Shown: piece after piece, positions 1-64,000 of the stretch
Numbering within the stretch: position 1 is the first letter of the stretch
Layout: each line of letters begins with the position of its first letter
Assembly: GCA_030654175.1 (NCBI GenBank)
Contig: JAURXZ010000049.1
Location: 466,334-530,333, forward strand
DNA length: 64,000 nucleotides
Reading direction: 5' to 3'
Source: Bacteroidia bacterium
GTDB lineage: Bacteria > Bacteroidota > Bacteroidia > 2-12-FULL-35-15
Translations under genes and position numbers: made by a program
The notes under the pieces: generated by a model
What the model saw: the letters and a program-made list of their open reading frames with translations, nothing else
What the model was told of the DNA's origin: nothing
Databases searched by the model: none

Positions 1-427
1 CACCATTTTTATCAATAAAAATCGTATATATTCTATTGTTGCTCAATCCATTTTTAGTCGTGTAATTCTTGAAATGTGTTGAATCTGTTCCATTAGAAGT
101 AAAGGGATCATAAACCGATAAACCATTATTTGTTCCAATCAATATCCTTCCTTTCTTATCTTTTGTAATGCAATAGATCAGATTATCAGCTAAGCCATCC
201 TTATCCGTAAAGTATTCATACGAATTACCATCGAATTTGGTGATTCCTCCGCCATTTGTTCCGAACCACATCACGCCATCATCATCCTGAAAAACAGCGA
301 GTATTTGCGGTTGTGATAACCCGGTTTCAACAGTATAATTAGAGAAGTTATATACTTGTCCCTCAACTTTTGTTAAAAGCGAAAAAAATAGGATAGTTAA
401 AAAAAATCGGTATAAAAAATTTGACAT
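1..427 (-). CDS. Two-component regulator propeller (Reg_prop) protein, N-terminal part
   Basis: The gene runs off the left edge, so only its first 142 or so codons are visible. It starts at an ATG at 427. A hydrophobic signal peptide (about residues 1-23) ends near VEGQ, so the product is exported. Two to three blades of the ligand-sensing propeller seen in Bacteroidota hybrid sensors follow. Each has the Reg_prop pattern of a short Gln/Asp-Asp-Gly turn, then VMWFGTNGGGITKFDG or ILIGTNNGLSVYD, then a Y-F-T-x-K-D/N-GL step. Such propellers usually form the periplasmic half of a histidine kinase, a hybrid two-component sensor, or a membrane-anchored SpoIIE/GGDEF/LytTR protein. The output domain lies outside the window, so the class cannot be decided here. 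Confidence 0.8.
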   Translation of the reverse strand, partial: MSNFLYRFFLTILFFSLLTKVEGQVYNFSNYTVETGLSQPQILAVFQDDDGVMWFGTNGGGITKFDGNSYEYFTDKDGLADNLIYCITKDKKGRILIGTNNGLSVYDPFTSNGTDSTHFKNYTTKNGLSNNRIYTIFIDKNG

Positions 428-618
428 AAAATTCTATAGATAATAAAATAATAGGTTGTGCTATAACTCCTTTCCATTTTCTGGAATTGAGGATCTTGTT
501 TTTGTTTATGTCCACATTTTTGGGAATTAACAAGATTCCTTACCACGATGAAAATAGGAATTGGAAGTATAGGCTAAAGTAATAAAATTATTTATGCAAC
601 AATTTATTTATAAACAAT

Positions 619-647
619 AAAAAAAGGGACATTAAGCCCCTTTTTTT
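619..647 (-). terminator. Rho-independent terminator of the T9SS protein gene
   Basis: A perfect 10-bp stem (619-628 with 638-647) encloses a 9-nt loop. On the minus strand it reads A-tract, GGG, loop, CCC, T-tract. It lies 20 bases after the stop of the leftward gene ending at 667. Confidence 0.8.
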
Positions 648-666
648 ATATTCAAAACTAATTTTA

Positions 667-2430
667 TTATTGTTCTATTATTTTTAAAACGCTTGTTTTA
701 TTTCCTGCACTAAGCTTTACTATGTATACACCAGCAGGGAAATTTAAACTTTTCGCATTAAAATTATAATAATGAATTCCTGATGGCTTTTGTGTATTAT
801 CTATGGTCTTTATTTTCTCACCAAGCAAATTGTATACCTCTAAAAGAACATCACTCTTTTCGGAGAGATTAACTTTTATTACCGTATTGGAAGAATATGG
901 ATTAGGATATGCTCCTAATAAATTATCATTCTTATAATGTTCTTTGATTCCTACAAATTCAGAATTCGGATGGATTGAATCAGTGCCAACCGTAAAATCA
1001 AGAGAATTTACAACTGTGCCACTAATAACAATAATGTCATAGGTGCCTGACATGTGCAAGCCTGGAATATCCACAAACAAATCATAATTAGTAAAAGGAG
1101 CAACCAAAGGAGGTAATTCCTGTAAACTAAAATCACCATTTGCATCAGTTGTTACTTCCTGAACTGCAATACCTCCGGGATTCTTTTTTACTACAATATC
1201 AATCCCAGGAATTGGTTCACCGATCCTTATGCTAAGATCTAAGCCTATATGCCCCTGAATTTCCCCTCCATTAGGATCTGGCGCAGGATGATATTGTAAG
1301 TAAATATCATTTCCTGAAGAATTAGTAGTTGTTATGATCGGAGTGGCATCAAGCCAGTTAGAAGTATCACCATAGTAAGTGGTAAAAACATTGGGATGGG
1401 ATGCTGAATCGGCACGTATTGCAACTCTGTATTCTCCATAAGGAATACTATCAAACAAGTAATTACCGGAGCCATCCAATATAGATCGATCCAAAATATC
1501 GTTTTTGGCAAAATTTGAATTTTCCCTGTAAAGAAGGGCTTCACCATTAGTAGTTGGGGTAGTGCTTCCCGCAGATTCATAAACTGTTCCGGAAATAGAA
1601 CCAAAATCAACAGGTAATGTATACCAGCCATAATTAATGAGGGTGTTACCACTATTTGCATTCAGATACATAAGATAAGACGATCCAAAAGTATTATTTC
1701 TAAGAAAAGAATAATCGATGTAATCGGAAACTAATACAGTCATAAATGTGTTGGAACCTGCCGCAAAAACACTATCAACTGTATGAATTGTTTGCCTGGC
1801 AAGTAAAACATTATTGAAAATAGCACCATTAGGCATTGTTAGTGTGCCATATCCAACACCCTTCATTACTTTAGTTTTTGTTCCTCTTATCTTAATAGGA
1901 ATATTGTTGTATTTTCCATAGGTAACATATCTTGATGTGTCATTTCTTTCCATTCCATAAGTTACCAGTGCAGGTGTCATTAACTCGCTGGGAGTTATTA
2001 TTGCAGTAGTATCATATCCCACCTGATTAGACGTTTGTGCCCTGATATTAAATCCACCCAACATATGGAGACCATCCGCATCTATAATATAATATGAATA
2101 GAGGGAATCTGTTAAATTATTTAAAGGCGATCTTAAATAAGATGCATGGGTAGCAGTGGGGAAATATTGACCAAAAGAAAGGCCATTCACCAAAGTATCC
2201 GGATGAAAGGTCTTAATAGTAAAGGTATCAACACCATTAATAAACTCATTGGAATAGTTCCAAATTTTATTGATCCCGGTATCAGGAACAGTGATGGTAT
2301 TAGGTACTTTGTCCCAAACCTCTTTTATGGATGTTCCTCTTACCGGCAAATAGGTTGCTTCTATTATTGGCGCTTGAGCGAAGGACATAAGAGAGGAACT
2401 TAGAAATAAAATAGTAGCTATTTTTTTCAT
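667..2430 (-). CDS. T9SS type A sorting domain protein with carboxypeptidase-regulatory-like repeats
   Basis: A secreted 587-residue protein. I place the start at the ATG at 2430, because a signal peptide (MKKIATILFLSSSLMSFAQA) begins there. The reading frame stays open upstream to 2481, but a TAnnTTTG promoter core overlaps that extension. The N-terminal 270 residues match nothing I recognise. Two beta-sandwich segments resembling CarboxypepD_reg/SdrD-B folds follow: ISGTVYESAG...DGSGNYLFDSIPYGEYRV and a second ending ANGDFSLQELPP. The last 80 or so residues are a T9SS type A signal (YPNPYSSNTVIKVNLSE ... PAGVYIVKLSAG ... VLKIIEQ). It is probably exported through the type IX translocon and anchored at or released from the surface. 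The function of its N-terminal region is unknown. A strong terminator follows. Confidence 0.88.
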   Translation of the reverse strand: MKKIATILFLSSSLMSFAQAPIIEATYLPVRGTSIKEVWDKVPNTITVPDTGINKIWNYSNEFINGVDTFTIKTFHPDTLVNGLSFGQYFPTATHASYLRSPLNNLTDSLYSYYIIDADGLHMLGGFNIRAQTSNQVGYDTTAIITPSELMTPALVTYGMERNDTSRYVTYGKYNNIPIKIRGTKTKVMKGVGYGTLTMPNGAIFNNVLLARQTIHTVDSVFAAGSNTFMTVLVSDYIDYSFLRNNTFGSSYLMYLNANSGNTLINYGWYTLPVDFGSISGTVYESAGSTTPTTNGEALLYRENSNFAKNDILDRSILDGSGNYLFDSIPYGEYRVAIRADSASHPNVFTTYYGDTSNWLDATPIITTTNSSGNDIYLQYHPAPDPNGGEIQGHIGLDLSIRIGEPIPGIDIVVKKNPGGIAVQEVTTDANGDFSLQELPPLVAPFTNYDLFVDIPGLHMSGTYDIIVISGTVVNSLDFTVGTDSIHPNSEFVGIKEHYKNDNLLGAYPNPYSSNTVIKVNLSEKSDVLLEVYNLLGEKIKTIDNTQKPSGIHYYNFNAKSLNFPAGVYIVKLSAGNKTSVLKIIEQ

Positions 2431-2478
2431 GATAAAGGATTTAAATGAATTTAAACTAATCTCAATGGGATTATTGAA

Positions 2479-2486
2479 CAAAAATA
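2479..2486 (-). promoter_or_regulatory. Promoter core TATTTTTG for the leftward T9SS gene
   Basis: On the minus strand this matches the Bacteroidota -7 consensus TAnnTTTG, 48 bases before the ATG at 2430. No TTTG -33 box sits at the expected distance, so this rests on the core motif alone. It argues against translation starting at 2481. Confidence 0.35.
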
Positions 2487-2634
2487 TAAAATTATTTGTT
2501 AAAATCCACCTTAAAAGATATCAACATTTTTGTTAAAATTGTTATTTAATTATTAAAATTTTAGGAGCTTTTTGGATCAAAATTTTGTAATTTTACACTT
2601 TAATTACAGAATTTTAACCAAAAACAGAATTATA

Positions 2635-4284
2635 ATGAATGAATTTGGAATAAAAGCCAAAAATGCAACCGTAGCAGATTTAGGCTTAAAATACGTATCA
2701 GCTGCTTATTGGAATTTAAATGCAGCCGAACTTGTTGAAGAAACTCTTGTACGAGGTGAAGGGGTATTAACAGATACAGGTGCTATTGCAGTTGATACGG
2801 GTGAATTTACAGGACGTTCACCAAAAGATAAATTTATCGTACTTGATGATAAAACCAAAGATTCAATTTGGTGGGGTGATGTAAATGTTAAGTTTGATGC
2901 CGCAAAATTTGATATACTTTATAACCGCATGTGCGCTTACCTTTCTGGGAAAGAAATATATGTTCGTGATTCTTACGCTTGCGCTGATCCTAAATATCGT
3001 TTAAACATTAGGGTGGTAACTGAAAATCCATGGTCAAATTTATTTGCAAATAATTTATTTTTGCGCCCAACGCATGATGAAATCCTGGATTTTAAACCTG
3101 AATGGACGATCATTTGTGCTCCTGGTTTTATGGCTACACCCGAAATTGACGGGACACGTCAGCATAATTTCACCATTCTGGATATGACCAAAAAAATTAT
3201 TCTAATTGGGGGATCAGGCTATACTGGTGAGATCAAAAAAGGAATTTTCTCTTTATTAAATTATATTTTACCTCACGAAAAAGGGGTTTTATCAATGCAC
3301 TGTTCTGCAAATATTGGTAAAGAAGGTGATACCGCCATTTTCTTTGGCTTATCAGGTACCGGTAAAACTACCCTTTCTGCTGATCCAAACCGTGGATTGA
3401 TAGGTGATGATGAGCATGGCTGGAGCGATAAAGGGGTGTTTAACTTTGAAGGTGGTTGCTACGCTAAATGTGTTGATCTAACGAAGGAAAAAGAACCGCA
3501 AATTTTTAGTGCCGTTAAATTTGGTGCTTTATTAGAAAATGTAGAGTTCTATGAAAATACCTCTACAGTTGATTTTAGCAATATTTCTAAAACAGAAAAT
3601 ACAAGAGTAGGGTATCCGATTCATTATATCGACAATGCTGTGGAACCTTCCGTTGGAAACATTCCTAAAAACATTTTCTTTTTAACATGTGATGCTTATG
3701 GTGTATTACCTCCAATTTCAAAATTAACAACAGAGCAGGCGATGTATCATTTCATTTCCGGTTATACAGCAAAAGTTGCAGGAACAGAAATGGGTATTAC
3801 TGAGCCTCAATTAACCTTCTCTGCTTGCTTTGGAAAAGTGTTTTTACCTTTACATCCAACAAAATATGCTGAACTTTTAGGTAAAAAATTAAAAGAAAAT
3901 AAAGTAACTGTTTGGTTAGTTAATACCGGCTGGTCAGGTGGTGCTTTCGGGGTTGGAAGCCGTATGAAATTGTCATATACAAGGGCAATGATCACCGCTG
4001 CACTTACAGGAGAATTAGAAAACATTAAGTACGAAACATTACCTGTTTTTGGTTTAAATGTACCAACAGAATGTCCGAATGTACCTGCTGAAATTTTGAA
4101 TCCTCGTAATACCTGGAAAAATAAAGAAGCTTTTGATACTACGGCAAACAAATTAGCTTCGTCCTTTATCAAAAACTTTGAACAATACGCAAGTGCTGCA
4201 AACGATGAGATCATGTCTGCTGCTCCTAAAGTAACCGCTCAGCTTAATCCTAAACCAGAAGAAAAGGCAATAGGCGTTAAGTAA
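2635..4284 (+). CDS. pckA: Phosphoenolpyruvate carboxykinase (ATP)
   Basis: Converts oxaloacetate plus ATP to phosphoenolpyruvate, CO2 and ADP, the first committed step of gluconeogenesis in the cytosol. The 549-residue product starts at the ATG at 2635; the frame is open to 2572, but that extension reads through promoter-like AT-rich DNA. The ATP-dependent family is shown by the substrate loop GEFTGRSPKDKF (about 56-67), the kinase-1a P-loop GLSGTGKTTLS (238-248), the kinase-2/metal region LIGDDEHGWSD (about 255-265) and FNFEGGCYAK. The family is usually about 535 residues; the extra length here is an Ala/Pro/Lys-rich C-terminal tail after the conserved core. It stands alone between a divergent gene and a strong terminator. 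With the proline dehydrogenase and secreted peptidases nearby it fits growth on amino acids. Confidence 0.97.
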   Translation: MNEFGIKAKNATVADLGLKYVSAAYWNLNAAELVEETLVRGEGVLTDTGAIAVDTGEFTGRSPKDKFIVLDDKTKDSIWWGDVNVKFDAAKFDILYNRMCAYLSGKEIYVRDSYACADPKYRLNIRVVTENPWSNLFANNLFLRPTHDEILDFKPEWTIICAPGFMATPEIDGTRQHNFTILDMTKKIILIGGSGYTGEIKKGIFSLLNYILPHEKGVLSMHCSANIGKEGDTAIFFGLSGTGKTTLSADPNRGLIGDDEHGWSDKGVFNFEGGCYAKCVDLTKEKEPQIFSAVKFGALLENVEFYENTSTVDFSNISKTENTRVGYPIHYIDNAVEPSVGNIPKNIFFLTCDAYGVLPPISKLTTEQAMYHFISGYTAKVAGTEMGITEPQLTFSACFGKVFLPLHPTKYAELLGKKLKENKVTVWLVNTGWSGGAFGVGSRMKLSYTRAMITAALTGELENIKYETLPVFGLNVPTECPNVPAEILNPRNTWKNKEAFDTTANKLASSFIKNFEQYASAANDEIMSAAPKVTAQLNPKPEEKAIGVK

Positions 4285-4303
4285 TTAATTCTCTTCTAAT
4301 CCA

Positions 4304-4330
4304 CCCTCTCCCTTTCGGGAGAGGGTTTTA
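4304..4330 (+). terminator. Rho-independent terminator of pckA
   Basis: A perfect 9-bp GC-rich stem (CCCTCTCCC at 4304-4312 with GGGAGAGGG at 4317-4325), a TTTC tetraloop and a following T-run, 20 bases after the pckA stop. Confidence 0.92.
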
Positions 4331-4403
4331 TTCTAAAAATAAATATTTTTTTTACCCTGCCAATAGGTTGTTATGAAAATAATAAGGGGCCTTGGAAATT
4401 AAT

Positions 4404-5150
4404 ATGCATTTATTTTACACGCCCGATATACTTCTAATACCAATACCTATAGCCGAAAGAATAGGAGAGGGGTTCTATTATACTTTAGTGGAAGAGGAAA
4501 GCAAACACGCTATCCGTGTTTTGCGATTAACGATTGGCGCCAAAATAATATTAATTGATGGCAATGGCGGTTGGTACGAAGCAGAGATCAGCGATGATAA
4601 TCCCAAACGCTGTACAGTTAAAATTACTCAAACTACATTAGAATTTGGCAAAAGTAAATTCAACCTGCACATTGCCATTGCACCCACCAAAAATATGGAT
4701 CGTTTGGAATGGTTCACTGAAAAGGCGATAGAGGTTGGAATTGCTGAAATTTCAATTATTAACTGCCAAAACAGTGAACGTACTGTTGTAAAAACAGAGC
4801 GCCTGAATAAAGTTGCCATTGCTGCTATCAAACAAAGCCTTAAAGCTTATATGCCAAAAATTAATGAAGTGATCGATTATAAAAAATTCATTGCTTCTGC
4901 CAAAGATTTTACAGGGCAAAAATTCATTGCCCATTGTTACCAGGGAGAAACTAAACCGCATTTAAAAAGTCTTTACCAACATGGGAATGATGTTTTGATT
5001 CTTATTGGCCCGGAAGGTGATTTTTCTATGGATGAAGTAAAATTGGCTCTTGCCAATGGCTTTAAAGAGATCAGTTTAGGAGGTAGTCGATTACGCACAG
5101 AAACTGCCGCCTTGTATGCAAGTACAACAATTAATGTATTGAATGAATAG
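4404..5150 (+). CDS. rsmE: 16S rRNA (uracil1498-N3)-methyltransferase
   Basis: Methylates N3 of U1498 in 16S rRNA of the assembled 30S subunit, using S-adenosylmethionine. The 248-residue product starts at the ATG at 4404, giving the family's usual MHLFYTP opening; a TTG four codons upstream is the alternative. The N-terminal PUA-like domain carries the typical E-x-x-H-A-x-x-V-L-R-L pattern (EESKHAIRVLRL). The C-terminal SPOUT trefoil-knot domain shows the SAM-binding LIGPEGDFS and LGGSRLRTETAALYA motifs. Length and motifs are standard. It sits downstream of the pckA terminator and converges on the DUF6029 gene across a hairpin-rich repeat. Confidence 0.95.
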   Translation: MHLFYTPDILLIPIPIAERIGEGFYYTLVEEESKHAIRVLRLTIGAKIILIDGNGGWYEAEISDDNPKRCTVKITQTTLEFGKSKFNLHIAIAPTKNMDRLEWFTEKAIEVGIAEISIINCQNSERTVVKTERLNKVAIAAIKQSLKAYMPKINEVIDYKKFIASAKDFTGQKFIAHCYQGETKPHLKSLYQHGNDVLILIGPEGDFSMDEVKLALANGFKEISLGGSRLRTETAALYASTTINVLNE

Positions 5151-5231
5151 TGGTTTTCAGATTCTATCCTGAGTTCGATACTTAATTTTGATAGGAAATT
5201 AAAGGACAACAATTCCCTTTCATTGTAGGAT

Positions 5232-5346
5232 GCGCGTTAGGGATTCCTTCGACAAACGCTCAGGATAAATTCCACATAAATCCTTTTCTGTTTAGAAAAG
5301 ATTGAAGTGAAAGCCCGCCCTTTCTTCTTTAAGAAAGGGAACGCCA
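5232..5346. repeat. Dispersed hairpin repeat, copy A
   Basis: Begins with GCGTTAGGGATT and ends with AGAAAGGGAACGCC. It contains two hairpins: CTTTTCT (5283-5289) with AGAAAAG (5294-5300), and CCCTTTCT (5318-5325) with AGAAAGGG (5332-5339). An inverted copy with the same order and near-identical sequence lies at 61491-61580. Copy A has about 25 extra bases after GGGATT, including TTCGACAAACGCTCAGGATA. It fills the junction between convergent rsmE and the DUF6029 gene. Confidence 0.85.
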
Positions 5347-5369
5347 CAATGAAAAACATCACAACCTTC

Positions 5370-7058
5370 TTAAAAACTACTTGTAATACTTAATGTTACC
5401 CCGTTTGAAGCAGGAACCTGCCTGCAGATACCCCCTACACAAAAAATACCAGCACGTTGTTTTCCATAGCTCAATGTAATGCGGTTTGCATTTTTATTGT
5501 AACCTGCCGAAACATTATAGTAATGGGTACGTTTGTCGTAGTTTCCATTTCCATCTTTGTGAGTATTGCCATAATTGTATTGATCTAAAACAGCAACAAA
5601 CCAATTTGAGTTAATGGTATATTCAACTAAAGCGTATGCCCAGTTTTGTTTATCTTGTTTTGTGGCAAGGTGTTGTAACTCCACTCTAATTGCCCGGCTC
5701 GGCTTTATTTTATAGGTCATATCCACCACAGCAATGTGTGAATAAATTGTTACACTACCTGCATCGGATGCGCCTTTCAAAAACTTATTGTTATATTCCT
5801 GATAAGCATAGATCACAGAAATTTTGAATTTTTTTCCGAATTTTTGGTTCACTTCAAAATAACAATCACGTAAAAGAACTTTTTCTCCCATAAAATAGGA
5901 GCTTGCTTTGTAGCCTTGCAAAGTACTATCAGTAGAAGGATTTAAGCGCATGGTATCCAGATCATTTGATCCCGAATAGTTAAAAGTGATGTCTAATTTA
6001 TGCTCGCTTCTTTTTATGATCTTCCAATTCACTTCACTCGAAAACTGGAACTCACCGTTTGGCTGTGAGGCGTATGGATAAAAGCTTAGTAAGTTATAGG
6101 TATGTTGTTTGTTTAATGCAGGTGTATAATTTATCAGTAAATTATTTACCGAAGCTGTTCTGTCGGAACGGAAATTCATATTGTCGGTTCGGCTTGCACT
6201 AAGAGATACAGCAAATCCTTTTTTTGCATAGTTGGCTGCCAGAAAAATAGCTTCTCCAGCTTTGTATACGTAGTTGTTTGCAGCATTCGGGTCATTGATT
6301 TTAGTTGCATATTCACCATTAATTGAAAAATTATTCCTGCTTATTTTAAAACGACCAGCCGATGCACCCACATTTTCGGGTAATACCAAGGTTTGGTCTT
6401 CATCCTTTTGATAACGGCTTACAAAGCTTCCGCCCAATGTTAGTATTAACTTTTTATCAGCGAATTTATTAAAGGTTTCATTCATTTGTATTTCACCATC
6501 AATGCCTCTCACAATACCGGGTCCCTGGGTCATGAAAGAGCGCTGCTTACCAGTAAGCCCGGTTAAGTAAATACCTTTTACAGGCTCATATTTCAAGCGG
6601 ATCCCGTCCAAAGCATTGTCAAAACCAAGGCCACGATCTTCATAACTGCGCAGAATAAAACCGTTGCCAAATTGCTGATAAAAATTACCAACCGTAACTT
6701 CTAACTCATCAGCCTTATAAGTTGCATAACGATAAGGAATAGCATTTCCCTGATATCGGGAGTCAAATCCCTGGCGGGCATTCAAATAACTTTCGTATCG
6801 AATACCTGCAGAAAATTTCCCTTTCGTATAAATGATATTCGCAAAACCATTCATCAGCATTTTTTCGGGGGCAGGATCTGCACCAATTGTAGAATCAGGG
6901 ATATAATATTGTGCGTCAGCTTGAAAATTGCCATGCACTTCTCCAAGGTTTAAATTGCTAAGATTATTTAAGTTTAGTTGAGCAAAAGAAATATTGCTAT
7001 AATTAACAGCTAATAGAAGAGCAGTTACTTTAATGGTTCTGAAGTATATTTTTCTCAC
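5370..7058 (-). CDS. DUF6029-like predicted outer-membrane beta-barrel protein
   Basis: A 562-residue exported protein: signal peptide about 1-26 (ending SFAQ), then a long series of alternating polar/aromatic strands typical of an outer-membrane barrel. It ends with GVTLSITSSF, a C-terminal Phe as in many barrels. The opening region (VHGNFQADAQYYIPDS, then FANIIYTKGKFSAGIRYESY and FGNGFILRSYEDRGLGFDNALDG) resembles the DUF6029 family. I recognise no enzymatic motif. It is the last gene of a leftward group with a TlpA-like thioredoxin and two Trx-headed T9SS proteins, an arrangement I have seen in other Bacteroidota. That context suggests a role linked to the secreted thioredoxin-fold proteins, but its function is not established. 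Confidence 0.72.
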   Translation of the reverse strand: MRKIYFRTIKVTALLLAVNYSNISFAQLNLNNLSNLNLGEVHGNFQADAQYYIPDSTIGADPAPEKMLMNGFANIIYTKGKFSAGIRYESYLNARQGFDSRYQGNAIPYRYATYKADELEVTVGNFYQQFGNGFILRSYEDRGLGFDNALDGIRLKYEPVKGIYLTGLTGKQRSFMTQGPGIVRGIDGEIQMNETFNKFADKKLILTLGGSFVSRYQKDEDQTLVLPENVGASAGRFKISRNNFSINGEYATKINDPNAANNYVYKAGEAIFLAANYAKKGFAVSLSASRTDNMNFRSDRTASVNNLLINYTPALNKQHTYNLLSFYPYASQPNGEFQFSSEVNWKIIKRSEHKLDITFNYSGSNDLDTMRLNPSTDSTLQGYKASSYFMGEKVLLRDCYFEVNQKFGKKFKISVIYAYQEYNNKFLKGASDAGSVTIYSHIAVVDMTYKIKPSRAIRVELQHLATKQDKQNWAYALVEYTINSNWFVAVLDQYNYGNTHKDGNGNYDKRTHYYNVSAGYNKNANRITLSYGKQRAGIFCVGGICRQVPASNGVTLSITSSF

Positions 7059-7068
7059 AATAAATTAA

Positions 7069-7139
7069 TTTGATAGTTTGACAATTTGAAAATTACTTAG
7101 CACATTTTCAAATTAACACATTTGCACATCAGCACATTA
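7069..7139. repeat. Degenerate AT-rich intergenic repeat (AGCACATT type)
   Basis: The stretch holds repeated TTTGA/AATTTGAAAATT and TAGCACATTT, TAACACATTT, CAGCACATTA units in the gap between the TlpA-like gene and the DUF6029 gene. Short repeats of this kind are scattered between genes in many Bacteroidota. No second full copy is seen in this window. Confidence 0.5.
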
Positions 7140-7141
7140 TT

Positions 7142-7648
7142 TTATTCTTTGGTGATTTTTTTTAGTGCTTCGTACAGGTGGTCCTCATCGCCCTCTGCGT
7201 ATGAATTATGCTGCCATACAATTTCACCTTTTCCATTAATAATAAACGTATGAGGAACATTGTTTACGTTCATTGCGCGTTTAAAATCCTGATTTTGATC
7301 AATATATATTTCGTAATCCCAGCCATGGCTTTTTGCATCGGTTCCTACTTTTCCCGAACTGCGTGAATCATCAATAGAAATTGCAATTAGTTTAACACCG
7401 GTTTCTTTTTGCCACTCTTCAAAATTTTCGGAGATGGCATCTAATTCTTTTTTACATGGTTTGCACCAGGTTGCCCAAAAGCTTATTATAATAGGCTTTC
7501 CATCGTTTGTGAATTTTGAAGAGTTTACCGTTTTGCCTTCCACAGTTTTTAGATCAGCGGAAGGTAAAGCTCTTACCTCTGTGTTTTGAGCCTTAGCCGT
7601 GTTTGTGAAAATGCTAAGCGCAAATAGTCCTATAATTATTTTTTTCAT
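7142..7648 (-). CDS. TlpA/ResA-family thiol:disulfide oxidoreductase
   Basis: A 168-residue exported thioredoxin-fold protein. A signal peptide (about 1-20, ending TAKAQ) is followed by an AhpC-TSA/Redoxin fold with the active site WCKPC (Cys62, Cys65) and the cis-proline loop NNVPHTFIING. It contains the extra strand-helix insert typical of TlpA/ResA. The family reduces disulfides on periplasmic substrates, such as apocytochromes or secreted proteins. Here it lies 83 bases upstream of the DUF6029 gene and downstream of two cargo proteins that themselves start with CxxC thioredoxin-like domains. A shared role in envelope thiol chemistry is an inference from position only. A cytochrome-maturation job (ResA type) is the alternative; no cytochrome genes are nearby. 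Confidence 0.9.
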   Translation of the reverse strand: MKKIIIGLFALSIFTNTAKAQNTEVRALPSADLKTVEGKTVNSSKFTNDGKPIIISFWATWCKPCKKELDAISENFEEWQKETGVKLIAISIDDSRSSGKVGTDAKSHGWDYEIYIDQNQDFKRAMNVNNVPHTFIINGKGEIVWQHNSYAEGDEDHLYEALKKITKE

Positions 7649-7664
7649 AAAGTTAAAACAAGAA

Positions 7665-7718
7665 GGTTTAAAAAAATAAATCAGCAGTATGATTTAAAAA
7701 AACTAACCATACTGCTGA
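7665..7718 (-). terminator. Intrinsic terminator downstream of the first Trx-headed T9SS gene
   Basis: An 11-bp perfect stem (7681-7691 with 7708-7718, CAGCAGTATG arm) is followed on the minus strand by a T-rich run (7665-7680). It lies about 150 bases past the stop at 7871 and just before the TlpA-like gene, so the two genes are probably separate transcripts. Confidence 0.7.
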
Positions 7719-7870
7719 ATATCAAAATTACTATTTTATTACTCACATGAACCGGTTAGATTCGCATTATCAGACTTTATAAAGTTAAATTAATAAAATA
7801 ATTGAATTAGGCACTTAGCTTATAATCGTTTTAATGTGAAATTTCATAAACGTTTTAACTAGTATAAAGT

Positions 7871-9595
7871 CTATTTATTAATAACCACTTTTTTTGTTAT
7901 TTTATTATTACCTGCATTTAAAGTAATAAAGTAAATACCTGCATTTAAATTTTGAGCATCTAATTTTATAGTATGTCTTCCTGAATTCATTTCACCTAAT
8001 TCATTTGTAAACACCGACTCGCCAAGCATGTTATACATTGTTATAGTTACATTGGCAGTTGTGGATAAATTAAATTCAACGTCAGCATTGTCCATCAAAG
8101 GGTTTGGGTAAACCTTAATAGAGTTGACCATTTCGTTTGTATGAATCCCCGTAGTTGTGCTTACGCCTGTTATGTTTACGTTATCAAGGTAAAGGTTATT
8201 TCCATAATCCGAAGTTGCTTTAAATCTTAATAATACTCCTGACTGGCCAACATAAGCGTTTAAGTTAACAGTTTCATTCCTCCACTGTGTAGGACCTGAT
8301 GGTGTAAATACACTTGATTGTGGAGCTTTTGTTTTTAAAGTGTTACCGGCTTTGTTATAGATGCTCGTCCATGTGATTCCACAATTGCTTGAAACCTCAA
8401 CTTCCAGTTTATCATTTTCAGGAGTAGAAGTAGTATAACCGCAATATGCAACATCAAATGTCATTGCAGGGGAAACAGCGCCCACAAACGACATGGATGG
8501 AAATCCCATAATATCAATATCACCTGAAGGGATCTTGTACCAGTTTAATTTTACACCATTTGAAGAACTGTATCCTACAGTGGTATCAGTAAAGGTTAAA
8601 CCGCTTCCCCCGTTGGTGATGGTCCAGGAATTGGGTATGCCGCCACTTTCAAAAGATTCAGCAACAGCTACTCCTCCTATTGTTGGGTTTTTAATAAATG
8701 ATGCTGTAGTTGTATTGTTTGCCGCTGTTGGATCTGACACACCATTTGGGCTTGACACCGTCACCGAAATTGCATGACTCCCCGTTGTTGGCGCGCCAAG
8801 TTTTACACCGGTAACTGTTGTATTGCCATTAGATGCAATACTCCCTGTCCAGAATTTTACTTTTTGAACCACACCATCCACTTTATAGGTGATGGTAGCG
8901 GATGTTAAAGTGGTTGTTCCATTATTACCTAATAAAAATGATGGTGTAACGCTATCACAGGATGCAAGGCCCGAATTTAAAGTAGTTGATAATATCATCT
9001 TTGCATCACTTCCGGTTGAAACCGCTGCTGGACAGAAGGATGTTTTTGCAGAATATAATTGAGATGCAGTATACTGATCAACCTCTTTCATAGAGTGGTC
9101 AGGGCAAATCATGATACAAGCCGGAAAACCGGCCAGATTGTACATATTATTAAAAGTATTGACGGATGGATTAGTAGAATTAGTAGGATCGATGATCGGG
9201 TATTTTGTACCGGTAACCCAATCGCCCTGAGTGTTTGAACCGGTGCCGTGTAAATCTGCGTTGGTGGTAGAAGCATCACCTTCAACATAAAAAAGCATAC
9301 AATCATCAGTTGTGGTACTGCTAACTCCTAAACCACCTGCAGGACCATGATTGATCCATACATTTTCAAATTCATGATCGTTATGATAACTCCAACAGGG
9401 GCCACACCAGGTTGCGGAGATGTCAATAAATACTGTTTTACCTGCATTAAGGTAAGAGTAAAGGTTGTGGCTTACACCGTTAATATCTGTTAAGGTCCAG
9501 TCAGGAGAAAGGCTGCCGGTGGTAACTTGAGAACTCATTTTACCTGAGGATAAAGTAAAAGCAACAACTGTTAATAATTGTAAGATTTTTTTCAT
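7871..9595 (-). CDS. T9SS cargo protein with N-terminal thioredoxin-like domain (copy 1)
   Basis: A 574-residue secreted protein. Order: signal peptide (about 1-22); thioredoxin-like domain with FIDISATWCGPCW (Cys64, Cys67) preceded by a redoxin-like strand WTLTDINGVSHNL; two CARDB/Ig-like beta-sandwich segments (about 200-305); a cleaved-adhesin/MAM-like jelly roll (about 310-480, AESFESGGIPNSWTIT through RFKATSDYGNNLYLDNVNI); and a T9SS type A signal (YPNPLMDNADVEFNLS ... AGIYFITLNAG ... VVINK). It resembles Omp28-related proteins. The next gene upstream is a close paralogue with the same architecture, so the pair arose by tandem duplication. A surface thiol/disulfide function is suggested by the intact CxxC but is not shown. 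Confidence 0.87.
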   Translation of the reverse strand: MKKILQLLTVVAFTLSSGKMSSQVTTGSLSPDWTLTDINGVSHNLYSYLNAGKTVFIDISATWCGPCWSYHNDHEFENVWINHGPAGGLGVSSTTTDDCMLFYVEGDASTTNADLHGTGSNTQGDWVTGTKYPIIDPTNSTNPSVNTFNNMYNLAGFPACIMICPDHSMKEVDQYTASQLYSAKTSFCPAAVSTGSDAKMILSTTLNSGLASCDSVTPSFLLGNNGTTTLTSATITYKVDGVVQKVKFWTGSIASNGNTTVTGVKLGAPTTGSHAISVTVSSPNGVSDPTAANNTTTASFIKNPTIGGVAVAESFESGGIPNSWTITNGGSGLTFTDTTVGYSSSNGVKLNWYKIPSGDIDIMGFPSMSFVGAVSPAMTFDVAYCGYTTSTPENDKLEVEVSSNCGITWTSIYNKAGNTLKTKAPQSSVFTPSGPTQWRNETVNLNAYVGQSGVLLRFKATSDYGNNLYLDNVNITGVSTTTGIHTNEMVNSIKVYPNPLMDNADVEFNLSTTANVTITMYNMLGESVFTNELGEMNSGRHTIKLDAQNLNAGIYFITLNAGNNKITKKVVINK

Positions 9596-9673
9596 TTTTA
9601 ATTGGATTAAATTAATGAGTAAAAAAACTTCAACACTTCACAAACGTACTATTTAACCTTATTTTTACTTTGT

Positions 9674-9699
9674 CCCCTTTGGCACATTTACCAAAGGGG
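9674..9699 (-). terminator. Hairpin between the two Trx-headed T9SS genes
   Basis: A perfect 9-bp stem, CCCCTTTGG (9674-9682) with CCAAAGGGG (9691-9699), encloses an 8-nt loop 24 bases after the stop at 9723. There is no strong T-run on the minus strand, so it may be an mRNA 3'-end stabiliser or partial terminator rather than a full one. Confidence 0.5.
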
Positions 9700-9722
9700 C
9701 GAAGTAATTTATCAATTTGAAA

Positions 9723-11456
9723 TTATTTGTTTATAGCAACTTTTTTGGTAATAGTAGTATCGCCAATTTTAATATTTAAGAAATACAAACCATTAATTAT
9801 AGATGTTGCATCCAATGAATAATTCTGATCACCGGCACTCATCTTACCAAGGTCTTTGCTAAATTCAAGCTGACCAAGAGCATTTACAAGTGTAATGGAT
9901 ACATTATTTGATTCAGATAAATTGAAATCCACAATTGCATTGTTTGTTATTGGGTTTGGATATACATTTAGCTTATTTAACATTTCATTTTCCTCGATTC
10001 CTACAACTGAAGTAACAAAGTTAATGTTATCAACAAAAAGATTGTTTCCATAATTAGAGGTTCCTTTCAAACGAACTAAAACATTTGTCTGACCAGCGTA
10101 TGTACTTAAATTTACAGTTTCATGTCTCCATTGGTTATCACCGGAAGGAACAAATTGCACCGAGCCGCCAACCGGAGGAACCGTTTTTAATGTTGCTCCC
10201 GCTTTACTGTACTTAGAAGTCCATGTAGTACCACAATTGGTGGATACTTCAACTTGTAATTTATCAGTATTGGATGAAGAGTATTGCGCGTAGGATACAT
10301 CAAAAGTTAAATAAGCAGAAGTACCTGTAAATGACATTGGAGGTAAAGTCATTATATCGATCTGTCCGGAACTAATGTTGTAAAAGTTCAAAGTAGCACT
10401 TGAGGAAGAGTTAAAACCTGCAGTAGGGGCATCTTCCCAAGTATTGTTTCCACCGGCTGTAATGGTCCAGGCAGAAGGAATTCCTGCACTTTCAAATGAT
10501 TCAGTAATAAAAGCTCCTCCAACAGTAGGATAAATAACAAAAGATGCAGTAGTTGAATTATTGGTAGAGGTTGGATCAACAACTCCATTCGGGTTTGAAA
10601 TAACAGCAGTGATGGTTCTTGTACCGGCCACTGATGAACCAACTTTTACTCCTGTAATTGTAGCACTTTCATAAGTACCAAGATTACCTGTCCAATAAAT
10701 TGTTTTTTGGGTAACTCCATCAACTTGAAGAGTAATGGTTGCAGAAGTTAAAGTGTCGGTTCCAATATTTCCAAGACGGAAAGTAGGTGTAACACTATCA
10801 CAAGAAGCAAGTGTGGTGTTGTATGCAAGTGAAGTGATCATTTCTCCATCCACAACAACTGATGCAGCAGAACAAGCCGATTTTGCAGCATAAAGTTCAG
10901 CAGCTGTAAATTGATCAACTTCTGTCATTGAACGGTTAGGACAGATCATAACACAGGTAGGGAAATAACCAAGGTTATAAATATCATTAAATGCATTCAC
11001 AGAAGGGGTAGTAGTGCTGGTAGGATTGATAATAGGATGATCTACACCGGTAACCCAGTCACCTTGAGAAGTATTGCTATTGTTTGGATCAACACAACCG
11101 GTGCTGCCATGTAAGCAAGCTTCACTTGTAGCGCCATCACCTTCAACAAAAAATACCATACAATCGTCAGTTGTTGTTCCGCTCACTCCCGGAGCACCGG
11201 CAGGACCATGATTTGTCCAAACAGAATCAAAAGCATGTGACTCATGATATCCCCAACAAGGAGCACACCAGGTTGCTGAAATGTCAATAAAAACAGTTTT
11301 TCCGGCATTAAGGTAGGTGTATAGGTTGTGGCTTACTCCGTTAATATCAGTAAGGGTCCAGTCAGCAGAAAGGTTGCCGGTTACCACTTGTGCCTTACTT
11401 TGTGACACTAAAAACGAGAATACCAATGCGGTTGTGATTTGTAAAAGTTTTTTCAT
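9723..11456 (-). CDS. T9SS cargo protein with N-terminal thioredoxin-like domain (copy 2)
   Basis: A 577-residue paralogue of the gene just downstream, with the same order: signal peptide (about 1-23), thioredoxin-like domain with SATWCAPCW (Cys64, Cys67), CARDB-like sandwiches, cleaved-adhesin/MAM-like domain (TESFESAGIPSAWTIT ... VRLKGTSNYGNNLFVDNI) and a T9SS type A signal (YPNPITNNAIVDFNLSES ... KVAINK). The stretch around the CxxC is almost identical in the two (ADWTLTDINGVSHNLY versus PDWTLTDINGVSHNLY), whereas the sorting domains have diverged. Copy 2 carries an extra Cys-containing loop (CLHGSTGCVDPN) missing from copy 1. It is transcribed divergently from the small T9SS gene at 11677. 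Omp28-related outer-surface protein is the nearest family name I can give. Confidence 0.87.
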   Translation of the reverse strand: MKKLLQITTALVFSFLVSQSKAQVVTGNLSADWTLTDINGVSHNLYTYLNAGKTVFIDISATWCAPCWGYHESHAFDSVWTNHGPAGAPGVSGTTTDDCMVFFVEGDGATSEACLHGSTGCVDPNNSNTSQGDWVTGVDHPIINPTSTTTPSVNAFNDIYNLGYFPTCVMICPNRSMTEVDQFTAAELYAAKSACSAASVVVDGEMITSLAYNTTLASCDSVTPTFRLGNIGTDTLTSATITLQVDGVTQKTIYWTGNLGTYESATITGVKVGSSVAGTRTITAVISNPNGVVDPTSTNNSTTASFVIYPTVGGAFITESFESAGIPSAWTITAGGNNTWEDAPTAGFNSSSSATLNFYNISSGQIDIMTLPPMSFTGTSAYLTFDVSYAQYSSSNTDKLQVEVSTNCGTTWTSKYSKAGATLKTVPPVGGSVQFVPSGDNQWRHETVNLSTYAGQTNVLVRLKGTSNYGNNLFVDNINFVTSVVGIEENEMLNKLNVYPNPITNNAIVDFNLSESNNVSITLVNALGQLEFSKDLGKMSAGDQNYSLDATSIINGLYFLNIKIGDTTITKKVAINK

Positions 11457-11676
11457 TTATGTTTGTTTATTAATTTAAGTTAATGATTGAATATCACGAA
11501 TTTACCATATTGTTTTTTGAAACACAAATAATGTTTATATGTTTTTGTAACTAATTATATGATTATTCGTAGTAAGAAATTTATAAACATTGAATGATCT
11601 GATCAATTTTGATTGAAATTAGTAAATTTACGTTGGTAATAATTGAGTAGTAAAAGTTCTCCCAAAAATAAAATGT

Positions 11677-12420
11677 ATGAAAAAAATAGCTACTACTTTG
11701 GTTTTAATATCATCAGTAATTTTTGGATTCAGCCAAAATATTGTATTAATGGATGAGGATCATACTGTAATATCAAATACTACTATTGATATTAGCGTTG
11801 ATTCCAGTACAAATACGGTGAAAGAAATATTGGTGAAAAATGCCGGATCAATTGCCGACACCATAAAAGTTGTTCGTACCATATATTCTATTGACGGAGA
11901 CGATCAAACTCAATTTTGCTGGGGAGGATTGTGTTATTTACCTGCAACCAGTGTTTCTAATTTAACAACTGTAATTGCACCAGGTGATACCATAGATTTT
12001 CTGGAGGATGGATTCCATGCAATTTTTAATTCAGGTACTTCTTGTGTTACCAGGTCGGTGCATTATAAATTTTATAATATTCACAATTTCTCGGATTCCA
12101 CCGGAATCACGCTGCGTTATTTATGTTCAACAGGAGTAAATGAGTTAACGAAGGTGGGAGGAAACATTTCAAGTGGATATCCTAACCCGGCTAATTCAGT
12201 GGTATCTTTTAAGTATGATCTCAAAGAGTTTTCAGAAAAAGGGGAGATCAAATTTTACAATATGCTGGGAAAATCAGTAAAAGAAGTTATTCTGACCGAT
12301 AAACAAGGTGTAACAAAAATAAATGTAATGGACATGGATGCCGGAATTTATTTTTATTCATTTATAGTAGATGATAAAATAATATCCACTAAAAAAATGG
12401 TGATCAGCCGTGAGGATTAG
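11677..12420 (+). CDS. Small T9SS type A sorting domain protein
   Basis: A 247-residue secreted protein: signal peptide about 1-19 (ending FGFSQ), one beta-sandwich domain (about 20-150) and a T9SS type A signal (YPNPANSVVSFKYDLKEF ... AGIYFYSFIVDD ... KKMVISRED). The sandwich contains a paired-cysteine segment, FCWGGLCYLPAT, and a second pair, TSCVTRSVHYKF and YLCST. The FCW-G-CY pattern recurs in small Bacteroidota T9SS proteins found near Omp28-like genes. Its divergent placement beside the two Trx-headed cargo genes makes it a candidate thiol partner; that is inference. The biochemical function is unknown. Confidence 0.8.
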   Translation: MKKIATTLVLISSVIFGFSQNIVLMDEDHTVISNTTIDISVDSSTNTVKEILVKNAGSIADTIKVVRTIYSIDGDDQTQFCWGGLCYLPATSVSNLTTVIAPGDTIDFLEDGFHAIFNSGTSCVTRSVHYKFYNIHNFSDSTGITLRYLCSTGVNELTKVGGNISSGYPNPANSVVSFKYDLKEFSEKGEIKFYNMLGKSVKEVILTDKQGVTKINVMDMDAGIYFYSFIVDDKIISTKKMVISRED

Positions 12421-12450
12421 CAGGGAAATCGCTAACAAGTCTTGAAAAAA

Positions 12451-12479
12451 TTGTCATTCCGAATTTATTTCGGAATCTC
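12451..12479. repeat. Dispersed hairpin repeat, GTCATTCCGAA type
   Basis: A perfect 8-bp stem (ATTCCGAA at 12456-12463 with TTCGGAAT at 12469-12476), followed by CTC, lies between convergent genes. GTCATTCCGAATTTATTTCGG-type elements are common scattered repeats in Bacteroidota intergenic DNA. Here it may also act as a bidirectional transcription stop. Confidence 0.6.
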
Positions 12480-12503
12480 TTAGATGCTGAAAACACTTTT
12501 GAA

Positions 12504-14504
12504 CTATATTCTTATTCCTATTATTAATATATCATCAAGTTGTTCCTTTTTTCCACGCCAGTTTTCAAAATGGGCCTCTAAATGAGCCGCCTGTTTCTGC
12601 ATTGTTAAGTCCTTTATTTCAAGCAGAATTTGTTTGAACTTTTTTGTCATCAGTTTTTTTCCTTTCTCTCCGCCATCCTGGTCGGCATAACCATCTGTGA
12701 AAAGATAAAAAGTATCGTCCTTTTCTAATTGTACTGTATGTGTTTCAAAGTATTGAAGACTTTCAGTTAATCCTCCAATTGCAGTTTTTGTGGCTTTTAT
12801 TTCTTCAATTGCATCAGCATTTTTCCTGATGATCCATAGAGGGCGGTTTGCACCGGCATAATTTATAATATTGGTATTCAGGTCAATTGAACACAGGGCT
12901 ATATCCATCCCATCCCTGGTGGATTCGTTGTTTTCTGATTGACGGAGCGATGTTTTGATTCCTATATTTAACAGGGAAAGTATTTTACTAAGATTATCCT
13001 CATTCTGCACAGCATCATTTAATCGTTCAGAACCTATGATGCTCATGAATGCCCCTGGAACACCATGCCCGGTACAATCCATGGCTGCAATGAAAACAGT
13101 ATCTCCTTTTTTAGAGAACCAATAAAAATCTCCACTAACAATATCTTTGGGTTTAAATAAAACGAAACTGTTTTTTAGTTCTGCCCATATATCCCTGCGG
13201 TGGGGCAATGTGGCTTTTTGAATACGCAAGGCATAATGAATACTATCTGTTATTTCGTTGGTTTTTTCTTTAATTATCTTATAAGCAAATTCTATCTTTT
13301 TGTTATTGTTGTCCAGTTCACGATTGGTTTTTTGTTTTTGCCGGTATCCTGCAAAAATGAAAATTACAAGTGCAATAACAAGCGCAAATCCTACAATAAA
13401 AGCATTGCGAAGAATAATTTGTTTATCTACTATTGCTTTTTGCTTATCAATTTCAGCATCTTTTAAAAATAAATTTTGTTTCTCACGTTCATTTGCAAGG
13501 GTGTTTTTTAAATTGATAAAGTTCACATTACTAACCCTGGCCCTCATTGTATCGTTACACGTTATATAAAGACGATAATATTCAGTTGATTTTTTATAAT
13601 CACCAAGTTCTGCATAGGTTGTAGCAAGTCCCTGAACAACTTCACTTAATATCTGGTAATTAATGGTTTTTTCTCCGGTAACTATTTTATGGGCCCTTAA
13701 CTGGTAAAGGAGGGCTTTGTCATATTTTTGTTGTTTGAAAAAATCCTGTCCTATCAGATTGCATAGATAAACGATATTATCATTGCTTCCCGCTTTTTCT
13801 GCAAGACGCAATCCTTTTTCTCTTAAATCAGATGCTTTTTTGTGATTTCCAAGCCTTTCATATATTCTTGAAGTTTCATTTAAGGACGATGCAATTTCAC
13901 CGGGACTTCCGATCCGTTCCCTTATTTCCAGACTTTTAAGATAATAATTAAGTGCAGAATGTTCTTGATTGCCGTCTTCTCGGATGCCGTAGGTGCCTTC
14001 ATAGACATTGCCTATGGCACTTAACAGGTAAGATGCTGCAATTTCATTGTTCATTTCATTGAATATTCTTAAGCTTTTTGAATAATATTCAACTGCTATG
14101 TTTGGATCACTTGGCCGGTAAATAAACCCAATGAATTTATAAACATTTGCGAGCATTTTTCTATAACCAAATGTTTCGGCCAATTTCATAGCTTTGATCA
14201 AATAGCTAAGAGAAATATCATATTTTTCTTTAGAATAGTAATGATACCCAATATAATTAAAGGACAAGGCTGTTCCAAATGTGTAATTTATTTTAGTAGA
14301 AAGTTTTAATCCTTCTTGTAAGTAATATAGTGAATCGGTATATAAAAATAACTGGCAATAGACTTTAACTCTATTGGTGTCGGCTTCGGTGGCTTTTAAA
14401 ACATTTTGTAAAGAATCTATTTCAGCTTGCTGAGCGGATAAATTCGGTTTACAAAAACAAAGCGTAAAAATGAAAAGAGAAAAAAGGATAAAGTTTTTTT
14501 TCAA
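12504..14504 (-). CDS. TPR-repeat transmembrane SpoIIE/PP2C-type serine phosphatase (A)
   Basis: A 666-residue membrane signalling protein. A signal peptide (about 1-24) precedes a TPR array (about 60-345), a coiled coil, one transmembrane helix (about 364-386) and a cytoplasmic SpoIIE domain (about 415-666). The PP2C metal-binding acidic residues are present: GDFYWF (Asp459), DCTGHGVPGAFMS (Asp476), FTDGYADQ (Asp604) and the final LDDIL (Asp657/658). SpoIIE phosphatases usually dephosphorylate an anti-sigma-factor antagonist or a SiaC-like protein. The TPR half, probably periplasmic, would be the sensor. A second gene of the same layout lies on the other side of tex (17185), and a third SpoIIE is at 54634. 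No antagonist gene is adjacent. Confidence 0.9.
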   Translation of the reverse strand: MKKNFILFSLFIFTLCFCKPNLSAQQAEIDSLQNVLKATEADTNRVKVYCQLFLYTDSLYYLQEGLKLSTKINYTFGTALSFNYIGYHYYSKEKYDISLSYLIKAMKLAETFGYRKMLANVYKFIGFIYRPSDPNIAVEYYSKSLRIFNEMNNEIAASYLLSAIGNVYEGTYGIREDGNQEHSALNYYLKSLEIRERIGSPGEIASSLNETSRIYERLGNHKKASDLREKGLRLAEKAGSNDNIVYLCNLIGQDFFKQQKYDKALLYQLRAHKIVTGEKTINYQILSEVVQGLATTYAELGDYKKSTEYYRLYITCNDTMRARVSNVNFINLKNTLANEREKQNLFLKDAEIDKQKAIVDKQIILRNAFIVGFALVIALVIFIFAGYRQKQKTNRELDNNNKKIEFAYKIIKEKTNEITDSIHYALRIQKATLPHRRDIWAELKNSFVLFKPKDIVSGDFYWFSKKGDTVFIAAMDCTGHGVPGAFMSIIGSERLNDAVQNEDNLSKILSLLNIGIKTSLRQSENNESTRDGMDIALCSIDLNTNIINYAGANRPLWIIRKNADAIEEIKATKTAIGGLTESLQYFETHTVQLEKDDTFYLFTDGYADQDGGEKGKKLMTKKFKQILLEIKDLTMQKQAAHLEAHFENWRGKKEQLDDILIIGIRI

Positions 14505-14693
14505 AGCCGAGTTTTATATTAATAAATGAGTTATTTCTTTTATTGCCTGTGTTTTACCTTACTATTAGGTGCGCGAATATAACATTATTCTAAAAATCAA
14601 AGTACGTTAATCATTTTTTGATTCATTTTTTATTTTTCAACAATAGTCCTAAAACTGTTGAAAATATTATTAATTCAACCTGCTTTAGATATA

Positions 14694-14701
14694 TATATTT
14701 G
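14694..14701 (+). promoter_or_regulatory. Promoter core TATATTTG of tex
   Basis: An exact match to the Bacteroidota -7 motif TAnnTTTG, 21 bases before the tex ATG. No TTTG box lies at the usual 19-23 base spacing. Confidence 0.5.
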
Positions 14702-14722
14702 TAAGTATAATAAATTCAATTT

Positions 14723-16978
14723 ATGTCAGAAACACATTTCCACAAAAAAGTAGCGATCCTGTTAGGTATTGCCGAGCGACAAGTAGATACAACTATTAAA
14801 CTTTTGGATGAGGGAGCCACCATTCCGTTCATATCCCGTTACCGTAAGGAAATGACGGGCAGTCTGGACGAAGTTCAGGTAGCCAATGTGCGTGATGAAA
14901 TGGATAGGTTACGGGTTCTTGAAAAAAGACGTGAAGCTATTATTGAATCCATTGAAAGTCAGGGCAAATTAACGCCTGAACTGATCGTACAATTGAGGGG
15001 AGCGGAAACAGTATCAAAACTGGAAGATATTTATTTGCCATATAAACCAAAGCGCAGAACACGTGCATCCATAGCTCGTGAAAAAGGCCTGGAACCATTT
15101 GCTGTTATGCTTTTTGAACAAAAGAAAATGAATGTTGAAGCGGAAGCACAATTGTTTATTTCTGAGGAAAAAGATGCAAAAACGATAGACGAAGTGCTTT
15201 CCGGTGCCCGTGATATTATTGCTGAATGGGTAAATGAGAATGTAGAAGCACGTGAAAAGATCCGTCAGCTGTTTAAGGAACAGGCTACAATTAAAAGCAG
15301 GGTTTTTAAAAGTAAGGAAGTTGAAGGTGAAAAATTTAAAGATTATTTTGATTGGGAAGAACGTTTAATGTCCTGCCCGTCACACCGTATGCTCGCCATG
15401 CGCAGGGGAGAGAATGAAGATATTCTTACCATAAGTATTGCTCCGCCTGATGATGCAGCCCTGGATATTTTATACAATCAATTTATAACCGCATCTAATA
15501 GTACTTCTGAGCAGGTTCGTTTAGCGGTTGAAGATTCATACAATCGTATGATGCAGGTTTCAATTGAATCGGAAATGAGAATGTTTACCAAGGAATTAGC
15601 AGATGAAAAAGCAATTCAAGTATTCGCTGAAAATTTGAGAGAATTATTATTGGCTTCTCCATTGGGACAAAAAGCAATATTGGCTATTGACCCCGGATTC
15701 AGGACTGGATGCAAGGTGGTGGCTTTGGATAAACAAGGGAAATTATTGGAGGATACTGTTATCTATCCGCATGAAACCAATAAAATATTTGAATCAAAAC
15801 AGAAGGTGCTTGCCTTGTGTGCAAAATATAATTTAGAAGCCATTGCTATCGGAAATGGAACAGCCGGCAGGGAAACAGAATCCTTTGTTCGAACCATTGA
15901 TGGCTTGCCGAAAGAGATCAATGTAATAATGGTGAATGAAAGCGGGGCATCCATTTATTCGGCATCGGAAGCTGCCCGTGAAGAGTTTGCAGATAAAGAC
16001 ATCACTGTGCGTGGTGCTGTTTCTATCGGGCGCAGGTTAGCTGATCCTTTGGCAGAGTTGGTTAAAATTGATGCAAAATCAATAGGTGTGGGGCAATATC
16101 AGCATGATGTGGATCAATATGAAATAAAGAAAAAGCTGGATGAAGTGGTGGAAAGCTGTGTGAACAGGGTAGGAGTAGAGGTTAATACTGCAAGTAAACA
16201 ATTGCTTGCCTATGTATCGGGTTTAGGGCCTCAGTTGGCAAGAAACATTGTTGAATACCGCAATGAAAACGGTCCTTTCAAATCCAGAAAAGAATTATTG
16301 AAAGTACCTCGTATGGGTGAAAAAGCTTACGAACAAGCTGCCGGATTTTTACGTGTGGTAAATAGCAAGCACCCCTTGGATAAAAGTGCGGTGCATCCTG
16401 AAAGCTACGTTATTGTGGAGAAAATGGCTGCTGATTTGAATTGTACTATTCAGCAACTGATGGCTGAAAAAGAAATGCGTAAACAAATTGTACTTCAAAA
16501 GTATGTAACTGATAAAATAGGTATACCCACGTTAACTGATATTTTAAATGAGCTTGACAAACCGGGTCGTGACCCGAGAAAATCATTTGAAATATTTGCC
16601 TTCGATAATAGTGTTCATGAGATGAAAGATCTACGGATTGGAATGCGTTTACCCGGAATAGTAACCAACGTAACCAACTTCGGAGCCTTTGTAGATATTG
16701 GAGTTCACCAGGATGGACTGGTACACATCAGCCAGATTTCAAATACCTTTATTGACGATCCTAATAAAATTGTGAAAGTGCAGCAACAAGTAATGGTTAC
16801 TGTTACTGAGGTGGATATACAACGCAAACGTATTGCCTTATCAATGAAAGATAATGCTGTTGTGAATGTTCCAGTTAGCACACCCGCCAAAGTGATCGTA
16901 AATAAAAAAGGAAAAGTTGTTCCGGCTGCAAATGATTTTGCTTCGCAATTGGCTGCATTGAAGGATAAGTTTAATTAA
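14723..16978 (+). CDS. tex: Tex-family RNA-binding transcription accessory protein
   Basis: A conserved cytosolic nucleic-acid-binding protein (751 residues) thought to act on RNA polymerase and transcription; Tex/Spt6 relatives are near-universal in bacteria. Order: N-terminal helical Tex region (DEGATIPFISRYRKEMTGSLDEVQV), YqgF-like RNase H fold (about 325-450, ILAIDPGFRTGCKVVALD), helix-hairpin-helix segment (about 490-560, LGPQLARNIVEYRNENGPF ... VPRMGEKAYEQAAGFLRV) and a C-terminal S1 domain (about 640-712, GMRLPGIVTNVTNFGAFVDI ... QRKRIALSMKD). Length is typical. It stands alone, divergent from TPR-SpoIIE gene A and followed by TPR-SpoIIE gene B. Confidence 0.96.
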   Translation: MSETHFHKKVAILLGIAERQVDTTIKLLDEGATIPFISRYRKEMTGSLDEVQVANVRDEMDRLRVLEKRREAIIESIESQGKLTPELIVQLRGAETVSKLEDIYLPYKPKRRTRASIAREKGLEPFAVMLFEQKKMNVEAEAQLFISEEKDAKTIDEVLSGARDIIAEWVNENVEAREKIRQLFKEQATIKSRVFKSKEVEGEKFKDYFDWEERLMSCPSHRMLAMRRGENEDILTISIAPPDDAALDILYNQFITASNSTSEQVRLAVEDSYNRMMQVSIESEMRMFTKELADEKAIQVFAENLRELLLASPLGQKAILAIDPGFRTGCKVVALDKQGKLLEDTVIYPHETNKIFESKQKVLALCAKYNLEAIAIGNGTAGRETESFVRTIDGLPKEINVIMVNESGASIYSASEAAREEFADKDITVRGAVSIGRRLADPLAELVKIDAKSIGVGQYQHDVDQYEIKKKLDEVVESCVNRVGVEVNTASKQLLAYVSGLGPQLARNIVEYRNENGPFKSRKELLKVPRMGEKAYEQAAGFLRVVNSKHPLDKSAVHPESYVIVEKMAADLNCTIQQLMAEKEMRKQIVLQKYVTDKIGIPTLTDILNELDKPGRDPRKSFEIFAFDNSVHEMKDLRIGMRLPGIVTNVTNFGAFVDIGVHQDGLVHISQISNTFIDDPNKIVKVQQQVMVTVTEVDIQRKRIALSMKDNAVVNVPVSTPAKVIVNKKGKVVPAANDFASQLAALKDKFN

Positions 16979-17184
16979 TAGGATTTTCAAAATTAAGAGC
17001 AACTAATAAGGTCTTATGGCAATTAGGAGTATTTTGGTTGCTCTTATATATTGGTGTTGGCAGCAAGGCAAATAAAAAAATATTTGTCTTGTACAATTAT
17101 AATTTTTGCACACCGAATTTTGAATTTTTAGATCGTATTTTTAGACTATGCTTTTTTTAGAACTTTATGTTAAGACTTACTTTT

Positions 17185-19185
17185 ATGTTGAAAATAAAAA
17201 TAAAATATTATCTTTTCGCCCTGACAATTGTTTTTTGTCATTTGACCTTATTTGCCCAAAACAAAAACATTGACTCCCTTCTTACCCTCATCAAAACTAG
17301 CAAGCCAGACACCAACAAAGCAATTTATCTTTCTCAATTAACATATGAATGTTTAGCAACAGGAGATTATGAAAAAGGATTAAACTACGGAACAGAAGCT
17401 TTAAAACTTGCTAATAAACTCAATTTCAAAAAAGGAATTACAAATGTTAGTAGTAATATCGCGAATATTTATTGTTCTCAAGCAAACTATCCCCAAGCTC
17501 TTGATTATTATCTTAAAACATTAAAACTTCACGAAGAATTAAAAAATAAAAATGGAATAGCAACAGTACATGCCAACATCGGAATTGTTTACAGCCTTCA
17601 GGGTGACTACAAGAAAGCATTGGACTATTATTTCAAGGCATTGAAGATGGCAGAAGAGCTTGGAAATAAAAACTTAATTGGAAATTTGCTTGGCCAAATT
17701 GGGATTGTTTATAATCGGCAGGGCGACTACCAAAAAGCATTAGATTATTATTTTAAAGCACTGAAAATAAAAGAAGAAATTGGAAATAAGGTCGGAACCT
17801 CAAGCACTCTTGGCAATATTGGAAATGCTTTTAAAGACCAAAAAGATTTCACAAAAGCATTGGACTATTATTTCAAGGCATTGAAAATGAAAGAAGACCT
17901 TGGAGATAAACGCGGAATGGCAATTAACCTTGGCAACATCGGCTCTCTGTATACTACAACTGGAAAATTTAAACAAGCTGAACACTACCTGAAAAGGGCC
18001 ATCGCAATGGATGACAGTACAGGCACTTTGGATATGTTAAGACAAGATTATGAATATCTCTCTCTACTCTATGATACCACTGGACGGCACAAAGAAGCGC
18101 TGATTTTTTACAAAAAAGCAATAACACTTAAAGATACTATTTTCAGTCAGGAGAATAAAAAAGAATTGGTGCGTAAAGAAATGAACTTTGAGTTTGACAA
18201 AAAAGAAATAGCAGCCAAAGCGCAACAGGATAAAAAAGATGCAGTAACAGCATCAGAAAAACAAAGACAAAAGGTTGTAATCTATTCAGTTAGTATCGGT
18301 TTGTTTTTAGTTTTATTGCTCGCATTGTTTATTTTCAAAGGATACAAACAAAAACAAAAAGCTAATATTGTTATTACTCAACAAAAAGCAGAAGTAGAAA
18401 AACAGAAAGAATTGGTTGAAATAAAAAACAAAGAAATTACCGATAGCATAAACTACGCAAAACGCATTCAACAAGCAAAATTACCAAAGAAAGAAGAAAT
18501 TTATTCGGCACTTCCTCAAAGCTTTGTTCTGTTCAAACCAAAAGATATTGTAAGCGGAGACTTTTATTTTTTTCATAAAAATGAGTCATCTGTTTTTATT
18601 GCTTCTGCCGACTGTACAGGTCACGGAGTGCCGGGAGCATTTATGAGTATGATTGGCTCTGAAAAATTAAGTGATGCTGTTTCACAAAGTACGGACACAT
18701 CTGAAATTTTAAAACAACTAAACAAAGGAATTAAAACATCCCTTCATCAATCTGAAAATGACGAATCTACAAGAGACGGTATGGATATTGCACTTTGCTC
18801 CGTTGACACAGAAAATAGAATTGTAAAATATGCAGGCGCAAATAGACCAATTTGGATTATTCGTAAAGGACAGACCGAAGTAGTAGAAACAAAAGCCACA
18901 AAAAAAGCAATTGCTGGTTTCACAGAGGATGACCAATATTTTGATACTCACGAATTAAAATTACAGCAAGGCGATACTTTTTATATTTTCACAGATGGCT
19001 ATGCTGACCAATTTGGTGGGGAAGATGGAAAAAAATTAATGACAAAAAAATTTAAAGAAATTTTGCTTGACATCCAAGGCAAGACAATGCAGGAACAAGA
19101 AAAACATTTAGATACATTTGTCGACAATTGGCGCGGAAACAGAGAACAAATTGACGACATTTTAGTAATCGGGGTGCGACTTTAG
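17185..19185 (+). CDS. TPR-repeat transmembrane SpoIIE/PP2C-type serine phosphatase (B)
   Basis: A paralogue of the protein at 12504 with the same layout and, from the ATG at 17185, the same 666-residue length. I prefer that start because the signal peptide (ending TLFAQ) begins there; an ATG at 17167 would add six residues. TPR motifs repeat every 40 residues. Three units (about 141-180, 181-220, 221-260) share the string KALDYYFKALK exactly, so this array expanded recently. One transmembrane helix (about 364-385) precedes the SpoIIE domain with GDFYFF, DCTGHGVPGAFMS, FTDGYADQFGG and DDILVIG. The family dephosphorylates Ser/Thr-phosphorylated regulators; the TPR part is probably an extracytoplasmic protein-binding sensor. 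No kinase or antagonist lies next to it. Confidence 0.9.
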   Translation: MLKIKIKYYLFALTIVFCHLTLFAQNKNIDSLLTLIKTSKPDTNKAIYLSQLTYECLATGDYEKGLNYGTEALKLANKLNFKKGITNVSSNIANIYCSQANYPQALDYYLKTLKLHEELKNKNGIATVHANIGIVYSLQGDYKKALDYYFKALKMAEELGNKNLIGNLLGQIGIVYNRQGDYQKALDYYFKALKIKEEIGNKVGTSSTLGNIGNAFKDQKDFTKALDYYFKALKMKEDLGDKRGMAINLGNIGSLYTTTGKFKQAEHYLKRAIAMDDSTGTLDMLRQDYEYLSLLYDTTGRHKEALIFYKKAITLKDTIFSQENKKELVRKEMNFEFDKKEIAAKAQQDKKDAVTASEKQRQKVVIYSVSIGLFLVLLLALFIFKGYKQKQKANIVITQQKAEVEKQKELVEIKNKEITDSINYAKRIQQAKLPKKEEIYSALPQSFVLFKPKDIVSGDFYFFHKNESSVFIASADCTGHGVPGAFMSMIGSEKLSDAVSQSTDTSEILKQLNKGIKTSLHQSENDESTRDGMDIALCSVDTENRIVKYAGANRPIWIIRKGQTEVVETKATKKAIAGFTEDDQYFDTHELKLQQGDTFYIFTDGYADQFGGEDGKKLMTKKFKEILLDIQGKTMQEQEKHLDTFVDNWRGNREQIDDILVIGVRL

Positions 19186-19247
19186 TGTTTTAGAACTGTG
19201 TGTTTTGACTGACAGAAAACATGGATCGAATGACAACCGTATCAATC

Positions 19248-20153
19248 TCACAAAGTCAAACCATCACTTTTCCATTCAAATTCATAAGCTTGTTTGCTCA
19301 TAGAAATTCGATCTATCAAATTTTTGTGACCCACATAACGCTTTTCTCCATGATGCTCTTCCCACCATTGTATAGCATTTTGTCCGGATTTTTCGATGCG
19401 TAAGGGTAATGGAGGGTGGGTATCCAGGTAGTCGCTTACAATGGTTGATTGCCGGCTTATAAACTCCTGTTTCTGTAACTGCTTAAATGCCTCACTGCAT
19501 CCCATAGGATCATATTGCGTTAAGACCAATAGATCATAACCATACTCATCAGCGTCATTTTCTTGTGTTTTGCTGAAGGAATGACGCAAAAAGCAATTTA
19601 TTGCTATATCAGCCAATTGACCAGTTGTGCCGGAATTAATTTTTTTTAATGCCAGTTCAAATTTAATTGCATCGAAACAATGCCCTCGTTCAATATGCCC
19701 CATTTCATGTGATAATATGGATATGATCTGTGCCTCAGATGTCATGGTGCTCATTAATCCTTCAGTAACACAAATAACACCGCCTGGCAGCGCATAAGCA
19801 TTAGCAACAGGACTAGAAACAATGAACACCTGATAATTAAATTTCTTTTTAGAGAACTTAGCTACCTCCTTGATCAGGGCATTTAAATAAATGTAATTTT
19901 TATCTTTTGTATCGGTTTGCAACAGGTATTCTTTTGCAATAGCATCACCATAATCCTTCTCATCCATTTGATCGATTGGCAACATGCGTGCAATAGCTAT
20001 ATCTGTTGATCGCGTTGATTTACCTATTAACTGGAAAACAGGGGAGAAGCTCATGCCTAAAGGTGCCTTGGACTTTTGTTTATACAAAGTAAAAACAATG
20101 AATGCTCCTCCAAGCAATATCAACAGCAAAAAAATAGTGTGGCCTCTGGTCAT
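19248..20153 (-). CDS. M48-family membrane-anchored zinc metalloprotease
   Basis: A 301-residue protein with one N-terminal membrane segment (about 5-24) and an M48 peptidase domain. The zinc site is HEMGH (His149, Glu150, His153), with ENDADEYGYD (Glu198) as the third-ligand motif of this family. Upstream of it are the YALPGGVICVTEGLM strand and the LSHEMGHIERGH helix. M48 proteins of this LoiP/BepA/YggG type clear misfolded envelope proteins. Its ATG shares one base with the stop of the DUF2339 gene (TAATG at 20155-20151), which implies translational coupling and a joint function. It converges on TPR-SpoIIE gene B. Confidence 0.9.
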   Translation of the reverse strand: MTRGHTIFLLLILLGGAFIVFTLYKQKSKAPLGMSFSPVFQLIGKSTRSTDIAIARMLPIDQMDEKDYGDAIAKEYLLQTDTKDKNYIYLNALIKEVAKFSKKKFNYQVFIVSSPVANAYALPGGVICVTEGLMSTMTSEAQIISILSHEMGHIERGHCFDAIKFELALKKINSGTTGQLADIAINCFLRHSFSKTQENDADEYGYDLLVLTQYDPMGCSEAFKQLQKQEFISRQSTIVSDYLDTHPPLPLRIEKSGQNAIQWWEEHHGEKRYVGHKNLIDRISMSKQAYEFEWKSDGLTL

Positions 20154-23100
20154 TAAAAACGGGTTTTAAACTTGTTGTACAAGGAGTTCATACCTAACAT
20201 AATTAACCCGACACCTAAAAATACCAATGCGCGGTTAAGTGTACTTGCCTGTACCATATCATAAAATACCAGTCGTATAATACAAATGGCAAGGGAGCCT
20301 AAAGCAATGTACCGGAAATGTTGTTCCTTTAATAAAATACTTATTATAAAAACGATTGCACACTCCAATACCCACAGTAAGGTGAGGATGGAGCTATCGT
20401 AGCTCCAGTATAAAAATACCGCAGTACAAATGATAAGCGGATAGAATATGTAAACATTTCTTTTGTTATTAATTAAAGTGATGTAGCGATTCAGAAATAA
20501 AATTGATCTTGGGACTGCTATATTTTCCAACGAACACTTCATATAAAAATAGGCAAGAAAAATAAACTGAAATAGAACAGAGGCGGTTCCATATACCCAT
20601 GGTTGGTTTATCATTTCGCTCGAAGGTACAATATAAGTGCTGGTAACAAAGGTGGTTTGGAATGCCGCGATCCAATACATGATTAGTGAATAAAATACAA
20701 GCCTCGACAGGTTCCATTGCTTATTGTTGCCAACAAAGGCCAATACAAAAGCAACGATCATCCATATCAATGGCTGCCAGATGGCATTTACCTCAAGAGC
20801 AATTATAAAAACGGTGAACAAAAAGATGAGTTCAATAAATAATGGATGCAGCAGGTCCCAGCTTTTGTACCGAATGGTTTTAGGTTTTAAAGTGGCCCAA
20901 TAAACGAATACCGCAAGTGCAAAAAGTTCGATCAGGAAGCGTATTTTAAATGGACCAACATAGCCTTCCAACTGGATATGAACCAAAAGATGCCGGATAA
21001 GGAAAGAGCCGATAAATATATAGCCGATATGCAGTAAATACCTGTCAACACCAATAAAATTTAAGGGTTTGTTCTGGAAAGACAGGGTTACGGCAACTAT
21101 TGATAACAAAAGCCATATAACTCCCGGAATTATTGAGGATACAGGAGCAAACATAAAATAAGAGATCAATAAAAGAAAAGCACAAAATAAATATACTCCA
21201 ATAAAAGCAGCATGCTTATATACTGTTTCATTTAGTGATCTCATGAACTCCAATGCTGGCGGCCAATTGATAGTTAGCAATACCGCCCGTTTATAGAAAA
21301 ACAGTAAATAACTAAAGGCTAAAACAATGAAGGCACAGGCCAATTGGAAGGGCTGATCGGAAAATGTTAAGGCCCTGTTTGCATAGTTGGTACTTAAATT
21401 ATAAAGGATGAGTGCATGAACTATCGAAAAAATAAATAGTCCGAATGAATACACATTCAATCTTCCGAGAGCTTCATGTTTCCAATTCGCAAGAATAAAG
21501 GAAACAATAGCGATACAGATCCAAACTAGAGGTAAATAGCTGTAATTTAACTCAATAGCAATATTTATAATGGAAAACAGCAGAATAAGCTCAAGGAACA
21601 GCGGATGCAGATATTTCCAGCTTTTATAGTTGCTGGGTTCCTCTTTTTTGGTAATTCCCCAAAACATAAAAATGGAGATGGCAAGCAGATCTATCCATAT
21701 TCTCCCTTTTAAGGGACCCCAGAATTCTTCTGTAGAAAAGTGAAAAGCCATATCCCTGATCAAAAACAAGCCGATCAATGCGTAACCTGCGTGTAAAATA
21801 TACCGTTCAGCTTTATGGAAGTCTATTAAGCTTTTCGACATGAATTTGGCTGTTATTATGGCTATTGCAGATAAAATTAACCATAGCCCACCCGGAGCTA
21901 AAATGGAGACAGGATAAAGCAAATAATAGCTCAATATGACCAATTGTATGGTAATCAGGTATATACCTGCCCAATTGAAATGTTTGGAGAATTGATCTGA
22001 GAATGACCAACGAACACTTAAAAAGGATGCGAGCAAAATTGGAAGCCCGAGAGAAATCATAAGTACAGGCCCCTCAGATTGATGAGCATACAACTGGCAC
22101 CAGTTAATAATATGTGTTCCAAGCAATAGTATTGCTGAAACAAAGGCCAATTCAATGGATTGGACCTTGTTTCGTAAAAAAAGTACTGTTATGAGGAGCG
22201 CTGCGACAGAGTAAATACTCCAGTTAAAATGGTATACCTGGAGGTAATAGCTTATAATTAATCCTGCAAGTATAATTGCTAAAACAGGATGTTTTGTTTT
22301 TTCATTGATATAAATATTAAATGGCCTGAATAGAGAACTTACATCGATAGTGTTTTTGTTGAAATAGATCAGATAGGTCAGCCCTAAAACAGCCGCACTT
22401 AAAACGGTGATCGCGTGATTGATGATCAATGGCTGATTTGAATAATCTATCGTTGTCAGGCTATAGACCAATAAGGAGAAACCAATTAAATTTAAGGTAA
22501 TGGTCCCAATCTTGTAGAGCAAATCGTCCTTTTCTTTTTGAGAAATGACTAAAAACAGTAATCCTTCCGCAAAAATGGCTGCCAGAATTACTACAGCATC
22601 AACTTCCCAGCGGTTAAGCGTTGCAAGGGCTATTATTGCTGTAAGCTGAGCAAGTAAGGTATCGGTAAGGTAAAGCCATCTTATTTCTAATTTCTTTGCT
22701 TTTCGTGCCAAAAGAAACGCTGCTATTGAACCTCCGGCTAAAAAAAATGTCGAATACCTGCTGCCATTGGAATACAAAAACAATCCCAAACCAAAGTAGA
22801 ACCAATTAACAAGGTGAACAGTAAAAGGAGCGGCCTCAAATTCTTTGGAAGTATATACTTTTCGGTAGTGAACCAATGCTACAGCCAAACCAATAACCAG
22901 GATGGTAATGATCCCTGTTATCCGCTCCTGCTGTGAAATAACATGATGCAACGAATTCCAATAAAATAAATGAAAAACAAAAAAGCTGGATATGGTAAAT
23001 AACAGGTGATAATCCCATTTTTCGCGGTAGGTAAGTGCTACTCCAAATAAAGTAACTACACCTCCAACTATTAACGAAAGTGGCGACAGAGGCATTATAA

Positions 23101-23911
23101 CCACACTTACGAGGCTCAGCAACACATGTAAGGAGGCAAAACTTTGTTTGCCGCCAATATATCCAAGAAACAAGTTTACAGCGATCCCTAAAAATAATAA
23201 GAGTAGCCCTGCCGTTTCATTATCGGTGAACTTAAGACCCGGTATGCCGTTAGCGCCAACACATGCAAAAAGAAAAATAGCGCCTGCACTGCTCCGCAAC
23301 CATAATGCCAGTTTGAGCCAGTCTTCCTTTTTATGAAGGTAAAAAAACACTCCTCCCAAAAGGGCTGCAAAACCGGATATAAGCATGAACCTACCCATTG
23401 CAGACACTTTTAGTGCTGCATAGATCCCTAAAAAGCCAACACCAATAACCAAAATAATGGAACCCAAAATCCCTGTCCAGTTTTCTGCAAACTGCTTTTC
23501 GATCTTTTCCCACATTTCGTTTTTCTTAGCAGGTGCCGGAGGCGTAAAAACAGGAGCCTTGAATTGAAATTGCGGTGTTGGATTGCTTTGATTGATCGTA
23601 TTTAAAGGGATCTGTGTTACCGGCTTTTCCAAAGGTTCAATTTTATGAACAGGGACGGGCACAACAGGTATTGGTTCCTGTTTCAACTCAACAGGTACTG
23701 TTTTTATTTCCGGAACATCCTCTACTTTAGGCACAGGAGCATGAATTATAGGGGGAGGAGTAATACCCTGTTTTTGAAATACCGGATTTTGTTGCTGAAG
23801 CTGGAGCAGCTGAATTTTTAACGTTTGCAATTCAGCCTGATATGTATCTAAATTCGAAGAAAGGATCAGGATCTTTTGTCCGATGAGGTTAATTTTTTCC
23901 TCGTTTGTCAT
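20153..23911 (-). CDS. DUF2339-family giant polytopic membrane protein
   Basis: A 1252-residue protein. A cytoplasmic N-terminus holds a short coiled coil (about 10-45, rich in Leu/Gln) and a Pro/Val-rich linker (about 50-115). The rest is dense hydrophobic helices: LGSIILVIGVGFLGIYAALKV and more than 25 further candidate membrane segments to the C-terminus. That pattern, together with AMGRFMLISGFAALLGGVFFY and the RAKKLEIRWLYL loop, matches DUF2339. No enzyme motif is visible and the family's function is unknown. Internal similarity is apparent, because the segment around LLLSIVAVTLSFQNK repeats the layout around LILSAIAIITAKFMSK. The gene is coupled to the downstream M48 protease by a 1-base overlap. 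Confidence 0.85.
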   Translation of the reverse strand: MTNEEKINLIGQKILILSSNLDTYQAELQTLKIQLLQLQQQNPVFQKQGITPPPIIHAPVPKVEDVPEIKTVPVELKQEPIPVVPVPVHKIEPLEKPVTQIPLNTINQSNPTPQFQFKAPVFTPPAPAKKNEMWEKIEKQFAENWTGILGSIILVIGVGFLGIYAALKVSAMGRFMLISGFAALLGGVFFYLHKKEDWLKLALWLRSSAGAIFLFACVGANGIPGLKFTDNETAGLLLLFLGIAVNLFLGYIGGKQSFASLHVLLSLVSVVIMPLSPLSLIVGGVVTLFGVALTYREKWDYHLLFTISSFFVFHLFYWNSLHHVISQQERITGIITILVIGLAVALVHYRKVYTSKEFEAAPFTVHLVNWFYFGLGLFLYSNGSRYSTFFLAGGSIAAFLLARKAKKLEIRWLYLTDTLLAQLTAIIALATLNRWEVDAVVILAAIFAEGLLFLVISQKEKDDLLYKIGTITLNLIGFSLLVYSLTTIDYSNQPLIINHAITVLSAAVLGLTYLIYFNKNTIDVSSLFRPFNIYINEKTKHPVLAIILAGLIISYYLQVYHFNWSIYSVAALLITVLFLRNKVQSIELAFVSAILLLGTHIINWCQLYAHQSEGPVLMISLGLPILLASFLSVRWSFSDQFSKHFNWAGIYLITIQLVILSYYLLYPVSILAPGGLWLILSAIAIITAKFMSKSLIDFHKAERYILHAGYALIGLFLIRDMAFHFSTEEFWGPLKGRIWIDLLAISIFMFWGITKKEEPSNYKSWKYLHPLFLELILLFSIINIAIELNYSYLPLVWICIAIVSFILANWKHEALGRLNVYSFGLFIFSIVHALILYNLSTNYANRALTFSDQPFQLACAFIVLAFSYLLFFYKRAVLLTINWPPALEFMRSLNETVYKHAAFIGVYLFCAFLLLISYFMFAPVSSIIPGVIWLLLSIVAVTLSFQNKPLNFIGVDRYLLHIGYIFIGSFLIRHLLVHIQLEGYVGPFKIRFLIELFALAVFVYWATLKPKTIRYKSWDLLHPLFIELIFLFTVFIIALEVNAIWQPLIWMIVAFVLAFVGNNKQWNLSRLVFYSLIMYWIAAFQTTFVTSTYIVPSSEMINQPWVYGTASVLFQFIFLAYFYMKCSLENIAVPRSILFLNRYITLINNKRNVYIFYPLIICTAVFLYWSYDSSILTLLWVLECAIVFIISILLKEQHFRYIALGSLAICIIRLVFYDMVQASTLNRALVFLGVGLIMLGMNSLYNKFKTRF

Positions 23912-24100
23912 ATCATATTTTTTTAATGCTTTTCAAATCTAATTAAAAATTGTCGGATATTCTAAATAAAATTCCGTCTGCATTATAACTGATAAATCAT
24001 CAAAAAACATTCAACGTGTCTTTTCCCTTTTGAGTGAGATCATTGGGCTATGTAAAATGAATTTTTAACGAAAACGCAAAAAGAAGAGCAAATGCGAGGG

Positions 24101-24108
24101 TAAATTTG
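24101..24108 (+). promoter_or_regulatory. Promoter core TAAATTTG of the RCC1-repeat gene
   Basis: Exact TAnnTTTG match, 24 bases before the ATG at 24133. The -33 box is not recognisable. Confidence 0.4.
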
Positions 24109-24132
24109 GAATTATAAAACAGCAATTCTCCA

Positions 24133-25515
24133 ATGAAAAAAAACATATTTTTCTTCACCTTTTTCATGTTCACTTTTGTTGCTTCCTCTCAAACTATTGC
24201 AGCAGGCGGTAGTCATTCCCTTGCCATTTGTAATAATAATACAGTATGGGCTTGGGGTAAAAATGATTTTGGCGAACTTGGAAATGGAACCAACACTGAC
24301 AGCAATATTCCTGTCTCTGTAAACTCTCTTACAGGGATTACATTCATTGCAGGAGGAGCGAGTCATTCCCTTGCCCTGAAAAATGACAGTACGGTCTGGG
24401 CTTGGGGATATAATGACCATGGTGAGCTTGGGAATGGAACCACCGTAGACAGCAATGTTCCCGCCTTCGTAAATTCTCTCACAGACATCATAGCTATTGC
24501 AGGGGGGGATTATCATTCTCTTGCATTGAAAAATGACCTTACTGTCTGGGCTTGGGGAGACAATTACAATGGTCAACTTGGAAAGGGAACGAACACCAAT
24601 AGTGATGTTCCAGTTCCTGTAACTTCTCTCTCAGATATCTCGGCCATTGCAGCAGGAAACGTACATTCTCTTGCCCTGAAAAATGATAGCACGGTTTGGG
24701 CTTGGGGATTCAATGGCTATGGTCAACTTGGGAATGGAATCAATACTGATAGCAATATTCCCATTCACGTAAGTTCTCTCACAAGTATCACTGCCATTGC
24801 AGCAGGATACGCTCATTCCCTTGCCCTGAAAAATGACGGAACGGTTTGGGCTTGGGGAGATCAGTCAGGTCTTGGAAATGGAACCAACTTCAGTAGCAAT
24901 GTTCCTGTCCCCGTGAGTTTTTTAACAGATGTCAATGCTATTGCAGGAGGATATAGTTATTCCCTTGCCCTGAAGAATGACGGTACGGTCTGGGCTTGGG
25001 GATGGAATGCCTATGGTCAACTTGGAAATGGAACCAACATTGACAGAAATGTTCCTGAGCAGGTGACCAATCTCACAGGCATCATCGCCATTGCAGCAGG
25101 ATATGCTCATTCTCTTGCCCTGAAAAATGATGGTACGCTTTGGGCTTGGGGAGGGAATGGCTCTGGAGGACTTGGGAATGGAACTTACACCAACAGCAAT
25201 ATTCCCGTGCAAATTATAGGATTGTGCCAGCTTCCAACTGCAATAAATAATCTTGCAGAGAAAGAAGTGGAAATGAATGTGTTTCCAAATCCCGGACAAG
25301 GAATGTTTCAAATCTCATATCAGGCTTCTAAAACGGAAGAAATACAAATAAATGTTTTTAATAATTCAGGTGTAAAGGTTTATTCAGAGAAGGCTACAAA
25401 TCTGCAAAAGGAACTTACAAAAAATATTGATTTAAGTAAAGAAGCCAAAGGGACTTATTACATTGAGTTAATAGCAGACGGTAAAAAAAGCGTTGAGAAA
25501 GTAATTTTGAATTAG
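24133..25515 (+). CDS. Secreted RCC1-repeat beta-propeller with T9SS type A signal
   Basis: A 460-residue secreted protein: signal peptide (about 1-19), seven RCC1 repeats of about 50 residues (about 20-365) and a T9SS type A signal (FPNPGQGMFQISYQASK ... GTYYIELIADG ... VEKVILN). Each repeat has the pattern AIAAG-x-x-HSLAL-KND-x-TVWAWG-x-N-x-x-G-QLGNGT. Seven units are what a closed seven-bladed propeller needs. Bacterial RCC1 repeats are protein-interaction scaffolds, and no catalytic residues are seen. Repeat 5 is shortened (WAWGDQSGLGNG, lacking about two residues of the turn). The gene is monocistronic and ends in a bidirectional terminator. Confidence 0.92.
   Translation: MKKNIFFFTFFMFTFVASSQTIAAGGSHSLAICNNNTVWAWGKNDFGELGNGTNTDSNIPVSVNSLTGITFIAGGASHSLALKNDSTVWAWGYNDHGELGNGTTVDSNVPAFVNSLTDIIAIAGGDYHSLALKNDLTVWAWGDNYNGQLGKGTNTNSDVPVPVTSLSDISAIAAGNVHSLALKNDSTVWAWGFNGYGQLGNGINTDSNIPIHVSSLTSITAIAAGYAHSLALKNDGTVWAWGDQSGLGNGTNFSSNVPVPVSFLTDVNAIAGGYSYSLALKNDGTVWAWGWNAYGQLGNGTNIDRNVPEQVTNLTGIIAIAAGYAHSLALKNDGTLWAWGGNGSGGLGNGTYTNSNIPVQIIGLCQLPTAINNLAEKEVEMNVFPNPGQGMFQISYQASKTEEIQINVFNNSGVKVYSEKATNLQKELTKNIDLSKEAKGTYYIELIADGKKSVEKVILN
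24193..25225 (+). repeat. Seven tandem ~150-bp units encoding RCC1 blades
   Basis: The coding DNA repeats with a period of about 150 bases. CTTGCCCTGAAAAATGA recurs nearly unchanged in most units, and GTCTGGGCTTGGGGA-type strings recur in all. Strong base-level identity across units indicates recent expansion or gene conversion. Confidence 0.85.
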
Positions 25516-25551
25516 AATAATCTGTTTAACCGAATCACAAAATAACAACAA

Positions 25552-25596
25552 CAAAAAAAAAGCTCATTGAAAATAATTTCAATGAGCTTTTTTATT
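25552..25596. terminator. Bidirectional intrinsic terminator
   Basis: An 11-bp stem, GCTCATTGAAA (25562-25572) with TTTCAATGAGC (25577-25587), has a 4-base loop and is flanked by an A-run on the left and a T-run on the right. It lies between convergent genes ending at 25515 and 25611 and would stop transcription from both sides. Confidence 0.93.
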
Positions 25597-25610
25597 AAAA
25601 AATATTCTTA

Positions 25611-28166
25611 CTAGTGGTGTCCTTCCCCGCAAGTTTTAGTTTCAGCTTCTCCACCTTTACAGCAGCTTTTTTTTGTCGCTGTTCCTGCATGTTCCATACA
25701 CATTGCTTTTTCATCTGATGAACATTTCATTGAATCGCAATAAGCTGCACATTCTTCTTTACTCATGTTCATGCATTTTTCCATGTCGCATTTTGCGCCT
25801 GCAAATTTCCCTTCAGCATCATACATACTCATGCAATATGCTTTTTCAGCTGCAGAGCAACCTTTTTCATCACACATTTTTGCACACTCATCTTTTGTCA
25901 TAGTAGCACATTTGGTCATATCGCATTTGCTGTGCATGCTAGTGCAAGAACCATGGGCTTCTTCGCCACCCATCATACATTCTTTTTTCATTCCGCAAGC
26001 ATCATCTCCGCCTTCAGAAGAAACAACAGCGATGTAAGGTGCAATTACCAAGGAAACAATAGACATTAATTTGATAAGGATATTCATGGATGGACCTGAA
26101 GTATCTTTGAATGGATCACCTACAGTATCACCTGTTACAGATGCTTTGTGTGGTTCTGATTTTTTGTAGAACATTTCACCATTGATCAATACTCCTTTTT
26201 CGAATGATTTTTTTGCATTGTCCCATGCTCCACCTGCATTACTTTGGAAAATACCCATCAATACACCTGATACTGTTACACCTGCTAATAAACCTCCCAA
26301 CATCTCTGCTGAACTGGCGTTATCAAACATACCTTTAAAACCAAACCCAACTATCAATGGTGTTATTAAAGCAATGGCTCCCGGCATCATCATTTCACGG
26401 ATAGATGCTTTTGTAGAAATAGCAACACATTTTTCGTATTCAGGTTTTGCTTTGTATTCCATAATTCCCGGAATTTCACGAAACTGTCTTCTCACTTCCT
26501 GAACCATATCCATAGCTGCTTTACCAACCGCCTGAATACACAATGCAGAAAAAATGAAAGGGATCATTCCACCAACAAAAAGTGCAGCCAAAACTGGTGC
26601 TTTGTAAATATCGATTGCATCTATCCCTGCTACACCAACAAATGCAGCAAATAATGCTAAAGAGGTTAATGCCGCAGAAGCAATTGCAAATCCTTTTCCG
26701 GTAGCAGCGGTAGTATTACCTACTGCATCTAAATTATCAGTACGTTCACGAACTTCAGGAGGTAACATGCTCATTTCAGCAATACCACCTGCATTATCAG
26801 CGATAGGGCCAAAAGCATCGATCGCTAATTGCATAGCAGTTGTAGCCATCATACCAGCAGCAGCAATTGCAACCCCATATAGTCCTGCAAAATAATAAGA
26901 TGCCATGATACCTGCAGCCAATGTTAAAATTGGAATTACAGTTGATTTCATACCTACAGATAAACCACCAATAATGTTAGTGGCATGTCCTGTAGATGAT
27001 TGCTGAATGATAGACATTACAGGAGGCTTACCCATTGCTGTGTAATACTCTGTTACAATACTCATGATAGCGCCAACCACAGTTCCTACAACAATTGCTA
27101 AAAACACGTTTAATCTTGAAAATGCATAACCGCGTAAGCTCAATTCTTCCGGCAACATCCACATTACGATAAAATACGATGCAACTACAGTAATGATCAT
27201 TGACGACCAGTTACCTAAGTTCAATGCGCTTTGTACATTTGATTTGTCATCTTTGATACGAACAAACCAGGTTCCAACAATAGAGAAAACAATTCCTAAA
27301 CCACATATCACCATTGGTAATAAAATAGGAGACATTCCATTGAAATTATCCACTACTGAAATTTCTTGTCCTAAGATCATAGTAGCCAAAATAGTTGCTA
27401 CATAAGAACCAAAAAGATCGGCACCCATACCTGCAACGTCACCTACGTTATCACCTACGTTATCGGCAATTGTAGCCGGGTTACGAACATCATCTTCAGG
27501 GATACCTGCTTCTACTTTACCCACAAGATCCGCTCCAACGTCAGCTGCTTTTGTATAAATACCACCACCAACTCTTGCAAATAAGGCAATAGATTCAGCA
27601 CCTAAAGAGAAACCTGTCAATACTTCGATGGCTGTTTTCATGTTGTTAACATCAACACCTTCATCACCAATTACATTAAATATCTTTAAAAAAACAATGA
27701 ACAAACTTCCTAAACCAAGTATTGCTAAACCGGCAACACCTAGTCCCATAACAGTTCCACCTGTAAAAGAAACTTTCAAAGCTTGTTTTAAACTGGTTTT
27801 AGCAGCTTGTGTAGTACGAACGTTTGCTTTTGTAGCAACCTTCATTCCTATATATCCTGCTGTAGCAGAGAAAACGGCTCCAATAATAAATGCGATGGAA
27901 ATGATCCAGCTGGAGTGAATTTCTTTACCGTTAATTTCATGAATTGTACCAGAATAGGCTAATAATGCTGCTGCAAATACTACGAAAATACTAAGTACTT
28001 TCCATTCAGCTTTTAAAAATGCCATTGCCCCATCTGCAATATATCCTGCAAGTTCCTGCATTTTAGCATCACCTGCATCTTGCTTGCTAACCCAAGCAGA
28101 TTTTACCGCCATTACAATCAATCCAAGGATCCCTAATGCCGGAATCAAATACATTATTTCATTCAT
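25611..28166 (-). CDS. hppA: Membrane-bound ion-pumping pyrophosphatase with Cys/Met-rich C-terminal tail
   Basis: Hydrolyses pyrophosphate and pumps H+ and/or Na+ across the cytoplasmic membrane. The core (about 1-717) has some 16 membrane helices and the family's pyrophosphate site: [19 protein letters not shown], then [20 protein letters not shown] and a second Asp cluster near the C-terminus. [18 protein letters not shown] has Ala where K+-independent pumps have Lys, so this is probably the K+-dependent class; H+ versus Na+ cannot be told here. The oddity is a 134-residue in-frame tail (718-851; bases 25614-26015) with 18 cysteines and many Met, His, Asp and Glu residues. It contains two ~40-residue repeats built on CDM-x-KC...KxEC...C-x4-C-S-x2-EKA-x-CM, which the family normally lacks. 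It looks metal-binding. Confidence 0.95.
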
Positions 28167-28298
28167 ACTTTTTCGTTAATTTTTAATTATTGTTTATTGA
28201 TTTTTTTACGAGTTTGGAATTTTATCTAAATAAAAACAATCTTTTTACTAAACAATTCATTGTCAAGTAATTGCAAATGTTAATTTAAAAATTCGGTG

Positions 28299-28330
28299 CA
28301 AACTTATGTAAAATCTTACGGAATATCAAA
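28299..28330 (-). promoter_or_regulatory. Sigma-ABfr-type promoter of hppA
   Basis: On the minus strand a TTTG box (28330-28327) is followed after 20 bases by TAAGTTTG (28306-28299), matching the Bacteroidota TTTG-N19-21-TAnnTTTG consensus. It leaves a 5' leader of about 125 bases before the hppA ATG at 28166. Confidence 0.7.
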
Positions 28331-28425
28331 AAAACAAGACAAATGGACAAAAATAAAGGTTGGTTATTCAGTAACTTCTTGAAAATAAGCTACATAGTAT
28401 TTTGTGAGAGAAAAGGCGAGAATGC

Positions 28426-30777
28426 TTATTCCAAAGCACGTTTGTTAAACATTATATAACCAAAATGGAAGAGTACAGAGAAGGGCTTTTTCTCCTGATC
28501 GTAATAATTTACGCTTAAACTCAATGGGCCAATAGGGGTGCTCCAAACAATTGCTCCTGTGGCGATATAGTGCTGTAATGCAAATGTACTACTATAATCG
28601 GTTTTTAATTCGGCTGTTTTAACAAAAGCCTGAACGGGTTGGAAAATATATCCCTCAGCACGAAATTCAATGTTTTCACGGAAATTAACAACAAATTTTA
28701 AACCTCCGGCTAAGTATTGATGTGCACGATAATTTTCTAAGAAAATAGTTTTACTATCGGGCGTTGGTTGAAAAGCAGGAGCTGATAATACACTGGACGT
28801 ATAATTATTAAAAAGCGTTTTGGTGGAATATACACCCTCACCCAATAAACCAATTTTTAAGGTTCCTTTTCTATTAAAATACTTTTCGGCTTTTGCTTTA
28901 AAAGTAACCCATTCGTGATACTTTTTAAATTTCGTTTCTCCATCTATGGAGGTAGAACCCGGAGTGTTGGTTTCTAATCCATTCACATACGTTAATTTAA
29001 TATTTACATATTCCCCTTGATTCGGATAAAGTTTGCGGTTCAATGAATTGATCTCATAATATCCCTGGTAGTTGAACATATCAAAATCGGTACGATCGGT
29101 AGTATCATCTTCAGTAAATTGTGTAGTTTGATAATATTTGTCGGTGATCCGGCCCCTACCGGCTCCTACAACCATTCGTCCTTTTTTACCGGTCGGCAAA
29201 CCAAAATTCACATTGGCATACTGTTCATTTTGTTTCAGGTAGGCTGGTTTAACATCTTTTAAAAAAGAATTGCTACTGGAGAAGTAATCCCATTTATTCC
29301 ATGTTACGGCCGGCTCAATATAAATTGGTGTTCTGAAAGGAAAATCGAAACGTGTTTTAATTTGTGCTGAATTATATAATTTACCAAAATAAACATTAGC
29401 CGTTATAGCTGCTGCAAACTGATCAAGATAATTATATTTAACTCCTAAATATCCCTGGCTAATAGGGCGATTAGAAAAGTTTCCGCCAAAATAAGTTACA
29501 ATGTCCCTTTCCTTTTTTATCTTTAAATACAGATCGTAATATCCTGATTGTCCATTATATTTAGCATGCGGATATATATATTTTATTTTATTGTCAGAAG
29601 CAAGTCGGAAATATCCTTCTTTAATTTCTTCCATACTTACTTGCTTGATATTATTACGCAGCAACTTGGGCGAATATTCTGATGGTTTGGTATCTTGTTT
29701 ACTATTCTGACGCAAAATTCTTCTTGCATATTCAGCTTGCTTGCTGTTTAAACCTTCAATAAAAATATTATCAAAAATAATTTCCGGGATCTGTGCTCTG
29801 AACTTAGCTCTTTTAGCTTTAAGTTCGGCAGGATCCACTCTTCTTGCAATGTGCGCTTTTATAAAATCCATTTCACGCATGGTGGCTGCATAACCACTGT
29901 CAATGGTTGGTTGAGGGTCACTAAAGTCAAAAAGGCTTACGTTTGTGTTTGGTTTAATTATTATTCCGGCTTCACAAGGCACATCAAAATTGGTTTTGCT
30001 CAGCAACATCGATTTTATTTGTGATATGATATTATCTTCGTCAGCCGGAGCCATATTGGCGGCCACTGTACTTCCAATAATAAAATCCGGGTAAAAATCT
30101 TCATACATAATATTGGAAGGGAAATTATTATAAAAGCCACCGTCATATAATAATCTGCCATCCACCATAACCGGTGGGATAAAAAAGGGATAGGCTATAG
30201 AAGCTCTGACTGCCTGGCCCAGATCTCCCTTTCTAAAAACAATGGTCTCCTTTTTCGCCACATCAGCAGCTACACTCCGAAAAGGAACAAATAAACTATC
30301 AAAATCATATTTTGCACCGGCAGCCGGTCCTCCTGCAAATTCCATCAATCCAAAATCCAAAGAGATCGGATTCAGAACATTGGTCGGCAACCTGATCGTT
30401 AGAACTGAATCAAGTGACAACTTGAAGCTTAACCAGGATGGATCAGAATCTACATTTTTAAAATAGTAGGCATACTTCTCATCTATAATTCCTAAAGTCA
30501 TATTTTTGTACGACTCGGTTTTTACGAATTCCTGAATTTGTGTTGGTGTATATCCTATCGCATACATTGAACCGGTAAGGGCACCCTGAGATGTTCCTGT
30601 AATGTAGTCAATTGGAATGTTGTTTTCTTCAAGTGCTTTTAAAACGCCAATATGTGCATATCCAGCGGCACCGCCACCACTAAATACAACACCAATTTTT
30701 TGAGCAGTTGAAAATTTCTGAGTGAGAATGAGCAGAATGAATAAAATAAAGTGGTTTTTTTGATGTCTCAAACTCAT
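28426..30777 (-). CDS. Patatin-like phospholipase with C-terminal outer-membrane barrel
   Basis: A 783-residue exported protein. A signal peptide (about 1-26) precedes a patatin lipid-acyl-hydrolase domain (about 27-330). It has the oxyanion loop FSGGGAAGYAHIGVLKALE, the nucleophile elbow GTSQG (Ser63) and the catalytic aspartate motif YDGGFYNNFP (Asp212), so the Ser-Asp dyad is complete. A POTRA-like segment (about 335-415, IFIEGLNSKQAEYARRIL) leads into a BamA/Omp85-type barrel (about 420-783) with alternating strands. The layout matches the patatin-Omp85 fusions common in Bacteroidota and PlpD-type type Vd secretion. In PlpD the patatin domain is pushed to the surface and cleaves phospholipids; in Bacteroidota release is not established. 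It sits alone upstream of hppA. Confidence 0.92.
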   Translation of the reverse strand: MSLRHQKNHFILFILLILTQKFSTAQKIGVVFSGGGAAGYAHIGVLKALEENNIPIDYITGTSQGALTGSMYAIGYTPTQIQEFVKTESYKNMTLGIIDEKYAYYFKNVDSDPSWLSFKLSLDSVLTIRLPTNVLNPISLDFGLMEFAGGPAAGAKYDFDSLFVPFRSVAADVAKKETIVFRKGDLGQAVRASIAYPFFIPPVMVDGRLLYDGGFYNNFPSNIMYEDFYPDFIIGSTVAANMAPADEDNIISQIKSMLLSKTNFDVPCEAGIIIKPNTNVSLFDFSDPQPTIDSGYAATMREMDFIKAHIARRVDPAELKAKRAKFRAQIPEIIFDNIFIEGLNSKQAEYARRILRQNSKQDTKPSEYSPKLLRNNIKQVSMEEIKEGYFRLASDNKIKYIYPHAKYNGQSGYYDLYLKIKKERDIVTYFGGNFSNRPISQGYLGVKYNYLDQFAAAITANVYFGKLYNSAQIKTRFDFPFRTPIYIEPAVTWNKWDYFSSSNSFLKDVKPAYLKQNEQYANVNFGLPTGKKGRMVVGAGRGRITDKYYQTTQFTEDDTTDRTDFDMFNYQGYYEINSLNRKLYPNQGEYVNIKLTYVNGLETNTPGSTSIDGETKFKKYHEWVTFKAKAEKYFNRKGTLKIGLLGEGVYSTKTLFNNYTSSVLSAPAFQPTPDSKTIFLENYRAHQYLAGGLKFVVNFRENIEFRAEGYIFQPVQAFVKTAELKTDYSSTFALQHYIATGAIVWSTPIGPLSLSVNYYDQEKKPFSVLFHFGYIMFNKRALE

Positions 30778-30952
30778 TGACAGAAGGATATGAAATAATA
30801 GCTTACAAAATTAACAAAAAATTATGCAAGAAAAATACATTATTTAAATTTAATTTGAGATTTGAAGAAATGGGATTTAAAGAATTAATAAATTAGAGAA
30901 CTTTGGGAGTATTATAATAAATTCAAATACAGGTCAATACATTTCCAATTCA

Positions 30953-31756
30953 CTATTCCAACATTTCTCTGATCATTTCAAAATAGGCCGGAGCCTGCAA
31001 CAAGCGTGATCCATACCATGAAAATAACTCTCCATCCACAATAATTATTTTTGCTTCCGGACAAATGGATTGAAGTTCCCCGATGTGCTGTTCTTTAAAA
31101 GGGTAGGGCTCTGATGAAAGTAAGATTACTTCAGGTTTTATTTCCGCAATTTGCTGTTCCTCAACTTCCGGATAACGTATTGAATCAGTAGTGGCAAATA
31201 CATTGTTAAAACCGCAACGGATAAGCATATCATTAATAAATGTATTGCCTCCGGCTACCATAAAGGGTTTTCGCCAAATGAAGTAAGCAACATTTAGTTT
31301 AGAGTTTAAAGTTGAAAGTTTAAAGTTGAGAGCATTAAATTGTGATTCTATTTGCAGTTTTAAATTGATCGCTTCTTGAGGTTTGCCAACTAATGTTCCC
31401 ACCTGAACAATCATATTTAAGGCATCTTTTAGAGTATAAATGTCACTCATCCATACCTTATGATCCTTCATTAATTGTTCGATCTGCCCTTTTTCATTTT
31501 CTTCTTTATTGCCAATGATCAGGTCGGGGTTCAGTTGTTTTATTTTTTCGAAATCGATTTTTTTTGTTCCTCCAATACGCGTTTTGGTATGAAACCATTC
31601 ATCAGGATGAATACAAAATTTGGTAATACCAACCACTTCATCTCGCAAGCCAAGATCATATAACAATTCGGTTTGGGAAGGCACTAAGGAGATAATTCTT
31701 TTCGGAGGGAAAGGAAGCTCAATTTTTCTATTAAGCTGATCGGTGAAGAAAGGCAT
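30953..31756 (-). CDS. Helical-backbone metal receptor (BtuF/FecB-like) without signal peptide
   Basis: A 267-residue protein of the periplasmic-binding type III (TroA-like) fold: PKRIISLVPSQTELLYDLGL, VVGITKFCIHPDEW, IGGTKKIDFEKIKQLNPDLII and a C-terminal PEVILLSSEPYPFKEQH. Relatives bind vitamin B12, haem, siderophores or metals for ABC uptake. It begins MPFFTDQLNRKIELPFPPKR with no hydrophobic leader and no lipobox, and no ABC permease or ATPase is nearby. Like similar Bacteroidota orphans it may act in the cytosol, or its leader may have been lost. Residues about 142-154 (LNFKLSTLNSKLN) are encoded by a low-complexity repeat that looks inserted in frame. A conserved Cys (FCIHPDEW) could be a ligand; I infer this only from family likeness. 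Confidence 0.82.
   Translation of the reverse strand: MPFFTDQLNRKIELPFPPKRIISLVPSQTELLYDLGLRDEVVGITKFCIHPDEWFHTKTRIGGTKKIDFEKIKQLNPDLIIGNKEENEKGQIEQLMKDHKVWMSDIYTLKDALNMIVQVGTLVGKPQEAINLKLQIESQFNALNFKLSTLNSKLNVAYFIWRKPFMVAGGNTFINDMLIRCGFNNVFATTDSIRYPEVEEQQIAEIKPEVILLSSEPYPFKEQHIGELQSICPEAKIIIVDGELFSWYGSRLLQAPAYFEMIREMLE
31295..31332. repeat. AACTTTAAACT-type repeat inside a coding sequence
   Basis: Within the metal-receptor gene the DNA runs TTTAGAGTTTAAAGTTGAAAG, then TTTAAAGTTGAGAG. This kind of AAGTTGAAAGTTTAAAGTT repeat is usually intergenic in Bacteroidota. Here it stays in frame and encodes the S/N-L-N/S-K-L pattern. Confidence 0.65.
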
Positions 31757-31773
31757 TGCTTAAGAATAAAAAA

Positions 31774-31849
31774 TTACCACTAAGACACTGAGTACACAAA
31801 GAAACACTAAGTTGTCTTAACCTTAGTGGACTCAGTGCCTTAGTGGTAA
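31774..31849. repeat. Nested inverted repeat (ACCACTAAG type), likely terminator
   Basis: Outer arms of 20 bp (31774-31793 and 31830-31849, one mismatch) surround an inner 7-bp stem, CACTAAG (31805-31811) with CTTAGTG (31822-31828). On the minus strand a T-run follows, so it probably ends the transcript of the CBS-domain enzyme gene. The ACCACTAAGACACTGAGTAC type of element is a recurrent intergenic repeat in environmental Bacteroidota. Confidence 0.75.
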
Positions 31850-31855
31850 AAAAAA

Positions 31856-33226
31856 TTATTTAGTTAACGCATTAATAATATCGTAACGCGTAATAATATA
31901 TGTTTTATCTAATTTGAAATCTTTTACCAAAACTGCAGGGTTTTTATCCGTGATCATCGCGGAAAGCGAATCTATTGGTGCCGAAATATCTACAAAAGGA
32001 AATGCAGGTTGCATAATCGATTCAATACTTTGATTCTTAATTTCAGGATTACTGATTATTTTTGCATACAATAAACTTTCATTTAAAGAACCAACCACAC
32101 GCTTATCATGCGTTACCGGGATCTGTGAAATATCCATTTTGCTCATCAATTTTACTGCATTCCCGATAGTGTCGGACATTTCAATAGTGATCAACTGACC
32201 GTTGGTATTGGTGTTTACAAAATCTTTCGCAACCAATCCTTTTTTATCGAAGAAACCTTTTTCAAGCATCCATTCATCATTGAACATTTTACCTAAATAA
32301 CGTGTTCCGTGATCATGAAAAATAACCACCACTACATCACCTTCTTTTAACTCATCTTTTAATTGTAAAAGTCCTGCCATGGCAGATCCTGCTGAATTAC
32401 CGGCAAAAATACCTTCTCTTTTTGTGATCTCACGGGTCATAATGGCGGCATCTTTATCCGTCACTTTTTCAAAGCGGTCAATCACATTAAAATCAACATT
32501 GGCAGGTAAAAAATCCTCACCGATACCTTCAGTAATGTAAGGGTAAATTTCATTTTTATCGAAAATACCGGTCTCTTTGTATTTCTTAAAAACAGAACCA
32601 TAGGTGTCAATTCCCCAAATTTTTACATTCGGATTTTTTTCTTTTAGATAACGGCCGGTACCTGAAATTGTACCACCGGTACCAACACCTACCACAAGAT
32701 GAGTGATCTTTCCTTCTGTTTGCTCCCATATTTCGGGACCGGTTTGTTCGTAATGCGCTAATGAATTACTTAAGTTGTCGTATTGGTTTGGTTTCCAGGA
32801 GTTTGGGATCTCTTTTTCCAAACGGGAAGAAACAGAATAATAGGAGCGGGGGTCTTCCGGTTCAACATTTGTTGGACAAACGATTACATCAGCACCAAAA
32901 GCACGTAAAGCATCCACTTTTTCTTTTGATTGTTTATCTGTGGTAGTAAAAATACATTTATACCCTTTGATAATGGAAGCAATCGCTAACCCCATACCTG
33001 TATTACCACTTGTTCCTTCTATTATGGTACCACCTGGCTTTAAACGACCGTCTTTTTCGGCAATTTCAATCATCTTCAATGCCATACGGTCTTTTATGGA
33101 GTTTCCGGGATTAAATGTTTCTACTTTTGCATATACTGTTGCTTTAACATTTTTTGTAATGTTGTTAATACGCACCAAAGGTGTATTACCAATGGTCTCT
33201 AGGATATTATTAGAAGCTTTTCTCAT
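31856..33226 (-). CDS. PLP-dependent cystathionine beta-synthase/cysteine synthase with CBS domain pair
   Basis: A 456-residue cytosolic enzyme of the fold-type II beta family, joining serine or O-acetylserine with homocysteine or sulfide. The PLP lysine is in NPGNSIKDRMAL (Lys45). EGTSGNTGMGLAI is the substrate loop and GVGTGGTISGTGRYLKE binds the cofactor phosphate. SAGSAMAGLLQLKDEL leads into a C-terminal pair of CBS modules (about 340-456, MSKMDISQIPVTHDKRVVGSL and MQPAFPFVDISAPIDSLSAMI). The CBS pair favours a cystathionine beta-synthase-type protein over plain CysK/CysM and suggests control by adenosyl ligands, but the true substrate cannot be read from sequence. Length agrees with bacterial CBS-domain versions. 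The gene stands alone, ending in a nested hairpin. Confidence 0.9.
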   Translation of the reverse strand: MRKASNNILETIGNTPLVRINNITKNVKATVYAKVETFNPGNSIKDRMALKMIEIAEKDGRLKPGGTIIEGTSGNTGMGLAIASIIKGYKCIFTTTDKQSKEKVDALRAFGADVIVCPTNVEPEDPRSYYSVSSRLEKEIPNSWKPNQYDNLSNSLAHYEQTGPEIWEQTEGKITHLVVGVGTGGTISGTGRYLKEKNPNVKIWGIDTYGSVFKKYKETGIFDKNEIYPYITEGIGEDFLPANVDFNVIDRFEKVTDKDAAIMTREITKREGIFAGNSAGSAMAGLLQLKDELKEGDVVVVIFHDHGTRYLGKMFNDEWMLEKGFFDKKGLVAKDFVNTNTNGQLITIEMSDTIGNAVKLMSKMDISQIPVTHDKRVVGSLNESLLYAKIISNPEIKNQSIESIMQPAFPFVDISAPIDSLSAMITDKNPAVLVKDFKLDKTYIITRYDIINALTK

Positions 33227-33303
33227 TCGTTTATATATATTCGATTTTTAATAATTGATGTTGAATTTTAAAAATGCGAAAATACAAATTTTAAACGGAT
33301 ACT

Positions 33304-34545
33304 TTATTTTATTGAAATCACATTTATTTCAACCCTTCTATTGGCTGAACTTTCAAATTCATTTTGTGGGTATTTATAAAGCTGCTTTTCTCCGCCAAAT
33401 CCAATAAAACTCATGCGTTCTTTTTCAATACCTTGTTTTTGCAGGTAATCATAAACTGTTTTTGCCCTTGAAACAGATAATGGATGATCCCCATATCCAT
33501 TTATATGGCCCTCTATTCGAATAATCATTCTTTTATTCTTGCTCATTAATTTATAAAGTCCAATAACTGATGAATGGCTTTCGGATAATAGTGTTGAGGT
33601 ACCACCTAAAAAATTAATGCTATTCAAATTATACTTGGTCCCTTTTTTCAATTTCACCAATATGGTGCGTATATCAGTAAAAGTGTTGGAATCTTTTAAG
33701 GCTTTGGTGTTGATTTTTTTGACTGCTATAAAACTGCTATCCGAAGAAAAATCAAGTGTGTAATTTATTTCTTCCTTTACTCCAGTATTAATTAAATACT
33801 TACCGTCAATTCCTGTATTAATTTGTTTTATAACAGTTCCATAGTTATCAGTAAGTAAAATTTCGGATTTTAAGGGAACACTATCAGCATCAAGCACTAC
33901 ACCGGCAATGGTAACTTGTTTTATGTAATTAAAATGTATAATATGCCCTTTTCCATCTGGATATACATTATCCAAAACAAGCACATATTTTTCTCCTTTT
34001 AATACTTCAATTGATTTTGAATATGCAGCACCAATCCCTTTTCCTACAAATTCGTTTTTAGCATCAAAGGCTAAACCCGTAATTCCCTTTTTTTTAGAAT
34101 TTAATCGTGATAAATTTGAACGCACCGGTTTGATCTTATTTTTTTGTATTCCTCGGCAGAAGCTGGTATCAGTGTATTTATATAATAAAAAATCATAATC
34201 ATTGGTTGTATCTTGTGGAGTAATTTCAAAAACAAATTCCCCATCAAAATTAATATTCAACAGGTACCAGGCGGTATTATGTTCAGCTTCAAAAGCTAAT
34301 TTATCGCCTCTGCCTTTTGATGTTATTTCCTGAATGGAACCAAAACCGAGGGATGGTTTTGTTAGGCCGTATTGTGATGCTTTGGTAGTATTGATCTTGA
34401 CGGCATCCTTGCAATCACATGCTATATTGGCTGTTCCTGTGGGTAAGGGTTTTATTACAGTTTTTTCGAGATTATTTTTTTGTGCAAAAGTGGCAATCGA
34501 AAACAATAAAATAATTATAGTGGATAAAATAGTCCGGATATTCAT
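33304..34545 (-). CDS. OmpA-family outer-membrane/peptidoglycan-binding protein
   Basis: A 413-residue exported protein. I place the start at the ATG at 34545, where the signal peptide MNIRTILSTIIILLFSIATF begins; the open frame upstream to 34725 has no such leader. The N-terminal half (about 60-195) is a beta-rich domain with no name I can give, followed by a carboxypeptidase-regulatory-like segment (VTIAGVVLDADSVPLKSEIL). The C-terminal OmpA domain (about 300-413) has IRIEGHINGYGDHPLSVSRAK and FGGEKQLYKYPQNEFESSANRRVEI, the usual peptidoglycan-binding residues. It lies just downstream of a PorP/SprF gene and the SprB-repeat adhesin, like OmpA-type partners in other gliding/adhesin clusters. 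Confidence 0.88.
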   Translation of the reverse strand: MNIRTILSTIIILLFSIATFAQKNNLEKTVIKPLPTGTANIACDCKDAVKINTTKASQYGLTKPSLGFGSIQEITSKGRGDKLAFEAEHNTAWYLLNINFDGEFVFEITPQDTTNDYDFLLYKYTDTSFCRGIQKNKIKPVRSNLSRLNSKKKGITGLAFDAKNEFVGKGIGAAYSKSIEVLKGEKYVLVLDNVYPDGKGHIIHFNYIKQVTIAGVVLDADSVPLKSEILLTDNYGTVIKQINTGIDGKYLINTGVKEEINYTLDFSSDSSFIAVKKINTKALKDSNTFTDIRTILVKLKKGTKYNLNSINFLGGTSTLLSESHSSVIGLYKLMSKNKRMIIRIEGHINGYGDHPLSVSRAKTVYDYLQKQGIEKERMSFIGFGGEKQLYKYPQNEFESSANRRVEINVISIK

Positions 34546-34821
34546 AGAAATAAAGGTTGTTTGATAGCATAATGCAATGATAATTGAAAAGATACAGCTT
34601 TTTTTCCTTTTAATTCTAATTGTTATGTTAAAATAGGTTAACCTGCTTGTAATCAATCCAGCTCCTTCATTCATTGCACATTTCATGGATGAATCTCTTT
34701 TATCAAAAGATGTTCTTGTAAACAAAAAACAGATTTTTTAATTCAATAAATTAGCGGAACTGACTGTTTTTGAAGGGGCTTGGATTATGAAATGCTCTAA
34801 ACGTCTATTTAATTCTATGCA

Positions 34822-35898
34822 TTAGAATTTCGGACACGGGAGTATCAATCCGTATTTTTTCTTTTTAGGAGGTTTACATAACTGGTAGTAAATGGTCAAT
34901 TCGTGAGCTCCGTTAGATATTAAAAATAATTTTGAAATGGTAATGTCATAGCTGTAACCAATATTTATTTGTTTTGTTTGGAATCCAATAATAACAGCTA
35001 CTGCATCATTATTTTGATATCCGGTTTTATACATTTTTAATCCTGGGATCCCCCTGTACCAAAAACCAAAATTGAATCCGTTTTGGGAATAATAGAGTCC
35101 GATATCAAGTTGATCAAATTCTTTTTGTCCACGATAGTTAAAAGCCATTGTAGCGGATTTTTTTTGAAATTCCTCTCTTTCTTCCTCGTTGTTGATCATG
35201 AATTTTGCACCTCCATGTACTGAATATTTAATGGGCAATTTAAAACTTTCTGCGCCCTTTAATGATTCATTGGGTCTGTTCAGGTGAAATGCTGAAACAC
35301 CTGCCCAGTATTTTGCAGTATAGGCCAATACTCCTGCTCCAACATCAAAAAACAGTTTGGTTTGGGTAGGAGTTTCAATTGAACCAACATTTCCTCCTCT
35401 GGCAAGCTGATCGCCAAATAATAAATTATTAAAATTAATGCTTTTTAAAGTAAATCCTGGCTGAGCACCAAATCTTAATGTGAATTTCCTGCTCAACCTG
35501 GCTTCGTAGGCAATTGAAGGGTTTATTAATGTGGTTTTTAATTGACCGGTTCCTGCAATATCACTACCAAATAATATTCCTACTCCAAGATTTTGGTCAT
35601 GTAAATAATGGTCGGCTGAGGCTAAAAAAGTACTATAGGTTTTAGATATTCCCGGCCATTGATTTCTATAGGTTGCTGAAAGCCTTGAACAACGGCTTGC
35701 ACCGGTAAAAGCCGGATTAAGATACAATGGAGAAGAATAAAACTGTGTAAAATGAATATCCTGCGCAAAAGCCTCTCCGCCTGCATCCTTCCAAAGGAAA
35801 GAAAAGCAAAAAAATAATACACATACAAACCCTTTCCCTATCCTTCGCAGTTGGAGCGGGAAACAGTAGGTGTACCTTTTATTTTTTATCCTTTTCAT
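34822..35898 (-). CDS. PorP/SprF-family type IX secretion system membrane protein
   Basis: A 358-residue outer-membrane barrel of the PorP/SprF family. The leader is long (about 1-45, with an Arg/Lys-rich start). The hallmark FTQFYSSPLYLNPAFTG follows directly, then RLSATYRNQWPGIS and DHYLHDQNLGVGILFGSDIAG. SprF is needed for SprB delivery to the surface in Flavobacterium johnsoniae, and PorP is a T9SS component. Because this gene directly follows the SprB-repeat adhesin on the same strand (85 bases apart), it is most likely that adhesin's dedicated partner for secretion or anchoring. The C-terminus is rich in Lys, ends KKKYGLILPCPKF, and is slightly longer than usual. Confidence 0.92.
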   Translation of the reverse strand: MKRIKNKRYTYCFPLQLRRIGKGFVCVLFFCFSFLWKDAGGEAFAQDIHFTQFYSSPLYLNPAFTGASRCSRLSATYRNQWPGISKTYSTFLASADHYLHDQNLGVGILFGSDIAGTGQLKTTLINPSIAYEARLSRKFTLRFGAQPGFTLKSINFNNLLFGDQLARGGNVGSIETPTQTKLFFDVGAGVLAYTAKYWAGVSAFHLNRPNESLKGAESFKLPIKYSVHGGAKFMINNEEEREEFQKKSATMAFNYRGQKEFDQLDIGLYYSQNGFNFGFWYRGIPGLKMYKTGYQNNDAVAVIIGFQTKQINIGYSYDITISKLFLISNGAHELTIYYQLCKPPKKKKYGLILPCPKF

Positions 35899-35983
35899 TT
35901 GTCTTTAACAATTTAACTCTTCTTTGATACCCCATTTTGCCATATACCGATACATTCAGAGAGGCTGGAGGGGAGGTCTGGTA

Positions 35984-38900
35984 TTATCTCAGAAGAGTAA
36001 CATCACCACTCTTATTAAATATTTTTCCATTATTTAATTTAATATATGCTTTCCAAACATAAACATCGAGCTGGCATAAAACCCCTCTGTAATAACCATC
36101 CCATCCTTTTTTAATATCCAGAGATTCAAAAATTTGTTCGCCCCAGCGATTAAAAATTTCTAATTTAAATTCATCTACACCGGTTGTGTATGGGAAAAAA
36201 ATATCATTATCCAGGGTATTCATATCATAAGTTCCTCCGGGGCCTCCAACAGGATTAGGAGTAAATACATTAGGGAAAATAACATCGGCATTTGTTGTTA
36301 TTGTGGAGTATGCAGTATCAGCACATCCATAGGGAGATGTAGCTATAAATTGAACCTGGAAAATTCCTACTGAATTATAAAGATGCTGAGGGTTTTCTGC
36401 AAAAGATGTTCCTCCATCACCAAAACTCCAGTTATAAAGTGTCGCATTGGTGGATTGATTAGTACAAACTAATAGATCGTAAGGGATATCAAGAAGCGTT
36501 GAATTAACTGAAAATGCTGCAATAGGATACGGATAAGCATTAATGATAAATGGTGCAGATGTGTTATTGCTCGTACAACCATTAGTAGTGGTTACTGTTA
36601 AGGTAACAGTAAAAGTCCCGGGCAAAGTATAATTATGAGTAGGATCGGGTAACGAAGAGCTTGTTCCATCACCAAAATTCCAATACCAGGCAGAAATTGG
36701 ATCATTAATATTCCCGGTAATTGAATTATCGAAAAATTGAATTGTTTTTGGAACACATGTTGAATCAGTATCAGATGTTAATGATAGTGTTGGTGGAGGA
36801 TTAAAAAGTATTGAAACTGAATCAGTAACAGATGCACCGCAATTATTGGAGACTGTTACAATATATGTTGTTGGTTGAGCAGGAGTAACAAGGTAACCTC
36901 CCGGGCCTGCACCTAAATTATTGTTCCATGAATAGGTTAATTGACCTGTTGCGCCTGTAGTTTCAACATAAACCACAGAGCTTTGGCCCGGACAGATTGG
37001 AGAAAACCCAATTGCCTGAACGTTTGCAGGACCGAGAATGTATGGTACCACAGAAACAGTATCAGGTGTTCCTGCGCATCCGTTTTGGTCGGTTGCAATA
37101 ACCGTATACGATGTACTGGTACTAGGGGTAGTGGTTAAGGAACCTGAATTTACAGTACTTACCGGCAACCATGAATAATAATAATTTCCGGCTCCTCCGG
37201 ATGCACTTGCTGTGACCGTTCCTGATTGTCCAAGACATATTGAATCATTAGGACTGGCTACTGTTATAACTTGTGTTGGATGTGTTATTAAAACAGTATT
37301 GGTTTTGATACAACCCTGGCCATCAGTGATGGTAACCGTGTAGGTAATACCGGAACCCGTTCCTGAATTTAAATTTGTAGCGGTACTAGTGATCTGATCT
37401 GGAGTGGTTGACCATAAATAGCTATATGGCAACGTTCCTCCGGTTGCAATAGCAGTGGCACTTCCGTCAGAACCATTAAAGCAGGTTGTATTAACAGAAG
37501 AACCAACCGAAGCCGAAAGTAATGAGGGCTGCGTAATATTTATTGAAATGGATGCAGGGCAATTTAGTTGATCTGTTACAGTAACACTATAAGTACCGGC
37601 TGTAAGATTGTTCACTGTTGGTGAACTTGATACAACAGGAAACCAGGAATAATTGTATGTGGACGTTCCTCCTGCACTGGTAATGGTAATTGATCCATTA
37701 TTTCCACCATAACAGGAAACATTAGTTTGAGCGGAGGCAGAAATAATTAATGCCGCAGGCTGATTTATTGTACCGGTTGCTGAGGCTGTACATCCCAATG
37801 CATCTGTCACATTTGCAGTATATGTTCCAGCAGTTAATGATGATGCTGATAAATTATTTCCACCATAAGGTGACCAGGAAGTATAAAATGGAGCAGTTCC
37901 TTGTGATATATTAATGGTAATAGTACCATTATTTCCTCCATAACAGGAAACATCAGTTACTGATGAAACAGCAACACTTGGCCCCGGAATGTTAGTTAAA
38001 TTTATTATAATCGATTGAATACAATTTTTTGAATCCGTTACCTGCAATGTATATGAACCTGGCCCCACATTGCTTAAGGTGGAGTTTGTAGATGATCCCG
38101 GAATCCATAAATAGGAGTAGGGACCGATGCCTCCGCTGATTTGAGAAGAAATGGAGCCATTGGATAAACCACAGGAAGGGTTGGAAGACAATAACGTTCC
38201 TGAAATTTGACTTGGTTGTGAAACAGCAAGGAGTACGTTGGTTGCGCAGCCATTGCCATCTGTAACTAAAACAAAATAATTTCCTGCCGAAAGGCCGGTG
38301 GCAATTTGCCCCGTTCCGCCTGAAGGTGCCCATTGATAGGTATATGTACCTGAACCACCAGTAGGATTTATTGTCGCGCTTCCATCAGAACCCCCAAAGC
38401 AATTCGTTGCAACAGGGGTACTTGTGGCAGATAAAGCTTGCGTTGGTTGTGAAATAGTTTGAGAGGTTGAGGTAGTGCAACCTTTTGAATCTGTTATATT
38501 TACTGTGTAAGTCCCTACCGCCAAACCTGTTCCGGTTGATCCATTTCCACCACCGGGCAACCAATTATAATTATAAAATGGTGTACCACCGCTAACATTT
38601 ACTGTGGCTGTTCCGTTATTTCCATTAAAACAACTAACATTGGTAAACGATGAAATTGAAGCCAGAAGTACAGTTGGCTGACCGATCGTAAAAGTTTGGC
38701 TTTCGATGCAGCTATTGGCATCTGTTACCTGCAGGGTATAGGTAGTTGCTGAAAGGGTGCTTATTGTTGAACCCAAAGTACCCATTGGTAGCCACTGATA
38801 TGAAAAAGCACCGGTGCCACCGGTTGCGCTTGCAGATGCAGTTCCGTTACTTCCACCAAAACAACCCACATTGGCAGTTGATAAAGTTACAGAGATCGCT

Positions 38901-41900
38901 GAAGGCTCTGTAATTGCCGGGCTCGTAGTTGCTAACGACTGACAGCCAATTGCATCAATAACAGTAACAGTATATGTGCCCGCAGTTAAGCCATTTGCAG
39001 TTGCATTAGTGCCGCCTGAAGGCGCCCAGCTATATGTAAAAGGACCGCTTCCGCTTGAAACGCCAACTGTGGCTGAACCGTCTGAACCACCATTACAACT
39101 TACATTTGAAGAAGAAAAAATACTTACAGAGGGACCTGTATTATCATTCACATTTATATATTTTGAAGCGGTGCAGTTATTTGCATCATTTACAAGTACC
39201 AAATACGTTCCGGACATTAAACCTGTTGCCGTACTATTTGTTCCACCACTTGGTGACCATAAGTAGGTGTAGGTTCCAATGCCTCCTGCAACAGATACAG
39301 AAGCTTGCCCGTTTGGTAAACTGCAACTTGAATTAACGGTTGATGTCGTTAAAACCATTTGAGAAGGCTGACTTACAATTACAGAATTAGTAACAATACA
39401 TCCTTTAGAGTCTGTTACTGTTATCGTATAATTTCCTCCCGGAATATTTAAAACATTTTGTCCGTTATAATTTCCAGGCATCCAGCTATAGCTATATGGT
39501 CCGGATCCGCCCGAAGCAGAGGAAGAAACTGAGCCATTACTTCCACCATTGCAACTCGCAGGAGTTGAGGATACTGAAACAGCAAGAGGGAAAAAAGGTT
39601 GTGTTATCGTTACGTTATTTTGAACCTGACAACCATAGTTATCAGTTACTGTAACGCTGTATGTTCCTGCAAGTAAATTGCTAATGCTTGCGGAATTAAG
39701 TGATCCCGGCATCCATGAGTAGGTATAATTGGGATTGCCTCCTGTAGCGCTGGCAGTTATGCCACCATTATTACCGGAAAAACAAGTCACATTTACCTGA
39801 TTTATAAAGCTAACCGTTAAAGCTGTCGGTTGGTTGATCGTTACAATAGAGGTTGCTGTACAACTGTTAAGATCTGTTGTTGTTAATGTGTAGGTACCAC
39901 TAGATAGATTTGATGCGGTAACGGATGTTTGACCTCCCGGCTGCCATAAATAAGTATAACCAGGTGTTCCACCGGCTGCAAATGCAGTAGCAGAACCGTT
40001 ATTGAGGTAATCGCATGTTTCGTCAATACTTGATATGCTTGAAGATAGCAAAGTTGGCTGAGTGATTGATGCATTAGACGAAGCAATGCAACCGTTATCA
40101 TCTGTTAATGTTAATGTATAGCTGCCGGCTGGTAAATTAATGATATTGGGAGTTGTAGCCCCTATAGGGTTCCAGCTGTAGGAATAAGGAGCAGTACCAC
40201 CTGAAATGGAGCTGGTAACCGATCCGTTGTTTCCATTAAAACAAGAAACATTTGTAGTTGTAAAAGCGATGGCTAATGCCAAAGGTTGTATAATCGTATT
40301 TGTGGACGAGATCTGACATCCTTTAGAATCGGTTATTGTAACAGTATAGGTTCCTGCTGGTTGACCAATGATCGATGGTGTTGTTTGGTTGCCCGGCTGC
40401 CATAAGTAGGTGTATGGACTTGTACCGCCAACTGGAGTTATTGATATAGAACCATTGCTGCCTCCTGCACATGAAACATTTGAAACTAATGAGTTATTGG
40501 TAAGTGGCAACGGTTGAGTAATAGTCAAGGAAGTTTGATAGCTGCAACCTAAACCATCCTGAATTGCTACCGAATAGGTGCCTTGAGCTAAATTAGTTGC
40601 TGTTGCTGATGATTGGGCTGGAACAGTATTCCAAAAATAAGTAAATGGATTCGGTCCACCGGTAATAGCAATTGCAGCAGATCCATCATTTCCTCCAAAA
40701 CAACTAACATTTGTTATTACTGTTGAAACAGAAGCATTAAAATTTGAAAAATTGATTAGCAGTGAATCCGAATCAGGAAGACATGTTCCATTTCCTGTAG
40801 TAGTTAAATATAAATTTACAAAACCGTTTAAAACTTCTGTAGTTGTTGGTGTGTAAGTCGCTCCGGAAAGTGTTGTATTATTGGGACTGAAAACTCCTGC
40901 ACCTCCTGACCATATTCCACCACTTGCACCTGCAACACTGCCATTAAGAGTAGCAATAGGACTTTCACTGCATACAGTAATGTCTGAACCCGCATTTGCT
41001 GTAATTGCTACCGAAAAGGACGTGACTGTCACTACCGCTGAAGTTGGAGGACAGTCAGAAGCATCTTTAAGTAAAACCGAATAGGTTCCAACTCCTACAT
41101 TTATGGTTTGAGAAGTACTTCCTGTATTCCATAAATAAGTATAAGGGGGAGACCCTCCGCTGCCATTAACAGTAACTGATGTAGAAGTTTGCCCAAAACA
41201 AATTGTTGGATTCTGAGGGATGATAGTTGCAATAAGTGTTGTATTAAAAACAACTCTTATTGTATCGCAAACGGTTATAGAGTTACATAAAGCATCTGGT
41301 AACCCGCAAACAACATAATCAATATATGGGGGCGCTCCACCCTGGCCTGTTACTGTAGGGTTTAAACATCCCGAAGTACATGATAAATAGCTATTGTATG
41401 CACCTGAAGCACCAGGATATACTGAGGTCCAATTAGCAGAAGCTGCGTTAAATCCCGCTGCATTCAGTTGGCCTATACATCCGTCATTTATTGTAACGTC
41501 TGCTCCTCCAACAGGCATAGGTATGGAAGTGATCTGGTATACATTATCATTATTTCCAGGTTTGCAAAATGTTAATACGTGAGGACCAACGCCATTTAAA
41601 CAAATCGGCTGGCCAAGAGCTGTTTGTGGGCCACAGTTTATCTGATAAAAAAGTGCGCCACCCGGAACTGCCCCGGCAATAATATTGAAATTTATAGCTT
41701 CAGCATCAGGGTCAAGCGTAATAACAAATTTCACACATTTATCAGGAGCGCTCGTTCCGCAACAATTATCTTCTCTGAGAACACTGGGGCTGGTCCAAAT
41801 ACTGTCGGGAACTCCTGAAAGGTCTACATTAAATGCCGGAACACCCGGCCCACACTGGGAGTATAGGTTTGAGGAAACTATTATTGATAATATTATAAAG

Positions 41901-41914
41901 AACCGGAAACGCAT
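35984..41914 (-). CDS. Giant SprB-repeat, PKD-domain adhesin with type B (gliding) T9SS signal
   Basis: A 1976-residue secreted protein. A signal peptide (about 1-19) precedes a unique Cys-rich N-terminal region (to about 215), then 15 SprB repeats of about 77 residues. Each has N/V-S-C-x-G-G-N/S-D/N-G-S and GG-x-x-x-Y-x-Y-x-W-x-P-G, closed by L-x-AGTYTVTVTD-x-x-GC. One degenerate repeat sits before and one after the array. Two PKD domains follow (about 1700-1850, WNFGDGTSSSLPDPTHNY and WSFGDGGTSFAENPQHLY). It ends with a type B T9SS signal (PNVFTPNPVGGP ... FNRWGEQIFES ... VYVWKAYIKLNNG). SprB in F. johnsoniae is a mobile gliding adhesin; whether this one moves or simply sticks cannot be judged. 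It is followed by its PorP/SprF partner. Confidence 0.93.
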   Translation of the reverse strand: MRFRFFIILSIIVSSNLYSQCGPGVPAFNVDLSGVPDSIWTSPSVLREDNCCGTSAPDKCVKFVITLDPDAEAINFNIIAGAVPGGALFYQINCGPQTALGQPICLNGVGPHVLTFCKPGNNDNVYQITSIPMPVGGADVTINDGCIGQLNAAGFNAASANWTSVYPGASGAYNSYLSCTSGCLNPTVTGQGGAPPYIDYVVCGLPDALCNSITVCDTIRVVFNTTLIATIIPQNPTICFGQTSTSVTVNGSGGSPPYTYLWNTGSTSQTINVGVGTYSVLLKDASDCPPTSAVVTVTSFSVAITANAGSDITVCSESPIATLNGSVAGASGGIWSGGAGVFSPNNTTLSGATYTPTTTEVLNGFVNLYLTTTGNGTCLPDSDSLLINFSNFNASVSTVITNVSCFGGNDGSAAIAITGGPNPFTYFWNTVPAQSSATATNLAQGTYSVAIQDGLGCSYQTSLTITQPLPLTNNSLVSNVSCAGGSNGSISITPVGGTSPYTYLWQPGNQTTPSIIGQPAGTYTVTITDSKGCQISSTNTIIQPLALAIAFTTTNVSCFNGNNGSVTSSISGGTAPYSYSWNPIGATTPNIINLPAGSYTLTLTDDNGCIASSNASITQPTLLSSSISSIDETCDYLNNGSATAFAAGGTPGYTYLWQPGGQTSVTASNLSSGTYTLTTTDLNSCTATSIVTINQPTALTVSFINQVNVTCFSGNNGGITASATGGNPNYTYSWMPGSLNSASISNLLAGTYSVTVTDNYGCQVQNNVTITQPFFPLAVSVSSTPASCNGGSNGSVSSSASGGSGPYSYSWMPGNYNGQNVLNIPGGNYTITVTDSKGCIVTNSVIVSQPSQMVLTTSTVNSSCSLPNGQASVSVAGGIGTYTYLWSPSGGTNSTATGLMSGTYLVLVNDANNCTASKYINVNDNTGPSVSIFSSSNVSCNGGSDGSATVGVSSGSGPFTYSWAPSGGTNATANGLTAGTYTVTVIDAIGCQSLATTSPAITEPSAISVTLSTANVGCFGGSNGTASASATGGTGAFSYQWLPMGTLGSTISTLSATTYTLQVTDANSCIESQTFTIGQPTVLLASISSFTNVSCFNGNNGTATVNVSGGTPFYNYNWLPGGGNGSTGTGLAVGTYTVNITDSKGCTTSTSQTISQPTQALSATSTPVATNCFGGSDGSATINPTGGSGTYTYQWAPSGGTGQIATGLSAGNYFVLVTDGNGCATNVLLAVSQPSQISGTLLSSNPSCGLSNGSISSQISGGIGPYSYLWIPGSSTNSTLSNVGPGSYTLQVTDSKNCIQSIIINLTNIPGPSVAVSSVTDVSCYGGNNGTITINISQGTAPFYTSWSPYGGNNLSASSLTAGTYTANVTDALGCTASATGTINQPAALIISASAQTNVSCYGGNNGSITITSAGGTSTYNYSWFPVVSSSPTVNNLTAGTYSVTVTDQLNCPASISINITQPSLLSASVGSSVNTTCFNGSDGSATAIATGGTLPYSYLWSTTPDQITSTATNLNSGTGSGITYTVTITDGQGCIKTNTVLITHPTQVITVASPNDSICLGQSGTVTASASGGAGNYYYSWLPVSTVNSGSLTTTPSTSTSYTVIATDQNGCAGTPDTVSVVPYILGPANVQAIGFSPICPGQSSVVYVETTGATGQLTYSWNNNLGAGPGGYLVTPAQPTTYIVTVSNNCGASVTDSVSILFNPPPTLSLTSDTDSTCVPKTIQFFDNSITGNINDPISAWYWNFGDGTSSSLPDPTHNYTLPGTFTVTLTVTTTNGCTSNNTSAPFIINAYPYPIAAFSVNSTLLDIPYDLLVCTNQSTNATLYNWSFGDGGTSFAENPQHLYNSVGIFQVQFIATSPYGCADTAYSTITTNADVIFPNVFTPNPVGGPGGTYDMNTLDNDIFFPYTTGVDEFKLEIFNRWGEQIFESLDIKKGWDGYYRGVLCQLDVYVWKAYIKLNNGKIFNKSGDVTLLR
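37260..40720 (-). repeat. Array of 15 SprB repeats, ~230 bp each
   Basis: The repeats begin with a Cys in a V-S-C-F/Y/N-G-G pattern and end with GTYTVTVTD-x-x-GC. Coordinates are approximate. The units vary in sequence, so this is an older array with no near-identical adjacent copies, unlike the RCC1 gene. Confidence 0.8.
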
Positions 41915-42261
41915 AGTTTATTTTTAACGTCTTACTTAAATGTCAATCATGTTTTTAATTGTTTACGGCATTGAAACAAATAAAGTTTCGGTTTTTGTTT
42001 TTTATTTCTATAATAGCTATTAATAGGGCTATTTAGGCTATTGATTTTTTTGTTTTAACGGCAGAAATATGTTTTATTTTAAAAATCAGATAAATTTCAA
42101 GATTTTTTTTATTCCCACTCAAAAACAAATCTTACAGTATAAATGCAGCATATTTGATCAATATTGAAAAAAAATATGCAGATATTTAATAATTTTTTTT
42201 GGATGGTAAATAATTACTATTTCGATCTGATCTTTGAAAAAAATTAAAAAAGAAGAGAGTT
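41915..42261. other. Long AT-rich region upstream of the SprB-type adhesin gene
   Basis: The only gene-free stretch above 300 bases (347). It is very AT-rich and should hold the adhesin gene's promoter. I find no clean TTTG/TAnnTTTG pair on the minus strand. A weak stem, GAAAC-N7-GTTTC (about 41973-41989), and two GGCTATT direct repeats near 42027-42042 are the only structures seen. No small ORF is convincing. Confidence 0.4.
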
Positions 42262-43512
42262 TTAACTGAATCTTATTGCTTTAATCGGGGTGATCTTAGA
42301 AATGATAAAGCTTGGAATAATCAACATTATAAGACAGGACAGAAGTGTACCGATGTTTAATAATAATATATGAAACAAGTTAATATTAATAGGGATAACA
42401 GAAACATAATAGGTAGTCTGATCCAATTTAAGCACACCAAAATATTGTTGAAAAAGTGCAATTGCAATACCTATAATATTCCCCCAAATTAGTCCTTTAC
42501 CAATCAGGTAGGCTGCATTGTACAAAAATATTTTTTGAATATTTTTATTTCTTGCTCCTAATGCTTTTAAAATCCCTATCATATTAGTGCGTTCTAAGAT
42601 CAATACCAGCAAGGCGGATATCATATTTATGCCTGCTACCAGAATCATCAGGGTAATCACCATTATGGCATTTACATCCTGCAGGTCCAACCATGAAAAT
42701 ATTGTTGGATTTATTTCTTTTACTGTTTTCGCGATCAAACCCTGTCCCACAAGATCATTAACTTCATTACCAACTTCATCAATTTTTTTATAATCTTTGA
42801 TCGCAAGCTCAAATCCTCCTATCTGATCGGAGTTCCAATAATTTAATTTTTGTATTTGTTTAATATCAACCAATACAAGGCTTTTGTCTATTTCCTCAAA
42901 TCCTGTTTCATAGATACCTGAAATATAAAAAGCTTTTACCCTTTGCTCATATTGAAAAGATGAACTATCGGCCTTTTTGATCAAAAAATAAATGATCATT
43001 TTATCATCCAGTTTCAGTTCTAATTTGTCGGCTAAATATTTTGAAATTATAATGTTTCTGGATATGCCGGTATCACTTACAGAGAAAGATTTTCCACTTT
43101 TAAGGTTTTCGTTAATGAATTTCCAATCGTAATCCGGCCCTATACCTTTTAATAAAGCTCCTTCATTTGCAGTCTTCGTTTTTATGATACCACTTTTTGT
43201 GGCATAGATTTGGATGTGATTGACATCAGGATCGTTTTTTAATTCGTCAACGAAGGATTGTTTTTTATCAATAGGTTGTGGTTCATTACTTTCATTACTA
43301 TCATAATTTGTAATTTGTATGTGTGAACCAAAGCCAATAAGTTTATTCCTGATTTCCTTTTGAAAGCCGGTAACTATTGCAATTGTTAAGATCATCACGG
43401 CCAAGCCAAGGGCAATACCCAATACAGAAATACGCACAATTGGCCTTGATAACTGGCTGGTGCCAACCGAACCAAAAATGATTCGTTTGGCTATAAAGCG
43501 TTCAATGTTCAA
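42262..43512 (-). CDS. ABC transporter permease, LolC/LolE/FtsX type
   Basis: A 416-residue inner-membrane protein with the family layout: short N-terminal SQLSRPIVRISVLGIALGLAVMIL (membrane segment about 24-48), a periplasmic MacB-like domain (about 50-270) and three C-terminal membrane helices (about 275-300, 325-350 and 375-405). The C-terminal FtsX-like core has NMIGILKALGARNKNIQKIFLY, the cytoplasmic coupling-helix motif, and a final KITPIKAIRFS. LolC/E pulls lipoproteins off the inner membrane with LolD, but no LolD ATPase is here, so the partner is elsewhere. Lipoprotein release is the likely role. It is divergent from the DUF1343 gene. Confidence 0.9.
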   Translation of the reverse strand: MNIERFIAKRIIFGSVGTSQLSRPIVRISVLGIALGLAVMILTIAIVTGFQKEIRNKLIGFGSHIQITNYDSNESNEPQPIDKKQSFVDELKNDPDVNHIQIYATKSGIIKTKTANEGALLKGIGPDYDWKFINENLKSGKSFSVSDTGISRNIIISKYLADKLELKLDDKMIIYFLIKKADSSSFQYEQRVKAFYISGIYETGFEEIDKSLVLVDIKQIQKLNYWNSDQIGGFELAIKDYKKIDEVGNEVNDLVGQGLIAKTVKEINPTIFSWLDLQDVNAIMVITLMILVAGINMISALLVLILERTNMIGILKALGARNKNIQKIFLYNAAYLIGKGLIWGNIIGIAIALFQQYFGVLKLDQTTYYVSVIPININLFHILLLNIGTLLSCLIMLIIPSFIISKITPIKAIRFS

Positions 43513-43519
43513 AATTTAT

Positions 43520-43527
43520 TAGCTTTG
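43520..43527 (+). promoter_or_regulatory. Promoter core TAGCTTTG of the DUF1343 gene
   Basis: Exact TAnnTTTG match, 45 bases before the ATG at 43573 and just upstream of the divergent permease start. No matching -33 box. It supports starting translation at 43573 rather than at the upstream ATG at 43525. Confidence 0.4.
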
Positions 43528-43572
43528 ATGTTCTATTCTATTTATTTACAAAATTACTATTTTACAATTAAG

Positions 43573-44784
43573 ATGAGGATTTATAAAATTTATACATTAT
43601 TTTTAGTTGCTATTCTTTCATTAAATGCAGTTGCACAAGGGATTACACAAATCAATAATTCTATCAAAACAATTGATGATATCCAGGTTGGTGCTGACCG
43701 CACACAGGATTACCTTCCTTTATTAAAAAACAAATCAGTGGCAATAGTTGCCAATCAATCCTCCAATATTAAAAATACTCATTTAGTGGATAGTCTTGTT
43801 GCATTGGGGGTAAATGTAAAAAAAGTGTTTTGTCCTGAACATGGCTTCCGTGGCTTAGTTGATGCCGGAAAAAAAGTAAAAACGTATAAAGATGTAAAAA
43901 CAGGTTTACCTATTATTTCGCTTTATGGAAAAAACAAAAAACCTGCAGCTCTTGATTTGAAGGACGTTGATGTGATCATTTTTGATATACAGGATGTAGG
44001 AGTTCGATTTTATACCTACCTGTCTACATTGCATTATGTAATGGAAGCCTGTGCGGAAAATAATAAAACGTTGATCGTGCTTGACAGGCCTAATCCCAAT
44101 GGATATTATATTGACGGGCCGGTGATGGAAGATGCTTACAAATCATTTTTAGGTTTACATCCTGTGCCTATTGTATATGGTTTGACCATTGGGGAGTACG
44201 CACAAATGATCAATGGCGAAGCCTGGTTAACGGGAGGTTTAAAATGTAATTTAAAAGTGATTGTGTTGAACAATTATACACATTCCGATTTTTATGAGTT
44301 GCCTGTTCGGCCATCTCCAAATTTACCAAACATGGCATCGGTATATTTATACCCGAGTTTAGGATTGTTTGAAGGAACAATTGTTTCGGTGGGGCGAGGA
44401 ACTGATTTACCTTTTCAAATTATTGGCCATCCAACTTTACAAAAAACAAATTATACTTTTACTCCAAAACCCAAAGGCGGTGCTATGGAACCTAAGTACA
44501 ACGCGCAAGTTTGTAATGGTTATAATTTGTTTAATTTTGGAACTGAGTACATGAAAAATACCAAAAAGATCTATTTATATTGGTTAATTAATACGTATAA
44601 AAATACACCGGATAACACCAGTTTTTTTGATGAGAATTTTAATTACCATGCCGGTAATGCCACACTTCAAAAGCAAATTAAAGAAAATATAGATGAAGAA
44701 GCGATACGTAAAAGCTGGCAACCGAGATTAGATAAATTTAAAACTATTCGTAAAAAATATTTATTGTATAAAGATTTTGAGTAG
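43573..44784 (+). CDS. DUF1343/NamZ-like exo-beta-N-acetylmuramidase
   Basis: A 403-residue exported protein; the start at 43573 gives a signal peptide (about 1-22, ending NAVAQ). DUF1343 hallmarks: VGADRTQDYLPLLKNKSVAIVANQSS, VFCPEHGFRG, GLPIISLYGKNKKP and the DIQDVGVRFYTYLSTLHYVMEAC block, then LDRPNPNG and PSPNLPNMASVYLYPSLGLFEGT-like strings. The family includes NamZ of Tannerella and Bacillus (GH171), which cleaves MurNAc from the non-reducing end of peptidoglycan fragments. A role in cell-wall recycling or scavenging follows from that family. The predicted acidic catalytic region (FDIQDVGVRFYTY) looks intact. No other muropeptide genes are adjacent. Confidence 0.88.
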   Translation: MRIYKIYTLFLVAILSLNAVAQGITQINNSIKTIDDIQVGADRTQDYLPLLKNKSVAIVANQSSNIKNTHLVDSLVALGVNVKKVFCPEHGFRGLVDAGKKVKTYKDVKTGLPIISLYGKNKKPAALDLKDVDVIIFDIQDVGVRFYTYLSTLHYVMEACAENNKTLIVLDRPNPNGYYIDGPVMEDAYKSFLGLHPVPIVYGLTIGEYAQMINGEAWLTGGLKCNLKVIVLNNYTHSDFYELPVRPSPNLPNMASVYLYPSLGLFEGTIVSVGRGTDLPFQIIGHPTLQKTNYTFTPKPKGGAMEPKYNAQVCNGYNLFNFGTEYMKNTKKIYLYWLINTYKNTPDNTSFFDENFNYHAGNATLQKQIKENIDEEAIRKSWQPRLDKFKTIRKKYLLYKDFE

Positions 44785-44868
44785 TGATTTTTTTTGCTTT
44801 TTCAACTTTAATTGGTCCCATTTAGTTTGACAATTGAAGAAGGAAAATTCTTCGGAAGTGTTTTTTGT

Positions 44869-44876
44869 TATCTTTG
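44869..44876 (+). promoter_or_regulatory. Promoter core TATCTTTG of the glycosyltransferase gene
   Basis: Exact TAnnTTTG match ending 5 bases before the ATG at 44882. If transcription starts about 7 bases after the core, the mRNA would be leaderless or nearly so. The placement argues against the in-frame ATG at 44834. Confidence 0.5.
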
Positions 44877-44881
44877 TCAAC

Positions 44882-46033
44882 ATGTCTTTCTCAAAACAAA
44901 AAGTAATACTTGTAGGTCCCGCATTCCCATTACGTGGAGGCATTGCCAATTCGAACGAAGAATTATGCCGTGCAATGAATGCCGCAGGAATTGATGCAAA
45001 AATATTTTCCTTTTCGCTGCAGTACCCCAATTTTTTGTTTCCCGGTAAAACTCAATATGATAATGGCATTGGGCCCAAAGATATTATCATAGAAACAAAA
45101 ATAAATTCCGTAAATCCTTTCAATTGGCTAAAAGTTGCAAAACAAATAAAAGATGAAAAGCCTGATTATGTAATTTTCCGTTTTTGGTTGCCATTTATGG
45201 GACCTTGTATGGGAACCATTGCCAGATTGGTTAAATGGGGAACCAATATAAAAACCATTGCAATTACCGACAATGTGATCCCACACGAAAAACGGCCCGG
45301 AGATAAGATGTTTACGAATTATTTTGTAAATCAATGTGATGGTTTTATAGCAATGTCGGAATCTGTATTGACTGACTTGAATACATTTACGAATAATGAT
45401 AAAAAATCTTTTTTGCCTCTTCCAATGAATGGTCTTTTTGGCGAGAAAGTGAATAAACTGGATGCGTTGGCGCATCTAAATTTAAATAAAAATGACAAGC
45501 ATATCCTGTTTTTTGGATTTATCCGAAAGTATAAAGGTTTGGATCTGTTGCTTGAAGCAATGGCAGATGAACGTGTTAAACAATTAGGAGTAAAACTTAT
45601 TGTTGCCGGAGAGTATTATGAAGATTCTGCCCCTTATTTGGACATTATTGAAAAAAACAAGCTGGAAAACAGCGTTATTTTAAAAACTGAATATATTCCT
45701 TCGGATGAAGTGCGTTTTTATTTTTGTGCTTCTGATATGGTAGCCCTAACATACCGTACTGCCACGCAAAGTGCCGTTACTCAAATTGCTTATCATTTCG
45801 AAAAACCAATGTTGGTAACCAGGGTAGGAGGATTGCCTGAAACTGTTCCCCATAATAAGGTAGGCTATGTCACCGAAATTGATCCTAAATCAATAGCAGA
45901 TGCTATTGTGGATTTTTATATTAACAATAAGGAACAAATTTTTATTCAAAATACTATTATTGAAAAACAACGTTTTCTCTGGAGTACTTTTGTTGCCGGA
46001 GTACAGGAACTTTTTAAGAAAATAGATAAATAA
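44882..46033 (+). CDS. Glycosyltransferase family 4 (GT-B)
   Basis: A 383-residue cytosolic or membrane-edge glycosyltransferase with a GT-B fold: N-terminal VILVGPAFPLRGGIANSNEEL, the hinge HILFFGFIRKYKGLDLLLEA and C-terminal EYIPSDEVRFYFCASDMVALTYR, then TRVGGLPETV. The donor-site pattern in TATQSAVTQIAYHFEKPML is a Ser/Thr variant of the usual E-x7-E motif (Q-S-A...F-E), so donor contacts may differ from the norm. Likely role: sugar transfer in lipid-linked glycan or exopolysaccharide synthesis. The next gene, 4 bases downstream, is a sugar-nucleotide SDR, so the two form an operon. The acceptor is unknown. Confidence 0.85.
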   Translation: MSFSKQKVILVGPAFPLRGGIANSNEELCRAMNAAGIDAKIFSFSLQYPNFLFPGKTQYDNGIGPKDIIIETKINSVNPFNWLKVAKQIKDEKPDYVIFRFWLPFMGPCMGTIARLVKWGTNIKTIAITDNVIPHEKRPGDKMFTNYFVNQCDGFIAMSESVLTDLNTFTNNDKKSFLPLPMNGLFGEKVNKLDALAHLNLNKNDKHILFFGFIRKYKGLDLLLEAMADERVKQLGVKLIVAGEYYEDSAPYLDIIEKNKLENSVILKTEYIPSDEVRFYFCASDMVALTYRTATQSAVTQIAYHFEKPMLVTRVGGLPETVPHNKVGYVTEIDPKSIADAIVDFYINNKEQIFIQNTIIEKQRFLWSTFVAGVQELFKKIDK

Positions 46034-46037
46034 AATT

Positions 46038-47000
46038 ATGATTATTTCTGATAGGTTTTTAGTCACCGGATTTTCTGGTTTCGTAAGTAAACATTTTTTA
46101 GATTTCCTTGAAAGTGAAAAAAAGGTTGTACACATTGTTGGAATAGATCTGTTTCCTCCCTCTTTTAACATTAAAAATTTCAATTATGTAAAGTGCGATT
46201 TTTTGAAGGTGGATCTGCTAAATAAAACGGAACTCGAAAAAGTTATTTCTGAGTTTAAACCCAATTATGTATTGCATTTGGCATCATTCAGCAGTGTTGC
46301 ACTTAGCTGGAAAAAGCCCGTTGAAAGTTTCACCAATAACACCAATATTTTTCTTAATTTAATTGAGACCATACATTCGTTAAATTTAAAATGCAGGATA
46401 CTTTCAGTTGGTTCATCTGAAGAGTATGGAAATGTAAATGAGAGCGAATTGCCTTTGAAAGAAACCCATGCATTAAAACCAAATAGCCCTTATGCTGTTG
46501 CAAGAGTTTCACAGGAAATGTTGTCAAAAGTATATGCGGATAGCTATGGATTGGATATTGTAATGACGCGCTCATTTAATCATATAGGTGCTTATCAGAA
46601 AGATATCTTTGTTGTATCCTCATTTGCAAAACAGTTAACTCATTTAAAAAATAACGCTTCTGAAATAAAAGAAATATCAACAGGGGACACATCTGTTATT
46701 CGTGATTTTGTTGATGTAAGAGATGTTGTAAAAGCATATTATCTTTTGTTTAAAAAGGGTAAAGCTGGCGAAGTATATAATATTTGTAGCGGCAGAGGAA
46801 TTTCACTGAATGACGTAATTCAAATTATGGCTTCTATTTTAGATATGTCTGTAATTCAGACTATTGATAATCAGTTGGTTCGTCCAAATGATATTAGAAA
46901 AATTATTGGATCCAATGAAAAAATAAAGTTAGATACAGGTTGGAACAATGCCATTTCTATTGAGCAAAGTTTAAATGATATACTGGAATACTACAAATAA
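46038..47000 (+). CDS. Extended SDR, sugar-nucleotide dehydratase/reductase-like
   Basis: A 320-residue NAD(P)-binding protein of the GDP-mannose 4,6-dehydratase/RMD type: VTGFSGFVSKHF (nucleotide loop), VDLLNKTELEKVISEFKPNYVLHLAS, SVGSSEEYGNVNESELPLKE and NSPYAVARVSQEMLSKVYAD. The end resembles RMD-like proteins (RPNDIRKIIGSNEKIK). The catalytic motif is normally Tyr-x3-Lys; here it is Tyr152-Ala-Val-Ala-Arg156 (codon AGA at 46503-46505). Ser126/Ser127 and Tyr152 are kept. It may make a GDP-deoxyhexose for the glycosyltransferase just upstream, 4 bases away in the same operon, or may be impaired. I cannot tell dehydratase from reductase. Confidence 0.85.
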   Translation: MIISDRFLVTGFSGFVSKHFLDFLESEKKVVHIVGIDLFPPSFNIKNFNYVKCDFLKVDLLNKTELEKVISEFKPNYVLHLASFSSVALSWKKPVESFTNNTNIFLNLIETIHSLNLKCRILSVGSSEEYGNVNESELPLKETHALKPNSPYAVARVSQEMLSKVYADSYGLDIVMTRSFNHIGAYQKDIFVVSSFAKQLTHLKNNASEIKEISTGDTSVIRDFVDVRDVVKAYYLLFKKGKAGEVYNICSGRGISLNDVIQIMASILDMSVIQTIDNQLVRPNDIRKIIGSNEKIKLDTGWNNAISIEQSLNDILEYYK

Positions 47001-47076
47001 CATTTAACAAGAATCAGTTCCCTGTATTGCTCTTATTCCCTCGTTCCCAATTCGTCAATCTAAAATTGGTCTGATT

Positions 47077-47111
47077 TTTGAATTTATTAGCAACAAATTT
47101 CCTTACTTTTG
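47077..47111 (+). promoter_or_regulatory. Sigma-ABfr-type promoter of the MORN-repeat gene
   Basis: TTTG (47077-47080) is followed after 23 bases by TACTTTTG (47104-47111), close to the Bacteroidota consensus. It lies 87 bases before the ATG at 47199 and overlaps the upstream in-frame TTG, which is therefore not the start. Confidence 0.55.
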
Positions 47112-47198
47112 TGTAATATATTGGTTTTTAGGATAACACTCGTAAGACTATTTCTTATTTGTGTTTTAGTTTATTTACCGAGACTTAAAGTATTTAAA

Positions 47199-47966
47199 AT
47201 GAAACGTAGTTCGCTTTTTATAGCATTAAACATATTTTTCGCATCTTTTTTGGTAGCTCAGGACGCTCCCAATGTGATTGATGCGGCTGGCAGAAAGCAG
47301 GGCCATTGGATCAAATTCAGTTCAAATAAAAAGAAATTATATGATGGCAATTTTGTAAATGATTTTCCCAATGGAAAGTTCATTTATTACTCCGAAGCAG
47401 GTATCCCCTGGGCTATCACTGTTTTTTCTAAAAACGGTACAGTTGGGTATTCTCAGCATTTTAATGGTTCAGGGAAATTAGTAGGTGAAGGAAAATATAT
47501 TAATCAGAAAAAAGATAGTTTATGGAGATTTTATAATGATGAAGGGAAATTAGTGTCGGTTGAATCCTATTTAAACGACCTGAAACATGGCAGTTGTAAG
47601 ATTTATTACACAAACGGTCAGCTTTCGGAGGATAAAATATATGTAAATGGTCTTGTTGATGGCGACTGTATTAAATATTTTGCTGATGGAAAAATAAAAT
47701 ACAAGGGACAATATAAAAAGGACAAAGTAGAAGGAAAAACGCTTTTTTATTATCCTTCAGGGACAATGAGTATAGAAGGTTTTTATAAAAATGATTTAAA
47801 AGACGGAAAATGGAATTTTTATAACATGGATGGCACCCTTAAGAAGAAAGTACTTTATACAAATGGTAAGTCTAAAGATGAAGGCACTATTATGACAAAA
47901 GAAGAAGAAGAAAAGTCGAAAAAACAGTATGAACAAAAGGAAATAAAAGAGCCAAATCAGGAGTAA
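47199..47966 (+). CDS. Exported MORN-repeat protein (YwqK-like)
   Basis: A 255-residue protein with a signal peptide (about 1-22, ending LVAQ). It has about seven MORN_2 repeats of the form G-x-W/F-x2-Y-x3-G-x-L/K, for example KYINQKKDSLWRFYNDEGKL and GQYKKDKVEGKTLFYYPSGT, and a Glu/Lys-rich tail (TMTKEEEEKSKKQYEQ-like). Databases often call such proteins YwqK-family antitoxins, but there is no toxin partner here, and the exported address makes an antitoxin role doubtful. In Bacteroidota they are common periplasmic or surface scaffolds of unknown function. It lies upstream of mnmA on the same strand, 97 bases away, so an operon is uncertain. Confidence 0.8.
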   Translation: MKRSSLFIALNIFFASFLVAQDAPNVIDAAGRKQGHWIKFSSNKKKLYDGNFVNDFPNGKFIYYSEAGIPWAITVFSKNGTVGYSQHFNGSGKLVGEGKYINQKKDSLWRFYNDEGKLVSVESYLNDLKHGSCKIYYTNGQLSEDKIYVNGLVDGDCIKYFADGKIKYKGQYKKDKVEGKTLFYYPSGTMSIEGFYKNDLKDGKWNFYNMDGTLKKKVLYTNGKSKDEGTIMTKEEEEKSKKQYEQKEIKEPNQE

Positions 47967-48063
47967 ATTCCAGTCCAATAGCCATTTGGCTAATCTTTAT
48001 TCAAATAAAAAACAAATTCAAATTCATATTCCAGAGTATTACAGCTATTATCTGTAAAAAACA

Positions 48064-49167
48064 ATGAGCAAAAAAGGAAAAGTATTATTAGCAATGAGTG
48101 GTGGAATAGATAGTTCTATTGCTGCATTATTGCTTCATGAGCAAGGATATGAGGTTGTAGGTATCACCATGAAAACCTGGGATTATGCATCATCAGGTGG
48201 TTCAAGTAAAGAAACAGGTTGTTGCAGTTTGGATTCAATTAATGATGCCCGTTTATTAGCGGTAAACTTAGGTTTTCCACATTTTATACTTGATATCAGA
48301 AATGAATTTGGTGACTATGTTATCGATAATTTTGTAGAAGAATATTTGGCGGGTCGTACACCAAACCCTTGTGTATTATGTAATACGCATATTAAGTGGG
48401 CTGCTCTTTTGAAACGTGCCGACATGCTGGATTGCGAATTTATTGCTACCGGACATTATGCACGTATCCGTGAAGAGAATGATCGTTATGTTATTTCAAA
48501 AGGTTTAGACCAAACAAAAGACCAGTCCTATGTTTTGTGGGGATTAACACAAGAAAGTTTGAAACGGACCATTTTCCCATTGCAAAACTATCGTAAATCA
48601 GAAATTAAACAAATGGCCATTGATAATGGTTATGTTGATCTGGCAACTAAAAGCGAGAGTTATGAAATTTGTTTTGTTCCGGATAATGATTACCGTGGAT
48701 TTTTAAAACGAAAAGTGCCCGGTTTGGATGAACGTGTGGATGGAGGAAATTTTGTGGATAGAACAGGCCGCGTATTAGGTAAACATAAAGGTTTTCCTTT
48801 TTATACTATAGGTCAACGTAAAGGCTTGGAAATAGCTGTAGGTGAACCATTGCATGTGTTGGAAATTGTGCCGGAAACAAATACCGTGGTACTTGGTACA
48901 AAAGAGGACCTGGAACAACAGCAAATGGTGGTAGGGAAGATTAATTTAATTAAATATGCCCGTTTACCGGATAACTATGAAACGCTTACAAAAATACGTT
49001 ACAAAGATCCGGGAGTAATGGCTTCTGTTACTCACATGGATGATAAACTGAATGTATTGTTTCACAGTCCTGTATCGGCTGTTGCTCCAGGGCAATCTGC
49101 TGTATTCTATGATGGAGACGATTTAGTTGGTGGTGGTATCATTGAACGCCAGCGAATTATATTTTAA
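48064..49167 (+). CDS. mnmA: tRNA-specific 2-thiouridylase
   Basis: Thiolates C2 of the wobble uridine (U34) of tRNA-Lys, -Glu and -Gln, using sulfur relayed from a cysteine desulfurase and ATP. The 367-residue enzyme shows the PP-loop MSGGIDSSIA (12-21), the first catalytic cysteine in PNPCVLCN (Cys103), and the second in SYEICFVPDN (Cys203), with HYAR and YTIGQRKGL typical of MnmA. Length is typical. It is transcribed in the same direction as the MORN gene and the subtilase that follows, across a CCCTGATAGGG-type hairpin repeat. Confidence 0.97.
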   Translation: MSKKGKVLLAMSGGIDSSIAALLLHEQGYEVVGITMKTWDYASSGGSSKETGCCSLDSINDARLLAVNLGFPHFILDIRNEFGDYVIDNFVEEYLAGRTPNPCVLCNTHIKWAALLKRADMLDCEFIATGHYARIREENDRYVISKGLDQTKDQSYVLWGLTQESLKRTIFPLQNYRKSEIKQMAIDNGYVDLATKSESYEICFVPDNDYRGFLKRKVPGLDERVDGGNFVDRTGRVLGKHKGFPFYTIGQRKGLEIAVGEPLHVLEIVPETNTVVLGTKEDLEQQQMVVGKINLIKYARLPDNYETLTKIRYKDPGVMASVTHMDDKLNVLFHSPVSAVAPGQSAVFYDGDDLVGGGIIERQRIIF

Positions 49168-49175
49168 TCACATTC

Positions 49176-49288
49176 CCCTGATAGGGTTTTTAGCCCTGTC
49201 AGGGTTGAAAATTTAACACCAATGGGCAAACTTTGAATTGAATATATACTTAAAATACCCCTTTCAGGATTTGAAACCCTATGGGGGT
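49176..49288. repeat. CCCTGATAGGG-type intergenic hairpin repeat
   Basis: A stem-loop CCCTGA (49176-49181) with TCAGGG (49199-49204) contains an inner AGGG/CCCT pair. A related CCCC...ACCCTATGGGGG segment lies at 49257-49288. The 146-base gap between mnmA and the subtilase is mostly this element. It may end the mnmA transcript. Confidence 0.55.
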
Positions 49289-49313
49289 GCTGCTTGTAAT
49301 CTAAGAATACTAA

Positions 49314-50999
49314 ATGAAAAATAAAATATTAAATATATTTCCTCTTTTATTCCTTTCCTTGTTTTTTCATTTTGCAATAGCCCAAACAACATCATCTAAA
49401 TTCTGGGTTCAGTTTAAAGATAAAAATGGCAGTCCATTTTCTGTAAATGATCCATCAGCTTATTTATCGCAAAAAGCCATTGATCGCAGAAATAAACAAA
49501 ACATACTTATTGACATCAATGATCTGCCGGTAAATCATCTTTATGTTGCTGAACTACGTGCAATAGGAGGTATTACCGTTGTAAATCGATCCAAATGGTT
49601 TAATGCAATTTTAGTTTCCGTTTCCGATACCACTAAAATTACTGCGATAAAAGCTTTGGCTTATGTAAAAAATGTAAAAAAAATTGAAACTTCACAACCA
49701 ATAAAGAGTATTTCCAAATTCGAATCTGAAAGTGGTTATAATGCTGTTTCAGCAGAAAAATTTGATAATCCATCAGCTTCCAATGTATTGAATTATGGTC
49801 CATCCTTTAAGCAGGCAAATCAAATTGGTGTTGATTGTATGCATAATTTAGGATACCAGGGGCAAGGTATGACTATAGCTGTATTGGATGCAGGCTTTTT
49901 TGATGTTAACATACTGCCTGCTTTTGAGAGTATGAGAATAAATAACCAATTGCTTGGAACTCGCGATTTTATTAGTGGGGATACAATGGTTTATGAAGAT
50001 TTTCCACATGGAATGAATGTACTTTCCTGTATGGTGGCTGATCTCCCCGGAAAAATTATTGGAACTGCACCAAAAGCGAATTATTGGTTACTTCGCACAG
50101 AGGATGCAAATTCTGAAAGTCTTTCGGAAGAAATAACCTGGCTGGTTGGAGCGGAGTTTGCCGATAGTGTAGGAGCAGATATTATTAATTCTTCTTTGGG
50201 TTATAACTATTTTGATAACTCTGCCGACAATCACACCTATTCCGATTTGGATGGAAATACAACGATTATTACCAAGGCGGCTGATCTGGCTGCCAGTAAA
50301 GGTATTATGGTAGTTTCAAGTGCCGGGAATTTTGGTGGTCCTCCCTGGTATAAAATTTCAGCTCCGGCTGATGCTGATAGTATTTTAACCGTTGGCGCTG
50401 TGGATTCAGCTGGATTCATTGCATCTTTGAGTTCCCGGGGACCTACAATAGATGGCCGTATAAAACCAAACACCGTTGCCAGAGGTTTGAATGCTGTAAT
50501 AGCTGCAAATAGCGGAGACATTACCACTTCAAGTGGAACTTCTTTTTCTTCACCGATCACTGCTGGTGCGGTAGCATGCTTGTGGCAGGCTAATCCTTCG
50601 GTTACTAATATGCAATTACTTAATGCAATTCAAGAAAGTGCAAGTCAGTTTTCAAACCCCGATTCAATAAAAGGTTATGGAATTCCAAATTTTTGTGTGG
50701 CTAACACTATTCTAACAGGGATTGATAATCACGAGTTGAACAGAGATAAACTAAATGTTCATCCCAATCCCTTCAATAATAATTTCGAAATCACGTTTTA
50801 TTCTAATAAAAAACAAAAGATTGACATTGAACTATATGATATTTCGGGACGCGAAATTTTCAGAAAACACGAAAATGCGAGCGCTAATAGTTACAATGTA
50901 TTTAATTTTAATGAGGCTAATACATTGTCAAAGGGCTTGTATATGTTGCAATTGAGCACTCCAGATAAAAAACATTTTAAAAAAATAATTAAAAACTAA
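49314..50999 (+). CDS. S8 (subtilisin-like) secreted serine protease with T9SS type A signal
   Basis: A 561-residue secreted peptidase. Signal peptide (about 1-23, ending FAIAQ), an N-terminal inhibitor-like prodomain (about 25-130, including AYLSQKAIDRRNKQNI, a Bacteroidota subtilase motif), then a catalytic S8 domain (about 180-460) with all triad residues: Asp192 (AVLDAGFF), His232 (FPHGMNV) and Ser410 (SGTSFSSP). The oxyanion Asn is Asn339 (SSAGNFG). It ends in a T9SS type A signal (HPNPFNNNFEITFYSN ... KGLYMLQLSTPDK). It should degrade extracellular protein at the cell surface. It is followed 46 bases later by the S46 dipeptidyl-peptidase, a plausible working pair, since endopeptidase products could feed the dipeptidase. 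Confidence 0.93.
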   Translation: MKNKILNIFPLLFLSLFFHFAIAQTTSSKFWVQFKDKNGSPFSVNDPSAYLSQKAIDRRNKQNILIDINDLPVNHLYVAELRAIGGITVVNRSKWFNAILVSVSDTTKITAIKALAYVKNVKKIETSQPIKSISKFESESGYNAVSAEKFDNPSASNVLNYGPSFKQANQIGVDCMHNLGYQGQGMTIAVLDAGFFDVNILPAFESMRINNQLLGTRDFISGDTMVYEDFPHGMNVLSCMVADLPGKIIGTAPKANYWLLRTEDANSESLSEEITWLVGAEFADSVGADIINSSLGYNYFDNSADNHTYSDLDGNTTIITKAADLAASKGIMVVSSAGNFGGPPWYKISAPADADSILTVGAVDSAGFIASLSSRGPTIDGRIKPNTVARGLNAVIAANSGDITTSSGTSFSSPITAGAVACLWQANPSVTNMQLLNAIQESASQFSNPDSIKGYGIPNFCVANTILTGIDNHELNRDKLNVHPNPFNNNFEITFYSNKKQKIDIELYDISGREIFRKHENASANSYNVFNFNEANTLSKGLYMLQLSTPDKKHFKKIIKN

Positions 51000-51045
51000 T
51001 TAAGTTCATTTTATAGAAACACATTTAATATCAAATTAATTCATT

Positions 51046-53208
51046 ATGGTAAAAAAGATCATCTCCACATTTTTAGTATTTAATTTTGTATTCGCAATTT
51101 CTTTAAAAGCTGATGAAGGAATGTGGCTTCCCTTGCTGTTAAAGCAATTAAACGAATCCGATATGCAAAAGAACGGATTAAAATTATCTGCTGAAGACAT
51201 ATACAGCATTAATAAATCAAGTTTAAAAGATGCTATTGTTCATTTTGGTGGTGGTTGCACAGCGGAGATTATTTCTGATAAAGGTTTGATGTTAACCAAC
51301 CATCATTGTGGTTACGGACAAATACAGGCACACAGCACGGTACAAAATGATTTACTTACCAATGGTTTTTGGGCAATGGATCAATCTCAGGAATTAAAGA
51401 ACCCGGGGCTTACAGCAACCTTTATTATTCGTATGGAAGATGTTACTGCTAAGGTATTTGCTAATGTTTCAGATACCTTGAGTGATGCTGCGCGGGAGAA
51501 AAAAATAAACGAAGCTATTGTTGAAATACAGAACGAAGCTGTTAAAGGCACTCATTATGGAGCTTATATTCGTCCGTTTTATTATGGGAATGAATATTAT
51601 ATGTTTATAACTGAAACATTCAGGGACGTACGTTTGGTTGGGGCTCCACCATCCTCTATCGGTAAATTTGGCGGTGATACTGATAACTGGATGTGGCCAA
51701 GACACACCGGGGATTTCTCTATTTTTCGCATATATGCAAATAAAGATAATAAACCGGCAGAATATTCTGCTGATAATGTTCCTTACAAACCAAAGAATCA
51801 TTTAACGATTTCTATGAAGGATGTTGAAAAAGGTGATTTTACAATGGTTTATGGCTTTCCCGGCCGTACAAATGAATATTTATCTTCATACGCTGTAAAT
51901 ATGATCATGAATGAATCGGATCCTGCCAAAGTTAAGATCCGTGAAGCCCGCTTATCAATAATGGATGCCGATATGCGATCAAGCGATGCTGTTCGGATTC
52001 AGTACGCTTCAAAATATGCGAGTCTGGCGAATTATTATAAAAAATGGATCGGTGAGATAAATGGGTTGAAAAAACTGGATGCTTTGAATAAGAAGAAATT
52101 AGTTGAGCAGGATTTTCTTTTGAAAGTAAATACAGATGATAAGGCCAATGGAAAATATGGAAAGCTATTTGGTGATTTTGAAAAATCATACTCACAATTT
52201 AGCTCATTAAACAAACAGCGTGATTATTTTGTTGAATCTATTTTAGGAATAGAAGCCATAAGTTATGCGTTCAGCCTAAAAAATATTGTAGATTCATTAA
52301 GCTTTGGTAAGAAAGAGACTGATATTCAAAAAGATATTGAAAAATTAAAATCAGGCACAAAGAAATTTTTTAAGGATTATAATGCCGATACCGATAAAAA
52401 AATATGTGCCGCATTATTAAAGATGTATGCTACTGATATAAGTAAAGCGCAGCAGGCAGATATTTTTAACGAAATAGAGAAAAAATATAAGGGTGATTTT
52501 CAAAAATATGCAGCTGATATATATGGGAAATCAATGCTTGTTTCTGAAATCAGCATGGACAAGGCCATTTCAAGTATTGGAAAAGATTATAAAAAAATTC
52601 AGAAAGATCCTATCTATAAATTAATGTTGAGTTGTTATAACAAATTTTCGAACGATGTGCGTCCTCAATATAATAAATTAGAAGTTGAAATTGCTAAGCT
52701 TGACCGTGCCTATATGAAGGGTATGCGTGAGTTAATTCCCGATAAAAAATATTATCCGGATGCAAATAGTACGTTGCGTGTCGCTTACGGAAAGGTGGGA
52801 GGATACTTCCCACGCGATGCTGTTTATTACAATTATTATACAACTTTAGATGGCTTAATGGCCAAAGAAAATCCTTTGGTAGAAGAGTTCGTGGTATCAC
52901 CAAAACTTAAAGAGTTATATCTAAAAAAGGATTATGGTCAATATGCCGATAAAAATAAAGAACTACGTATAGCATTTTGTGCAAGCAATCACACCACTGG
53001 CGGTAATTCAGGAAGTCCGGTTTTGAATGGCGAAGGGCAATTAATCGGAACCAACTTCGATCGTAATTGGGAAGGTACAATGAGTGATATTATGTACAAC
53101 CCTGATCAGGTTCGGAACATTGTTTTGGATATCCATTATACGTTGTTTGTGATTGATAAATATGCAGGGGCTGGGTATTTATTAAATGAAATGACGATTG
53201 TAAAATAA
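51046..53208 (+). CDS. S46-family dipeptidyl-peptidase, DPP11-like
   Basis: A 720-residue periplasmic exopeptidase that releases N-terminal dipeptides. Signal peptide (about 1-22), chymotrypsin-type core with the His motif MLTNHHCGY (His86/87), Asp in PRHTGDFSIF (Asp223) and the nucleophile in TGGNSGSPV (Ser655). The residue 18 positions after the Ser is Arg673, in TNFDRNWEG. In Porphyromonas gingivalis DPP11, Ser655 and Arg673 have the same positions and the Arg gives Asp/Glu preference at P1; DPP7 has Gly instead. I therefore call it DPP11-like; specificity is inferred from that one residue. It lacks a T9SS signal, so it is periplasmic. Confidence 0.93.
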   Translation: MVKKIISTFLVFNFVFAISLKADEGMWLPLLLKQLNESDMQKNGLKLSAEDIYSINKSSLKDAIVHFGGGCTAEIISDKGLMLTNHHCGYGQIQAHSTVQNDLLTNGFWAMDQSQELKNPGLTATFIIRMEDVTAKVFANVSDTLSDAAREKKINEAIVEIQNEAVKGTHYGAYIRPFYYGNEYYMFITETFRDVRLVGAPPSSIGKFGGDTDNWMWPRHTGDFSIFRIYANKDNKPAEYSADNVPYKPKNHLTISMKDVEKGDFTMVYGFPGRTNEYLSSYAVNMIMNESDPAKVKIREARLSIMDADMRSSDAVRIQYASKYASLANYYKKWIGEINGLKKLDALNKKKLVEQDFLLKVNTDDKANGKYGKLFGDFEKSYSQFSSLNKQRDYFVESILGIEAISYAFSLKNIVDSLSFGKKETDIQKDIEKLKSGTKKFFKDYNADTDKKICAALLKMYATDISKAQQADIFNEIEKKYKGDFQKYAADIYGKSMLVSEISMDKAISSIGKDYKKIQKDPIYKLMLSCYNKFSNDVRPQYNKLEVEIAKLDRAYMKGMRELIPDKKYYPDANSTLRVAYGKVGGYFPRDAVYYNYYTTLDGLMAKENPLVEEFVVSPKLKELYLKKDYGQYADKNKELRIAFCASNHTTGGNSGSPVLNGEGQLIGTNFDRNWEGTMSDIMYNPDQVRNIVLDIHYTLFVIDKYAGAGYLLNEMTIVK

Positions 53209-53289
53209 GTTATGAATTTGGTATTGATATACTGTGTATTATGAAACACAGATCGTTTGGGCTTTTTATGTGAAAAATTAATTAAGAAT

Positions 53290-54573
53290 ATGCTTGCAGA
53301 AATAATAACGATAGGAGATGAAATATTAATTGGTCAGATCGTGGATACTAATTCCGCTTTCATTGCCACTTTGCTTAATATGAATGGTATCAGTGTAAAA
53401 CAAATATCATCTGTTTCTGACGATCGTAACCATATTTTAAAAGCATTGGATGAAGCTAAGGAGCGCGCAGATATTATTTTAATTACCGGTGGTTTGGGTC
53501 CAACCAAAGATGATATCACCAAAAAAACGTTATGCGACTATTTTAAAACCACCATGCGCTTTGATGAAGATGTGTATCAGGATGTGGTGAAAATATTTAA
53601 TGCTTATCAAAAAGAAGTTACACCAATCAATCGTTTGCAGGCGGAAGTACCTTCAATATGCACTGTTATAAGGAATCAGAATGGTACAGCTCCCGGAATG
53701 TGGTTTGATAGGGATGGTAAAGTTTTTATTTCGATGCCTGGAGTGCCTTATGAAATGAAGGCCATGATGCAAAATCAGGTTATTCCTAAGTTAAAAGAGC
53801 ATTTTAAATTACCTGCTATTGTTCACAAAACAATTTTGACACAAGGTATTGGAGAATCCTATTTAGCTGATCTAATTTCGGATTGGGAAGATAGTTTAGT
53901 TCAGGATAATATTAAGTTGGCCTATTTACCTTCGCCCGGAATGGTTCGTTTGCGGCTCAGTACAAAAGGTGATGACGTAAAAACACTTAATAACGTAGTA
54001 GATAAAAAAATTGAGGAATTAAAAATAATTATTTCTGAATATATTTATGGTTATGAAAATTTTGGTGAAGAAACCGAAACGTTGGAGCAAATTGTAGGTA
54101 AATTATTAAATCAATTAAAAAAAACAGTTTCAACTGCCGAAAGTTGTACTGGAGGGTATATATCGCATTTAATTACTAAAGTTCCCGGCAGTTCAGATTA
54201 TTATATTGGTTCTGTAATCTCCTATTCATACGAAATAAAAGAGATCGAATTAGGTGTTTCAAAAGATTTGCTTGAAAAACAAGGCGCAGTTAGTCAACCG
54301 GTAGTGGAACAAATGGCCAAAGCCATCCGTACAAAATACAGAACGGACTATTCCATAGCAGCATCAGGTATTGCGGGTCCCGGTGGAGGAACGGATGAAA
54401 AACCTGTAGGAACAGTATGGATTGCAATTGCAACTCCGGAAACTGTAATTTCTGAAAAGTTTTTGTTTGGAACCAACCGTGAACGGAACATTCAAAAAAC
54501 AGCAAATGCAGCTTTGAATATGTTACGGAAAGAATTGCAAGCCAAGATATCCGGAACGTTTATTTGTGAGTGA
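53290..54573 (+). CDS. cinA: CinA family nicotinamide-nucleotide amidohydrolase (MoCF-CinA fusion)
   Basis: A 427-residue cytosolic enzyme. It starts at the ATG at 53290 (MLAEIITIGDEIL), since the open frame upstream to 53257 has no homology. The N-terminal MoCF-like domain (about 1-170) holds TIGDEILIGQIVDTNS, ITGGLGPTKDDITK and FISMPGVPYEMKAMM. The C-terminal CinA domain (about 265-420) holds STAESCTGGYISHLITKVPG and ASGIAGPGGGTDEKPVGTVWI, the nicotinamide-mononucleotide deamidase signature for NAD salvage. The full two-domain form is normal for Bacteroidota. The N-terminal domain is the ADP-ribose pyrophosphatase part. It sits 81 bases after the DPP11 gene on the same strand. Confidence 0.96.
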   Translation: MLAEIITIGDEILIGQIVDTNSAFIATLLNMNGISVKQISSVSDDRNHILKALDEAKERADIILITGGLGPTKDDITKKTLCDYFKTTMRFDEDVYQDVVKIFNAYQKEVTPINRLQAEVPSICTVIRNQNGTAPGMWFDRDGKVFISMPGVPYEMKAMMQNQVIPKLKEHFKLPAIVHKTILTQGIGESYLADLISDWEDSLVQDNIKLAYLPSPGMVRLRLSTKGDDVKTLNNVVDKKIEELKIIISEYIYGYENFGEETETLEQIVGKLLNQLKKTVSTAESCTGGYISHLITKVPGSSDYYIGSVISYSYEIKEIELGVSKDLLEKQGAVSQPVVEQMAKAIRTKYRTDYSIAASGIAGPGGGTDEKPVGTVWIAIATPETVISEKFLFGTNRERNIQKTANAALNMLRKELQAKISGTFICE

Positions 54574-54633
54574 TTTTGTACGGTTGCTAATTTTTTATCT
54601 TCCATTTCTTTTTAAAATAATTATTCTATTGAA

Positions 54634-56505
54634 ATGAAAAATATAAAATATTTTTTGGTTATTTCAGTCGCGTTTTTTCATTCCCTTTCATTTTGTTTTT
54701 CGCAGGAAAATGATGCAGGGAAACTAATAGTTGACGGTCAGGTTTATGGGTATAACCATGATCCATCAAATAAATTTCTTAAACGAGGTAAGCAAATTAT
54801 TCTTGAAGGAACATTGGATGGCGTTTCAATTAATATTTCGGAGAGCGGAAAATCAATTTTTAACACAAAGACCAATAAAAAAGGAGAATTTCTTCTGAAA
54901 ATTAATCTCGGCAAAATTTATAAAGTTGAACTTTCAAAACGTGGTTATACAAAAAGTATATTAATAATTGATGTAAAATCAGTACCTGCTAATATTGCTG
55001 CTAATGGAATACGATTCAGTGGTGCCGAATTGATATTAAATAGTTTCCATTCTAAAGATACTTCCCAAATAAATATTCCCTTTGGGAAATTGTATTATCA
55101 TCCGCGATCAAATTTTATGGATTTTGAAGCAAATCAGCCTGTCAGGAAAAAGGGGCTTTTGACACGAGATGACGAGCCAAACACTCATGTTTCACTTATG
55201 AAACGTGCTGTTTTGAAAAATAAAAATTTCGTACAAACTGAAAAAAAATATATACAGGAAAATGTAAAAGAAAAAAAGCAGTTGCCTGATACAGTTATAA
55301 AAACCCAAATAAAATCTGAATTCGCGTTAAAACCCATTGTTGGAATTGAAAATTTAAGTCCAGCTGATATAATACAACGTGAATCTGAAATTCATAACGC
55401 GATTGAACAGCTTGAGTTGGATAAAATGAATGCTGGTTCTTTTCTGGATAGCTTGATAATAAATGAAAGAGAAGCCTTGCTGAATTCAGCTGTGCTTGAA
55501 TTGTCGCTTGCGAAGAAGCTGATCGCATTGCAGAAAAAAGATATTTCCACTCAAAAAAAGTTATTGTTTTTTGCAATTTGTTTTGTGTTTCTCCTGATTG
55601 GATTTTTGTTTCTAATATATAAGCACTATAGAGAAAAAAGAAAAACTAATATTCTTTTGAATGAGAGGAGTAAAAAAATTACTGATAGTATTAATTATGC
55701 AAGTCGTATCCAGAAGTCAATTCTCCTTCCGGAAAATGAAATCAAAAAAATTCTACCTCAATCATTTATTTATTATCAGCCGAGAGATATCGTAAGTGGA
55801 GATTTTTATTGGTTTGCAGAAGTTGAGGCGGGGCGCTTATTAAGTGAGCCAATCGAAAAAAACGATCAATTACTTTCGATAGTGGACTCCAGGCTAATTA
55901 TTGTTGCAGCTGTTGATTGTACAGGTCATGGTGTTCCAGGCGCTTTTATGTCGCTGGTCGGCAATAGTTTATTAAATGAAATAATTCACGAAAAACACAT
56001 TATCCAACCTGATTCCATTTTAAAATCAATGCATAGTGGTGTTTTTAAAGCATTACATCAAAAAGAAGAGGTTTCACTTATTCAGGACGGAATGGAAATG
56101 TCGATATGTGTAATAGATCTTGAGAAAAAATACATTGAATTTTCCGGAGCGATGAATCCCATATATATTGTGAAAGATAATATCGTTCATGTTATTAAGC
56201 CTGATATAAAGGCTATTGGTGGAAGGAGTTTTGGGACTCGAAAAAACACTGAAGTTGAATTTACAAAACAGATTATTCCAATTGAAAAAAACATGTCAGT
56301 TTATATGTTTACAGATGGATTTGCTGATCAATTTGGTGGGCCTGAAAATAAAAAATTTAATACTGCCCAGTTTAAGAACTTACTGTTAAATATTCATTCA
56401 ATGGATATGGACATGCAAAAATCAGCAATTGAAGAAACAATAAAAAACTGGAGAGGGGATTATAAACAAACAGATGATATGCTGGTAATTGGGATGAAAT
56501 TTTAA
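54634..56505 (+). CDS. Transmembrane SpoIIE/PP2C phosphatase with N-terminal regulatory-like domain (C)
   Basis: A 623-residue signalling protein. A signal peptide (about 1-24) precedes a CarboxypepD_reg-like sandwich (about 32-115, NTKTNKKGEFLLKINLG and IYKVELSKRGYTKSILI), a linker, a coiled coil (about 245-305), one transmembrane helix (about 310-330) and a cytoplasmic SpoIIE domain (about 345-623). Metal-site residues are kept: GDFYWF (Asp390), DCTGHGVPGAFMS (Asp428), FTDGFADQFGG and the final TDDMLVIG. Relative to the two TPR-SpoIIE proteins it carries about 22 extra residues between the first two motifs (AEVEAGRLLSEPIEKNDQ). It converges on SiaC and SiaB-like genes, so it is the likely SiaA-type phosphatase of that set. 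Confidence 0.9.
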   Translation: MKNIKYFLVISVAFFHSLSFCFSQENDAGKLIVDGQVYGYNHDPSNKFLKRGKQIILEGTLDGVSINISESGKSIFNTKTNKKGEFLLKINLGKIYKVELSKRGYTKSILIIDVKSVPANIAANGIRFSGAELILNSFHSKDTSQINIPFGKLYYHPRSNFMDFEANQPVRKKGLLTRDDEPNTHVSLMKRAVLKNKNFVQTEKKYIQENVKEKKQLPDTVIKTQIKSEFALKPIVGIENLSPADIIQRESEIHNAIEQLELDKMNAGSFLDSLIINEREALLNSAVLELSLAKKLIALQKKDISTQKKLLFFAICFVFLLIGFLFLIYKHYREKRKTNILLNERSKKITDSINYASRIQKSILLPENEIKKILPQSFIYYQPRDIVSGDFYWFAEVEAGRLLSEPIEKNDQLLSIVDSRLIIVAAVDCTGHGVPGAFMSLVGNSLLNEIIHEKHIIQPDSILKSMHSGVFKALHQKEEVSLIQDGMEMSICVIDLEKKYIEFSGAMNPIYIVKDNIVHVIKPDIKAIGGRSFGTRKNTEVEFTKQIIPIEKNMSVYMFTDGFADQFGGPENKKFNTAQFKNLLLNIHSMDMDMQKSAIEETIKNWRGDYKQTDDMLVIGMKF

Positions 56506-56547
56506 GATGCCTGGTTTTGGATTTCCGATAAAATGTTTGTTATAAGC

Positions 56548-56580
56548 CATCTAACATCCAATATCTAACACCTAATATCT
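56548..56580. repeat. TCTAACATC-type intergenic repeat
   Basis: A degenerate tandem of TCTAACATCCAATATC, TAACACCTAATATCT-like units fills much of the 86-base convergent gap between the SpoIIE gene and the SiaC-like gene. Short runs of this kind are frequent in Bacteroidota intergenic DNA. Confidence 0.5.
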
Positions 56581-56591
56581 TTGTCAATTTT

Positions 56592-56969
56592 TTAACAAAC
56601 TGTAAGTTCAAAAGGGATTGTTAACATGTTTTTGAATTCATATCCTTTTATTTCCATTAAATCATCGTTTTTATCATAACACCAAACAATTTTTACCTTA
56701 TTGCCGGTTGTTATTATTTCTTCAAGTAGGGTGAATAGAACCATGATTTGTTTTACAGAACCAGAATTAAAATACTCAATGTTTATTTTGAATTCAGTGT
56801 AAGCATTTGGCTTCTTAATGTATGAAGATATCCAGTCGATAATTGGTTCATAGAACTCAGCAGGATTCTCAGGTAAGGATTTTCCACTTATGATAAATTG
56901 GTCTTTTGAAATATCAAATACAACCTGTGGTGTATCTTCTGTAGGTTTTAATTTTAATGGTTTTTCCAT
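56592..56969 (-). CDS. SiaC-family (DUF1987) regulatory phosphoprotein
   Basis: A 125-residue cytosolic protein of the DUF1987/SiaC family, the antagonist-like partner in SiaABCD-type switches. Matches: PQVVFDISKDQFIISGKSLPEN, then a strand-helix-strand ending FKINIEYFNSGSVKQIMVLF. In Pseudomonas SiaC the phospho-acceptor is Thr68 in a YFNT-type motif; the aligned residue here is Ser69 (YFNSGS), with Ser71 nearby, so I predict Ser phosphorylation. Length is typical. It lies 5 bases after the SiaB-type kinase gene, in one operon, and faces a SpoIIE phosphatase. In Pseudomonas the dephosphorylated protein activates diguanylate cyclase SiaD; no SiaD homologue is in the window. Confidence 0.88.
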   Translation of the reverse strand: MEKPLKLKPTEDTPQVVFDISKDQFIISGKSLPENPAEFYEPIIDWISSYIKKPNAYTEFKINIEYFNSGSVKQIMVLFTLLEEIITTGNKVKIVWCYDKNDDLMEIKGYEFKNMLTIPFELTVC

Positions 56970-56974
56970 AATTA

Positions 56975-58072
56975 TTAGATGGTAATGCTCAATGAAAAAA
57001 ATGATACAGTATCCGAATGTCTCATAAAATTATATTTTAATTTCTCGCTGCTATATTTGCCCATCTCAATCAATCCAATTCCAACGTTACCTGACTTATT
57101 ATTTTCTTCATTAAGTATCTTTTTTTTATACATTTCGGCCAAGCCTTTTTCATCTAAACCAACAAGGTTTTCTAATTTTTCTTTGAGTGGTTCTACGTCT
57201 GCGCTGTCAATAAAGTTGCCGGTATTAATAGTATATCTGTTGTTTTTTAAAGAGATCATAAATAAACCTTCACGTTTCCCATTTTCCTCTTTTGCATGTT
57301 TGCTTATATTTTGAAGAACTTCAATAAGTATGTATAATGTCTTTTTTTTGAAAAGAGGTAATTTTTTATTTGAATCGATGTTACTTTTAATCAGGTCAAT
57401 AAGCGGTAGAATGCTTTGTTGGGAGAAATCGCCTTTTCGGAGCAACAAAATATTTTCTTTTACCATGCCATTATAAAGATCTTTAGAACTTTTTAAAATA
57501 TCAGCATCAGTATTATCATTTTCATTTTTATTCATATTACCTAAGCGAACCTGGATAAAGAAATTGGAAAAGAAATAATTAATACCTTCAAAATCAAATT
57601 CGAGTTTTGAATCTGATTTTCTTGCCATTTCAATAAGTCCGAGACCGCCACCTCCTTTTTCGGAAAAGCCTGTATTGGCCAAAACATCGAGGTAATCAGC
57701 CTTCAATTCTTCCCGGGTAAATTTATTTATAGATTTTAGTTTTGAGGTTAAGTTGGTACTTTTTGAATTTTCAATCAAATTAGTTGTACTGATATAAAAT
57801 GCTTTTCCAATGTTCCTAACTAAAAACATTTTAGGTTTGTTGTTTGTAACATTAATTATTTCAGGTTTATCAGCATGTCGTATAATGTTTTGAAAGCATT
57901 CAACCATTAAAAAAGATAGTTTCCTTTTTAAAATTTCGGGTTCATCAATACTGGCAATATTTGCACGTATCAACGTTTCAGTTATTTCATCTACAAATTC
58001 ACCCATATAAATAAGACTGAAATGATCATTTTCCAATTTATTAAAAAACCAATACGATAATTCAGGACTCAT
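56975..58072 (-). CDS. Tandem SiaB-family (DUF6272) GHKL protein kinase
   Basis: A 365-residue cytosolic protein with two SiaB-like units in one chain (about 1-175 and 190-365). Each has an N-box E-x3-N-x3-H (Glu58-Asn62-His66 in VECFQNIIRHA; Glu251-Asn255-His259 in IEVLQNISKHA) and a glycine-rich G-box (GGGGLGLIEM at 140-149; NVGIGLIEMGK at 329-339). Known SiaB proteins have a single unit of about 180 residues and phosphorylate SiaC. Both units keep the ATP-binding residues, so either could be active. The first G-box has four Gly, the second is shorter. The linker (about 178-195) is Asn/Asp-rich (NMNKNENDNTDADI). It is the first gene of the leftward siaBC-like operon. Confidence 0.82.
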   Translation of the reverse strand: MSPELSYWFFNKLENDHFSLIYMGEFVDEITETLIRANIASIDEPEILKRKLSFLMVECFQNIIRHADKPEIINVTNNKPKMFLVRNIGKAFYISTTNLIENSKSTNLTSKLKSINKFTREELKADYLDVLANTGFSEKGGGGLGLIEMARKSDSKLEFDFEGINYFFSNFFIQVRLGNMNKNENDNTDADILKSSKDLYNGMVKENILLLRKGDFSQQSILPLIDLIKSNIDSNKKLPLFKKKTLYILIEVLQNISKHAKEENGKREGLFMISLKNNRYTINTGNFIDSADVEPLKEKLENLVGLDEKGLAEMYKKKILNEENNKSGNVGIGLIEMGKYSSEKLKYNFMRHSDTVSFFSLSITI

Positions 58073-58285
58073 TTTTTGATGGATGAAAATTAATTTTACT
58101 AAATTACTGAAAATAAAAGAAAAAGCATAAAATATAATAGTATGGCGGAACAGAAGCTAATCAATTTTGTTTAACGTTAAAAGATCATTAAAATTTCATT
58201 AAACCTGATTTTTCGATTTTTATAGGTTATCTCCCAAATAAATAGCTCATTTGAAGGGTATTTATAACAAATAAATCATAATTGT

Positions 58286-59716
58286 TTATTGGTCAATCAA
58301 AAGTTTACTTGTTACCTGTTTATTTTCATTGGTAAGTACTATAAAATATAGTCCATTTGATAATTCCATATTTTCAATTGTAAAGCTATCTCCATTCATT
58401 TTTGAGATCTTTTTTACAGGTTGACCTAAAGAATTAAATATTATCAATTCAGCATTGTTTAAATAAATTGGTGTTTCAATTTTCAGTTCATCTTGTGCAG
58501 GATTCGGATAAATTGAAAATCCAAAATCATTGGATTCTTCTATGCCAAGAGGACAGGATGTATAAGTTAAAATTTTCACCCCTGTCCAATTGGAAGCGAA
58601 TGGAACAACAGAGCAGATATAGGATAGATATATTTCATTTTGATATAATCCCACTCCCCAGGTACCGAGGTTATTGGTGACTCCCCCGTAAAAATTACAT
58701 GAATCAGGTTGTGCCGGATTTGAAACATCAACCACCATCATGTCGCTTTTTCCTGTAGATAAAAAGATCTGTTTGCAATTTTTATTATATTGAATTTCAT
58801 TGGCATGAACAGGAGTGTTGAACCAATTGTTGTTCGGACAGTTATAAGGGTTCCACCATCCGGTAAGTGTTATATTACTGGTATCTGCAATGTTTAAAAT
58901 TTCCATTCCGCAATAATCCACTGCAATATATACAAGTGTATCGTCCAGTATAATATTGTTGTATGCTTTGGGATGATCCAAAGGAGTGTACACTGCAGGG
59001 TTACACCAGCGTCCTGTTTCCATTGGCGAAAGTTTGTTTGTGCAATTGATGATCCTGAATCCACCGCCATCATAGCATAGATATACAATGCTGTTCTTAA
59101 CTTCCATTCCTCGTGCATTGTAATAGTCAGGATTTGGATTTGCAATAGGAGGATAATTTATATTGGGTGCAAACTGCGAAGCAAACTGTATATTGCTTTT
59201 GTTGGTTATATCCAGGATCACCAAACCATTTTTCATGGCCCCTAAGTAAGCATAGTCCCCTTCCACTTTTATAATACCTCCACCACTGGTAGATGATGGA
59301 ACCAAATAATAATCAGTAACAACAGGCAAAAGCGGATTTGTTATATCTACAATTGCCATTCCGCCTTGCTGAGGATTGGTGAACGTATTTCCAAGTGCGA
59401 GATAAAGATAGTTTCCACTTTGTGAAACATTCATTACATCCAGTGTAGCAAACAAATTTGTGGGAACAGTTGCAATTAATAACGGTGAGGTAATAACAGA
59501 AATATCATAAATTTTCAACCCCGCCTCTTTGTTTGCAACATAGAGATATGGCCGGTTCAGGTCATCATGAATCATGGTCATTATCATAAAATTACAAGTG
59601 GAAGAAATATCCGATTTCCACTGGATATTCATGTTATTGCAATTTTGCCCGGTAATTTTATTACTCGATGTAACAATAATTAGAATAAAGGTTGTGATTT
59701 TAAAAAGGTTATTCAT
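58286..59716 (-). CDS. LVIVD-repeat beta-propeller protein with T9SS type A signal
   Basis: A 476-residue secreted protein. I use the ATG at 59716; a TTG three codons upstream (59725) is less likely. Signal peptide about 1-23, then a propeller made of LVIVD repeats: YLYVANKEAGLKIYDIS, GGMAIVDITNPLLPV, DYAYLGAMKNGLVILDITN, and others each followed by a P-x-x-x-G/D turn. It ends in a T9SS type A signal (YPNPAQDELKIETPIYL ... NGLYFIVLTNENK ... KLLIDQ). LVIVD proteins are surface or secreted scaffolds of unknown ligand. Many Cys residues (CNNMNIQ, CNFMIMT, CGMEIL, CNFYGG) occur in loops, which could form disulfides. Confidence 0.86.
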   Translation of the reverse strand: MNNLFKITTFILIIVTSSNKITGQNCNNMNIQWKSDISSTCNFMIMTMIHDDLNRPYLYVANKEAGLKIYDISVITSPLLIATVPTNLFATLDVMNVSQSGNYLYLALGNTFTNPQQGGMAIVDITNPLLPVVTDYYLVPSSTSGGGIIKVEGDYAYLGAMKNGLVILDITNKSNIQFASQFAPNINYPPIANPNPDYYNARGMEVKNSIVYLCYDGGGFRIINCTNKLSPMETGRWCNPAVYTPLDHPKAYNNIILDDTLVYIAVDYCGMEILNIADTSNITLTGWWNPYNCPNNNWFNTPVHANEIQYNKNCKQIFLSTGKSDMMVVDVSNPAQPDSCNFYGGVTNNLGTWGVGLYQNEIYLSYICSVVPFASNWTGVKILTYTSCPLGIEESNDFGFSIYPNPAQDELKIETPIYLNNAELIIFNSLGQPVKKISKMNGDSFTIENMELSNGLYFIVLTNENKQVTSKLLIDQ

Positions 59717-59876
59717 GGCTGACAAGTTAAATTAGTAAAATCATTGATAGTACGTTCTGAGGGTAAAATCAAATATGATGATTCCTTTACTGTTTTGCTT
59801 TTTCAAATATAAGTTTTTTTAACAAAATAATTTATATTAAGCAGCCCATTTTCTTCGATAAACCTTAATAATTGAT

Positions 59877-59884
59877 TACTTTTG
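59877..59884 (+). promoter_or_regulatory. Promoter core TACTTTTG of the helicase gene
   Basis: Exact TAnnTTTG match ending 23 bases before the ATG at 59908 and lying inside the upstream open frame that starts at 59872; supports 59908 as the start. Confidence 0.45.
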
Positions 59885-59907
59885 TAAGATTTGTAATTTA
59901 TAAGACG

Positions 59908-61434
59908 ATGACGCTTGGTCGCTTGGAAATAGAGGAAAAAAAAGTAGGAAAAGAATTATATGACTATCAGCAGGATGCTATTGATAGGATATTTGAGCGC
60001 CTTAAGAATTTTCCTGAAGGACATAACCTTTTGTACCAGCTTCCTACCGGTGGAGGAAAAACGGTCATTTTTTCAGAGATCGCAAAGCGATATATACAGG
60101 AATTAGGCAAGAAAGTGTTGATACTCACACATCGTATCGAACTCTGTGGTCAAACGTCTGAAATGCTTAGCGAATTCGGTGTAAAAAATAAGATTATCAA
60201 TAGTAAAGTTAAGACCTTACCTGACCAGGATGATTATATGTGCTTTGTTGCAATGGTTGAAACATTAAACAACCGGCTTCAGGATGAAAAACTGGAAATG
60301 GAGCATGTGGGTTTAGTTATTATTGATGAAGCGCATTACAATTCTTTCCGAAAATTATTTCAATTTTTTGAAAAGGCTGACATTCTTGGTGTTACAGCCA
60401 CACCATTAAGTTCCAATATTAAACTTCCGATGCATGAGAACTATAGTGAACTGATTGTTGGTCACTCTATTTCTTCCCTGATCGAAAAAGGTTTTCTGTC
60501 CAAAGCAAATACATACAGCTTTGATGTTAATCTTGGTTCCTTAAAAATTGGAATTGATGGGGACTATACTGTTAGCTCATCTGATCTGCTTTATGGAAAT
60601 TATCTTATGCAGGAGAAGCTGTTACTTGCCTACAAAGAAAAATCTTTAGGAAAAAAAACGCTGATATTTAATAACGGTATCAATACTTCCAGAGCGGTAT
60701 ATTCTTTATTTATGAATGCAGGGTACGATATCAGGCACCTGGATAATACCAACAGCGATCAGGAACGTAAAGATATTCTACATTGGTTTAAAACCAAACC
60801 CGATGCTATTCTTACTTCGGTAGGCATTCTCACTACCGGTTTTGATGAACCTACAGTTGAAACAATTATATTGAACCGTGCCACTAAATCTCTTACTTTG
60901 TTTTACCAGATGATTGGTAGGGGATCCCGTATACTTCCAAACAAATCAGAATTTACTGTTATAGATCTTGGTAATAATGCATTGCGTTTCGGGCTTTGGG
61001 ATTCATATATCGATTGGCAGGCGATATTCCGTGCTCCTGATTATTATCTTCAAAACCTTTCTACTGACGTGGAAATTGAGCGCCAGTTTAAATATGTTAT
61101 GCCTGCTGAACTACGTGAAAAATTCAGTAAGTCCGAATCAGTGGAGTTTAATATAAAAGAAGAATATGCACTTTTAACTAAACAGGGGCTCAGGCCAAAA
61201 GCTGCTATTGAGAATTCTATTGAACAGCATGCAAGAATATGTGCTGAGAACAGTACCGATTATTTTGAAGCCATGGAACTCGCTAAACTCTTGGAAGAAG
61301 ATATTAAATACCGGGTAAAGCGATATTCCTATTGTATTTGCAAGAGTACCGATAATTATGTTTTCTGGCTTCAGGAGGATTATAAGCGTAAGTTAAGCTT
61401 GAGTCTGAACCGGAAATTTATAAGTATTGAGTAA
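59908..61434 (+). CDS. Superfamily 2 DEAD/DEAH-type helicase (ResIII-like)
   Basis: A 508-residue cytosolic ATP-dependent helicase. Start at the ATG at 59908. Motif I QLPTGGGKTVIF, motif Ia LILTHRIELCGQ, motif II VIIDEAHYNSF (DEAH), motif III VTATPLSS, motif IV/V IFNNGINTSRAVYSLF and LTSVGILTTGFDEPTVETIIL, and motif VI QMIGRGSRI. The N-terminal Q-like motif is LYDYQQDAI. It resembles the ResIII/RAD25-type helicases seen in restriction, repair or mobile elements, but no nuclease or methylase gene lies beside it. It is widely found in Bacteroidota as a standalone gene. The C-terminal ~110 residues are unique to its subfamily. Confidence 0.9.
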   Translation: MTLGRLEIEEKKVGKELYDYQQDAIDRIFERLKNFPEGHNLLYQLPTGGGKTVIFSEIAKRYIQELGKKVLILTHRIELCGQTSEMLSEFGVKNKIINSKVKTLPDQDDYMCFVAMVETLNNRLQDEKLEMEHVGLVIIDEAHYNSFRKLFQFFEKADILGVTATPLSSNIKLPMHENYSELIVGHSISSLIEKGFLSKANTYSFDVNLGSLKIGIDGDYTVSSSDLLYGNYLMQEKLLLAYKEKSLGKKTLIFNNGINTSRAVYSLFMNAGYDIRHLDNTNSDQERKDILHWFKTKPDAILTSVGILTTGFDEPTVETIILNRATKSLTLFYQMIGRGSRILPNKSEFTVIDLGNNALRFGLWDSYIDWQAIFRAPDYYLQNLSTDVEIERQFKYVMPAELREKFSKSESVEFNIKEEYALLTKQGLRPKAAIENSIEQHARICAENSTDYFEAMELAKLLEEDIKYRVKRYSYCICKSTDNYVFWLQEDYKRKLSLSLNRKFISIE

Positions 61435-61490
61435 ATTTTGATTGCCAACCTTAGTTCGATAAAATAACAATTTTCTAAACAATTTTATTT

Positions 61491-61580
61491 GGGCGTTCCC
61501 TTTCTGAAAAGAAAGGGCTGGGCTTTCCACTTCAATCTTTTCTAAATAGAAAAGGATTTACGCTGCAATCCCTAACGCGG
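61491..61580. repeat. Dispersed hairpin repeat, copy B (inverted relative to copy A)
   Basis: Reads as the reverse complement of the element at 5232-5346: GGCGTTCCCTTTCT, hairpin CCCTTTCT/AGAAAGGG (61498-61517), TTCAATCTTTTCT then TAGAAAAGGATTTA, and the end AATCCCTAACGCGG. It lacks the extra ~25-base segment of copy A. It again occupies a convergent junction (helicase and aroB). Confidence 0.85.
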
Positions 61581-61614
61581 CATTATCAAATGAATGAGGC
61601 TTCTTTACGGCTCA

Positions 61615-62709
61615 CTATTTCAAAATCTTTACTTTTTCTGAATAATATTTTAAAGCTTCTTTTATTAGATCAGGAGTTGCTGTTTTATTTATTTCGCATT
61701 TCCCTATGGAAGAAATTAATGAAAAATTTATCAATTCATTTTCATTTTTTTTATCGTGAAACATAAGTTCTGTCATCTTGTCAAAATCTGTTCTTTTCAA
61801 TTGAACAGGTTCATACAATGATAAAATAAAGGAGGTAATCTCTTCTAACGCCTCATTCGGGAGTTTTACAATTCTATTCGACAAATACGCTTCACATATC
61901 ATTCCTATAGCAATTGCTTCACCATGTAACAATTGTTTGCGGCTATTTTGCTTCAACAAAAAATAAGATTCAATAGCATGCCCAATGGTATGTCCAAAAT
62001 TCAGTGCTTTTCTCTTGTTTTTTTCAAAGGGGTCCTCCTGTACAATTTTGTTTTTTATGTGAATGGATGTTTCAATTAAAGGATCAATTTTTTCAAAATC
62101 AAAGATATCAGCTTCTTTAATTTTTTTCCAATAAAGGGCATCGGAAATTAATGCGTGCTTTATCATTTCAGCAAAGCCTGATAATAGTTGCCTTTCATCC
62201 AATGTTTGCAGGAAAGTAGTATCAATAAAAACCGCTGAAGGATTGCTGAACAAACCTATTTCATTTTTTATATGATTTAGGTCAACAGCTACCTTGCCTC
62301 CAACAGAAGCATCAACCTGGGAAAGTAAGGTGGTTGGAATATTTATAAAACCGATCCCACGTTTAAATACAGATGCAATAAAACCTCCCATATCACCAAT
62401 CACCCCACCACCAAGATTTATGATCAGCGATCGCCTGTCGGCACCGTAATCACTTAATGTTGCCCATATTTGAGTACATACTTCAATGTTTTTGCTGTTT
62501 TCACCACTTTCAATTTCAATGATCTCTGCATCTTTAAAAGCAGGGATATGCGCAGCCAGCTGGGGATAACAATATTCAAATGTTTTTTCATCCACCAATA
62601 TAAATAGTTTTGAATACCTGCTTTCATTTGCTTTCAGAAATCGGTTGATCTCTTTGGTAATGTCTTTAGATACAAAAATCGAATAATCGGATGCCTTTAT
62701 TTCTGTCAT
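61615..62709 (-). CDS. aroB: 3-dehydroquinate synthase
   Basis: Second step of the shikimate pathway: DAHP to 3-dehydroquinate, using NAD+ and a divalent metal. The 364-residue cytosolic enzyme starts at the ATG at 62709 (MTEIKASDYSIF); an in-frame ATG at 62748 lies beyond the promoter core. The NAD loop is LGGGVIGDMGGFIASVFKRG, and substrate/metal residues lie in IPTTLLSQVDASVGGKVAVD, GFAEMIKH, NFGHTIGHAIE and HGEAIAIGM. All expected residues are visible. Family length is typical. It is divergent from the proline dehydrogenase gene, a neighbourhood I have seen repeatedly in Bacteroidota. Confidence 0.96.
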   Translation of the reverse strand: MTEIKASDYSIFVSKDITKEINRFLKANESRYSKLFILVDEKTFEYCYPQLAAHIPAFKDAEIIEIESGENSKNIEVCTQIWATLSDYGADRRSLIINLGGGVIGDMGGFIASVFKRGIGFINIPTTLLSQVDASVGGKVAVDLNHIKNEIGLFSNPSAVFIDTTFLQTLDERQLLSGFAEMIKHALISDALYWKKIKEADIFDFEKIDPLIETSIHIKNKIVQEDPFEKNKRKALNFGHTIGHAIESYFLLKQNSRKQLLHGEAIAIGMICEAYLSNRIVKLPNEALEEITSFILSLYEPVQLKRTDFDKMTELMFHDKKNENELINFSLISSIGKCEINKTATPDLIKEALKYYSEKVKILK

Positions 62710-62728
62710 AAACTGGTATTTGATGGAG

Positions 62729-62736
62729 CAAATATA
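62729..62736 (-). promoter_or_regulatory. Promoter core TATATTTG of aroB
   Basis: Exact TAnnTTTG match on the minus strand, 19 bases before the aroB ATG at 62709, inside the open frame's upstream extension. The short leader supports that start. Confidence 0.45.
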
Positions 62737-62935
62737 GTATAATACCAAAAGTATATCTGTGATTTCTCAGGAAGTTTCGTGAGAATTCCCATAAACCGCC
62801 ATTGTATTGATTTTTTAGCAGTTTAATTCACATAAATTATTGATCGGTTTGATATAAAATAAAGAGTTTTCGGCTTATTGAATCAAAGGTTAATAAGCTT
62901 TTATTGAATCAACTCCATTAGAATTAACTAAACAC

Positions 62936-62943
62936 TATATTTG
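62936..62943 (+). promoter_or_regulatory. Promoter core TATATTTG of the proline dehydrogenase gene
   Basis: Exact TAnnTTTG match, 20 bases before the ATG at 62964. No TTTG box at standard spacing. Confidence 0.45.
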
Positions 62944-62963
62944 TATGCTTTAAATATAAAAAA

Positions 62964-64000
62964 ATGCTATCATTCAATAATACAGAAATTGCTTTTTCAG
63001 GCAAAACAAATAACGATTTAAACCGCTCATACTGGTTATTTAAAATGGTATCCAATCCAACGTTTGTAAATGTTGGGCAAGTACTTACCAATTTTGCCAT
63101 TAAAACATATTTGCCAATAAAAGGATTAATAAAAGCTACTATTTTCAAACAATTTTGTGGCGGGGAAACCATCATAGAATGTGATAAAACGATCAAAGAA
63201 TTGGGTCGATTTAATATCGGAACTATTTTAGATTACTCAGTAGAAGGTAAAGAGTCCGAACATGATTTTGATGCATGTGCCACCGAAACGATTGCTACGA
63301 TTGCTAAAGCCAAAAATAATAGTCTTATTCCTTTTTCTGTTTTTAAAGTAACAGGCCTTGCCCGACTGGGGTTATTGGAGAAAGTTACTGCAGATCAATC
63401 GCTGACTTCAGATGAAAAAAAAGAATTTGAACGTATAGAGCATCGTGTTGACAGGATCTGCAAAGCAGCGCATGATGCAGGCACTCCCGTTTTTATTGAT
63501 GCCGAGGAAAGCTGGATCCAAAAAGCAATTGATGATCTGGCCAATAAGATGATGGCATTATATAATATTCAGAAACCTATTGTTTACAATACGTTTCAAA
63601 TGTATTGTAAGGATAAACTGGCATATTTAAAACATTCATTCAACATCGCTCAACAAAGCAATTATTACTTAGGTGCCAAATTGGTGCGTGGTGCCTATAT
63701 GGAAAAAGAACGTGCCCGCGCCATTGAAAAAAAATATCCATCTCCTATACAAGATAAAAAGGAGGATACAGATAGTGATTATGATGCCGCACTTTTATTT
63801 TGTGTTGAAAACGTTGACAGAATAGCAATTTGTGCCGGGACACACAATGAGAATAGTTCTATGAATTTGGTTCAACTGATGAAAGATAAAAATATCAAAG
63901 AAACCAATAAACATATCTTTTTTTCTCAACTTCTTGGGATGAGTGATCACATCAGTTACAATCTCGCTGACGCAGGATACAATGTGGCTAAATATGTACC
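62964..64000 (+). CDS. Proline dehydrogenase (partial, C-terminus outside the window)
   Basis: FAD-dependent oxidation of L-proline to pyrroline-5-carboxylate, the first step of proline breakdown. At least 345 residues are visible and the gene is cut by the window edge. Conserved patterns of the ProDH TIM barrel are present: GTILDYSVEGKESEHDFD, FSVFKVTGLARLGLLEKV, VFIDAEESWIQKAIDD, YLGAKLVRGAYMEKERARA, and near the cut the LLGMSDHISYNLADAGYNVAKYVP segment. The start at 62964 (MLSFNNTEIAFSG) matches Bacteroidota homologues. No P5C-dehydrogenase fusion can be judged from this part. The substrate-binding residues near the end are not visible. Confidence 0.93.
   Translation, partial: MLSFNNTEIAFSGKTNNDLNRSYWLFKMVSNPTFVNVGQVLTNFAIKTYLPIKGLIKATIFKQFCGGETIIECDKTIKELGRFNIGTILDYSVEGKESEHDFDACATETIATIAKAKNNSLIPFSVFKVTGLARLGLLEKVTADQSLTSDEKKEFERIEHRVDRICKAAHDAGTPVFIDAEESWIQKAIDDLANKMMALYNIQKPIVYNTFQMYCKDKLAYLKHSFNIAQQSNYYLGAKLVRGAYMEKERARAIEKKYPSPIQDKKEDTDSDYDAALLFCVENVDRIAICAGTHNENSSMNLVQLMKDKNIKETNKHIFFSQLLGMSDHISYNLADAGYNVAKYV

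Follow-up and report, generated by a model that had tools for sequence, protein, structure and literature searches.

A putative SiaA/SiaB/SiaC-type partner switch of Bacteroidota with a tandem kinase whose halves have diverged in opposite ways

Results

Overall organization of the locus

The genes described here probably encode a partner switch of the SiaA/SiaB/SiaC type in which, judging from sequence comparison and a structural model, the kinase (SiaBB) would be a covalently joined, asymmetric SiaB dimer. The new element is the divergence of the two kinase halves, which the aligned sequences show to run in opposite ways. Within the window (the whole stretch of 64,000 nucleotides that was analysed), the open reading frames place the gene of a SpoIIE/PP2C phosphatase on the plus strand, convergent with those of SiaC and the tandem kinase, both on the minus strand. 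The earlier note on this DNA had already described a convergent SpoIIE facing SiaC and a two-unit kinase, and open reading frames, Pfam and solved-structure matches agree on this. The features are as follows.

54634..56505, plus strand: SpoIIE/PP2C phosphatase, SiaA counterpart, 623 aa (PF07228, 6k4e match, hydropathy)
54712..55551, plus strand: predicted periplasmic sensor, its start resembling CarboxypepD_reg (relatives among convergent SpoIIE partners, sub-threshold PF13620)
55558..55614, plus strand: predicted single transmembrane helix linking the sensor to the PP2C domain, at about residues 309-327 (hydropathy maximum 3.2, residues 310-328)
56592..56969, minus strand: SiaC phospho-switch protein, 125 aa (PF09345, E 1.1e-36; 6k4f_U, E 2.2e-14)
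56763..56765, minus strand: codon of SiaC Ser69, aligned to phospho-Thr68 of Pseudomonas SiaC
56975..58072, minus strand: tandem SiaB-type kinase (SiaBB), 365 aa, two DUF6272 units (Pfam, AlphaFold2)
57521..58072, minus strand: unit 1, residues 1-184 (fold Z 18.8 to 6kko_A, rmsd 2.8, 166 aligned)
56978..57505, minus strand: unit 2, residues 190-365 (fold Z 19.4 to 6kko_A, rmsd 2.1, 166 aligned)

A scan of positions 54400-58400 gave promoter-like sites at the level of shuffled sequence (23 versus 20.1) and five terminator-like sites against 1.7 expected, none of them between the convergent genes.

The survey of tandem DUF6272 genes and their neighbours, proposed as a check in the earlier note, covered 83 loci sorted automatically, 80 of 280 tandem relatives being kept for it. 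SiaC lies directly downstream of the kinase in 60 of the 83, with a convergent SpoIIE beside it in 23 (the three loci of the own genome counted in), a co-directional SpoIIE after it at 8 further loci and a gene other than SpoIIE next in 23; a co-directional SpoIIE precedes the kinase at 2 loci, and 17 kinases have no adjoining SiaC. In this sorting a locus with a truncated SpoIIE at the edge of its contig (L059) and one with SpoIIE in front (L115) fell under contig ends, L094 under no SiaC despite a partial SiaC match nearby, and L100 under partial although it holds two units and two SiaC. The convergent three-gene layout is found at all three tandem loci of the own genome, the SpoIIE of the copy on contig C35 running off the contig, and a convergent SpoIIE stands at 16 of 19 tandem loci of the genus, again with the own three counted in; these counts overlap with those of the survey, some contigs, as their equal lengths show, being identical in both (e.g. 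L057/L157 and L058/L171). Tandem SiaB was found in 11 of 36 genomes of the genus, which also make up the order-level sample. The layout is not due to chance, since it is repeated at 3/3 own-genome and 23/83 tandem loci, and the tandem kinase and opposite-strand phosphatase that had been singled out as striking are both present as a recurrent arrangement of Bacteroidota, not a peculiarity of the window locus. The neighbours are not obligatory, because 17 of the 83 kinases are without an adjoining SiaC and 23 loci have another gene in the place of SpoIIE.

The phosphatase and its sensor

The SpoIIE match of the phosphatase (PF07228, E 2.7e-16) covers residues 422-622 of 623, and the best solved relative is SiaA (6k4e, E 1.3e-29), in an alignment that takes in the RD..GDF, VDC.GHG, TDG..DQ and DD stretches. 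A membrane PP2C/SpoIIE phosphatase with its catalytic motifs, a feature of SiaABC systems, is therefore present, with a predicted order of signal peptide, periplasmic sensor, one transmembrane helix and cytosolic PP2C domain. The sensor region, which is conserved among convergent SpoIIE proteins at further tandem loci, has 10 relatives by blastp (27-71% identity) and was aligned across 12 sequences. The carboxypeptidase-regulatory-like character attributed to it in the earlier note is borne out for the relatives at sub-threshold level and not for the window protein itself, which gave no Pfam match to PF13620; all seven scanned relatives of its N-terminal region and the full-length L058 relative match PF13620 in a similar position, with E-values between 2.4e-5 and 0.052, none of which passes the curated cut-off.

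With 9 SiaC matches, 6 proteins of the SiaB type and about 48 SpoIIE proteins in the assembly (52 SpoIIE profile matches, four proteins being matched twice), cross-talk is possible. The convergent SpoIIE might then be an incidental neighbour, any SpoIIE serving any SiaC, a reading to which the 23 loci with another gene next and the differing N-termini of kinase-adjacent SpoIIEs (CarboxypepD-like or TPR) also lend themselves. It is nevertheless unlikely in view of the convergent SpoIIE at 3/3 own and 16/19 genus loci, the co-directional SpoIIE at the 8 and 2 loci mentioned above, and an N-terminal sensor region common to 11 convergent partners, the one in the window included.

Structure of the tandem kinase

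SiaBB matches PF19788 (DUF6272) with an E-value of 2.5e-59 in two stretches of its 365-residue chain; scored separately in the whole-assembly search, both units pass the cut-off of 26.6 bits (106.5 and 101.8 bits). Against solved structures each unit finds SiaB (6kko_A), with E 7.4e-5 for unit 1 and 1.1e-10 for unit 2. The AlphaFold2 model of the whole chain reached a pLDDT of 84.3 and a pTM of 0.85, a value that fits a defined packing of the two units. VIA-align of the whole chain covered unit 2 in nearly every row and unit 1 was therefore predicted alone; hits to histidine kinases, at Z 6-7, were regarded as a general likeness among GHKL proteins.

Unit 1 carries the N-box residues Glu58 and Asn62, an intact KGGGGLGL G2 box and the pair Arg151-Lys152, with Thr97 at the position of the G1 glycine. 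The earlier note had made its kinase reading depend on a DUF6272 fold and ATP-site residues in unit 2, and both were found: the fold Z is 19.4, and Glu251/Asn255 (with His259) of the N-box, Gly285-Asn286 of G1 and Gly331/Gly333 of G2 are kept. The lead of its G2 box is altered (SGNVGIGL) and Lys339-Tyr340 replaces Arg-Lys.

These differences recur across the family. In the 72 of 84 tandem proteins that were aligned, the Arg-Lys pair of unit 1 is invariant (72/72) and its G1 glycine often lost, whereas unit 2 keeps the G1 glycine in 67/72 and has mostly lost the Lys of the pair; the Arg is still there in 48/72, so that the loss chiefly concerns the Lys. Thinning at 60% identity gave the same picture, with Arg-Lys in 39/39 first units against Lys in 9/44 second units, and the G1 glycine in 13/39 against 39/44. 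Stand-alone SiaBs, thinned to 15 with a truncated tandem protein (L087) then dropped, show the G1 glycine in 12/14 and, in place of the Lys, either Lys or Arg in 13/14. Mean identity is 0.38 for unit 1 and 0.31 for unit 2, and unit 1 has the higher identity in 685 of 741 pairs, although the pairs are not mutually independent. In a tree of the units, the first units form one clade (support 99) and the second units fall to one side of a weakly supported branch (55), which suggests a single, ancient fusion.

The duplication noted earlier thus stands as two units in one chain and not as two equal copies, since the units differ systematically. Two equivalent, active kinases, joined in a way that would fix stoichiometry or local concentration and differing by drift, are a rather doubtful alternative. 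Both units match the SiaB fold about equally well, and all 72 proteins retain in each unit the N-box Glu and Asn, the G1 Asn and the final G2 glycine; yet across the set the two units consistently show opposite losses, conservation is skewed towards unit 1, and in an unfused SiaB pair (L155, L156) one copy is likewise without its G2 glycines. As Pseudomonas SiaB is reported to be a dimer that phosphorylates SiaC at Thr68 (PMC7278518), SiaBB is read as a single-chain, asymmetric SiaB dimer.

The SiaC switch protein

SiaC matches the solved structures 6k4f and 6kko_C with E-values of about 2e-14 to 3e-14. The switch position, Ser69 in the window protein, is Ser in 50 and Thr in 10 of 60 SiaC proteins next to tandem kinases. 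A SiaC tree requires 4 changes of kinase type against 20.2 when shuffled, that is, SiaC sequences sort by kinase type. In the open-licence literature searched, DUF6272 is not named and the SiaC family is not named by its Pfam description; DUF1987 is named in one paper, the eLife structure paper.

Output of the module

The absence of SiaD stated in the earlier note extends beyond the locus. GGDEF is absent from 34 of the 36 genomes of the genus, and in the own assembly GGDEF matches occur on contig C7 only, with no diguanylate cyclase elsewhere. This contig, 21 kb long, is a probable contaminant: the 13 kb read have a G+C content of 43.5%, compared with 35.7% for the window, and the remaining genes on it seem to us proteobacterial. 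A diguanylate cyclase is very unlikely to be the target of the module and c-di-GMP is an unlikely output. Control of c-di-GMP after all, through the one GGDEF-EAL protein that C7 encodes, is scarcely credible given the probably foreign origin of that contig and a genus in which 34/36 genomes are without GGDEF, yet 11/36 have tandem SiaB. In the surveyed literature SiaA/B/C are described only as a P. aeruginosa biofilm switch acting via a diguanylate cyclase.

All-against-all clustering of 748 neighbour genes gave only two broad recurrent neighbours, SiaC at 62 loci and, at 49 loci, a SpoIIE cluster in which 14 of the 64 members are not recognized as SpoIIE by the profile. Because no third gene recurs broadly beside the module, the target is probably encoded elsewhere. 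The clusters that follow, at 15, 11 and 10 loci (the last is NA37 by Pfam), all derive from a single group of similar Bacteroidales-type contigs, and guilt by association was set aside as a guide to the output for this reason.

A classical anti-sigma switch, with SiaBB holding a sigma factor like SpoIIAB or RsbW and SiaC as anti-anti-sigma factor, is highly improbable. SpoIIAB, UsfX and RsbW are among the folds next after SiaB (Z about 10 to 13.6). In SiaBB, however, only DUF6272 was reported, with no HATPase_c_2 match at E up to 0.01; four other proteins of the assembly pass the HATPase_c_2 cut-off, the best being a 157-aa frame on contig C16, away from these loci. The clustering, which used no sigma-factor profile, showed no broad third neighbour, though a gene close to L101 looks to us like a sigma factor. 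One paper likens SiaC to an anti-sigma-factor antagonist structure (PMC7647112), but the solved SiaB works through SiaC on a diguanylate cyclase (PMC7278518).

Two further candidates were rejected as outputs of the tandem module. A SiaD-type stalk was considered as a target tag through a profile of three proteins encoded directly downstream of SiaC (GGDEF proteins at L179 and L180, a histidine kinase at L177). The profile found nothing in the own genome, in a weak search that had no positive control, and reached SiaD (7e6g, residues 65-90) among solved structures at E 0.37, ranking below DNA gyrase and further coiled coils; it is kept as a lead only. The TerB-ABC-2 exporter is linked in the genus to single SiaB and not to the tandem form: it lies within 25 kb of 16 and within 5 kb of 10 of 31 single-SiaB loci (30 of the 36 genomes are represented by their top-scoring locus, G001 by two entries), and within 100 kb of none of the 19 tandem loci, many of whose contigs are too short to tell. 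In the own genome neither exporter gene adjoins SiaB. Outside the genus, L065, from the cultured Nafulsella turpanensis, and L071 hold the tandem module, a single-SiaB operon and the exporter within one 10-kb stretch. The exporter is the best-linked output candidate for the sister single-SiaB operons.

Discussion

Proposed mechanism

In the partner switch preferred here, the fused kinase would use ATP to phosphorylate SiaC on Ser69, the periplasmic part of SpoIIE would sense an envelope signal and its PP2C domain would dephosphorylate SiaC, and SiaC free of phosphate would then bind its target. Unit 1, the more conserved one with the invariant Arg-Lys pair, is most likely the phosphotransfer unit that faces SiaC; the likeliest role of unit 2 is to complete the dimer and set its activity, perhaps through bound ATP or ADP. 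Thr97 at the G1 position could impair ATP binding in unit 1 of the window protein, in which case unit 2 would be the better candidate for the catalytic half. A bolder version can be offered only tentatively: a one-chain heterodimeric kinase of partly degenerate, complementary units (unit 1 for phosphate transfer to SiaC, unit 2 for nucleotide sensing or as a dimer lock), with Bacteroidota SiaC pathways gating export via TerB-ABC-2 or serving an output new for SiaC.

A SiaABC-type switch appears to have multiplied in a genus almost devoid of diguanylate cyclases, with fused and oppositely diverged kinase halves. This opens two points to direct test, namely the half of a GHKL protein-kinase dimer that carries out phosphotransfer and the processes that SiaC proteins govern apart from c-di-GMP signalling.

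Comparison with known systems

The module resembles SpoIIAB-SpoIIAA-SpoIIE and RsbW-RsbV-RsbU in combining a GHKL kinase fold, a PP2C phosphatase and a small switch protein, and the SpoIIAB and RsbW kinases are dimeric; it differs from them in its kinase and switch families and shows no sign of a sigma-factor output. With the single-SiaB operons of Bacteroidota (L175, L176, L182 and the own loci on C17 and C6) it shares the SiaB-SiaC pair. Those operons often have SpoIIE in front and encode a lone SiaB unit in which both motifs are usually preserved, and they often lie near the TerB-ABC-2 exporter, unlike the tandem loci of the genus.

The match to Pseudomonas proposed in the earlier note holds for the parts and the presumed logic, and fails for gene order and output. 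Like the P. aeruginosa SiaA-SiaB-SiaC-SiaD system (6k4e, 6kko, 6k4f, 7e6g), the window has a PP2C phosphatase with a membrane sensor, a kinase of SiaB fold and a SiaC with Ser/Thr at the switch position (Ser here, Thr in P. aeruginosa), under the same presumed kinase/phosphatase logic. Instead of one co-directional SiaABCD operon it has three genes with the phosphatase convergent, without the diguanylate cyclase SiaD, and in place of the P. aeruginosa SiaB it has two SiaB units in one chain, with opposite residue losses.

Organization of the module

The three open reading frames of the module were found exactly at the positions given by the earlier note, in the window at C34:466334-530333 of an assembly that spans 5.10 Mb in 51 contigs. 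They are listed here with their upstream neighbour and the other SpoIIE domains of the window.

54634-56505 (+), SpoIIE phosphatase
56592-56969 (-), SiaC-like switch protein
56975-58072 (-), tandem kinase, SiaBB
58286-59725 (-), LVIVD-repeat protein with a type IX secretion C-terminal tail, adjoining the kinase upstream
12507-13370 (-), SpoIIE domain
18319-19182 (+), SpoIIE domain

The host belongs to the Bacteroidota, and the nearest tandem-kinase relative (74% identical) lies on a contig titled Bacteroidetes bacterium RIFCSPLOWO2_12_FULL_35_15. Pfam assigned the phosphatase to the SpoIIE family (E 2.7e-16) and the switch protein to the SiaC family (E 1.1e-36), and it placed DUF6272 twice in the 365-residue kinase (E 2.5e-59), bearing out the proposal that two SiaB-type units are joined in one chain. 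In a search against solved structures the SiaB chain of 6kko from P. aeruginosa was matched by unit 2 (residues 190-365) at E 1.1e-10 and by unit 1 (residues 1-184) at E 7.4e-5, and the matches of the window SiaC were 6k4f and 6kko_C. The phosphatase matched SiaA (6k4e, E 1.3e-29) with its PP2C motifs, which have a metal-binding role, aligned. The LVIVD-repeat neighbour was not among the listed recurrent neighbour clusters of tandem loci, and no SiaB or SiaC match was seen beside the two additional SpoIIE domains.

Predicted structure of SiaBB

The AlphaFold2 model of the whole chain, built with 72 aligned relatives, reached a pLDDT of 84.3 and a pTM of 0.85, a value which, for a two-unit chain, we take as a sign that the relative placement of both units is predicted with fair confidence. 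Unit 2 of this model superposes on 6kko_A with a Z of 19.4 (rmsd 2.1, 166 residues); unit 1 predicted alone (pLDDT 86.5, pTM 0.82) does so with a Z of 18.8 (rmsd 2.8, 166 residues). After SiaB, the next structural matches were the anti-sigma kinases UsfX, SpoIIAB and RsbW, with Z values of about 10 to 13.6.

Asymmetry and origin of the two units

The duplication of the kinase described in the earlier note stands, but the two units differ consistently, with losses of opposite kind, across the 72 tandem proteins (of the 84 then at hand) in which residues were counted. In both units of all 72, the N-box retains its Glu and Asn and the G1 box its Asn. Unit 1 retains R151-K152 in 72/72 and an almost complete G140-G141-x-G143 motif (71, 72 and 71 of 72, respectively), whereas its G1 glycine is present in only 29/72 and is Thr97 in the window protein. 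Unit 2 keeps the G1 glycine in 67/72, with a lysine at the K152 position in only 16/72 (Tyr340 in the window) and the preceding arginine in 48/72, and the glycines leading into G2 are eroded. After thinning at 60% identity the pattern persists, with Arg-Lys in 39/39 first units against Lys in 9/44 second units, and the G1 glycine in 13/39 against 39/44. Stand-alone SiaBs (n=14 after thinning, a truncated tandem being dropped) carry the glycine in 12/14 and Lys or Arg in 13/14, and P. aeruginosa SiaB keeps both. Mean identity is 0.38 for unit 1 and 0.31 for unit 2, and unit 1 shows the higher value in 685 of the 741 pairs compared, which are not independent. On the basis of the invariant Arg-Lys, the complete G2 and the higher conservation, we favour unit 1 as the putative phosphotransfer unit, the main counterpoint being its variable G1 glycine.

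A quick-search tree built from each unit of 28 tandems along with 23 stand-alone SiaBs and four units of unfused pairs gathered every unit 1 in a single clade (support 99), with every unit 2 on one side of a weakly supported branch (55). This topology fits a single old fusion, weakly on the unit-2 side. Adjacent, unfused SiaB genes occur in two genus genomes (L155 5354-6495 and L156 34-1140), the upstream copy having lost both its G2 glycines and its N-box His. These pairs fall outside the tandem clades, so unequal SiaB pairs seem to have evolved on more than one occasion.

Switch protein and phosphatase input

In alignment, Ser69 of the window protein occupies the position of Thr68 of Pseudomonas SiaC, reported as its phospho-site (PMC7647112). 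Of 60 SiaC proteins adjoining tandem kinases, 50 carry Ser at this position and 10 carry Thr, and the preceding Asn is invariant. On a SiaC tree of few columns and many open forks, the tandem label changed 4 times against 20.2 when shuffled; as SiaC sequences thus sort by kinase type, the pairing of kinase and SiaC seems to have been retained.

The phosphatase comprises a signal-peptide-like start, about 280 residues, one transmembrane helix and the PP2C domain. Its N-terminal region is common to 10 further convergent partners (blastp, 27-71% identity; 12 sequences aligned). As the earlier note proposed, this region resembles a carboxypeptidase-regulatory (CarboxypepD_reg) domain, at sub-threshold scores. 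Other convergent SpoIIE partners carry TPR-like N-termini, confirmed by Pfam for the own-genome copy on C16, and given these differing N-termini the input seems exchangeable and the switch constant. In Pseudomonas, SiaA reportedly responds to membrane perturbation, which its own sensory domain detects (PMC12834913).

Recurrence and gene layout

The whole assembly holds nine DUF6272 stretches in six proteins, three of them tandem. It also has nine SiaC matches and 52 SpoIIE matches, the latter in some 48 proteins, four of which were matched twice. At all three tandem loci SiaC comes immediately after the kinase gene and a convergent SpoIIE lies past it, the SpoIIE on C35 being cut by the contig end. 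Within the genus, DUF6272 occurs in 34/36 genomes and tandem proteins in 11/36 (19 in all). A convergent SpoIIE adjoins SiaC at 16 of these 19 loci; one is cut by a contig end (L161), and at two (L168, L170) no SpoIIE was seen. The opposed phosphatase pointed out from the window is thus a repeated feature, and the recurrence of the layout in the phylum makes the window locus less surprising.

The system is patchy across the phylum, since only 8 of 148 evenly sampled genomes had DUF6272 above the cut-off and 2, our own included, a tandem. A scan of a species-genome collection found 280 tandem relatives; by title, 79 of the best 80 belong to Bacteroidota groups and one to Chlorobiota. When these 80 and the three own loci were sorted (n=83), SiaC lay directly downstream of the kinase in 60, 17 had no adjacent SiaC, 4 ended at the kinase and 2 were partial. 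The next gene at the 60 tandem-SiaC loci was a convergent SpoIIE in 23, a co-directional SpoIIE in 8 and another gene in 23, with a contig end in 4; SpoIIE stood in front in 2. When 748 neighbour genes were clustered, no third partner recurred broadly beside the tandem module.

Several variants were seen. Two tandem genes stand back to back, making four SiaB units with no SiaC beside them, at L131 (8935-11201) and L135 (8935-11199); a PP2C-family (PF00481) phosphatase follows SiaBB-SiaC in place of SpoIIE at L098 (5361-6131); and one chain holds two SiaC stretches at L158 (9428-10249).

Candidate outputs

In P. aeruginosa, SiaC is reported to target the diguanylate cyclase SiaD at its stalk (PMC8457831). 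The absence of such a cyclase, claimed from the window, probably extends to the genome: the only GGDEF matches of the assembly lie in one GGDEF-EAL protein (L026, 6012-9047) on the 21-kb contig C7, a probable contaminant whose genes read as proteobacterial and of which the 13 kb examined have 43.5% G+C against 35.7% in the window. GGDEF is absent from 34/36 genus genomes, the other match lying on a 3.9-kb contig of 44% G+C in G033. An output through c-di-GMP is therefore very unlikely.

Single-SiaB operons are recurrently accompanied by an exporter, about 1,020 residues long, that combines an ABC ATPase with an ABC-2 membrane domain and has a TerB domain that in some copies scores at or just below the cut-off.

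TerB-ABC-2 exporter genes
L175, 9042-12113
L176, 4537-7611
L182, 7236-10346
L155, 523-3588
L156, 1250-4318
L191 (own genome), 7021-10089
L192 (own genome), 11698-14790

The exporter gene follows SiaB-SiaC co-directionally in L175, L176, L155, L065 and L071, stands directly after the unfused SiaB pair in L156 and is convergent in L182. Among the 31 single-SiaB loci examined in the genus it lies within 25 kb in 16 (downstream and convergent in 12 of them) and within 5 kb in 10, and the protein occurs in 33/36 genus genomes. Directly upstream of the L155 exporter gene, a fusion protein (3859-4962) joins a TerB-like part resembling the exporter N-terminus (profile E 8e-6, blastp about 6e-5) to a C-terminal SiaC (Pfam, E 1.3e-36). 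The TerB-ABC-2 protein is a candidate SiaC output in Bacteroidota. No exporter was seen within 100 kb of the 19 genus tandem loci, many of which are on short contigs; in L065 and L071 the tandem module and the exporter operon are neighbours.

An orphan SiaC on C18 (L022, about 9107-10340) precedes a member of a roughly 300-residue lipoprotein-like family that elsewhere accompanies the exporter; the L175 copy matched no Pfam family and the L192 copy only DUF3993, below threshold.

Elsewhere in the phylum SiaC is followed by a GGDEF protein (L179, 6994-7758; L180, 8187-9023) or a HisKA-HATPase histidine kinase (L177, 8091-9155). The similar helical stalk that these three proteins have in common suggests a portable SiaC-docking stalk. 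With an exporter, a GGDEF protein or a histidine kinase near SiaC, these switch proteins probably serve several outputs.

Proposed mechanism and comparison with Pseudomonas

Sequence comparison and structure prediction establish the parts of the module, their folds, motifs and phospho-site, its recurrence and the unit asymmetry. In the mechanism we propose, SiaBB would phosphorylate SiaC at Ser69, the SpoIIE protein would remove the phosphate on an envelope signal, and unphosphorylated SiaC would engage a target. SiaBB probably represents a covalent SiaB dimer, a reading that would account for the joining of two units; the fusion, in turn, would let the halves diverge. According to a commentary whose authors took part in the Pseudomonas work (PMC7278518), the SiaB-SiaC crystal revealed the residues through which SiaB forms its dimer. 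Searches of open-licence PMC found no literature on DUF6272 or tandem SiaB, and the SiaA/B/C work that they found concerns P. aeruginosa.

The consistent opposite losses in the kinase halves and the apparent lack of a c-di-GMP output make the module more surprising. Pseudomonas SiaB is a single unit with both motifs intact, whereas SiaBB has two units with complementary losses; and while the Pseudomonas SiaABCD system acts through the diguanylate cyclase SiaD, a c-di-GMP output is very unlikely for the module in the window.
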